30,454 bases of DNA from a virus. Numbering within the stretch: the first letter of the stretch is position 1; each line of letters starts with the position of its first letter. The notes under the pieces were generated by a model. It saw nothing but the letters and a program-made list of their open reading frames with translations, searched no databases and was not told the DNA's origin. The translations under genes were made by a program, and so were the position numbers. Positions 1 to 30,454 of the stretch are shown piece after piece. The stretch is from IMG/VR virus record IMGVR_UViG_3300042691_026325, positions 1 to 30,454 of that record; one strand, written 5' to 3'.

Positions 1-236
1 GTCAACGCAAAGCTCCCACTACCCCACAGTGGTCGCACACAGCAATTCGCCTGGCCAAACTGTTCAAAGAGTTTACCGGTCGCGCTCCAAAAGAACTGTT
101 TAGTTCTAACCCTAAAGTGGCGCAAGCGGCAATGACAGTGCCAAGTACCAAACTGTTCATCAATCTGCCACAAGGTAAAGTTGACTTCACACTAGGCGCT
201 CGTGCCTTTATGCGCAAAGGCAGCACATGGAATTGA
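1..236 (+). CDS. C-terminal part of an unknown early protein
   Basis: The frame with codons starting at base 3 is open from the window edge to TGA at 234-236 and ends in ...FMRKGSTWN. The remaining 77 residues are of ordinary globular composition, basic in the middle, and show no motif I recognise. The stop overlaps the ATG of the next gene at 227, a coupling seen at many joints in this window, which supports this frame over the opposite-strand one. The start lies outside the window, so size and function cannot be judged. Confidence 0.6.
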   Translation, partial: QRKAPTTPQWSHTAIRLAKLFKEFTGRAPKELFSSNPKVAQAAMTVPSTKLFINLPQGKVDFTLGARAFMRKGSTWN

Positions 237-496
237 TTGGCTACTATTTGCTATTTGCATTTAGTACCTCAATTACTGCCTGCATTTTTTGGTTTTGGCC
301 GCTGGTGCAACAAGCGCGTGCTAGCGAAATCTCAAATAGCTTTACCAAATATCCTAAAACCAGCACAGTAGTTTATGTGCTTGTAAGTGCGGCTGTGGCT
401 CCACTGCTAATACTGCCAATGTTCAGCGAACGCATGGCAGAGCAGTTTTCCACAGGTCTTGCACGAGAAATCCTAAAACAAGATCAAGAAATTTAG
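227..496 (+). CDS. small two-helix membrane protein
   Basis: An 89-residue protein with two hydrophobic stretches: about residues 5-25 (GYYLLFAFSTSITACIFWFW) and about 47-65 (STVVYVLVSAAVAPLLILPM). A short charged loop joins them and the C-terminal tail is acidic and basic. This suggests an inner-membrane protein with two spans. It starts inside the end of the preceding gene (10-base overlap) and is followed by a promoter at 499-527, so it is the last gene of its transcription unit. I do not recognise a family. Small membrane proteins in early phage regions may act on host functions or exclusion, but nothing here shows that. Confidence 0.65.
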   Translation: MELIGYYLLFAFSTSITACIFWFWPLVQQARASEISNSFTKYPKTSTVVYVLVSAAVAPLLILPMFSERMAEQFSTGLAREILKQDQEI

Positions 497-498
497 TA

Positions 499-527
499 TT
501 GAACTCACAGTCAAATCACAGTATAAT
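499..527 (+). promoter_or_regulatory. sigma70-type promoter
   Basis: TTGAAC at 499-504 and TATAAT at 522-527 are separated by 17 bases. It lies just after the stop of the upstream gene and 33 bases before the ATG at 560. It is one of six + strand promoters with identical spacing. Confidence 0.75.
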
Positions 528-559
528 AGTGGCTTAGATTGATACAAAAGGCAAACCAC

Positions 560-832
560 ATGAAACTCGTAGAATTTAGTTACACAAAAGCTGATGGCAC
601 TGCTAGCAAGCGTGCAGTTATTGAAGTAGTGCAGCCCAGTACCCACTTTGAAGGCATTGATGTATCGCAAATGCCAGAAGATAACTTTGCAGAATTCACC
701 CGCGAATATCGTGACTTGCTTGAGAGTCAATATAATGCTAAAATAGCTGTTATGCAAAAATATGATTTAAAGCATAACTATCGCCGGTTTATTCCAGAAA
801 AAATGACCGACGTTACCACAGACCACATTTAA
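560..832 (+). CDS. unknown early protein, 90 aa
   Basis: I chose the ATG at 560 (MKLVEFSYTKADGTASKRAV) over a TTG at 539, because 539 is too close to the promoter at 499-527 to allow a normal leader and because an AAAGG-like stretch precedes the ATG. The product is soluble. It has a beta-rich beginning, an acidic middle and a basic end containing YDLKHNYRRFIPEK. No family is recognised. It is the first gene of an early transcription unit that continues into the HTH-like gene at 856 and ends at the terminator at 1222. Confidence 0.65.
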   Translation: MKLVEFSYTKADGTASKRAVIEVVQPSTHFEGIDVSQMPEDNFAEFTREYRDLLESQYNAKIAVMQKYDLKHNYRRFIPEKMTDVTTDHI

Positions 833-855
833 ACACAAATAACAGAAAGCACATC

Positions 856-1218
856 ATGGCAGCAACTTGGACAGACGAACTTAAGCAAGAAGTTATCGCA
901 AAATACGAAGCCGCAGGCCCAACACCTGACAACTCAACTGAAATCATCAAAGACATTGCCGAAGAATTCGAGCAATCGCCTAATGGCGTTCGCATGGTAC
1001 TGGTACAAGCCGGTGTTTATGTGAAAAAAGACCCAGCCGCAGGTAGTGCTAAAACCAAAACACCTGCAGCTGGTGACAAGCCAGCTCGTGTAAGCAAAGA
1101 GTCCGCTATTGCTGACTTGAAAGCAGCTATCGAAGATATGAACAAACCTGTTGACGAAGACATTCTCAGCAAGTTGACTGGCAAAGCAGCTGTATACTTC
1201 CTCAGTATCCTCAAGTAA
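856..1218 (+). CDS. small HTH-like DNA-binding protein, D5-module relative
   Basis: The 120-residue product starts MAATWTDELKQEVIAKYEAA and continues with a helical segment, IAEEFEQSPNGVRMVLVQAG (about residues 35-54), that reads as a tri-helical HTH/SANT-like unit. An Ala/Lys/Pro linker and a second helical segment follow. The first 60 residues match in pattern the first module of the D5-like protein at 4589 (W-S/T-D-E at the start, then IAEEF/AAEQLG, a short turn and a recognition-type helix). I infer a DNA-binding paralogue of that protein. It is followed after 4 bases by a strong terminator. Confidence 0.6.
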   Translation: MAATWTDELKQEVIAKYEAAGPTPDNSTEIIKDIAEEFEQSPNGVRMVLVQAGVYVKKDPAAGSAKTKTPAAGDKPARVSKESAIADLKAAIEDMNKPVDEDILSKLTGKAAVYFLSILK

Positions 1219-1221
1219 TCC

Positions 1222-1246
1222 AGGCGGCCTAGTGCCGCCTATTTTT
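1222..1246 (+). terminator. rho-independent terminator
   Basis: The stem AGGCGGC (1222-1228) pairs with GCCGCCT (1234-1240) over a 5-base loop and is followed by ATTTTTG. It ends the 560-1218 transcription unit. The next ATG (1250) lies immediately behind it, so downstream genes depend on readthrough or on a promoter I cannot see. Confidence 0.8.
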
Positions 1247-1249
1247 GTT

Positions 1250-1453
1250 ATGAAACAAAAGAAACAACCTAAACCACGAGTGGTAGTAGGCAATCATCTT
1301 ACTGTTACCACTTGGCCTGACGGCAAGACCACTCTTGTGTGGGACGACGAAGCTTTGTTACAAGAAATACGCACAGCTATTGCAGTGCATGAAGCAAAAC
1401 AAAAGTCAAAACATCAAGAAAAGTACGGTATAAAAACCAAAAGTAAATATTAA
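1250..1453 (+). CDS. small basic unknown protein
   Basis: The ATG at 1250 gives 67 residues beginning MKQKKQPKPRVVVGNHLTVT. Both ends are Lys-rich (C-terminus KSKHQEKYGIKTKSKY) and the centre is short and beta-like (TVTTWPDGKTTLVWDDEALL). The GTG at 1232 lies inside the terminator hairpin and was rejected as a start. It is separated from the next gene by one base, so the two are probably translated together. The high charge suggests nucleic-acid binding, but this is inference only. Confidence 0.6.
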   Translation: MKQKKQPKPRVVVGNHLTVTTWPDGKTTLVWDDEALLQEIRTAIAVHEAKQKSKHQEKYGIKTKSKY

Positions 1454-1454
1454 T

Positions 1455-2081
1455 ATGGCAACAAAGAAACGAAGCGAACTGGAAACCGAACTGATGACTC
1501 CGGCCAACATTAGCCGAGTTATCCGCCTACTAGAACCCACTGAAGAGGGCCAGAAGCCTATTACCAAAAAAGATGCTTGCCAGATTCTTGGCATGGCATA
1601 CAACACTACCCGCTTGGGTACTATTATCGAGGACTTTAAGCGTTCTCAAGCTCGTGATGCACAACGTCGTGCTGAGCTACGCGGCAAGCCCGCTAGCCGG
1701 GAAGACGTAGTTTATATTATCTCAGAATACTTAAATGGTGAAACTGTTGATGCAATTTCAAAAATGACTTATCGCAGTGCAGGTTTCATTAAGCGTGTGC
1801 TAGAAGACAACGCAGTACCAATCCGAGTGCCTGGGTCAAGTTACTTTCGCCCAGAGCTGATTCCAGAAGGTGCAGTACGTGACCGCTTTCGTGTAGGCGA
1901 AGTTGTGTACAGTGCGCGTTATGACTCTACTGCACGTATTGAGTCTGAGCAGAAGTCCGATAAACACGGCTGGGTCTATCGTATCTGGCTGCTTAGCGAC
2001 AAGTGGTTACAGAGTGCATACCAAGAAGCACACGAACTGGCATCACTAGAACATCTTCGTGAACTAGGAGTTCGTGTATGA
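1455..2081 (+). CDS. HTH DNA-binding protein, T5 early-region type
   Basis: The 208-residue soluble protein has two helix-turn-helix-like stretches: about residues 38-60 (KKDACQILGMAYNTTRLGTI) and about 90-120 (GETVDAISKMTYRSAGFIKR). A beta-rich C-terminal half follows, with VGEVVYSARYDSTARI and GWVYRIWLLSDKWLQ. I infer a sequence-specific DNA-binding or regulatory protein. In T5-type phages this position before the PC4-like gene and ligase holds D2/D3-type early proteins, but I cannot confirm identity from memory. Its stop overlaps the next ATG (ATGA), so translation is coupled. Confidence 0.6.
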   Translation: MATKKRSELETELMTPANISRVIRLLEPTEEGQKPITKKDACQILGMAYNTTRLGTIIEDFKRSQARDAQRRAELRGKPASREDVVYIISEYLNGETVDAISKMTYRSAGFIKRVLEDNAVPIRVPGSSYFRPELIPEGAVRDRFRVGEVVYSARYDSTARIESEQKSDKHGWVYRIWLLSDKWLQSAYQEAHELASLEHLRELGVRV

Positions 2082-2320
2082 GGTACTGGATGTACTGCGA
2101 GCCTGTAAACGAGAAATACAGTGAAGCAGTATGGCAAGTATGGTCTGATGCGGCCATACTTGCTGACTACTGGACTCACTGGTGTAACCTTATGCGCGTA
2201 GCAGGACGTGAGTCGCAGATCTCAGAAAACAACTGCATTACAGACTGGGCTACCACACATTGGGCAACCCCAGCAACACACGAAAACCTGCAAAGAATTA
2301 TATCTGCGCCAAAAGGCTGA
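2078..2320 (+). CDS. small Trp-rich unknown protein
   Basis: The 80-residue protein has nine tryptophans and three cysteines: MRYWMYCEPVNEKYSEAVWQ at the start, then a WTHWCNLM segment and TDWATTHWATPATHENLQ. It has no signal peptide or membrane span. It overlaps the upstream gene by 4 bases and is followed 5 bases later by the PC4-like gene, so it belongs to one coupled operon. No family is recognised; the Trp/Cys content suggests a small folded or metal-binding domain, without a clear CxxC pair. Confidence 0.6.
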   Translation: MRYWMYCEPVNEKYSEAVWQVWSDAAILADYWTHWCNLMRVAGRESQISENNCITDWATTHWATPATHENLQRIISAPKG

Positions 2321-2325
2321 TAAAT

Positions 2326-2619
2326 ATGGACGAGAATATACTCTACTCAAAAACAATCGAAGAAAACATGGACAAAGGTTTTCAAGTTCGATTAGCTGTT
2401 AACGATTTCAGAGACGTTACTTATATACAACTACGCAAATACTTCTTGTCGTATGAAGGGGAATTTGTACCTAGTCGTGAAGGTGTCTCGATTCCTGCAA
2501 GCACTGAAAATATCTATGCCTTACTAGACGGACTTTTTGAAATTTGCAGTGTAGCCGAGGGTCGTGAAATTATTGAACATTATAGTGAGAAACTGAAAAA
2601 TGAGCAACCTTTGGTTTAA
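2326..2619 (+). CDS. PC4-like single-stranded DNA-binding protein
   Basis: The ATG at 2326 gives 97 residues. The core from about residue 18 reads GFQVRLAVNDFRDVTYIQLR, then KYF...EGEFVPSREGVSIPAS, then NIYALLDGLFEI. This is the PC4/Sub1 pattern of the transcription coactivator p15 family: a curved beta-sheet, the K/RxGISL-like strand and a closing helix. Phage T5 is known to encode a PC4 homologue linked to recombination-dependent replication, which fits the surrounding genes. The protein would act as a dimer on single-stranded DNA. The assignment is by motif pattern, not alignment. Its 3' end overlaps a 54-codon gene. Confidence 0.75.
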   Translation: MDENILYSKTIEENMDKGFQVRLAVNDFRDVTYIQLRKYFLSYEGEFVPSREGVSIPASTENIYALLDGLFEICSVAEGREIIEHYSEKLKNEQPLV

Positions 2620-2764
2620 TATTCGCTTTGGTAAACGTCACTGGCAACTCAGTCGTGATTGGGAGGTAACGTGGGAGATTAACCCTTATTGGGATCACGA
2701 TCAACAAACTTATCAAATATCTCCCTGGTTTCAGGTTTACTGCGCTTTTGGACGGCATTTCTAA
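2600..2764 (+). CDS. 54-aa Trp-rich protein
   Basis: This short gene has an ATG at 2600 inside the end of the PC4-like gene and TAA at 2762-2764. It begins MSNLWFNIRFGKRHWQLSRD and ends WFQVYCAFGRHF, with aromatic and basic residues throughout. Alternating strands such as WEVTWEINPYW suggest a small beta-sheet. It is the last gene before the promoter at 2773-2801, and the overlap supports coupled translation. Function is unknown. Confidence 0.5.
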   Translation: MSNLWFNIRFGKRHWQLSRDWEVTWEINPYWDHDQQTYQISPWFQVYCAFGRHF

Positions 2765-2772
2765 ATTTATAC

Positions 2773-2801
2773 TTGTTTCGTAGACCCTAAACTGTTATAA
2801 T
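2773..2801 (+). promoter_or_regulatory. sigma70-type promoter of the ligase adenylation gene
   Basis: TTGTTT (2773-2778), 17 bases, TATAAT (2796-2801). The upstream context AAATTTATACTTG is nearly the same as at the promoters at 3776 and 12093. The ATG at 2808 is so near that the mRNA leader would be very short or absent. Confidence 0.7.
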
Positions 2802-2807
2802 TGTTTT

Positions 2808-3758
2808 ATGAACAAAATCACACAATATTTAGATTCGGCTTCAGCCGCTTATTATGCAGGCTCACCATTTATCACTGATGCACAGTTTGATGCATTGGCT
2901 GATAGCGTGGGTTACGGTGCTGTGGGGGCAAAACAAAATCTCAAAACCGAGCGACATTTGTACCAAATGTACTCACTACAAAAGTATTACGAAGATGAAG
3001 GCGTCCAACCTCTCCAAGGCATTCGAGGCATTGCTACAAGTGTTAAGTTGGATGGGGCAGCTCTTAGCCTACTTTATGTTGATGGTAATCTTGTTCGAGT
3101 TCTTACCCGTGGGGATGGTGTAGAAGGTCAGATTGTAACTGATAAATTCTTGGGCAACCCCATTGTTCCACAAAAAGTTCCCTTTTTAGGCGTGTACCAA
3201 GTTACTGGCGAGATTGTTGCTCCACTCAACATTGAAAATGCACGTAACTATGCAGCCGGTGCACTTAACTTAAAAGATGTAGCTGAATTTCAATCACGAG
3301 CACTAAGTTTCTTTGCTTATGGTGTTCAGCCTAGCCTATCGGACACATTCAACCAAGACCTAAATCTCTTACACGACTCAGGCTTTTCAGTAATCAATGA
3401 GCCGGACTTGGACAAAATATTTCCTTGTGACGGTGTAGTGTTCCGTGTTAACGATAACGAGCTGTTCTATGAGATGGGTTACACAGCCAAACATCCCAGA
3501 GGTGCATATGCTAAAAAAGAGCGTGCCGAACACGTTGAAACCACACTCACGGCAGTTGAATGGCAAGTTGGCAAGTCAGGCAAGGTTACTCCTGTGGGTA
3601 TCCTGGAACCTGTACTTATTGGCGATGCTATGGTTAGTCGTGCTACCTTGAACAACCCAGGTTTTATTGAAATGCTGGATTTGCGAATTGGTGATCGTGT
3701 GGCCGTTATACGTGCCGGAGAAATTATTCCTTGCATACTACATAAAGTTGATGCTTGA
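2808..3758 (+). CDS. ligA: NAD-dependent DNA ligase, adenylation/OB subunit
   Basis: The 316-residue protein corresponds to the N-terminal half of bacterial LigA. The Ia-type NMN-binding start is visible (YYAGSPFITDAQFDAL, residues 15-30), followed by YSLQKYY. The nucleotidyl-transferase motif is TSVKLDG with K80 as the adenylated lysine, then TRGDG at 100-104. Later, GKVTPVGILEPVLI and an OB-fold segment, GDRVAVIRAGEIIP, close the protein. The zinc finger, HhH and BRCT domains are missing here and are encoded by the next gene, so the enzyme is split as in T5. It would seal nicks during replication and repair using NAD+. It has its own promoter. Confidence 0.92.
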   Translation: MNKITQYLDSASAAYYAGSPFITDAQFDALADSVGYGAVGAKQNLKTERHLYQMYSLQKYYEDEGVQPLQGIRGIATSVKLDGAALSLLYVDGNLVRVLTRGDGVEGQIVTDKFLGNPIVPQKVPFLGVYQVTGEIVAPLNIENARNYAAGALNLKDVAEFQSRALSFFAYGVQPSLSDTFNQDLNLLHDSGFSVINEPDLDKIFPCDGVVFRVNDNELFYEMGYTAKHPRGAYAKKERAEHVETTLTAVEWQVGKSGKVTPVGILEPVLIGDAMVSRATLNNPGFIEMLDLRIGDRVAVIRAGEIIPCILHKVDA

Positions 3759-3775
3759 GGAGTAAAAATTTACAC

Positions 3776-3804
3776 TTGTCAAACCATACCTAATCCAGTA
3801 TAAT
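3776..3804 (+). promoter_or_regulatory. sigma70-type promoter of the second ligase gene
   Basis: TTGTCA (3776-3781), 17 bases, TATAAT (3799-3804). Upstream AAAATTTACACTTG and downstream TATAATATAGTCTA are shared with the promoter at 12093. It gives the two ligase subunits separate transcription starts. Confidence 0.8.
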
Positions 3805-3828
3805 ATAGTCTACAAAGTGATAAACAAC

Positions 3829-4596
3829 ATGAAGATCGAAATCCCAACAACCTGCCCCTGCTGTGATTATAAACTCGAATTGGTCAACGATCAATTGTTT
3901 TGTCGCAACACAGCTTGCGGAGCACAGCTGGGTAAAAAAGTTGAACACTTCTGCAAGACTCTGGGCATCAAAGGCATGGGGCCTCGGAGTGTTGAAAAGC
4001 TCAACCTACAAGACTTAACCGAGCTGTTCTACTTAGACCAAGATTCCGCAGCTGAAGCATTGGGCAGTGAGCGCACAGCCACAAAACTCTTAGACGAGAT
4101 TGAGCGTGCCAAAGGTGCTGACTTGGCCACAGTGATTGCCAGCTTCAGTATCCCACTGGTTGGCAATACAGCATCACAAAAGATTTGCAGTGTTGTCGAG
4201 CACATTGACCAAATCACTTACGAAACTTGCAAACAAGCTGGCCTAGGCGACAAAGTCACAGAAAACTTAGTTGGCTGGCTACAAACAGATTTCCCTGACT
4301 TACGAGAGTTTTTGCCGTTCTCTTTTAAGTCCAACCGCAATTCCACATCAAATAGTAATAATAATTCCAAGACTGTTTGTATCACTGGAAAGTTATCTTC
4401 TTACAAAACTAAAGCAGAAGCCTACAAAGCACTAGAAGAGGCAGGCTACAATGTTACTGAATCAGTAACAAAAGCCACTGATATCCTAGTTGATGAAGAA
4501 GATAAAGCTAGTACAAAACGCAAAAAAGCCGAGTCTCTTGGCATCCAAATCATAACAAACCTAAATACTTTCTTGAAAGAAACCACAAATGACTGA
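3829..4596 (+). CDS. ligB: NAD-dependent DNA ligase, Zn/HhH/BRCT subunit
   Basis: The ATG at 3829 is preferred to a GTG at 3817, which would sit only about six bases after the expected transcription start. The 255 residues carry a four-cysteine zinc finger (TCPCCDYKLEL and CRNTACG, residues 8-35). Helix-hairpin-helix segments follow (LGIKGMGPRSVEKL and SFSIPLVGNTASQKI), then a Ser/Asn-rich linker near residues 163-180. The end is a BRCT domain (VCITGKLSSYKTKAEAYKAL ... TKATDILVDEE). These are the C-terminal domains of LigA. The product should pair with the adenylation subunit to form a working ligase. It overlaps the next ATG by 8 bases. Confidence 0.9.
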   Translation: MKIEIPTTCPCCDYKLELVNDQLFCRNTACGAQLGKKVEHFCKTLGIKGMGPRSVEKLNLQDLTELFYLDQDSAAEALGSERTATKLLDEIERAKGADLATVIASFSIPLVGNTASQKICSVVEHIDQITYETCKQAGLGDKVTENLVGWLQTDFPDLREFLPFSFKSNRNSTSNSNNNSKTVCITGKLSSYKTKAEAYKALEEAGYNVTESVTKATDILVDEEDKASTKRKKAESLGIQIITNLNTFLKETTND

Positions 4597-5338
4597 AAAA
4601 ACAACTAAAAACTGGTCTGACGAAGCTGTTGACCAATTGATGCAAATCGTTGGCAGCGAAAGCCCTGTTAGCGTTGATAGCGTTGAGCGTGCTGCTGAGC
4701 AGTTGGGTAAAACCACTCGCAGTATTGCCAGCAAACTGCGTCAACTAGATCGTGAAGTTGCTAGTCTTGCAAAAGAAAAAACAAGTGCATTTACTGCTGA
4801 CGAAGGCGCTGATCTTGCCGATTTCGTTAACGCAAATGCTGGTAACCTAACCTACAAAGATATTGCTGAAAACTTTGCTGACGGCAAGTTCACTGCAAAG
4901 CAAATTCAAGGCAAGCTGTTGGCCCTTGAGTTGACTGGCTCAGTAAAGCCTGCTGAAAAAGTTGAAGTTGCTCGTACTTACACAGAAGCCGAAGAAGCTA
5001 CTTTTGTTCGTATGGCTGACGCAGGTAGCTATATCGAAGAAATCGCTGCCAAACTCAACAAAACTGTTGCCTCAGTTCGTGGTAAGGCTTTGAGCCTGAC
5101 ACGTAAAGGCCAGATTGCTAAGATTCCTGCACAAAAAGAATCTCATGCTAAAGAGTCTGTTGACCAAGTAACTGCCTTGGGTGCTAGCATCCACACTATG
5201 ACTGTTGCAGAAATTGCTGCTAAAGTTGACAAAACAGAGCGTGGCCTGCGTACCCTGTTGACTCGTCGTGGTATCAAAGTTGCTGACTATGACGGCGCAG
5301 CTAAAAAAGCCAAAGCAGAAGCCAAAGCCGCTGCTTAA
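4589..5338 (+). CDS. D5-like multi-HTH DNA-binding protein
   Basis: The 249-residue protein is built of repeated helical units. Module 1 is WSDEAVDQLMQIV...AAEQLGKTTRSIASKL; module 2 FTADEGADLADFV...IAENFADGKFTAKQIQGKL; module 3 YTEAEEATFVRMA...IAAKLNKTVASVRGKAL; module 4 MTVAEIAAKVDKTERGLRTL. Each looks like a SANT/HTH unit. The tail is Lys/Ala-rich. Codons are biased toward GCT, GTT, CGT and AAC, which suggests high expression, and a strong terminator follows at once. In T5, D5 is an abundant early DNA-binding protein needed for replication and transcription control, encoded near ligase and helicase; I infer homology from position, size and repeat structure. Confidence 0.75.
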   Translation: MTEKTTKNWSDEAVDQLMQIVGSESPVSVDSVERAAEQLGKTTRSIASKLRQLDREVASLAKEKTSAFTADEGADLADFVNANAGNLTYKDIAENFADGKFTAKQIQGKLLALELTGSVKPAEKVEVARTYTEAEEATFVRMADAGSYIEEIAAKLNKTVASVRGKALSLTRKGQIAKIPAQKESHAKESVDQVTALGASIHTMTVAEIAAKVDKTERGLRTLLTRRGIKVADYDGAAKKAKAEAKAAA

Positions 5339-5354
5339 TTTGGTTTAAATCAGT

Positions 5355-5388
5355 AGCCCGGGAGTTCCATAAAGCTCCCGGGCTTTTT
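5355..5388 (+). terminator. strong rho-independent terminator
   Basis: AGCCCGGGAG (5355-5364) pairs perfectly with CTCCCGGGCT (5375-5384) over a 10-base loop and is followed by TTTTTC. It closes the ligase-D5 unit. A perfect AGGAGG ribosome site (5396-5401) for the next gene follows directly. Confidence 0.92.
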
Positions 5389-5408
5389 CTGTTTAGGAGG
5401 TCAAGAGT

Positions 5409-5708
5409 ATGCGTGTTACAATTACATACCATGACAACGAGTCGTTTACGATGGAAGAAGTCGTCAAACAGGCTATGCACAATTATGGAAAAGCCGCACA
5501 AGTAGAAATCTCACCAGAATCTACAATGGCTTACGACCACATTTATTTTGGCCTACAGCAGTTGATAACTCATGAACAACTGAGTTTGCTGTATGATAGT
5601 GGCGTAACTTATCAACAAGATTTAAAAAAGCTGCGAGAGCAAGTTATGTACAAAGTAACTGAAATCGTAGATCAAGTTATTATTGACAATGAAGCGAAAG
5701 TAGGGTAA
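5409..5708 (+). CDS. unknown protein before the helicase, 99 aa
   Basis: The start is well defined by AGGAGG about 8 bases upstream of the ATG. The product is soluble, with a beta-like beginning (MRVTITYHDNESFTMEEVVK) and a long helical, partly coiled-coil end (LKKLREQVMYKVTEIVDQVI). It lies 2 bases upstream of the replicative helicase start and is probably translated with it. A helicase-loader or accessory role would fit position but no motif supports it. No family is recognised. Confidence 0.65.
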   Translation: MRVTITYHDNESFTMEEVVKQAMHNYGKAAQVEISPESTMAYDHIYFGLQQLITHEQLSLLYDSGVTYQQDLKKLREQVMYKVTEIVDQVIIDNEAKVG

Positions 5709-5710
5709 CT

Positions 5711-7099
5711 TTGGATACTAGTGCAGTAGTCTTAAACAAATTATTAACTGAGCGTAACCTAGATATTTGGGCTAAACTCAAGTTGGTATTTTTAGACCCT
5801 GCGTATTCTTCCTTGTACAGCGTAGTAAACAAATACTACGAAAAGTACAGCGCAATTCCGTCTTTTGACGATCTTGAGCTAACCTTAAGGGAGGGTCCGG
5901 CGTCTAAAACACTGGCAACTCTCCGGTTAACCGAGGTACCAGACGTTTCCGCAGAAGTAGCCCTGGACGCATTAATCGACCAGTATACTCAAAACGAAAC
6001 GGTAAAATTACTAGATAAATTCGTAGACAAGTTACCACTCTACGATACAAATGAAATAAAAGAAAACTTAGCTTCAATTGCATTAACAATTGAAGAAAAG
6101 ACCCACACATCAGAAAAAGTGTTTACAATGGCTGACATGATGATGTTCAGCCACCCAGAAGATTTGGAAAAAGAACGTGTTTATCTTGGCCTTAATAACG
6201 GTTTTGACAGTGTGCTTGGTGGCGTGGCTCGCCAAGAACTCATACTCATTGGAGGTAAACGGGGATCTGGCAAATCTATTGCTAGTAGCAATCTTTTTGT
6301 TAATCAATATGAGTCTGGTAACAGTAGTATTTACTTTAGTATTGAGATGACTGCTAAAGAGACCATGGAACGTAATCTTAGTATCCTGGCAAATGTAAAC
6401 CTACAAAACTTAAAACAACACAAACTAACAGATGACGAACTGCTACGAGTAGTTCGAGCCCGAGCAGAAATGTTTGAGAATAGCGGTGACTTAGTCTCGG
6501 AGTTTTTACGTCACCGCGACCGCTACAAGTTTGAAGAAAACTTAGTACGAAACTGTGTGCTAAAAGCAGATAATCAAATGATTATTGTTGATGATCGTGA
6601 CTTGACCCTAAGCAGCATCGACTTGCATATCGGCAAAGCTAAAGCCAAGTTTGGCGATAAACTAAAACTGGTAGTAGTTGACTACTTAAATCAAATTCAG
6701 ATTGAAGGCACAGATATCTATGATTGGAAACCTCAAATTGAAGTGTCCAAGAAACTCAAAAACCTTGCCCGTAAGTACGAGATCGTTATGGTTAGTCCAT
6801 ATCAAATCGACGCTAACGGAGAAGCACGTTTTGCCAAAGGTATTTTGGATGCCGCAGATATCGCACTTACAATGGAAGCTCATGATAAAGAAACCAGTGC
6901 AATTTCTTTTCAAACCACTAAAATCCGAGGCGGTAAAGAAATGGCGTTTACGTGCCCAATTGACTGGGACTCACTACGCATTTCGCCACAGAGTGTGGAT
7001 CGCCCAGCAGCTAAAGAACCAGTTAAAAAAGTAAAGAAAGGTCAAGAGGAAGTGGTGCCGGTATCAGATAGCGGTGCAGACTTACCTTGGAATGCATAA
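5711..7099 (+). CDS. DnaB-type replicative helicase
   Basis: The 462-residue protein has an N-terminal helical domain (residues 1-130) and a RecA-like DnaB C-terminal domain. Walker A is GGKRGSGKS (181-189). SSIYFSIEMTAKETMERN corresponds to motif H1a, LKLVVVDYLNQI is Walker B (near residue 320), VMVSPYQI is motif H3 and TTKIRGGKEM the arginine-finger region. It would unwind DNA at the fork as a hexamer together with the primase encoded next. The start is a TTG at 5711 with a weak GTAGGG site; no in-frame ATG occurs before residue 140. The stop overlaps the primase ATG (TAATG). Confidence 0.9.
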   Translation: MDTSAVVLNKLLTERNLDIWAKLKLVFLDPAYSSLYSVVNKYYEKYSAIPSFDDLELTLREGPASKTLATLRLTEVPDVSAEVALDALIDQYTQNETVKLLDKFVDKLPLYDTNEIKENLASIALTIEEKTHTSEKVFTMADMMMFSHPEDLEKERVYLGLNNGFDSVLGGVARQELILIGGKRGSGKSIASSNLFVNQYESGNSSIYFSIEMTAKETMERNLSILANVNLQNLKQHKLTDDELLRVVRARAEMFENSGDLVSEFLRHRDRYKFEENLVRNCVLKADNQMIIVDDRDLTLSSIDLHIGKAKAKFGDKLKLVVVDYLNQIQIEGTDIYDWKPQIEVSKKLKNLARKYEIVMVSPYQIDANGEARFAKGILDAADIALTMEAHDKETSAISFQTTKIRGGKEMAFTCPIDWDSLRISPQSVDRPAAKEPVKKVKKGQEEVVPVSDSGADLPWNA

Positions 7100-7953
7100 T
7101 GAGTGACCCAGTCTTAGAACTTATCCAGAAAAACGACCTGAAGTTCTCTGTTTCAGGTCGTGACTATCTTATCAAATGCCTAAACCCAGATCATAGTGAC
7201 TCAAACCCCAGCTTTCGTGTTGACAAAGTTTCTGGCGTAGCACATTGCTTTGCTTGTGGCTTTAAAACCAATCTTTTTAAGTATTATGGAGTTTTTACAA
7301 ACCCAGTACCCATCAAGATTATGGCACTTAAAGAAAAGCTGGAAGTACTAAAACGATTTGGTCAAGAACTAGAATTGCCTAGTGGCTACACACCTTGGAC
7401 CAAAGTGTTTCGTGGCGTTAGTGCACAAACACTCAAGCATTTTGAGGCTTTTTATACAAATCAAGTTGAAAAGCTACAAGACCGTATTGTGTTTCCAATC
7501 AAAGACATTACTGGTAAAAATATTGTGTTTGTGGCACGACATACAATGTCACAAGGCAATCCCAGGTATGTTAACTATCCTGTAGGTGTTAAGATGCCAC
7601 TATTTCCCAGCCACTTGCCAAGTGGTTATAGTTCAATGGTAATTGTAGAAGGCATGTTTGACATGCTTAACTTATATGACAAAGGTTGTGAAAATGTTGT
7701 CTGCGCGTTTGGCACCAATACCCTACAAAACGAAACGAAATCGAAGTTACTTCCATTTAAGGCTCAAGGTATTACGCACGTATATCTACTATTCGATGGT
7801 GACGAAGCGGGTCGCAAGGCCGCCCAATTACTCAAGCCTATTATCGAAGCTGAAGGTTTTATTACGGAAGTAGTAGACCTACCAGATGGTGTAGACCCTG
7901 GCGATTTAGATAGTGAGAATGTACGAAGCATTGCAGAGTACATTAATAAATAA
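7099..7953 (+). CDS. DnaG-type DNA primase
   Basis: I chose the ATG at 7099, which overlaps the helicase stop, over a TTG at 7087. The 284 residues begin with a zinc-binding domain (C27, H32, C50 and C53 in CLNPDH and HCFACGF). After a linker comes a TOPRIM fold: VIVEGMFDML with E184 and LLFDGDEAGRKAA with the acidic cluster at 233-236. It is shorter than bacterial DnaG and lacks the helicase-binding C-terminal domain, which is usual in T5-like and other phage primases. It makes RNA primers at the fork and sits directly after its partner helicase. Confidence 0.88.
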   Translation: MSDPVLELIQKNDLKFSVSGRDYLIKCLNPDHSDSNPSFRVDKVSGVAHCFACGFKTNLFKYYGVFTNPVPIKIMALKEKLEVLKRFGQELELPSGYTPWTKVFRGVSAQTLKHFEAFYTNQVEKLQDRIVFPIKDITGKNIVFVARHTMSQGNPRYVNYPVGVKMPLFPSHLPSGYSSMVIVEGMFDMLNLYDKGCENVVCAFGTNTLQNETKSKLLPFKAQGITHVYLLFDGDEAGRKAAQLLKPIIEAEGFITEVVDLPDGVDPGDLDSENVRSIAEYINK

Positions 7954-7955
7954 AC

Positions 7956-7984
7956 TTGAAATGTTAGCTCAGATACGCTATAAT
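7956..7984 (+). promoter_or_regulatory. sigma70-type promoter of the DNA polymerase gene
   Basis: TTGAAA (7956-7961), 17 bases, TATAAT (7979-7984). GATAC (7972-7976) and GTATC (7988-7992) form a short inverted repeat on either side of the -10 box. An AAGGA ribosome site (7995-7999) precedes the polymerase ATG. Confidence 0.8.
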
Positions 7985-8006
7985 AAAGTATCACAAGGAA
8001 TAATAA

Positions 8007-10295
8007 ATGAAAATTGCAGTTATTGACAAAGCACCCAACCGTACTCGTTATTCAGACTACTTTGAGTTTGAGTATGACCAGTACCACATGAGTTCGGTGC
8101 CAATTACCAAATTGCTGAAAAAAGATGTAGACTTGGTAGTAGACTTGGAGCCATACGACTTCGTAGTCTTAGTCGGCGCAGAAGCTGCCAAAGAATACGC
8201 CAAGATTACCTCGGTAACCAACATGGCTGGACAGCTTGTCAACGACAAGTTTATTGCTATCTCAAATCCAGCAATGCTGAGCTTCAAGCCTGAAGGCAAA
8301 CCTGACTTTCAGCGTGCTGTGGATCGTATTCACAAGTACGTAAAAGGTCAACTAAAGCCTAGTGTACAAGGTGATTTTAAGGGTATTGACAGCACTGATG
8401 AAGCCAAAGAATTTTTGCGAGAAGTAATGGACAATGCCCGAGGTTATGTTGCCTGGGACACGGAAACAACTTGTCTTTATCCACGAGACGGTTACGTACT
8501 TGGTTTGTCACTAAGCTACAAAACCAAGCATGGTCGTTATATCTTAACAGACTGCCTAGACGACGAGTGCATGGACTTGTTGCAAAAGATTGCTAATGAA
8601 TACACAACAGTGTTTCACAACATGAAGTTTGACTACAAGATGATTGAGTATCACCTTGGCATTAGTTTTCCTCGTAGTCGTGTACACGACACAATGGTCA
8701 TGCACTATGTGTTAGATGAAACTGATTCACATGGTTTGAAGCCATTGGCCTTAAAATACACCGATTACGGCGACTATGATAGTGAACTTGATGACTTTAA
8801 AAAGGCATACTGTGCAGCCAATGGTTTGCTGCAAGATGACTTTACCTATGACCTTATCCCATTCGACACTATTAGCCGTTACGCTTCGATTGACACAGCC
8901 GTTACATACGAACTTTTCCACAAGTTTTGGCCCATTGTACAAGCCAACGACAAACTGCGTAAAGTTTATTCGGAAATATTGATTCCTGGTACACTGTTCT
9001 TGATGGACATGGAAGAAGTTGGTATTCCTATGAGCACAGAACGCATGGCTGCTGCTAGTAAATACCTTGATGCTGAAATTGAGGCTGCCAAGCAGGTTGT
9101 GTACTCGTTTGATGCAGTAAAACAATACGAGCGTGACAGTGGCAAAATCTTTAATCCCAACAGTGTTATGCAGCTGCGTGTTGTGCTTTTTGACTACTTG
9201 GGTCTTAACCCGACTGGCAAGAAAACAGCTACTGGTGCAGTCTCAACTGACGCAGAAGTACTTGGCGAACTATCAGATGAACATCCACTACCAGCAGCTA
9301 TCTTAAAGGTTCGTCAGCTTGGCAAGATTCAAAACACCTATATTCAAAAGATTCTACCAGAAATTGACCGTGATGGTCGCATACGTACAAATTTTAATCT
9401 TATATTTACTACTAGCGGTAGGCTTAGTAGTTCTGGGAAGTTCAACGCTCAGCAAATACCTCGCGACGATCCTATTATCAAAGGTTGCATCCAGGCTCCA
9501 GCAGGCTACAAGATTGTATCGCAAGACTTGACCACAGCTGAAATGTACTATGCGGCTGTGCTAAGCGGTGACAAGAACCTGCAAGAAGTTTTTAGTTCAG
9601 GCGGCGACTTTCACTCAACAATTGCTAAAATGGTGTTCTCATTGCCATGTGCGGTTGAAGACGTTAAAAAGCTGTTTGGAAGTATGCGTCAATCGGCTAA
9701 AGCTATCTCTTTTGGTATTTTGTACGGTTCAGGTGCTAACAAAGTATCGCAGACTGTGTCAAAAGCCACTGGTGAGGTTTACCCTGTTGAGCAGGCTCGT
9801 GACGATATTAAACAATACTTTACAAAATTCAACAAGCTAAAAAAGTGGCTTGAAGATCGCAAAAACTTTATTCAAACAAATGGTTATACATACTCATTCT
9901 TTGGCAGGAAACGCAGACTACCTAATGTGTTTAGCGCAGATAAAGGTATCGCAGCTCACGAAGTCCGTAGCGGAATCAACGCTGAAGTACAGTCACTTGC
10001 CAGTGATGTTAACTTACTTGGCGCTATGCGAACAGCACAAGAAGTTAAAGAGAAACAGCTAGATGCTAAAATCTTTATGCTGGTTCATGACTCGATTGTT
10101 GCGCTTGTAAAAGACGAAGATGTGGTGGAATACTGCGAGATCCTAAAGCGTAACACTCAACACCAGTGGGGCTGTGAAATCCCAAACACCCCAATTGGTG
10201 TAGATCAAGATATTGGCGAGGATTATAGTTTTGGACACTTTACAGAAACATACGAAATTATCGGAGATACACTGGCCCGTGTTCAGGCTAGGTGA
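8007..10295 (+). CDS. family A DNA polymerase with 3'-5' exonuclease
   Basis: The 762-residue protein has proofreading motifs YVAWDTETT (D151, E153), FHNMKFDY (N205, D209) and YASIDTAVTYELF. The polymerase motifs are A, SQDLTTAEMYYAAVLSGD (D507, E512); B, RQSAKAISFGILYGSG (561-576); and C, MLVHDSIVAL (H694-D695). No 5'-nuclease domain is present; that activity is supplied by the gene at 17040. Motif B has F569, which in family A enzymes favours discrimination against dideoxynucleotides. The protein matches the T5 polymerase type and is the replicative enzyme of this phage. It has its own promoter. Confidence 0.95.
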   Translation: MKIAVIDKAPNRTRYSDYFEFEYDQYHMSSVPITKLLKKDVDLVVDLEPYDFVVLVGAEAAKEYAKITSVTNMAGQLVNDKFIAISNPAMLSFKPEGKPDFQRAVDRIHKYVKGQLKPSVQGDFKGIDSTDEAKEFLREVMDNARGYVAWDTETTCLYPRDGYVLGLSLSYKTKHGRYILTDCLDDECMDLLQKIANEYTTVFHNMKFDYKMIEYHLGISFPRSRVHDTMVMHYVLDETDSHGLKPLALKYTDYGDYDSELDDFKKAYCAANGLLQDDFTYDLIPFDTISRYASIDTAVTYELFHKFWPIVQANDKLRKVYSEILIPGTLFLMDMEEVGIPMSTERMAAASKYLDAEIEAAKQVVYSFDAVKQYERDSGKIFNPNSVMQLRVVLFDYLGLNPTGKKTATGAVSTDAEVLGELSDEHPLPAAILKVRQLGKIQNTYIQKILPEIDRDGRIRTNFNLIFTTSGRLSSSGKFNAQQIPRDDPIIKGCIQAPAGYKIVSQDLTTAEMYYAAVLSGDKNLQEVFSSGGDFHSTIAKMVFSLPCAVEDVKKLFGSMRQSAKAISFGILYGSGANKVSQTVSKATGEVYPVEQARDDIKQYFTKFNKLKKWLEDRKNFIQTNGYTYSFFGRKRRLPNVFSADKGIAAHEVRSGINAEVQSLASDVNLLGAMRTAQEVKEKQLDAKIFMLVHDSIVALVKDEDVVEYCEILKRNTQHQWGCEIPNTPIGVDQDIGEDYSFGHFTETYEIIGDTLARVQAR

Positions 10296-10785
10296 GCATG
10301 AACCCAGACAAGAGTCTGGGGTTGTGTACTACTACACGCACTATGTTGATGAGCTGAATTCTGAAACAGCAACTGTGCGCGTAGTAGACGACGCCAGCAT
10401 ACCTGGAACTACTTTGGGTATGCGCAGGCTGCGTTTAAAAGCTGACCCTAAGGTAACGCTATTTCCAGTTCGCACCGCTATCTACTTTTTAGCAGACTTG
10501 GTAAAATTAGCCAAGTCTACTACTTGGTTTATTGATAATAGTGGCAGAGTATTTCACTATGAAAAAACCACACGCGCCAAACTGACTACACGCAAGATCA
10601 AACAAGTTTTACCTGCGGCAGGGCTAGGGTGTGTGTTTGAATTGCAAGGTCTGTCTAGCCGCTTCAAAGCCATGCAGCGGCCTGGTGAAAATCAACACTA
10701 TGCCAGAGTATTGCAATTAGGCATGGCACATATTTTTTATGGTTTTTGTGACGCACACAAGCCCGATAGTTGGAGAATGGTCTAG
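10279..10785 (+). CDS. conserved unknown between polymerase and D10-like helicase
   Basis: The frame is open from 10213, but the first 66 bases overlap the polymerase gene, so I prefer the GTG at 10279 (then FRLGEHEPRQESGVVYYYTH) as start; a GTG at 10324 is also possible. The product has about 168 residues, soluble, with mixed charge and a beta-rich first half, followed by TTWFIDNSGRVFHYEKTTRA and a Gly/Leu-rich end (LQLGMAHIFYGFC). No catalytic motif is recognised. Its stop overlaps the helicase GTG by one base, which suggests coupled expression in the replication operon. Confidence 0.65.
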   Translation: MFRLGEHEPRQESGVVYYYTHYVDELNSETATVRVVDDASIPGTTLGMRRLRLKADPKVTLFPVRTAIYFLADLVKLAKSTTWFIDNSGRVFHYEKTTRAKLTTRKIKQVLPAAGLGCVFELQGLSSRFKAMQRPGENQHYARVLQLGMAHIFYGFCDAHKPDSWRMV

Positions 10786-12080
10786 TGCCTAAAGCAATTA
10801 TATCAAATCGTATTTACATGGATAACCCTGGTGTTGAGCATACCAAAAAGGTTATCAGTGAGCTTACATACAAAATCAAAAAAGACACTGGGTCAAAGAA
10901 ATTTGCTACAGTTGAAACTATCAAAAACTACAAAGTACTGCCCAAAGGCATCTTGAGCATCCCACAAGGCCGTCTAGACTTGGTTCCAGACGACTACGAG
11001 GTCATTGACAAACGCATAGTAGACCATATACCTTTTCCTGACCCTAAGTTTGAACTAAGACCAGAGCAGCAGGTAGTATATGACCCAATCGACGATACTT
11101 GTTTCATCAACGCACTGGTTGGATGGGGTAAAACATTTACAGCACTACACCTTGCACACAAGTTTGGTCAAAAGACCCTTGTTATCACACACACGGCTGC
11201 TCTCAGAGATCAGTGGTGTGAAGAAATCGAAGTGCTGTTTGGACACAAACCTGGAGTAATCGGCGGAGGACAGATAGACTATGAAGACCACTTTATCACA
11301 GTTGCCAACATACAGACCCTTGCTAAAATTGCTGGTGATTTATCTAAGGAGTTTGGGTGTATTATCCTTGATGAGGCCCACCACTGTCCTGCCACTACGT
11401 TTGCACAAACAGTGGACGCTTTTCACGCACGATACCGTATTGCGCTGTCAGGTACAATGATTCGCAAAGACGGTAAACATATTCTGTTCCGTGACTACTT
11501 TGGGCCGGTTGTTTATAAACCACCGCAGTCTAACACACTAACACCCACAGTGCACATTGTTAAATCTGGGATTACGCTAAAACCAGGCGTTCCTTGGGTT
11601 GAAAAAGTCACGGAATTGCTAGAGTCAGAAAAGTACAGGCAGTTTATTGCAACTATTGCATTAATGCATATGCAAGAAGGTCACTCGGTATTGGTTATTG
11701 CTGATCGAGTGGAGTTTTTACACAAAGTGAAAGAATACATTGGCGAAGATTGCGCGGTTGTTACAGGCGACACAGAATACGAAGACAGACAACACATCAA
11801 GCAACAAGTACTTGATGGAACCAAAAAAGCCATTTGTGGGAGCCGGCAAATCTTTTCAGAAGGCATATCTATTAACACGCTCAGCTGTGTTATCCTTGCA
11901 GCCCCAATGAGCAACGACAGTTTGCTAGAACAAATTGTGGGTCGTGTACAGCGATTACACGAAGGCAAGTTAGATCCCCTAGTTGTAGATATTAACTTTG
12001 CTGGTTACGCAGATAAAAAACAAAACAACGATAGGCTGGCGCTCTACTTACGTAAAGGCTGGCAGGTAATAACAGCATGA
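10785..12080 (+). CDS. SF2 DNA helicase, T5 D10 / UvsW-like
   Basis: The start is a GTG at 10785 overlapping the upstream TAG, with GGAG 10 bases before it. The protein has about 431 residues. LRPEQQVVYDPIDDTCFINA is the Q-motif region, ALVGWGKTF is Walker A with a tryptophan in place of the usual small residue, IILDEAHHCP is motif II, ALSGT motif III and IVGRVQRLHEGK motif VI. This is the UvsW/RadD-like group that remodels forks and branched DNA. In T5 the corresponding D10 gene lies between polymerase and the recombination nuclease genes, as here. The protein likely promotes branch migration in recombination-dependent replication. Confidence 0.85.
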   Translation: MPKAIISNRIYMDNPGVEHTKKVISELTYKIKKDTGSKKFATVETIKNYKVLPKGILSIPQGRLDLVPDDYEVIDKRIVDHIPFPDPKFELRPEQQVVYDPIDDTCFINALVGWGKTFTALHLAHKFGQKTLVITHTAALRDQWCEEIEVLFGHKPGVIGGGQIDYEDHFITVANIQTLAKIAGDLSKEFGCIILDEAHHCPATTFAQTVDAFHARYRIALSGTMIRKDGKHILFRDYFGPVVYKPPQSNTLTPTVHIVKSGITLKPGVPWVEKVTELLESEKYRQFIATIALMHMQEGHSVLVIADRVEFLHKVKEYIGEDCAVVTGDTEYEDRQHIKQQVLDGTKKAICGSRQIFSEGISINTLSCVILAAPMSNDSLLEQIVGRVQRLHEGKLDPLVVDINFAGYADKKQNNDRLALYLRKGWQVITA

Positions 12081-12092
12081 TAAAATTTACAC

Positions 12093-12121
12093 TTGCAGCA
12101 GTGTGGTCTTTATGCTATAAT
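12093..12121 (+). promoter_or_regulatory. sigma70-type promoter before the SSB operon
   Basis: TTGCAG (12093-12098), 17 bases, TATAAT (12116-12121). Flanking AAAATTTACACTTG and TATAATATAGTCTA repeat the promoter at 3776 almost exactly. ACACT (12089-12093) and AGTGT (12100-12104) form an inverted repeat around the -35 box. Confidence 0.8.
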
Positions 12122-12140
12122 ATAGTCTAAGTTAATCATT

Positions 12141-12518
12141 ATGGCACTCTTTTTTAACCTGGATTTATTAGAAACAGAAACAAATTGCGACCCTAAATTG
12201 ATGTTAAGTATGCTGGAAAGGCACTTTAGCAAAAAGCTTATACCGAAAAACCACCACGAACTAAATAGTTTTAAAAACTTGTCGGGTCACAGCTTCTTGT
12301 TAAATGCCCAACCTCTTTTCTCCGAAACTTGCGATATTGCACACAAAGCGCAATACATTAGACTTGCAGGAAGGCGTGACTATAGCTTATACAAACTTTA
12401 CCGAGTAGTTTACCTAGACTTGAGTTATTTCAAAGACATTGACTTAGATGCCTTAAAACACAATCCGCTGCTCACAATCACAGACAACAAAATTTACTTT
12501 AAATACGAAAACAACTAA
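12141..12518 (+). CDS. unknown protein before SSB, 125 aa
   Basis: The product begins MALFFNLDLLETETNCDPKL and is soluble, rich in Leu, Lys and aromatic residues. It contains the segments MLERHFSKKLIPKNHHELNS and RRDYSLYKLYRVVYLDLSYF. It is the first gene behind the promoter at 12093 and ends one base before the SSB gene, so the two are made together. The late part looks alpha/beta, but I see no catalytic motif. A link to DNA metabolism is inferred only from its operon. Confidence 0.65.
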   Translation: MALFFNLDLLETETNCDPKLMLSMLERHFSKKLIPKNHHELNSFKNLSGHSFLLNAQPLFSETCDIAHKAQYIRLAGRRDYSLYKLYRVVYLDLSYFKDIDLDALKHNPLLTITDNKIYFKYENN

Positions 12519-12519
12519 C

Positions 12520-13161
12520 ATGGCAATCTCATTTAAAAATACCAAAGGCAAAGCAATCTCAAACAAAGTTGAGGCTTATGAATACAAAGACGGTGAAAAC
12601 ACAGTTAGACTAGTGGGCGGAGTTCTGCCACGCTACGTCTACTGGCTCAAAGGGGCTAACAACAAAGACATTCCAGTTGAGTGCTTGGCTTTCTCTCGTG
12701 ACAAAGAAAAATTCGACAACATCGAAAAAGATCACGTTCCCTCCTTCTACCCAGACTTGAAGTGCTCGTGGTCGTATACAGTTAACTGTATTGACCCTAA
12801 GGACGGCAAAGTCAAGGCGCTTAACTTGAAAAAGAAACTGTTTGAACAAATTGTTTCAGCGGCCGAAGATTTGGGTGATCCTACCGATTTCGATACAGGT
12901 TGGGATGTAGTTTTCAAGCGTACCAAAACAGGACCACTGGCTTTTAATATCAGCTACGACTTGAGTGTATTGCGTTGCAAACCACGTCCACTAACCGATG
13001 CCGAGCGTGAAGCCGCAACAGCAGCTAAATCAATTGATGAAAAGTACCCTCGCCCAACAGAAGCCGAAGTACTAGCCCTATTGGAAAAAGTAGCATCTAA
13101 CTCCGACGAAGGTGATGAGGCTGACACAGCAGCATCCGAAGCAGTCAAAGAACTAGGTTGA
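12520..13161 (+). CDS. gp32-like single-stranded DNA-binding protein
   Basis: The 213-residue protein starts with Lys-rich MAISFKNTKGKAISNKVEAY. The body has many strands and aromatic residues (GGVLPRYVYWLKGANNKD, VPSFYPDLKCSWSYTV, FNISYDLSVLRCKPRPL) consistent with an OB fold. The tail is acidic (SNSDEGDEADTAASEAV), typical of phage and bacterial SSBs, where it binds partner proteins. The zinc motif of T4 gp32 is not evident. T5 also has an SSB gene between D10 and D12. Even, highly expressed-type codons and the terminator directly behind fit an abundant protein. Confidence 0.75.
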   Translation: MAISFKNTKGKAISNKVEAYEYKDGENTVRLVGGVLPRYVYWLKGANNKDIPVECLAFSRDKEKFDNIEKDHVPSFYPDLKCSWSYTVNCIDPKDGKVKALNLKKKLFEQIVSAAEDLGDPTDFDTGWDVVFKRTKTGPLAFNISYDLSVLRCKPRPLTDAEREAATAAKSIDEKYPRPTEAEVLALLEKVASNSDEGDEADTAASEAVKELG

Positions 13162-13167
13162 TAATAT

Positions 13168-13203
13168 ATAGCCCGCAATCCTAAAAAGCTTGCGGGCTAT
13201 TTT
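13168..13203 (+). terminator. rho-independent terminator after SSB
   Basis: ATAGCCCGCAA (13168-13178) pairs with TTGCGGGCTAT (13190-13200) over an 11-base loop, followed by TTTGTCT. The T-run is short, so some readthrough into the Mre11-like gene is likely; I see no other promoter for that gene. Confidence 0.85.
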
Positions 13204-13216
13204 GTCTGATAAAACA

Positions 13217-14173
13217 ATGAAAATACTATTTACAGCAGACGTACACATCAAACTAGGTCAAAAGAATGTTCCAGTGGAGTGGTCACGTAATCGCTTCCGC
13301 TTATTCTGCGAACAGTTTAGTGAAATGCAACATAGTGCAGACCTGGTAATTGTAGGCGGTGATGTGTTTGACCGATTGCCTACCATGGACGAAGTTGAGT
13401 TATACTTTGACTTTGTAGAAAGCTTTCACAAGCCTACACTAATCTACCCTGGCAATCATGAGATGTTGAAAAAAGACTCAACGTTTCTAACCAATCTTAA
13501 AAAGTCCACGCACCGCTTAAATCCACTAGTAAGCATGCTTGATGATTACTATGAAAATGTAGGATTTGACTTAGACATTATTCCTTACAATAAGCTCAAA
13601 GACTACGAAAAACATGGTCGTGATTTTGGTGGTCGTATCTTATGCACACACGTTCGTGGCGAGATTCCTCCACACGTAAAGCCCGAAGTCGATCTAGACT
13701 TATTTAACCGTTGGCAAGTTGTGCTAGCTGGTGACCTACACAGTTATGAAAACTCTCAAAGAAATATTCTTTACCCTGGTAGCCCTTATACTACTAGCTT
13801 TCATCGTTCCAGGGTTGATACCGGTGCTATTTTGCTTGATGCTGATAGCTTGGAACATACGTGGCTTAAATTCAACTTGCCGCAACTTATCAAGCGAACA
13901 ATCGCCGCTGACGAGACGCCAGTGGCTACGGACTTTGATCACACCGTTTACGAAGTCCAAGGTGATATGCAAGAACTCGGAGAACTAGCCGATTCAGAGC
14001 TAATCGCTACCAAAGTGCTAAAACGTGATACAGACTCCGCCCTGATGCTTGATGCAGAGATGACCCTAAATCAGGAAGTTCGAGAGTATGTAACCTATAT
14101 TCTAGAATTACCCGAAACCACAGTAGACAAAGTTCTACAGGAGATGCAAAATCATGCAGAAAAATTCACATAA
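13217..14173 (+). CDS. Mre11/SbcD-like recombination nuclease subunit (T5 D12 type)
   Basis: The ATG at 13217 is preferred over upstream codons inside the terminator. The 318-residue protein shows the metallophosphatase series: ILFTADVHI (D and H), VGGDVFDRL, YPGNHEML, LCTHVRGEI and VLAGDLHSY. This is the Mre11/gp47 family, acting with the Rad50-like protein at 14395 as an exonuclease that resects double-strand ends for recombination-dependent replication. The C-terminal 100 residues probably hold the cap and Rad50-binding helices (LELPETTVDKVLQEMQNHAE). The glutaredoxin gene starts inside its last 20 bases. Confidence 0.9.
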   Translation: MKILFTADVHIKLGQKNVPVEWSRNRFRLFCEQFSEMQHSADLVIVGGDVFDRLPTMDEVELYFDFVESFHKPTLIYPGNHEMLKKDSTFLTNLKKSTHRLNPLVSMLDDYYENVGFDLDIIPYNKLKDYEKHGRDFGGRILCTHVRGEIPPHVKPEVDLDLFNRWQVVLAGDLHSYENSQRNILYPGSPYTTSFHRSRVDTGAILLDADSLEHTWLKFNLPQLIKRTIAADETPVATDFDHTVYEVQGDMQELGELADSELIATKVLKRDTDSALMLDAEMTLNQEVREYVTYILELPETTVDKVLQEMQNHAEKFT

Positions 14174-14426
14174 ATCAGCGCAAGTATGGTCACAAACAAA
14201 CTGCCCAGCCTGTACTGAGGCAAAGCGACTACTAGACTTGCATGGCGTACGGATTGAAGAACGTATGCTTGGTATTAACGGGTATACTAAAAAAGATTTA
14301 ATTGAACTAGTTCCAGACGCTCGCAGCGTACCTCAAATCTTTTTAGATGGTGTGTATGTTGGCGGGTTGCAGGAGCTAAAAAGAAAACTAGCAAATGATA
14401 ACAATAAAAACACTAGCATGGTCTAA
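14154..14426 (+). CDS. glutaredoxin / NrdH-like protein
   Basis: The 90-residue thioredoxin-fold protein has the active site NCPACTEAKRLLDLHG (C17, C20), a SVPQIFLDGVYVGG cis-proline and glycine pair, and a C-terminal helix. These are the marks of glutaredoxins and NrdH proteins. It likely reduces the phage ribonucleotide reductase at 18808, or works with host reductases. It is wedged between the Mre11-like and Rad50-like genes, overlapping both (20 and 32 bases). The last dozen residues, from the overlap region, are Asn/Lys-rich and may be unstructured. Confidence 0.88.
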   Translation: MQKNSHKSAQVWSQTNCPACTEAKRLLDLHGVRIEERMLGINGYTKKDLIELVPDARSVPQIFLDGVYVGGLQELKRKLANDNNKNTSMV

Positions 14427-16233
14427 CGCATTCAGCTATGGTGAGGGCAACAAGATTGATTTTGTTGCTGCACCACTTACACAGCTTGTAGGAAAAAATG
14501 GTCACGGCAAGAGTTCTATTGCCCTAGTGCTTGAAGAAGTACTGTTCAATAAAAATTCCAAAGGCATTAAAAAGGCCGATATTCTTAACCGGTATGTAAA
14601 AGACAAGCACTATGCAATCGAACTAGTGTTTGACCGAGATGGTACAGAGTACAAGATCGAAACACGTCGTGGCACTACTCAAACGGTTAAGTTGTACAAA
14701 AATGGTGTGGACATTAGTGCACATACTTCCACAGCCACTTATAAAATTGTTGAAGAAGTAATCGGCATTGACCATAAAACTTTTAGTCAAATTGTTTATC
14801 AGAGTAATGCATCAAGCCTAGAGTTTTTAACTGCTGCAGATACTGCGCGTAAAAAGTTCCTTATTGAAATCCTAAACTTGGGTCGTTACACTCAAGCACA
14901 AGAAGTCTTCAAAGAAGTAGCACAAGAGTTAAGCAAAGACATTGCCTCAACGCAATCACAGGTAAACACAGTTGTTGCCTGGCTAGACAAATACTCTAAG
15001 GTTGACTTAACCCCAAAACAGCCAGTAGAGGTACCCAACTTAGACTCACAAGTATTGCAAGAAGCAGCTAAACTAGAAGTAGCTATTCAGGGTGTAGAAT
15101 CTACCAACAAAAAGATTGCACAAAACAATACCTACAAACAATTACAGTCTAAGATTACAATCTTACCACTGCCAGAAAAACCAGAAGAAGACGTAAGCAC
15201 AAAACAAACGATTGTATCACAGCTTAATACCACATCAATTGAGCTGCAAAAAACAGTAAAAGATGTTGAGGCGTTTGTCCAAAAAATGAACAAACTACAA
15301 GGTAATTGCCCTACTTGTTTACAGTCCATAGACGTTAACAAGATTGCCGAACTTGTAAGTGAGCAAGCTGCAATAAAGCAAGCCGCCTTAGAAAAATTGG
15401 ACAAAGCCACACAGTCTCGCAAAGATATCACACAAGACTTAAATGCACACGCACAGAAAGTCTTAGCTTGGCAACAAGCACAGCAAAGTCAAGCGGACTG
15501 GGAAAAGTATCACTTACTTATTGACACAGAACTGCCAGATGTTGTGCTAGATAAAGCTACACTACAATCTGATCTTGCTGGACTACAGTACAGTATTGAA
15601 ACTACTCGTACTCGTATACAAGCTGCTGAAAAAACCAATCAAGCAGTAAGTGCACATAATTCTAAAGTTGACACTATTAGTAAGCAACTGGCAGAAATGT
15701 CCGAGGAGTTAGAAACTTATAGTGGTCGACTGCACGAGTTATCAGAGCGTATGAGCATTGTTAACGTGCTCAATAAAACTTTTTCAACAACTGGACTGGT
15801 AGCATACAAAATAGAGTGCTTGGTCAAAGACTTGGAAGAAATCACAAACAGCTACCTTGTAGACTTAAGTGATGGTAGATTCCAGATTAGTTTTAAAATT
15901 TCAGCTAGTGATAAACTCAATGTAGTTATCACTGACAATGGTCGTGATATTGAAATGCTGGCATTGAGTGGAGGTGAGCGGGCACGTGTAAACGTAGCCA
16001 CCCTACTTGCAATTCGCAAGCTAATGCAGACCCTAAGTAGTTCCAGGATCAACTTGCTGATCTTAGACGAGACTGTTGAAGCACTTGATGTAGACGGCAA
16101 AGAAAAATTAGTGGAAGTCCTCCTAGGGGAAGAACACTTGAATACCTTTTTAGTATCACACGGATTTAGTCATCCACTGCTAGAAAAGGTCAACGTTGTA
16201 AAACGCAACAACATATCCCAAATAGAGGTATAA
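14395..16233 (+). CDS. Rad50/SbcC-like recombination ATPase subunit (T5 D13 type)
   Basis: The 612-residue protein starts within the glutaredoxin gene. Walker A is VGKNGHGKSSI (about residues 33-43). Two coiled-coil stretches flank a zinc hook, GNCPTC (C305, C308). Near the end come the ABC signature LSGGERARV and Walker B NLLILDETVEALD, followed by FLVSHGFSH (H-loop). This is the SMC-like architecture of T4 gp46, SbcC and Rad50. With the Mre11-like product it forms the complex that processes DNA ends. The size is close to gp46 and far below bacterial SbcC, as usual in phages. Confidence 0.92.
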   Translation: MITIKTLAWSNAFSYGEGNKIDFVAAPLTQLVGKNGHGKSSIALVLEEVLFNKNSKGIKKADILNRYVKDKHYAIELVFDRDGTEYKIETRRGTTQTVKLYKNGVDISAHTSTATYKIVEEVIGIDHKTFSQIVYQSNASSLEFLTAADTARKKFLIEILNLGRYTQAQEVFKEVAQELSKDIASTQSQVNTVVAWLDKYSKVDLTPKQPVEVPNLDSQVLQEAAKLEVAIQGVESTNKKIAQNNTYKQLQSKITILPLPEKPEEDVSTKQTIVSQLNTTSIELQKTVKDVEAFVQKMNKLQGNCPTCLQSIDVNKIAELVSEQAAIKQAALEKLDKATQSRKDITQDLNAHAQKVLAWQQAQQSQADWEKYHLLIDTELPDVVLDKATLQSDLAGLQYSIETTRTRIQAAEKTNQAVSAHNSKVDTISKQLAEMSEELETYSGRLHELSERMSIVNVLNKTFSTTGLVAYKIECLVKDLEEITNSYLVDLSDGRFQISFKISASDKLNVVITDNGRDIEMLALSGGERARVNVATLLAIRKLMQTLSSSRINLLILDETVEALDVDGKEKLVEVLLGEEHLNTFLVSHGFSHPLLEKVNVVKRNNISQIEV

Positions 16234-16234
16234 C

Positions 16235-16531
16235 ATGATTAAAATCGAAGAAATCAAGGCCATCAAAGCCACCATAGTACGCGATGGCGTGCGCCAACCA
16301 CTACTATTACACTCACATATTTCTGACGCTGAACTGGCCACAGTTGAAGCTGAGTCAGGAACCATTACATACTCTGTTGATGAGCGTGAGGTAAAAACAG
16401 TCACTTTTCAGGCTAAACCAGCCCCCGTTGCACCAGCAGCTAAACCAGCCAAACCAGCAATTGTTAAGCCAGCCGCCAAGACTGCCCAGCCAACACCTGA
16501 ACCTACAAGTGCGGAAACGCCGACTGAGTAA
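16235..16531 (+). CDS. unknown small protein with Ala/Pro-rich tail
   Basis: The 98-residue protein has a folded-looking first half (MIKIEEIKAIKATIVRDGVR ... SGTITYSVDEREVKTVTF). It is followed by a low-complexity Ala/Pro/Lys tail (KPAPVAPAAKPAKPAIVKPA) and an acidic/Thr end. It begins 1 base after the Rad50-like stop, and its own stop overlaps the resolvase start (TAATG), so it sits in a recombination operon. The tail may be a flexible linker or docking segment. Nothing in the first half is recognised. Confidence 0.6.
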   Translation: MIKIEEIKAIKATIVRDGVRQPLLLHSHISDAELATVEAESGTITYSVDEREVKTVTFQAKPAPVAPAAKPAKPAIVKPAAKTAQPTPEPTSAETPTE

Positions 16532-16989
16532 TGGTAGTAGACGCTAGAGCAAAAGGTGCACGTACAGAAACCACAGTACGTGATCTTTTGCGTAAACACA
16601 CCGGCTTAGGGTGGGAACGAATACCTGGGTCAGGAGCACTTGATGCCAAGCACTTGCTCAAAGGCGATCTTTACGTGCCTGGCAGAACCAACCTGTGGTG
16701 CGTAGAAGTCAAAGGCTATGCAGAAGATCACCTGACCTCACACCTATTGACTTCAAAAAGTCCGCAGCTTGTAGAATTCTGGGAACAAAGTGTCAGGCAA
16801 GGCAAGCAGGTAGAGAAGAAACCACTGTTAATCTTTAAGTTTGACCGATCAAAAGTTTTTGTGGCTTTTGACGAAATGCCTAATTCGCAAGACTACCGCT
16901 GTGTTTACTATAATCATGAAACTCACGAATTTTATGTTGCTCTACTAGAAGACTGGTTAAAGTATGAGCAACCACAATTTGTCACTTGA
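16531..16989 (+). CDS. Holliday junction resolvase-like PD-(D/E)XK nuclease (T5 D14 type)
   Basis: The 152-residue protein has an N-terminal helix with RTETTVRDLLRKH, then RIPGSGALDAKHLLKGDLYV and WCVEVKGY. D46, E59 and K61 form the D...ExK core of the Hjc-like resolvase fold, and GSGA before it is typical of this family. It would cut branched intermediates made during recombination and replication before packaging. Its position between Rad50-like and flap endonuclease genes is that of D14 in T5. A promoter for the next gene begins over its final codons. Confidence 0.85.
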   Translation: MVVDARAKGARTETTVRDLLRKHTGLGWERIPGSGALDAKHLLKGDLYVPGRTNLWCVEVKGYAEDHLTSHLLTSKSPQLVEFWEQSVRQGKQVEKKPLLIFKFDRSKVFVAFDEMPNSQDYRCVYYNHETHEFYVALLEDWLKYEQPQFVT

Positions 16990-17014
16990 CTTGGCGGGTT
17001 ATCAAGTGTATAAT
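16986..17014 (+). promoter_or_regulatory. sigma70-type promoter with palindromic -10 region
   Basis: TTGACT (16986-16991), 17 bases, TATAAT (17009-17014), starting in the last codons of the resolvase gene. The -10 box is embedded in the perfect palindrome annotated at 17004-17022. It serves the flap endonuclease, dUTPase and downstream genes. Confidence 0.82.
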
Positions 17015-17022
17015 ATACACTT
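17004..17022. promoter_or_regulatory. palindromic operator candidate
   Basis: AAGTGTATA (17004-17012) and TATACACTT (17014-17022) are perfect reverse complements around one central base, and they cover the -10 box. CACTTGA (16983-16989) and TCAAGTG (17002-17008) add a second, longer-range inverted pair around the spacer. A dimeric repressor bound here would block RNA polymerase; the binding protein is unknown. The hairpin is AT-rich and lacks a T-run, so it is not a terminator. Confidence 0.6.
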
Positions 17023-17039
17023 AACCACAAAAATACACA

Positions 17040-17885
17040 ATGAGTAAAACATTCAAACAAGCCACTGAATCAACAGCAACACTGCTTGTTGTTGATGCAC
17101 TAAACCTTGCTTTTCGTTACAAGCATTCAGGAGCCACTGATTTTGCTGAAGACTACCTGCGCACAGTAAATAGTCTAAAGAAATCTTACAAAGCCTCACA
17201 CGTTATTATTGCATGTGACCAAGGCTCAAGCAGCTATCGCAAAGCACTAAGCCCAGAATACAAGCAAAACCGCAAAGACAAGTTTGCAGAACAAACAGAC
17301 GCTGAAAAAGCTGCGTTTGAACTGTTCTTTGAAGAATTCACCAAAACGCTTGAGCACATTGCTGAAAATACCGACTATCCTGTGCTGCGCTTTCAAGGCG
17401 TTGAGGCTGACGATATTGCAGCATACATTGTTAGTAAAAAGTCCAGCTTGCCTTTTGATGACATTTGGCTGATCTCCAGCGACCGTGACTGGGACTTGTT
17501 AGTTACCGAAGGCGTTAGCCGATTTAGCTATGTAACCCGCAAAGAAGTAACCATCAACAACTGGAATGACCACTATGAATTTAGCCCTGAAGATTACATT
17601 AGCGTTAAGTGCCTTATGGGTGATACTGGCGACAACGTTCTTGGTGTGCCTGGTATTGGGCCTAAACGAGCTGTTGCCTTGGTTAGTGAATATGGCAGCT
17701 GTTACGACATTGCTGCAAACATTCCACTTAGCGGTAAGTACAAGTACATTCAAGAGTTGAACAAGTGCCGCGACTTGTTACTACTCAACTATCAACTAAT
17801 GGACTTAGTTACTTATTGTAGCGAAGCTATTGGTGAAGCTAATATTATAACCATTGATCAAACCCTAGAACTTTACACAAAATGA
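17040..17885 (+). CDS. 5'-3' exonuclease / flap endonuclease (T5 D15 type)
   Basis: The 281-residue protein shows the FEN pattern: LLVVDALNLAFRYKHS (first acidic residue), ACDQGSSSYRKALSPEYKQN with the arch start, GVEADDIAAY, WLISSDRDWDLL and the H3TH segment MGDTGDNVLGVPGIGPKRAV. These supply the metal-binding aspartates and the DNA-binding helix-hairpin. It removes 5' flaps and RNA primers, complementing the polymerase, which lacks this domain. It overlaps the dUTPase gene by 4 bases, an order also found in T5 (D15-dut). Confidence 0.93.
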   Translation: MSKTFKQATESTATLLVVDALNLAFRYKHSGATDFAEDYLRTVNSLKKSYKASHVIIACDQGSSSYRKALSPEYKQNRKDKFAEQTDAEKAAFELFFEEFTKTLEHIAENTDYPVLRFQGVEADDIAAYIVSKKSSLPFDDIWLISSDRDWDLLVTEGVSRFSYVTRKEVTINNWNDHYEFSPEDYISVKCLMGDTGDNVLGVPGIGPKRAVALVSEYGSCYDIAANIPLSGKYKYIQELNKCRDLLLLNYQLMDLVTYCSEAIGEANIITIDQTLELYTK

Positions 17886-18391
17886 ACAGCACACTTATAA
17901 GCAGCGGTAGTATTACTGCCTCATACGATCCTAATACTATGACATACCGCAACAATCCCAAGATTCAGTGCCAAGTACAGCCTGATGCAATTCTTCCACA
18001 GCGGGCACACCGCACAGATGCAGGTGCAGACCTTTTTGCGTGGTTTCCAGAAGGTGCAGCACGTTGGATTGAAATCTATCCTGGAGAACAAAAACTTGTT
18101 GATACGGGTATAGCGGTAAAAATTCCAGAAGGCTTTGTGGGCCTTATTTACAATCGCAGCTCGCAAGGCAAAAAAGGCATTACAATCCCACATTCAGTTG
18201 GAGTCATTGATTCAGATTATCGTGGAAATTTAAAAGTTTTGCTAAAAAATATTTCCGATGACCCCTATAAAATCGACGCTGGGGACAGAATTGCCCAGCT
18301 AGTAATCCAACCAGTTCAAATTGTGGACTTTGTGGATTCTTGGAATGACACACAACGTGGTACTGGCGGATTTGGCAGTACTGGACAATAA
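17882..18391 (+). CDS. dut: dUTPase
   Basis: The 169-residue trimeric-type dUTPase carries all five motifs: 1, HRTDAGADLFAW; 2, NRSSQGKKG; 3, GVIDSDYRGNLKVLL; 4, DAGDRIAQLVI; 5, RGTGGFGSTG. It hydrolyses dUTP to dUMP and diphosphate, preventing uracil incorporation and feeding dTMP synthesis. The first 30 residues (Ser/Thr/Asn-rich) extend beyond the usual family start. An insertion, WFPEGAARWIEIYPGEQKL, between motifs 1 and 2 is a little longer than in bacterial enzymes. Translation is coupled to the flap endonuclease. Confidence 0.94.
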   Translation: MNSTLISSGSITASYDPNTMTYRNNPKIQCQVQPDAILPQRAHRTDAGADLFAWFPEGAARWIEIYPGEQKLVDTGIAVKIPEGFVGLIYNRSSQGKKGITIPHSVGVIDSDYRGNLKVLLKNISDDPYKIDAGDRIAQLVIQPVQIVDFVDSWNDTQRGTGGFGSTGQ

Positions 18392-18403
18392 AATAGGAAT
18401 ATT

Positions 18404-18796
18404 ATGAAAAATTTCGCATTACTAGTACTAGTAACAGTACTAACAGCATGTGGTGGTAATACTGAGCCACCAGTCATACCAAAAGTAGTAACACTATCAG
18501 ACCAAACTGTTGCAACACTACCAACACCTTTTGTAGCGGGTCCAGCAGGAACTGTTACTGTTCCATCAGTGCCTGTGGTAGGCCCAGGCCCAGCAGCACA
18601 ACTACCGTTTGTAGTTGGCCCTGTTAAAGGACCAGAAGTTACCGTAATCCCAAATGTAGTGGTAGGACCAAGTCTGGTAGTTCAACCTACAATTAATTAC
18701 TGCACAGACGGATTTGTGGTTGGGCCTTGTGTAAAACTATCAAATACCTGCACACCAGACGCTAGCGGGTTTGTAATCGGCCCTTGCAGCCAATAA
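18404..18796 (+). CDS. Val/Pro/Gly-rich lipoprotein
   Basis: The 130-residue protein has a lipoprotein signal peptide, MKNFALLVLVTVLTACGG, with lipobox LTAC and C16 as the acylated residue. The rest is low-complexity, dominated by Val, Pro, Gly and Thr. An irregular motif F/V-V-V/I/A-G-P recurs about six times (FVAGP, VVGP, FVVGP, VVVGP, FVVGPC, FVIGPC). Four cysteines near the end (NYCTDG, VGPCVK, NTCTPD, IGPCSQ) could form two disulphides. It is an early-region, tightly packed gene (12 bases after dut, 11 before the reductase), which is unlike a spanin. T5 makes lipoprotein Llp to block its receptor; a similar exclusion role is possible here but is inference. Confidence 0.75.
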   Translation: MKNFALLVLVTVLTACGGNTEPPVIPKVVTLSDQTVATLPTPFVAGPAGTVTVPSVPVVGPGPAAQLPFVVGPVKGPEVTVIPNVVVGPSLVVQPTINYCTDGFVVGPCVKLSNTCTPDASGFVIGPCSQ

Positions 18797-18807
18797 AGAA
18801 AGAATAA

Positions 18808-20775
18808 ATGAACTCTCCATCAACACGCGCGCAAGTAATCACACGTCGTACCTATAATCGCCCTACCTCAGACGACGGAAAAGAATTTGAAACATGGCAA
18901 GAAACAGTTGCTCGCGTTATTGACCATCAAGAGTGGTTGTGGACACGAGCAGTAGATCGCGAACTCAATGATGTTGAGTACGCAGAATTATACGATCTTG
19001 AGCAATTGATGCTTGATCGTAAAGTATTAATGAGTGGCCGTACGCTGTGGTTGGGTGGTACTAACGTAGCTAAAACACGTGAAGCCTCTCAGTTCAATTG
19101 CAGCTTTACACACGTTGAAACAATCTATGACGTAGTTGACGTCTTATGGCTGCTATTACAGGGCTGTGGCGTTGGATTCAAGCCAATTGTTGGTACACTC
19201 AACGGATTCTCAAAGCCAATTAAAAATATTCGTGTAGTACGTAGTACACGCACATCTAAGGGCGGTAATGAAGAGAATGTGGAATACTGGGCATCTGATA
19301 CCAAAACTTGGACTATTCAAGTCGGAGACAGTGCAGAAGCTTGGGCAAAGTCTGTTGGCAAGTTGCTTGCGGGTAAGTACCCTGCTGATACTTTGGTTCT
19401 TGATTTTAGTCAACTACGACCTGCTGGTGAAAGGCTAAAAGGATATGGTTGGATTTCGTCGGGTGATGCTGCTATCAGTACTGCTTATACCGCTATTGCC
19501 AATATACTTAATGGTCGCGCTGATAGTCTGCTTACTCGCATGGATATCCTTGATATTGTTAATCATCTTGGCACCATTCTTAGTAGTCGCAGAAGTGCTG
19601 AAATCGCACTATTCGATTATGATCAACCTGAATGGGAAGAATTCGCCGTAGCCAAAAAAGATTGGTGGTTGCACAATAATCAGCACCGCACACAGTCAAA
19701 TAACAGCTTAGTATTTAAAAAGAAGCCGCTAAAATCAGACTTGGAGCGTATCTTTGGCATGATGATTGAAGCTGGTGGAAGTGAACCTGGATTTATCAAT
19801 GAAGTCGAAGCCCTCAGACGCGCTCCGTGGTTTAAGGGAGCCAATCCATGCGTTGAAATCTTACTCGGTAATAAGGCTTTCTGTAATCTTACCGAAACTG
19901 ATATTGCAAAGTTCAAAGGCGACACTGCCGGTTTGCACAACGCTGTACGACTGGCAGCTCGTGCCAACTACCGACAAACCTGTGTTAATCTTCAGGACGG
20001 CATTCTTCAGGAATCTTGGCATCTTAACAACTATTTCCTACGACTATGCGGAGTAGGTTTAACTGGTATTGCAATGCGTCCAGACATGGGCAGCTATGAC
20101 TACGAATACTTAAAGCGTACTGCTACATCAGCTGCTGTTGGTATGAGTTTGGAACTGGGATTGCCAGCACCTAAAAACGTAACTTGCATTAAGCCGTCAG
20201 GCACACTATCCAAAATCATGGATACCACAGAAGGCGTACACAAACCACTAGGAAAGTATATTTTTAACAATGTACAATTTAGCAAGCATGACCCGGTGGT
20301 TGAAAAGCTACGTCAAGCGAATTACCGTGTTATTAATCATCCTGTTGATGATTCTGGAGTTCTTGTTACGTTTCCAGTAATGTGGGACGGCGTTCCTTTT
20401 GATAAAGTTGATGGCAAAGAAGTTAATCTTGAATCAGCTGTTGTGCAACTGGAGCGTTATAAGCTTTTACAAACTAGCTGGAATCAGCAAAATACGTCAG
20501 TGACTATTAGCTATGACCCAAGTGAAGCACCTGCAATCATTGACTGGTTACTAGACAATTGGGACTGCTATGTTGGTGTGAGTTTTATCTACCGCACAGA
20601 CCCAACCAAAACTGCCAAAGATTTAGGTTATTTATACCTTCCACAAGAAGTTGTAACTGAGCAAGACTACCGTGAGTATGCTCAGACTCTGGGCACTGTT
20701 GACTTAAACGATGCCAACAGTTTTGACGAAATTACCGATGCCGAGTGTGCAACCGGTGCCTGTCCCATTAAATAA
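18808..20775 (+). CDS. nrdJ: class II (B12-dependent) ribonucleotide reductase, monomeric type
   Basis: The 655-residue protein has SQFNCSF (C98) and a buried-site motif GANPCVEILLGNKAFCNL, giving N346, C348, E350 and C359. The tail cysteine pair is ECATGACPIK. Spacing of C348-C359 (11) and of the last two cysteines (5) matches the Lactobacillus leichmannii adenosylcobalamin enzyme. There is no small radical subunit gene next to it and no ATP-cone. It would reduce nucleoside triphosphates using host cobalamin, with the glutaredoxin at 14154 as a plausible reductant. T5 itself uses the class I NrdA/NrdB pair, so this gene is a replacement. Confidence 0.9.
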   Translation: MNSPSTRAQVITRRTYNRPTSDDGKEFETWQETVARVIDHQEWLWTRAVDRELNDVEYAELYDLEQLMLDRKVLMSGRTLWLGGTNVAKTREASQFNCSFTHVETIYDVVDVLWLLLQGCGVGFKPIVGTLNGFSKPIKNIRVVRSTRTSKGGNEENVEYWASDTKTWTIQVGDSAEAWAKSVGKLLAGKYPADTLVLDFSQLRPAGERLKGYGWISSGDAAISTAYTAIANILNGRADSLLTRMDILDIVNHLGTILSSRRSAEIALFDYDQPEWEEFAVAKKDWWLHNNQHRTQSNNSLVFKKKPLKSDLERIFGMMIEAGGSEPGFINEVEALRRAPWFKGANPCVEILLGNKAFCNLTETDIAKFKGDTAGLHNAVRLAARANYRQTCVNLQDGILQESWHLNNYFLRLCGVGLTGIAMRPDMGSYDYEYLKRTATSAAVGMSLELGLPAPKNVTCIKPSGTLSKIMDTTEGVHKPLGKYIFNNVQFSKHDPVVEKLRQANYRVINHPVDDSGVLVTFPVMWDGVPFDKVDGKEVNLESAVVQLERYKLLQTSWNQQNTSVTISYDPSEAPAIIDWLLDNWDCYVGVSFIYRTDPTKTAKDLGYLYLPQEVVTEQDYREYAQTLGTVDLNDANSFDEITDAECATGACPIK

Positions 20776-20794
20776 TTTTAAATACTCATATAGC

Positions 20795-20956
20795 ATGAAA
20801 TTCACACTAACAGATCTTTCAATTGAAGAAATCAATGCAGTCTTACTTGGCCTACAAGAATTACCTGCTAAAATTTGTAACCCATTAACTCAAAAATTGC
20901 GACAACAAGCAGAGTCTCAGCTACCACAGCCAGAAACTGCAGCAACTGTGCAATAA
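20795..20956 (+). CDS. 53-aa unknown protein
   Basis: The ATG at 20795 begins MKFTLTDLSIEEINAVLLGL and continues as a helical small protein ending in QLPQPETAATVQ. The same frame is open upstream inside the reductase gene, but that part is only a shadow. The N-terminal pattern (strand, then I/L-rich helix with LQELP) is common in small phage proteins of unknown role. It is the last + strand gene before the shared terminator. Confidence 0.55.
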   Translation: MKFTLTDLSIEEINAVLLGLQELPAKICNPLTQKLRQQAESQLPQPETAATVQ

Positions 20957-20968
20957 ACTAGCCAAACA

Positions 20969-21002
20969 AAAAGCCCCTAACCATTGCTGGTTAGGGGCTT
21001 TT
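20969..21002. terminator. bidirectional rho-independent terminator
   Basis: AAAAGCCCCTAACCA (20969-20983) pairs perfectly with TGGTTAGGGGCTTTT (20988-21002) over TTGC. There are T-runs on the + side and, from the A-run, on the minus side. It ends both the + strand replication region and the converging minus-strand phoH unit. Confidence 0.93.
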
Positions 21003-21005
21003 CTT

Positions 21006-21644
21006 TTATAGTGGAGTATCCTCGTCTGAGTCTTCGTCGTCTTCTTCATCATAGTTTTCACTTTCAGGACTTAGTTCACTGAAAATCATTACTAAAATAT
21101 CACGATATGGTTCTGCAACTAAGTGCAAGTCTAACAAGTACACATCTAGGTGATTGTTGCGTAAGAGTTGCGCGTGGTACATGAACTGACCAAAAGCATC
21201 CAAATTTTCACTGATGTTTTCATTAGCATAGTCTTCAATCATTTGTGCGGCAGCCATTAGCAACATTGGTGGTATTGCAGATTTTGTGGCTACTGCCAGT
21301 AAGCGTAGTGCTTTGCGTTCACGTTCACGCATAATTGTATTGCGCTTGGCGCTGCTCCACGAGTAACCACCATCACCACCCCACAAGTCCCAAGCTACAC
21401 GACCTTTTGAGGGAAATCCTTCCTCGCCGCTACTGAAGCCAGTAGCCCGCTTGTCTACTTCATGACGTGCAAAAAAGCTGTACATACGTAGCACAGTAGA
21501 CTCACTTAGTGGTTCACGATCTTTTAGTTGGTTTGCTCGGGCTAAACCCACAAGCGTACCGCCTGGCTTGCCCTCATCTTTCCACTTTAGTGCACGACGG
21601 GCCGCTGATGCCATGCCGCTAGTGGGTTTATAACTTTTTGCCAT
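21006..21644 (-). CDS. conserved phage-domain protein with acidic tail
   Basis: The ATG at 21644 has an AGGAA site 6 bases before it and lies one base after the phoH stop; the longer open frame to 21695 only overlaps phoH. The 212 residues start with MAKSYKPTSGMASAARRALK. A conserved-looking module follows: GGTLVGLARANQLKDREPLS, VLRMYSFFARHEVDKRATGF and GRVAWDLWGGDGGYSW. I have seen this GVARAR...FARHEVD...WxLWGGD pattern in many unrelated phage proteins, where its function is not known. The middle is helical and the last 20 residues are almost all Asp and Glu. Confidence 0.7.
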   Translation of the reverse strand: MAKSYKPTSGMASAARRALKWKDEGKPGGTLVGLARANQLKDREPLSESTVLRMYSFFARHEVDKRATGFSSGEEGFPSKGRVAWDLWGGDGGYSWSSAKRNTIMRERERKALRLLAVATKSAIPPMLLMAAAQMIEDYANENISENLDAFGQFMYHAQLLRNNHLDVYLLDLHLVAEPYRDILVMIFSELSPESENYDEEDDEDSDEDTPL

Positions 21645-21645
21645 T

Positions 21646-22401
21646 TTAGTTCCTGTAGGCCATAATAATTTGTTTACACATTCTACTTCGTACAATGTCT
21701 TCGTCTAAAAACTCAACTACTTCAATACCGTCAATATCTTCTAGTCTGTCAACAGCGTCTTCTAGGCCGCTATCTGGAATATCCGATTGTTCAGTATCAC
21801 CTGAAAAAATCATCTTGCAGTTCTTGCCAATACGTGAAAGTAACATTTTCATCTCCTCACGCGTACAGTTTTGTGCTTCGTCTACTAAGACAACGCAGTC
21901 GTCAAATGTAGTTCCTCGTAAAAACCCTAGCGGAGTAGGCTCAATGTCTTTTGAACGCAAACAATACTCATAAAAGCCTTTTCCTAGTGCCTTGGTAAAA
22001 ATTGAGTCAAAAGGCAATAGGTATGGAGCATACTTTTCTTCTAGTGTGCCTGGTAAAAAACCAAGGCCTCTGCCAGTTTCAATGTTGGGTCTGGTTAGGA
22101 TAACCTTGTTAACACGCTTATAGTATAGTTCTCGAGCTGCATAGTTTGCTGCAATAAATGTTTTACCAGTTCCTGCACTACCTATTCCAAATATAACGTC
22201 ATTGTTCTCAATCGCATCTAAATACTCACTTTGTACGAAGTTTAGTGGTTGAACTTCTTTAAAGGTATAGTTACGTTGAGGCTGAGGTTCTTCAAAACCT
22301 TCATGCTTACTTTGACGCAGTCTAGATTTTTCAGCCTGTGTGGGGCTTGTAGACTTTTTTGCTGGAAAGGTGCGATGTGATTTACCACTATTTCTTGCCA
22401 T
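21646..22401 (-). CDS. phoH: PhoH-like ATPase
   Basis: The 251-residue protein opens with a basic, disordered-looking 45 residues. The P-loop domain follows: FGIGSAGTGKTFIAANYAA (Walker A 74-81), VILTRPNIETGRGLGFLPG, then RGTTFDDCVVLVDEAQNCT (Walker B) and MIFSGDTEQSDIPDSGL. This is the PhoH/YlaK family, common in T5, T4 and marine phages. Bacterial relatives are linked to RNA metabolism and phosphate stress, while the phage role is unclear. An AAGGA site (22407-22411) sets the start, and its own promoter lies 40 bases upstream. Confidence 0.9.
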   Translation of the reverse strand: MARNSGKSHRTFPAKKSTSPTQAEKSRLRQSKHEGFEEPQPQRNYTFKEVQPLNFVQSEYLDAIENNDVIFGIGSAGTGKTFIAANYAARELYYKRVNKVILTRPNIETGRGLGFLPGTLEEKYAPYLLPFDSIFTKALGKGFYEYCLRSKDIEPTPLGFLRGTTFDDCVVLVDEAQNCTREEMKMLLSRIGKNCKMIFSGDTEQSDIPDSGLEDAVDRLEDIDGIEVVEFLDEDIVRSRMCKQIIMAYRN

Positions 22402-22424
22402 GTACTTCCTTGTTGGTTTATAAA

Positions 22425-22455
22425 ATCCGGTGGAGTACTAATTATACCACCGGAT
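22425..22455 (-). terminator. terminator-like hairpin enclosing the phoH -10 box
   Basis: ATCCGGTGG (22425-22433) and CCACCGGAT (22447-22455) are perfect inverted repeats. In transcripts running in from the upstream minus-strand genes they form a 9-bp GC-rich stem followed by TTTAT, like a weak terminator. The 13-base loop contains the -10 box of the phoH promoter. As DNA, the same repeat could be an operator bracketing the transcription start. Confidence 0.6.
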
Positions 22456-22469
22456 AAGCGCACTGTCAA
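22441..22469 (-). promoter_or_regulatory. consensus sigma70 promoter for phoH
   Basis: Read on the minus strand, TTGACA (22469-22464), 17 bases, TATAAT (22446-22441): both hexamers are perfect consensus. It drives phoH and the gene at 21006. Confidence 0.9.
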
Positions 22470-22477
22470 ATAAAAAT

Positions 22478-22669
22478 TTATTTATCCTTTTTATCAGGTA
22501 CTTTTGTACCTTCCAGCTTCTTGTGTACTGTAATGGTTTTACAAACTTCTTTAGTTTGCTTTGTTTTAGGATCCGTTTGGTCAACACATACCTTTTTTGT
22601 TTCGGCAGCGATCGCCAATGGTGGCGACAATAAGCTAAATGTTAGTGCGGCTAAAATTAATGTTTTCAT
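22478..22669 (-). CDS. small exported protein
   Basis: The 63-residue protein has a clear Sec signal peptide (MKTLILAALTFSLLSPPLAI, cleavage probably after AIA-A near residue 22). A very charged mature part of about 40 residues follows, rich in Lys and Thr (VCVDQTDPKTKQTKEVCKTI) with two cysteines that could form a disulphide. A GGAGA site precedes the ATG. It is the last gene of the exported-protein operon. Function is unknown. Confidence 0.7.
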   Translation of the reverse strand: MKTLILAALTFSLLSPPLAIAAETKKVCVDQTDPKTKQTKEVCKTITVHKKLEGTKVPDKKDK

Positions 22670-23122
22670 TTAAATCTCCGGTTGTGGTGCTGGTTGTGGT
22701 GCTGGCTTGCCGTTAATCATGCGAACTTCTGCACTAGTGCCATTGAATCCGGCTGTGGTTGAAATACCTGGGCTAAACGTAGGTTCTGTTTTAGGTGGCA
22801 CATAACTGGTTTTGGCGGCAGCGGCAGCATTTTCTTGCGCTTGTTTCATTAGTGCAATAGATGCATCAACTTCTTCTTTGGTGCCACCTGCAAGCATAAT
22901 TCCTGATAGAGTACCAGTTAAAAAAGTAGCAATTGGCACGATTAGTTCAAAAAACTTTTGATCGATTGGGCTAATTGCATTTAGTGGTTGCGTTACGAAA
23001 ATTAAACTGTATAACACAACAAAAACAATCCCTGTTAGTGTTAGTGCCAAGCATATTCCAATAAAGAACTTTAATCGAGCCATTAGTTGCTCGTCGGTAT
23101 AGAGAATTGTGTTATTTTGCAC
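22670..23122 (-). CDS. two-span membrane protein with Pro-rich tail
   Basis: The 150-residue protein starts at a GTG with AGGAG seven bases upstream. Two hydrophobic segments (about 19-43, FFIGICLALTLTGIVFVVLY; about 59-79, FELIVPIATFLTGTLSGIML) are followed by a helical, Ala-rich stretch. The cytoplasmic or periplasmic tail is Pro/Thr/Ser-rich and ends PAPQPAPQPEI. Holin-like topology is possible and no other dedicated holin is obvious, but the long tail and distance from the endolysin make this uncertain. It overlaps the upstream gene by 11 bases. Confidence 0.65.
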   Translation of the reverse strand: MQNNTILYTDEQLMARLKFFIGICLALTLTGIVFVVLYSLIFVTQPLNAISPIDQKFFELIVPIATFLTGTLSGIMLAGGTKEEVDASIALMKQAQENAAAAAKTSYVPPKTEPTFSPGISTTAGFNGTSAEVRMINGKPAPQPAPQPEI

Positions 23123-23381
23123 AAGAGGCTCCTGTGGTTGGTGTGGATGTGGCTGCAGCTGGCGTTGCCTGAGGGTCTAAGCGAGGGTCACGTTGACCTT
23201 TGAAAATGTGGTCTGGGCAAGTGCGAGTTACATCACAAATAGGTCGCTTGCACTGTGGTGTATCCCAGTTTTCTGGATTTTGGCACGGATAACGAAAACG
23301 GTCTCCTCCAAAAAATGCCAGTGCAAGCGGCAGTATTAGCAACACTCCTAGCCATTTAAATAGTTTTAAATCTACATTCAT
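23112..23381 (-). CDS. membrane-anchored or exported Cys-rich protein
   Basis: The 89-residue protein has an N-terminal hydrophobic segment (residues 5-24, LKLFKWLGVLLILPLALAFF) acting as anchor or signal. Cysteines then occur in YPCQNPENWDTPQCKRPICD and TRTCPDHIF, with one more near the end (GASCAK). This suggests an oxidised periplasmic domain. The tail is Ala/Thr/Pro low-complexity. It lies one base downstream of the coiled-coil protein gene and overlaps the next. No family is recognised. Confidence 0.65.
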   Translation of the reverse strand: MNVDLKLFKWLGVLLILPLALAFFGGDRFRYPCQNPENWDTPQCKRPICDVTRTCPDHIFKGQRDPRLDPQATPAAATSTPTTGASCAK

Positions 23382-23382
23382 A

Positions 23383-23937
23383 TTACTTTCCGGCTAGTGG
23401 ATTATCTAGAGCTTTTTGTATTTTGTCGTCAACACTTTTATTCATGCGCTCAACCTTGGTTTCAGTTTCACGCTTTAGTTTGTCCATGTCATCACGCGCA
23501 CGTTGCAGTGAAGTTTCTACATTTCGGGCCAGTACTTTTAAGTCTTGATCTGTTTCACGTTGTGCTTGCTTTACACTGCGCTCAATCTGCTCGGTTACTG
23601 ATTCGTTACGACGAATATCAGTTTTTAAGTCGTTTTTAATATCACGAGTATAGTCAGTGGTTTTGCTAGAGTTTTCTTCGATCACGGCAAGGCGCTTATC
23701 AAAGTCGCTTAGGTCAGGAGCCGCATACTCAGCAATTTTCTTTTTCATACTTTGATAGTCTTTGTAGACTTCAAAAGTACCGTATAAGCCACCCAGTAGT
23801 GAACTAACAAGTGTAAAAGCTACCATAAGCTTAGCCGGAGTAAACTCGTAACCTCCAATGCTAATAACTGTGTCTTTACTTGCATACTGTTTAGCCGCTG
23901 CTTGTAAGTCATCTATTTTATTGTCTAAGTTAGACAT
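23383..23937 (-). CDS. membrane protein with long coiled coil
   Basis: The 184-residue protein has an AGGAGA site 5 bases before the ATG. It has an amphipathic N-terminus (MSNLDNKIDDLQAAAKQYAS), one membrane span at about residues 34-52 (LMVAFTLVSSLLGGLYGTFE), and then roughly 110 residues of charged heptad-like helix, including SVTEQIERSVKQAQRETDQD and DMDKLKRETETKVERMNKSV. It probably forms an oligomeric stalk from the inner membrane. Similar single-span coiled-coil proteins are common in marine and freshwater phages without known role. A structural or lysis-related function is possible. Confidence 0.65.
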   Translation of the reverse strand: MSNLDNKIDDLQAAAKQYASKDTVISIGGYEFTPAKLMVAFTLVSSLLGGLYGTFEVYKDYQSMKKKIAEYAAPDLSDFDKRLAVIEENSSKTTDYTRDIKNDLKTDIRRNESVTEQIERSVKQAQRETDQDLKVLARNVETSLQRARDDMDKLKRETETKVERMNKSVDDKIQKALDNPLAGK

Positions 23938-23945
23938 ATTATCTC

Positions 23946-24374
23946 CTATTTACTGCCGGTGTTTTCAAACTTCAAGTTTCTGAGATTGTTGATCTCACCT
24001 TCAAGTTTTTGAATCTCCATGCGTTTCTTTCTTAGTTCTAGCTGATACAGCTCATTACAGTCTAGGCGTTCTTTGGGCGCACCAATTGGTATGATTATTC
24101 TGCCATATAAACCAACGTTTTTTTGTGGGTCAAGCGGTGTAGTGCTCAACTGCTGTTGATTGTTATCACGATTAACAAGACCAATAACGCCAAACTCAAG
24201 GTTAGTGCTAGAACCAATAGCCATCGAACAATCAAGACCGTTAGCTCTAAAACTATCTGACTGAAAACTACCAGGCAAGCCTGGTAGTGAAAGATTCAAG
24301 GATCCGGTAGTATTAGCACCAGCAACACCGCAGAAAAATAACAGTGCAATACTACATTGTTTTAATTTATTCAT
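23946..24374 (-). CDS. exported protein, 142 aa
   Basis: A Sec signal peptide (MNKLKQCSIALLFFCGVAGA, cleavage after AGA-N) is followed by a Gly/Ser/Leu-rich, beta-like stretch (NLSLPGLPGSFQSDSFRANG). Then come MAIGSSTNLEFGVIGLVNRD and VGLYGRIIIPIG, and a C-terminal coiled coil (ELRKKRMEIQKLEGEINNLR). Two cysteines (LDCS, LDCN) lie in the mature part. The combination resembles a periplasmic adaptor or anchoring protein. It overlaps the upstream gene (TAATG). No family is recognised. Confidence 0.65.
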   Translation of the reverse strand: MNKLKQCSIALLFFCGVAGANTTGSLNLSLPGLPGSFQSDSFRANGLDCSMAIGSSTNLEFGVIGLVNRDNNQQQLSTTPLDPQKNVGLYGRIIIPIGAPKERLDCNELYQLELRKKRMEIQKLEGEINNLRNLKFENTGSK

Positions 24375-24760
24375 TATTTAAATTTTGAGCAGACTCGGGA
24401 AGACACTGAAGTACCTTGAGCGTCCTGTTTTAGTAGTCGAGATTCGGTACAAATATATACAACTCTACCAACGTCCTGAGCTTTTACATACACATCAATA
24501 AACTTAGTTTCTAAGTATTCTATGCGTACCATTTTGCCCTGAGATGCCGCAAAAGGTAGTTTATTCCAATCTTTGTCGTATACATCTAGCTCATAAAACC
24601 ATATCTCACGGCGTTTATTAAATAGCTCCATTTTTGCTTGCTGTACTCCTTGAACAAACGAAGGTTCAAAACTAAAATAAGTTGGAGTAAATTGGTGGGC
24701 ATTGGCCAGCCCACCAGTTAGAAAAAATAGCACTAACAGTAGGTTACGGAAAAATTGCAT
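24374..24760 (-). CDS. exported Ig-like protein, possibly PapD-like
   Basis: The ATG at 24760 gives MQFFRNLLLVLFFLTGGLAN with signal cleavage near ANA-H. A TTG at 24775 would overlap the preceding gene and lengthens the charged start. The mature part alternates strands: FTPTYFSFEPSFVQGVQQAK, MELFNKRREIWFYELDVYDK, then MVRIEYLETKFIDVYVKAQD and VVYICTESR. This layout resembles the N-terminal domain of PapD-type periplasmic chaperones, though it is half their length. Cysteines at about 101 and 125 may pair. The neighbouring pilin-like gene makes the idea more attractive, but the similarity is weak and unverified. Confidence 0.6.
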   Translation of the reverse strand: MQFFRNLLLVLFFLTGGLANAHQFTPTYFSFEPSFVQGVQQAKMELFNKRREIWFYELDVYDKDWNKLPFAASQGKMVRIEYLETKFIDVYVKAQDVGRVVYICTESRLLKQDAQGTSVSSRVCSKFK

Positions 24761-24764
24761 AGTG

Positions 24765-25262
24765 TTACTTAGCAATACACTCCGCTACGACTACTGCGCG
24801 ATACTCACCTGCTGGAAAAGACTTCTCAAAACCATAGGTTGCTTTTGAAGTAGTAGAAAACCAAACGCTGCCTGGTACAACCAAGTCGATTTCTGTGGTG
24901 TTGTTGTATACAATTTTATTGGTTGTATACGCTGACATAGCTGCATCACTTACCCGGCTCACATCAACTTGACCAGTCCAGTTTACTGCATCAACCAGCA
25001 CAGGACTAGTAGTAAAGCTACTTGGTGCAGTAATAGTAGCTTTGTAGAAGCCGCCTTGTACTACGTCGTAACGTACCACAGGAGAAACACCGCCGTCTGT
25101 TCGGGCAGTGCTTAATAAATCAGGTGTTGGGTTACCATACACACCTGGTGTATCTGTGTTAATAACACACTTAGAAGTAACATTACCACGAATAGGTACT
25201 TCTGCGCTTTGAGCCGCTAGCCCAACGACTAGTAGCAGGGATAAAGTTAATTGCTTAATCAT
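24765..25262 (-). CDS. exported pilin-like (spore coat U / fimbrial type) protein
   Basis: The signal peptide is MIKQLTLSLLLVVGLAAQSA. The mature protein starts with EVPIRGNVTSKCVINTDTPG, has repeated beta strands and ends FPAGEYRAVVVAECIAK. A cysteine in the first strand pairs plausibly with one in the last strand, and the GxYxAxVxxxC ending is typical of chaperone-usher-type subunits and CsuA/B or spore-coat-U domains. I infer a surface or periplasmic beta-sandwich protein. It overlaps the upstream exported protein by 4 bases (ATGA). It could also be an unrelated Ig-fold protein. Confidence 0.6.
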   Translation of the reverse strand: MIKQLTLSLLLVVGLAAQSAEVPIRGNVTSKCVINTDTPGVYGNPTPDLLSTARTDGGVSPVVRYDVVQGGFYKATITAPSSFTTSPVLVDAVNWTGQVDVSRVSDAAMSAYTTNKIVYNNTTEIDLVVPGSVWFSTTSKATYGFEKSFPAGEYRAVVVAECIAK

Positions 25263-26122
25263 TTAGGTTCCTTTATTTGATTAAATTGAGAGTTAATCAT
25301 AGCTTGATGCAATTCTTGCTGGCTTTGATTAAGTCTACGGCTATTACGGCTATCGGGCAGAACCTTATCTTTGAGCACTATGGTTTCTGCATATGTTCCA
25401 CCTGGCATTGATACACTGTACTGTGCAAATCCAGGTATATTATTAAGGGAATCTAGCTTAAACCATAATGAAAGCGCTTGTGCGTTTAGGAGTAGGTTAG
25501 TGCCACGACTAGGAGGTTCGGTTGGCTTACGGAAATTTGCATTTTCAATTAAAAATTTACGATTACGTTCTTGTTCTTCGGCGGTTTCTAGTAGGCTAGT
25601 GTTCCAGGTTGGCTCTATAACCTGTTCGGCGGGCGTGTAGCCTGTGAGAGTTTGTGGCGGTCTGTAGTTTGGGCAGCTTGTGTCAGTTACAGGCTCTATT
25701 TTACAAGTGTCGTATCGGTACACATACCTAACATTAGGGTCTGTTACCTGACCAACACCTTCTAAGCGTATTTGTCCTGGGCCCCATAAGTTAATGGGTA
25801 TGCTGTCAGTAGCCACTGTTTTGGTAATAGTATTGCCAGGCATTCCAGACCAATCATCACGACTACGAAACACATAGCCAGTACCACCAGCACGCAAGTT
25901 TTCAACATTTACCACAAGCGGGTCTTGTGTGTTTTTAACGGCTGTATAGGAGTACTGAACAGCATTAACTACTAGACCTGTGTACTGTGGTAATACTTCT
26001 TGCATTACCCAATTTAATCCAAACTGAGCTGCGTTGTTTGATCTTGTGTTTACTGTCTCAGAGTAAGAGTAAGAGTAAAATAGCAAGCAAACCGCCGCCG
26101 CCAAGCAATGTTTTAGTGTCAT
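25259..26122 (-). CDS. large exported protein, 287 aa
   Basis: The signal peptide is MTLKHCLAAAVCLLFYSYSY with cleavage near YSYS-ET. The first mature half is beta-rich: LVVNVENLRAGGTGYVFRSR, DDWSGMPGNTITKTV, WGPGQIRLEGVGQVTDPNVR and VYRYDTCKIEP, with cysteines in TCKIEP and SCPNY. The second half is helical and charged (TSLLETAEEQERNRKFLIEN). A middle Asn/Pro region, AQALSLWFKLDSL, separates it from a final helix. No enzyme motif is visible. It begins 65 bases inside the gene at 26058, so translation is tightly coupled. It is probably the main periplasmic component of this gene set. Confidence 0.65.
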   Translation of the reverse strand: MTLKHCLAAAVCLLFYSYSYSETVNTRSNNAAQFGLNWVMQEVLPQYTGLVVNAVQYSYTAVKNTQDPLVVNVENLRAGGTGYVFRSRDDWSGMPGNTITKTVATDSIPINLWGPGQIRLEGVGQVTDPNVRYVYRYDTCKIEPVTDTSCPNYRPPQTLTGYTPAEQVIEPTWNTSLLETAEEQERNRKFLIENANFRKPTEPPSRGTNLLLNAQALSLWFKLDSLNNIPGFAQYSVSMPGGTYAETIVLKDKVLPDSRNSRRLNQSQQELHQAMINSQFNQIKEPK

Positions 26123-26597
26123 CGGTTAGTCCTTTGCTTTTGGGATTTGCTAGAGGTTGTTGTGCTTCGTTGGTTTTCCAAGCTGCACGAGCTTCAGATC
26201 CAATTGCTCCATCATAAGGACAAGGAGTACCTGCCATCATCATTGCATCAAAAACTCTGCGGTCTTGGCATAAGGTACTAACAGCAGCAACCTTCATGCC
26301 CATGTCAAACAGTGTTTTTGACAGCTTTAGTCGTTCGCAGTTTAAGTCTGCGGTAGTAGTTCCAGCACTAATACCCAAGATTTGAGTTTGCACAGCACCT
26401 GCTACACCCACAGTACAAAGGTCACTATTGGCTGTGTTGATTGTGGGACTAATTGCACTGGCTGGAGGAGAGCGCACAGTACTATCTGAACGTGTGATAA
26501 TATTTGAGTTTGTGGTAACTGTACTGCCTAAATCTTGTGCTAGCACATTGCCAGCCAAAAAGCAAGCTGCTAATACCAGTTGTTTTAAATAATTCAA
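26058..26597 (-). CDS. exported protein with C-terminal membrane segment
   Basis: The start is a TTG at 26597 with AGGAG about 6 bases upstream. The 179 residues have a signal peptide (MNYLKQLVLAACFLAGNVLA, then QDLG). A Ser/Thr-rich stretch follows, then LCTVGVAGAVQTQILGISAG, NCERLKLSKTLFDMGMKVAA and LCQDRRVFDAMMMAGTPCPY. The four cysteines there may be paired. The end is TLLGGGGLLAILLLLLL, a membrane anchor. I recall the pattern CERLRLSRxLxxMGM...CQDxRVxxAMxxxGxPCPY from other phage proteins of unknown role. It follows the endolysin stop directly and overlaps the next gene. Confidence 0.7.
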   Translation of the reverse strand: MNYLKQLVLAACFLAGNVLAQDLGSTVTTNSNIITRSDSTVRSPPASAISPTINTANSDLCTVGVAGAVQTQILGISAGTTTADLNCERLKLSKTLFDMGMKVAAVSTLCQDRRVFDAMMMAGTPCPYDGAIGSEARAAWKTNEAQQPLANPKSKGLTDDTKTLLGGGGLLAILLLLLL

Positions 26598-26598
26598 A

Positions 26599-27225
26599 TT
26601 ACGCTCCTAGCACGTGCAATGCATGGTTATAATGTTTAATTCGGTCTTCTAGTCCAATGGTTCCGCCATTGATGCGTTTGGTTAGTGTAAGGATATCGCC
26701 GCGATCTGCCCAAGTGTTTAACTTATTGGTTTCCCAAAACCAACAAGCCGACTGCGCAGCACCTTCAAAGGTTTCTAAGTATTCAGCAGCCTCTTCAACA
26801 CTAATCTCCAGGCTAGCTGCAAACCAAGTATAGTTGTCACGGCCTGTAAGCTGAATTAATCCTTTGCCAGCAAAACGCCAGCCATCGCCACTTTCTGGAG
26901 GTCCGTTGCCCATGCGGTTGGCGTATACTAAGTTTGCAATTGCCTGCTGCTTGTCAGGTCTGCTGGCATACTGCTGTGCCAGCTCATCTGTGGGAAAGTA
27001 CTTGGGAAAAATCTTGCGAAGTGTCACCGCCTTGTAGTTTAAGTTTTCACGCAGTGCAGTAAAATTACCAGACTCGTGTGCACACTGTGCAACAAAAGCA
27101 GCAATACGTTGTGGTGTATTGATTTCGTAGTCAGGAAGCAGCTGAGCTAGCGCACCGTGCCACTGTTTAACATAAGGATTTTTAGGAATCAATTGCTGTA
27201 GTTGGGGTAAAGTTAGTTGAGTCAC
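26599..27225 (-). CDS. GH19 chitinase-like endolysin
   Basis: The start is a GTG with a GGA site, overlapping the o-spanin stop (GTGA). The 208 residues carry the GH19 glycoside hydrolase pattern: RIAAFVAQCAHESGNFTALR (catalytic Glu of HESG), ENLNYKAVTLRKIFP, RMGNGPPESGDGWRFAGKGL and IQLTGRDNYTWF. The GDGxxFxGRG(K)xIQLTGRxNY signature is nearly intact. It cleaves the peptidoglycan glycan strand. It has no signal peptide, so a holin or host export would be needed. It sits directly next to the spanins. Confidence 0.92.
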   Translation of the reverse strand: MTQLTLPQLQQLIPKNPYVKQWHGALAQLLPDYEINTPQRIAAFVAQCAHESGNFTALRENLNYKAVTLRKIFPKYFPTDELAQQYASRPDKQQAIANLVYANRMGNGPPESGDGWRFAGKGLIQLTGRDNYTWFAASLEISVEEAAEYLETFEGAAQSACWFWETNKLNTWADRGDILTLTKRINGGTIGLEDRIKHYNHALHVLGA

Positions 27226-27488
27226 TTTAGTCCTTTAAAGATAATTTGTTGCTTGCTATACCACTCCTGCCAGGCTTCTAGTTTAACCAAGCAGCTGTAG
27301 TACTCTGAGTAGTTGAGTGTAACTGTTCGGGCAACATCACTGAGCTTGGGGTTAGCTTCAAGCTGTTTGAGTTCGGGACACCGTTGCATGCTTTGCAAGC
27401 CTGGCGGCTCGGGCCAAGTTTGTTGAACTGGCACAACTGTGGTGCAACCAGTTAGTAACAGTGTTAAGCTAAGTAGTATAATTTTCAT
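27222..27488 (-). CDS. o-spanin (Rz1-like outer-membrane lipoprotein)
   Basis: The 88-residue protein has a lipoprotein signal (MKIILLSLTLLLTGCTTVVP) with lipobox LTGC, C15 acylated. The mature part begins with a Pro-containing stretch (VPVQQTWPEPPGLQS) and ends in helix (KLEAWQEWYSKQQIIFKGLK), with cysteines at 37 and about 66. Position just after the i-spanin gene (ATGA overlap) and before the endolysin supports o-spanin function: linking the two membranes and disrupting the outer one at lysis. It is separate from, not nested inside, the i-spanin gene. Confidence 0.82.
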   Translation of the reverse strand: MKIILLSLTLLLTGCTTVVPVQQTWPEPPGLQSMQRCPELKQLEANPKLSDVARTVTLNYSEYYSCLVKLEAWQEWYSKQQIIFKGLK

Positions 27489-27898
27489 CGTGTAGCTGCC
27501 TTATTATGTGCATTTACAAACTCTGGTGGAATTGTACAACGTTCGTCCAGTTTAACTACCTCGCGGTCAATGTACTTGACCACAGTTTCGCCACGCTGTT
27601 TAACAATCTTGGTTTGTGTTACCAGCTTTTCACGTACTACTTCGTTGACCACTTGTGACTGAGCTTCGGCTGCCGCAACCTTGGCCTGTAGTTCTTGTGC
27701 AGCTTGTTGCCAGGCATTGTTGGCATACAACATTCCCAAAGTGTACAATCCCAGTGCTAGTACCACAGTGCCTGCAATGCTTAACACAGTCCGGTACATG
27801 TAAAGTACAGGCACACGGCTTAATCCCAGTGAGACCAAGCCTAAAATTGGTAGTAGATACCAGACAAAGTCTGGTGTAAATTTAAAAATCCAAAACAT
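27485..27898 (-). CDS. i-spanin (Rz-like inner-membrane protein)
   Basis: The ATG at 27898 (MFWIFKFTPDFVWYLLPILG) was chosen; an in-frame start at 27931 also exists. Two hydrophobic segments (about 9-27 and 38-58, VLSIAGTVVLALGLYTLGML) precede a coiled coil from AWQQAAQELQAKVAAAEAQS to about residue 100. The end, CTIPPEFVNAHNKAATR, is the usual Rz ending with a cysteine before an Ile/Pro stretch. Rz proteins normally have one span; a second one may anchor or add holin-like behaviour. It pairs with the lipoprotein encoded next. Confidence 0.8.
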   Translation of the reverse strand: MFWIFKFTPDFVWYLLPILGLVSLGLSRVPVLYMYRTVLSIAGTVVLALGLYTLGMLYANNAWQQAAQELQAKVAAAEAQSQVVNEVVREKLVTQTKIVKQRGETVVKYIDREVVKLDERCTIPPEFVNAHNKAATR

Positions 27899-27915
27899 AG
27901 TGGCTTTCTGTAGAC

Positions 27916-28011
27916 TCAGCCAGGTTGCCACGGCTGTGTGATTTTGGGGCCACTACCAATAGTAGCCAATGTAGCATCCTGAATGTTGTTGCTGGAATTT
28001 TTTGTTGTCAT
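27916..28011 (-). CDS. 31-aa fibre-start-like ORF, possibly a remnant
   Basis: The ATG at 28011 is preceded by the tandem repeat region and the TGA is at 27916-27918. The peptide begins MTTKNSSNNIQDATLATIGS and ends PWQPG. Its first ten residues resemble the start of the tail-fibre-like protein at 28922 (MTTKISTANIQ), and the bases match closely over the first 15 codons. It is therefore either a tiny gene or the copied 5' end of a fibre gene whose body has been lost. It lies between the fibre gene and the lysis cassette. Confidence 0.4.
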   Translation of the reverse strand: MTTKNSSNNIQDATLATIGSGPKITQPWQPG

Positions 28012-28052
28012 ATCTTATACGTCCTATCTTATACGTCATATCTTATACGTCC
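28011..28052. repeat. three tandem 14-bp repeats
   Basis: TATCTTATACGTC plus C, A or C is repeated at 28011-28024, 28025-28038 and 28039-28052. On the minus strand each copy reads GACGTATAAGATA. The ATG of the 31-codon ORF is formed at the last base of the array, and TATAAG within each copy resembles a -10 box. The unit length is not a multiple of three. Confidence 0.92.
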
Positions 28053-28091
28053 GCAGTTGTCTCTTCATCCCAGTAGTACATCTGACCGTCA

Positions 28092-28409
28092 TCAGGCGGT
28101 AAAAATGTAGACTGCACCGGCACCAGTGATGCTGTTAGGGTCTTCCGAATAGGCACCAACTACTACCGTATCAACATCAATTGCCACTGAGTATCCAAAA
28201 AGATCATTTACTTGTGCGTCACTGGCTTGTATCTTGGCTTGTTGTGTCCAAGTATTACCTGATCTGGTAAAAATGTAGGCAGATCCGGCATCGCTGATGC
28301 TGTTAGGGTCTTCCTGATAGGCACCAACCACCACTGTATCGCCACTAATTGCCACTGAGAATCCAAACAGATCATCTGCTTGTGCGTCACTGGCTTGTAT
28401 CTTTTGCTG
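28092..28409 (-). repeat. two 168-bp FG-GAP coding repeats
   Basis: The fibre gene contains a tandem duplication with a 168-bp period (56 codons): residues 172-227 and 228-276. Most of TTGCCACTGA ... CACTGGCTTGTATCTT is identical between 28180-28236 and 28348-28404. The downstream copy is incomplete, cut after the YIFT strand. Confidence 0.88.
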
Positions 28410-28922
28410 TTGAACAGGCAAAGCCCAATTGGGCTCAAAGTTTAATGTAAACGTTGAAGCAGCTGTTGTTGCAAGATTGACGCCATCGCTTGCTGTAAAT
28501 GTGATGCTGAATGTACCTTCGTGATCGGTGTTTGTACTTGGCGTGATGGTAAACACATTGTCAGCTTGAGATATAGTAGCTGTATTACCTAATGATCCGC
28601 TAGTGACCTGATAACTCCATGTAATTGGAATTCCCTCTGGATCCGTAGCAATCAATGTGATCACAGTTGGCGTGCCGTCTTTGGCAAATAGATAATTTGC
28701 ATCAGGGCCACTAGTGATCGATGGGTTGGTGTTGATTAGTGCAATATTGAACCAGCCAGTACCATTCCACATGTATAATCTGTTGTTTTCAACAACAAAT
28801 GCCAGCGATCCTTGAGCGTTTCCCGCCAGCGGAAGTTGGGATAAGGTAGCATAGGTCTTGTTGCCCTGTAGTAGTTCAAGCGAGGTGGTTTGAATGTTGG
28901 CTGTTGAAATTTTTGTTGTCAT
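28092..28922 (-). CDS. tail-fibre-like protein with Ig-like region and FG-GAP repeats
   Basis: The 276-residue protein starts MTTKISTANIQTTSLELLQG, a fibre-type N-terminus, followed by a virion-attachment-like strip (GSLAFVVENNRLYMWNGTGW). Residues about 65-165 form a cadherin/Ig-like domain (ATDPEGIPITWSYQVTSG ... HEGTFSITFTASDGVNLA). From 172 come two FG-GAP (integrin-type) repeats of 56 residues: KIQASDAQADDLFGFSVAIS, GDTVVVGAYQEDPNSI, GSAYIFTRSGNTW. The second copy stops abruptly after VYIFTA. Such repeats usually continue into a full propeller, so this looks truncated. AAGGAAA precedes the start, which overlaps the glycosyltransferase stop. The likely role is host recognition. Confidence 0.75.
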   Translation of the reverse strand: MTTKISTANIQTTSLELLQGNKTYATLSQLPLAGNAQGSLAFVVENNRLYMWNGTGWFNIALINTNPSITSGPDANYLFAKDGTPTVITLIATDPEGIPITWSYQVTSGSLGNTATISQADNVFTITPSTNTDHEGTFSITFTASDGVNLATTAASTFTLNFEPNWALPVQQQKIQASDAQADDLFGFSVAISGDTVVVGAYQEDPNSISDAGSAYIFTRSGNTWTQQAKIQASDAQVNDLFGYSVAIDVDTVVVGAYSEDPNSITGAGAVYIFTA

Positions 28923-29974
28923 GGTTTTCCTTTGAACACCTCGTAATTTTGTTGTAATCTGGCATTGGTGGGTTCGTGTTGCAGTGCAAGCTCAACTTGC
29001 TGGACTGCAACGGTTTGTAAACCCAGGTGGTGTGCTGCAATGCTGCACAAGTCATGTGGCAGCGACCCCCACACCTTAGGGTCCATTGTATACACAAGTT
29101 CTTTGTTGGCAATGGCTAGTGCGTGTTGGCAACTTGCGTAACACTCGGCCCACTGCTGAGTTTGATACGACAACATTGCCAGTGTGACCCAAGGCTCACG
29201 AGTGCCTGGTGCTTCACAGCAGCTGAGTCGGGCGTGCTTGACGGCGTTGGTGACATCGCCCAATGCCCAGTAGCTGTCCGACATAACGCGATAAGCATAA
29301 GCACGTTCGTTGTTCCAAGTTGCGCGAGGCAGTTTTAAATATCGCTCACAGGCTGCAATGGCTTCGGCCCAACGGCGGTAGAAGCTGAGTTCACGTGCGT
29401 AGTAAAAGGCATTGCGTGGGCAATGTGGGTCCTCTGTAACAGCCAGTTCTAGGAGATCAAGATACTGACCACGTGACTTGGTGTTGTCTGGGTGGTGTGT
29501 TACCAACAACATATCCGTGTGTGCCCACACTTCTTGTGTGCGTGCATCTGGTACTGGATACTCATGACAAGGGTGGTGCCAGTGATAACCACGGCGATGG
29601 TGAATCTTTTCGTAGTAGAAGCTAATACCACTGCCCCAGTCAAATTTATAACGCAGTCGTGTGGTATCGGACTTCCACACACGTTCAATTTCGGCTCGCC
29701 AGCCAGGTTCTAAGACCTCGTCTAAGTCTAAGGAGATACACACATCCACATCATGTGGAACCAATGCTAGTGCAGCATCTCTGGCACGATCAAATCGCCA
29801 GGGTTGAATTGAGATTTGGTGCACTTGTGCACCTGATTCTTGTGCTAGGGCTACGGTATTGTCTGTGGATCCTGTGTCAGCAATTACTATGTAATCTGCG
29901 TCTTGCGCACTGGCGCAAAAACGTTGGACAAATTGCTGTTCATTTTTTGATATTGCGTAAACTGCGATTTTCAT
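28919..29974 (-). CDS. GT2-family glycosyltransferase with TPR-like C-terminus
   Basis: The 351-residue protein starts with the GT-A fold: MKIAVYAISKNEQQFVQRFC, then YIVIADTGSTDNTVALAQES and ISLDLDEVLEPGWRAEIERV, where DLDE is the DxD metal site. It then has WHHPCHEYPVP, and about 170 residues of paired helices such as YYARELSFYRRWAEAIAACE and PWVTLAMLSYQTQQWAECYA, typical of TPR units. Phage enzymes of this type next to fibres often modify virion or host glycans. The leader has no Shine-Dalgarno-like bases. By eye this gene is more GC-rich than those at 22-26 kb. It overlaps the fibre gene by 4 bases. Confidence 0.85.
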   Translation of the reverse strand: MKIAVYAISKNEQQFVQRFCASAQDADYIVIADTGSTDNTVALAQESGAQVHQISIQPWRFDRARDAALALVPHDVDVCISLDLDEVLEPGWRAEIERVWKSDTTRLRYKFDWGSGISFYYEKIHHRRGYHWHHPCHEYPVPDARTQEVWAHTDMLLVTHHPDNTKSRGQYLDLLELAVTEDPHCPRNAFYYARELSFYRRWAEAIAACERYLKLPRATWNNERAYAYRVMSDSYWALGDVTNAVKHARLSCCEAPGTREPWVTLAMLSYQTQQWAECYASCQHALAIANKELVYTMDPKVWGSLPHDLCSIAAHHLGLQTVAVQQVELALQHEPTNARLQQNYEVFKGKP

Positions 29975-30001
29975 TGGTTGGTTGTGTGGTTGGAAAATAC
30001 C

Positions 30002-30030
30002 ATTATATCAAAAAATACTGGATTTTGCAA
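30002..30030 (-). promoter_or_regulatory. sigma70-type promoter for the glycosyltransferase-fibre unit
   Basis: On the minus strand, TTGCAA (30030-30025), 17 bases, TATAAT (30007-30002). The transcription start would be near 29995, giving a leader of about 20 bases made of CAACCA-type repeats with no ribosome site. Confidence 0.8.
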
Positions 30031-30043
30031 GCCAGTATTTTTT
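30010..30043 (-). terminator. terminator hairpin with a promoter -35 box in its loop
   Basis: AAAAAATACTGG (30010-30021) pairs perfectly with CCAGTATTTTTT (30032-30043). On the minus strand this is a 12-bp stem with a T-run, placed 20 bases after the stop of the tail assembly-like gene; it also reads as a terminator on the + strand. The loop (30022-30031) holds TTGCAA, the -35 box of the promoter for the glycosyltransferase. Confidence 0.82.
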
Positions 30044-30062
30044 GTGTTTGGTAAATTTTATA

Positions 30063-30454
30063 TCAAGGCTGTTCAGGCCATGTCACTGTCCAAGGAAAGT
30101 CTGGTTGTGTGCTAATATCACGCAATGCTTGTCGGTATGCTGCCCAGGCTGCTTTGTTTACAGGCGCGTCCGCAACTTGTGTCCAGTCTGATTGGACTAG
30201 CAGGCTGTCGCGCTGTCCACGGACAGAGGAAGCTTGGCCCTCTTCCCGACTTGAAATCTCCTCGGGGGTCATGTCACGTACCGTCCAAACTTGGATCCAG
30301 CGCTGGTCCACTGTGTTGAACACTGGGCTACCTTCTTCTAGGACCTGCGTGTCAGTAAGGCTGGGCTGCGTAGAAAAAAACACGCGTTCCACGCCAAACG
30401 ATGCCAGCAGCGTGTCGCTAGGATTTTTTGGAAAGCTGGTAGCAGGATTGGCTT
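30063..30454 (-). CDS. C-terminal part of a tail assembly-like protein
   Basis: The frame is open to the window edge; an internal GTG at 30392 is not needed as a start. The visible 130 residues run from NPATSFPKNPSDTLLASFGV through VFNTVDQRWIQVWTVRDMTP to SLLVQSDWTQVADAPVN, then AAWAAYRQALRDISTQPDFP and WPEQP. The series RDxLLxxSDWTQ ... WxxYRQALRDI ... FPxxxxWPxxP is typical of phage tail-fibre assembly / tail assembly chaperone-like C-termini (XkdW or DUF4376 type). It may be a chaperone or the end of a larger virion protein. A terminator follows. Confidence 0.75.
   Translation of the reverse strand, partial: ANPATSFPKNPSDTLLASFGVERVFFSTQPSLTDTQVLEEGSPVFNTVDQRWIQVWTVRDMTPEEISSREEGQASSVRGQRDSLLVQSDWTQVADAPVNKAAWAAYRQALRDISTQPDFPWTVTWPEQP

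Follow-up and report, generated by a model that had tools for sequence, protein, structure and literature searches.

Genes downstream of the endolysin

The window, that is, the whole stretch of 30,454 nucleotides that was analysed, carries nine minus-strand ORFs between positions 26597 and 22478, of which only the first six (g1 to g6, 26597-23383) form the conserved unit; a preliminary description of this DNA had counted eight genes as one operon. The first of them, g1 (26058..26597, 179 aa), starts one base downstream of the endolysin gene (26599..27225, minus strand; PHROG endolysin, E 5e-75) and encodes an exported protein with a conserved four-cysteine domain and an uncharged, hydrophobic C-terminal tail. 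The g2 gene (25259..26122, 287 aa) starts within g1, and its product is exported, looks beta-rich by eye in its N-terminal part, and has a charged middle and a conserved C-terminal motif. Three further exported proteins follow: g3 (24765..25262, 165 aa), predicted to be a beta sandwich; g4 (24374..24775, 133 aa), with one predicted PapD-type domain and two cysteines; and g5 (23946..24374, 142 aa), in which strand-like stretches between two cysteines and a C-terminal helix were recognised by eye. The last member of the unit, g6 (23383..23937, 184 aa), consists of a single N-terminal membrane span and a coiled coil, and its orientation is N-in according to the positive-inside rule applied by eye. 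The remaining genes, g7 (23112..23381, 89 aa; Cys-rich, with an N-terminal anchor by eye), g8 (22670..23122, 150 aa; two membrane spans by eye) and g9 (22478..22669, 63 aa; small and exported by eye), are clade-specific, being found in 22 of the 105 loci examined, all within the window's own clade; g8 matches phrog_25359 (E 4e-18), a family without assigned function. On the other side of the endolysin lie two minus-strand spanin-like genes (27222-27488 and 27485-27931), which match Rz-like spanin PHROGs (E 2e-5 and 7e-4) and suggest, as judged from sequence, that the host has an outer membrane and that its lysis is served by a function of its own.

The features that had been read from the letters alone were recovered: signal peptides on at least five products (g1 to g5, plus g9 by eye), a span with a long coiled coil (g6), a two-span protein (g8, by eye), a Cys-rich anchored protein (g7, by eye) and a protein ending in a membrane anchor, here the hydrophobic tail of g1. 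The short junctions described earlier, with overlaps or gaps of a few bases, hold from g2 onwards (from an 11-base overlap to an 8-base gap), but not between g1 and g2, which overlap by 65 bp. A simple signal-peptide rule was satisfied by 64/68, 71/76, 67/70, 72/72 and 69/69 distinct relatives of g1 to g5, respectively, which is above chance because 140 of 647 flanking phage ORFs of 90-320 aa pass the same rule; these counts and the overlap sizes are approximate, since ORF starts were set mechanically. Cysteine counts are mostly even in g1 to g5, g6 has no cysteine, and lipobox-like motifs are rare (0-5 of 68-76 distinct proteins in each of the six families). The most conserved member is g1 (median identity 0.63), which matches phrog_20531 (E 1e-12) and whose hydrophobic tail recurs in 67 of 68 relatives. 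A test of g5 for an outer-membrane beta hairpin, by the hydrophobic moment of its putative amphipathic strands, gave no significant result, since 205 of 2000 shuffled sequences reached the score.

No function is annotated for any of g1 to g6 in the libraries that were searched. Pfam gave nothing over cut-off for g1 to g9 or for the large pelagiphage, roseophage and Vibrio proteins, and profiles of g1 to g5 and of the Vibrio g3 and g4 proteins had no significant match among PDB sequences. Among named phages, neither a DNA match for positions 20000-28500 nor a protein match for the window's g2 or g3 was found, and the accessible portions of the open-licence literature contained no recognised description of the g1-g6 block. 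When PADLOC profiles were compared with g1 to g9 at E <= 0.1, g6 matched ZorA (E down to 2.7e-5), chiefly along the coiled coil, and g5 gave one weak match (0.052); these being the only matches, a known anti-phage defence system was discarded as an explanation.

Conservation of the block and its sub-modules

The order and strand of g1 to g6 were kept in 99 of 99 related virus loci (63 of them distinct, judged by the g5 end), as expected if the set is conserved as a block rather than gene by gene. The set was complete in 88 loci, and the other 11 run off the end of their contig. These loci were picked by similarity to g2 or g5, the g5 side being the best 80 of at least 578 relatives, so that the sample covers blocks that have g2 or g5; several represent identical or nearly identical viruses, and two (L031 and L032) carry the window's own phage. 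In all 90 pairs available g2 begins inside g1, with a median overlap of 65 bp. The genes around the block mostly differ between loci: among pairs whose g5 proteins are less than 60% identical, any family was common to the three upstream genes in 15 of 1071 and to the three downstream genes in 53 of 1155. Relatives are mostly viral, with at least 578 in IMG/VR against one partial match in an exact-pattern scan of 84,980 bacterial and archaeal genomes. All in all, g1 to g6 are a dedicated exported set that is conserved as a block, and an ordered block of six mostly exported proteins must matter at the host envelope.

This picture is refined by the separate occurrence of two parts of the block. 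The g1-g2-g6 sub-module is found on its own in pelagiphages and roseophages, in 60 three-gene loci where g1 and g6 flank a single ORF of 200 aa or more and where, in 53 of the 60, the g1/g2 overlap is similar (median 71 bp). In HTVC115P-like pelagiphages the g1 and g6 families and their order match those of the window, g1 being 49-57% identical, and the C-terminus of the central protein is related to that of g2, whereas no g3-g5 was found and the g2 counterpart is larger, about 420-580 aa. In HTVC115P itself this counterpart is annotated as hypothetical.

The g3-g4-g5 sub-module occurs separately in Vibrio phages, in five unrelated gene neighbourhoods. The cassettes of six phages (Thalassa, pVp-1, pVco-14, 51E28.4, 1.205.O and D81) were read, and they have the same g3-g4-g5 order as the window, with two larger proteins (345-1188 aa) added in front and a small lipoprotein, recognised by eye, at the end; 51E28.4 and 1.205.O carry no g1, g2 or g6 in the stretches examined. 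Their surroundings have nothing in common in 13 of 15 pairs and one gene in another, Thalassa and pVp-1 (21 genes common) being the sole pair with extensive sharing. The cassette genes are annotated as hypothetical or left unannotated. Relatives of g5 are present in 183 Vibrio phage records, and 179-183 records match the sub-module. Untrimmed profile scores linking the window to the Vibrio families amount to 96-99.7%, but such scores are inflated, because a comparison of g3 with 20 E. coli fimbrial proteins collapsed from 78.7% with signal peptides to 0.9% after trimming. Once signal peptides were trimmed, the window-Vibrio link of g3 kept 94-95%, whereas that of g4 fell from 96% to 75%, and to 12% in global mode; the g5 value is the untrimmed one.

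Predicted folds of g4 and g3

The PapD-like product anticipated in the preliminary description corresponds to g4, on the evidence of a structure model (pLDDT 85). Foldseek returned 19 matches at E <= 1e-3, of which 16 are pilus chaperones and three are not, and superposition on FimC gave a VIA Z of 10.9 (3.2 Å across 101 residues); eukaryotic MSP domains and an Ig-like domain of chitosanase CsxA score as high (Z 10.3-10.4). In a viral fold library the model had six matches at E <= 1e-3. The top one (5.9e-6) is a protein with no name; among the others are a glycoprotein of a herpesvirus, phage proteins that are uncharacterised and a protein named thiamine pyridinylase. The predicted fold resembles the N-terminal domain of FimC, PapD, SafB and Caf1M from just behind the signal peptide to strand G1, where g4 ends at the position aligned with FimC residue 114, and the C-terminus is fixed among relatives. 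The likeness extends to a Lys-rich C-terminal strand and to an adjoining gene (g3) for a beta-sandwich partner. In pilus chaperones a conserved Arg/Lys pair anchors the C-terminus of the subunit; 52 of 72 g4 proteins have CxKxK at the C-terminus. Unlike these chaperones, g4 (133 aa) lacks a second domain, the mature N-terminus has no invariant Arg in an alignment of 14 sequences, and the g4 profile gave at most about 4% with eight E. coli chaperones. A profile match to the T5 Llp chain (E 0.83) was treated as chance. According to the model, g4 would be a PapD-type chaperone domain that stands alone.

The product described as pilin-like is g3, and of that description the beta sandwich stands, by model (pLDDT 79), while the likeness to pilins is at best weak. 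No Foldseek match reached E <= 1e-3; FimG, the PapG pilin domain and CsuA/B appeared at E 0.01-0.06 only, and the best Z (7.1) belonged to an amylase. The last cysteine lies three residues from the C-terminus in 70 of 70 relatives, and so few residues precede the first cysteine that no clear donor strand could be recognised by eye.

Profile searches against the chaperone-usher, Csu and spore-coat-U families, proposed earlier as a check, gave negative results. PapD_N (PF00345) had no match in the window, the window's g4, 16 related records or five Vibrio g4 proteins, and the outer-membrane usher (PF00577) was found in none of the 20 related records, which include fragments, with a positive E. 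coli control. SCPU (PF05229) likewise had no match in the window, its g3 or five Vibrio g3 proteins, the one-genome control being positive but below cut-off, and a Csu or spore-coat-U pilin was therefore rejected. With no usher (0/20), no PapD_N match (0/16) and no second domain in g4, the locus does not encode a chaperone-usher pilus. Of the dedicated assembly suggested for the block, a conserved exported set with a predicted PapD-type fold is supported, but a strict chaperone-usher or Csu/SCPU system is not.

One alternative is an usher-less surface filament or display system, in which g3 would be secreted and polymerised or displayed, g4 would act as its chaperone, and g5 or g2 would provide the exit and anchor. 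The predicted fold of g4 and the fixed C-termini of g3 and g4, which would be expected if a chaperone anchors the subunit C-terminus as in pili, speak for this possibility; the lack of an usher or a clear donor strand, the weak g3-pilin match and the non-significant strand test on g5 make it unlikely.

Timing and possible roles at the infected-cell envelope

Promoter motifs mark g1 to g6 as one unit. In 45 loci outside the window's clade, an ATAAATA late-type motif or a sigma-70-like pair lies within 120 bp upstream of g1 in 28 (2.6 expected), compared with 0-5 of 44-45 loci at g2 to g6, and the exact sequence TATAAATA occurs within 180 bp of g1 in 14 of the 45 (0.96 expected). These T4-late-type promoters fit a late job for the block. 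A conduit for DNA entry, one of the roles raised earlier, is unlikely because the infected cell would produce these proteins at a late stage and export them.

The architecture of the g1-g6 set is fairly well supported: the conservation as a block, the export-type sequences, the two separable sub-modules and the position of the promoter were observed, and the g4 and g3 folds are predicted. That the products form a complex, how they are oriented, that g4 serves g3 as a chaperone and what the whole does are inferred. Our leading interpretation, a tentative one, is that g1 to g6 form a late, phage-specific, Sec-exported and chaperone-assisted complex spanning the envelope that most likely occludes or remodels the surface of the infected cell. 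The host Sec system would export the products, which would assemble late in the infected-cell envelope; g6, with its inner-membrane span and periplasmic coiled coil, and the g1 tail would serve as inner-membrane anchors, g2 would bridge the periplasm, g4 would escort and cap the g3 subunit as a PapD-type mini-chaperone, and g5 would complete the outer part. With the surface of the cell and its debris occluded, late superinfection would fail and released progeny would not be lost on spent envelopes. A precedent is T5 Llp, which is encoded by the phage, is exported and closes the receptor (PMC9586334). Like Llp-type exclusion lipoproteins, the g1-g6 proteins are phage-encoded and would be sent to the periplasm, and the Vibrio cassette ends in its small lipoprotein; unlike Llp, they form a six-gene block with rare lipobox-like motifs and late-type promoters. 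Those promoters count against an exclusion job, because exclusion proteins are often early (PMC9586334), and a blocker specific for one receptor is disfavoured because of the g1 identity between the window and pelagiphages. If surface occlusion is correct, the block would represent a multi-protein exclusion system.

It is also conceivable, although doubtful, that tailed phages encode a miniature, chaperone-assisted machine spanning the envelope and made of two interchangeable modules, an inner-membrane and periplasm core (g1-g2-g6) and an usher-less outer module in which the single-domain chaperone g4 delivers g3 with g5; such a two-module machine would be an unrecognised way of building a structure in or on the infected cell. 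Any built machine would add a viral envelope apparatus and an usher-less use of a PapD-type domain. The sub-modules are carried by cultured Vibrio phages and by pelagiphages.

A lysis or egress apparatus, in which the complex controls or aids envelope disruption beside holin, endolysin and spanins, is rather unlikely. In the window's clade the block directly follows the spanin-like and endolysin genes, late-type promoters would suit such a task, one three-gene locus (L148) has lysozyme-like and holin-like genes, by eye, after g1-g2-g6, and in Thalassa and pVp-1 the g3-g5 cassette adjoins genes annotated as holin and endolysin. On the other hand, the pVco-14 cassette sits between major capsid and tail genes, the window has spanin-like genes of its own, and a search with five seed proteins on the downstream side, within 3 kb of g6, found no link to lysis genes that holds generally. 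The lysozyme of L148 has relatives there in 6/36 three-gene and 1/80 six-gene loci, and its holin in 6/36 and 0/80; a second holin-like seed gave 5/36 and 0/80, and a Mosig holin-like seed 0/36 and 1/80. A two-span EF-hand-like protein was present there in 25/80 of the six-gene loci and in none of the 36 three-gene loci. Although g6 resembles an i-spanin in its N-terminal span and coiled coil, it seems to lack the lipoprotein partner of Rz/Rz1 within g1-g6, where lipobox-like motifs are rare; the spanin-like pair lies upstream, and the spanin PHROGs match 27222-27931 rather than g6.

Virion- or adhesin-associated proteins, acting as partners of fibre-like or structural products of the genes immediately upstream, are very unlikely. 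The two larger proteins ahead of g3-g4-g5 in the six Vibrio cassettes would fit, as would a phrog_1645-type virion structural gene that is present no more than 400 bp upstream in 5 of 59 loci. However, cytoplasmic virion assembly is at odds with export signals and paired cysteines, and in the other 54 loci (some with short upstream DNA) that structural family was not found upstream; a fixed upstream virion gene was discarded. There is equally little to be said for small, moron-like envelope-modifying genes that merely travel together, as the separate existence of the sub-modules might suggest, given the fixed order in all 99 loci, the long overlap of g1 with g2 in each of the 90 pairs, the single promoter for the block and the strong turnover of its other neighbours.

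A conserved block of six genes

Nine open reading frames (g1 to g9 in reading order) were counted on the minus strand between 26597 and 22478, and g1 began one base past the end of an endolysin gene (PHROG E 5e-75) that is itself preceded by two spanin-like genes. The preliminary description had listed eight envelope-protein genes here; the count excepted, the observation was sound, and every feature it listed was present. None of the nine matched a Pfam family at cut-off, and the clear PHROGs matches, obtained for g1, g3, g5 and g8, were all labelled 'unknown function'. Upstream of the lysis genes, a beta-1,4-glycosyltransferase-like gene (28919-29974; phrog_13126, E 7e-97) adjoins a weakly tail-fibre-like gene.

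Searched with g2, IMG/VR yielded 21 loci, of which two carried the window's own phage (contigs of 57.6 and 68.9 kb; 14 of 14 compared proteins 100% identical), and a g5 profile gave at least 578 relatives, the best 80 of which were read. Profiles of all genes were searched in 105 loci, 6 of these from named phages; judged by the end of g5, the 99 IMG/VR loci comprised 63 distinct ones. The order of g1 to g6 on a single strand was kept in 99 of 99, and all six genes were found in 88; in the remaining 11, the absent ones fall past a contig end. In each of 90 pairs g2 started within g1, the overlap having a median of 65 bp, and insertions of more than 150 bp were confined to the g5-g6 junction (20/97). 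Among locus pairs with g5 less than 60% identical, any family was common to the three upstream ORFs in 15 of 1071 pairs and to the three downstream ORFs in 53 of 1155. Both g7-g9 (22/105 loci) and the endolysin (19/105) were restricted to the window's clade. The conserved unit is g1 to g6 (26597-23383). In the window, the 65-bp overlap (26058-26122) is read in two frames: one yields the hydrophobic tail of g1, the other the g2 signal peptide.

The set is mostly viral: when 84,980 genomes of bacteria and archaea were scanned with the g5 profile, one partial relative turned up, and it lay on a contig of 6.9 kb in a metagenome-assembled genome. That scan was seeded by exact patterns, and distant relatives would escape it. 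Around the block, five related loci (L006, L010, L015, L020, L021) have a virion structural gene of the phrog_1645 type no more than 400 bp upstream of g1, and in 25 of 80 six-gene loci a two-span EF-hand-like membrane protein, possibly holin-like (10082-10408 of locus L076, and relatives), is encoded no more than 3 kb downstream of g6.

Promoters and export signals

Promoter motifs upstream of g1 were counted in 45 loci outside the window's clade. The motif TATAAATA, which we take to be the T4-type late motif, occurred within 180 bp in 14 loci (0.96 expected). Within 120 bp, ATAAATA was found in 21 loci (1.2 expected), a sigma-70-like pair in 9 (1.5 expected) and either of these two in 28 (2.6 expected). 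Applied to the start of each of g2 to g6, this test was positive in 0-5 of 44-45 loci. With these predicted promoters, g1 to g6 behave as a transcription unit. No such promoter was found upstream of g1 in the 12 loci of the window's clade, where g1 stands close behind the endolysin and is therefore presumably read together with the lysis genes.

A simple signal-peptide rule, applied to distinct proteins, was positive for g1 (64/68), g2 (71/76), g3 (67/70), g4 (72/72) and g5 (69/69), compared with 140 of 647 flanking ORFs. It also rang for g6 (50/70), whose N-terminal span fits the rule and is read as uncleaved. Cysteines beyond residue 22 were mostly even in number: four in g1 (65/68), two in g2 (64/76; four in 4), two in g3 (64/70), two in all g4 (72/72) and g5 (69/69), and none in g6 (72/72). 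The last cysteine of g3 stood exactly three residues before the C-terminus in 70 of 70 proteins. A C-terminal tail of g1 exceeded the hydropathy cut in 67 of 68 cases, with the last 12 residues uncharged in 68 of 68, and lipobox-like motifs were rare (0-5 per family). From these signals, the products of the block look exported.

Partial sets in other phages

Searching with g1 by tblastn returned 11 phage records, among them 8 from pelagiphages or roseophages. Among the best 80 of 335 IMG/VR loci found with g1 of pelagiphage HTVC115P, 59 had g1 and g6, one had g1, g2 and g6, and 20 had g1 alone, including any cut by contig ends; g3, g4 and g5 were found in none. In all 60 loci with both g1 and g6, one single ORF of at least 200 aa lay between them. 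It overlapped g1 in 53 of 60 (median 71 bp, similar to the g1-g2 overlap), and hhalign relates its C-terminal part to the C-terminus of g2 (89.5%, E 2e-6; controls <2%). Roseobacter phage CRP-207 gp73 (L029 3292-3873), a weak g6 relative (E 0.0025) with an N-terminal span, a coiled coil and a C-terminal NPL, is annotated 'putative lysozyme', a label that is probably wrong. In MW202481 (L030 8272-9378), the gene between the g1 and g6 relatives, at the g2 position, is annotated 'transport protein tonB'; its product has a charged stretch containing proline.

Relatives of g5 were found by tblastn in 183 Vibrio phage records, and queries with the Vibrio g4-like and g3-like proteins matched 179 each. 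All six Vibrio phages read (51E28.4, 1.205.O, Thalassa, pVp-1, pVco-14 and D81; loci L025, L026, L112-L115) carried a cassette in which two larger proteins accompany g3-like, g4-like and g5-like proteins and a small lipoprotein. D81 has an open g5-like frame, yet a different one is annotated (L115, around 8400-8690), and the open g4-like frame of 1.205.O (L026 7654-8052) is without annotation. When ORFs of at least 80 aa in the fetched stretches were compared pairwise outside the cassette (E 1e-5), 13 of 15 pairs had nothing in common, one pair had one ORF, and Thalassa and pVp-1 had 21; the near-absence of common ORFs therefore indicates five unrelated neighbourhoods, among which the cassette recurs as if it could move as a whole. 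In Thalassa and pVp-1 the cassette adjoins holin and endolysin; in pVco-14 it stands between capsid and tail genes. Its link to the window relies on profile comparison of g3 (94-95%, signal peptides trimmed), g4 (75% local, 12% global) and g5 (99.7%, signal peptides untrimmed), and on one PHROG common to both g3 proteins.

Predicted folds and role of the block

AlphaFold2 models built on 14-sequence alignments were confident for g4 (mean pLDDT 85) and fair for g3 (79). Foldseek returned 19 matches to g4 at E <= 1e-3, 16 of them N-terminal domains of pilus chaperones (SafB first, 1.1e-4; FimC, FaeE, DraB and Caf1M among them), the others being the CEP192 PapD-like domain, the VAP-A MSP domain and superoxide dismutase. 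VIA-align placed g4 26-133 on FimC 1-114 (Z 10.9), and gave Z 10.3-10.4 with MSP domains and a chitosanase Ig-like domain. Because of these matches the modelled g4 fold is PapD-like, a fold that alone says nothing certain on function. The g3 model was a beta sandwich with weak matches (best Z 7.1; none in Foldseek at E <= 1e-3). By sequence, g4 and g3 were rejected as members of chaperone and pilin families: PapD_N and SCPU profiles were silent in the window, and among related records none of 16 matched PapD_N and none of 20 an usher.

The rigid conservation, export, one promoter, predicted chaperone-type domain and inner-membrane anchors, together with the fixed C-terminus of that domain's partner, argue that the block most simply represents a complex assembled in the envelope and produced late in infection. 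The dedicated periplasmic assembly proposed in the preliminary description was supported in outline. No described system of this kind was found in the open-licence papers searched. Among the candidate jobs, our inferred choice is that it occludes or remodels the surface of the infected cell, since exported phage proteins that close a receptor are known (T5 Llp; PMC9586334) and since the Vibrio cassette joins the g3-g4-g5 trio to large proteins and a small lipoprotein. A role in lysis or egress ranks close behind, although lysis-gene neighbours are common in some clades only. A literal pilus was not supported by the PapD_N, SCPU and usher results. As to surface occlusion, the large proteins of the Vibrio cassette are possibly fibre-like.
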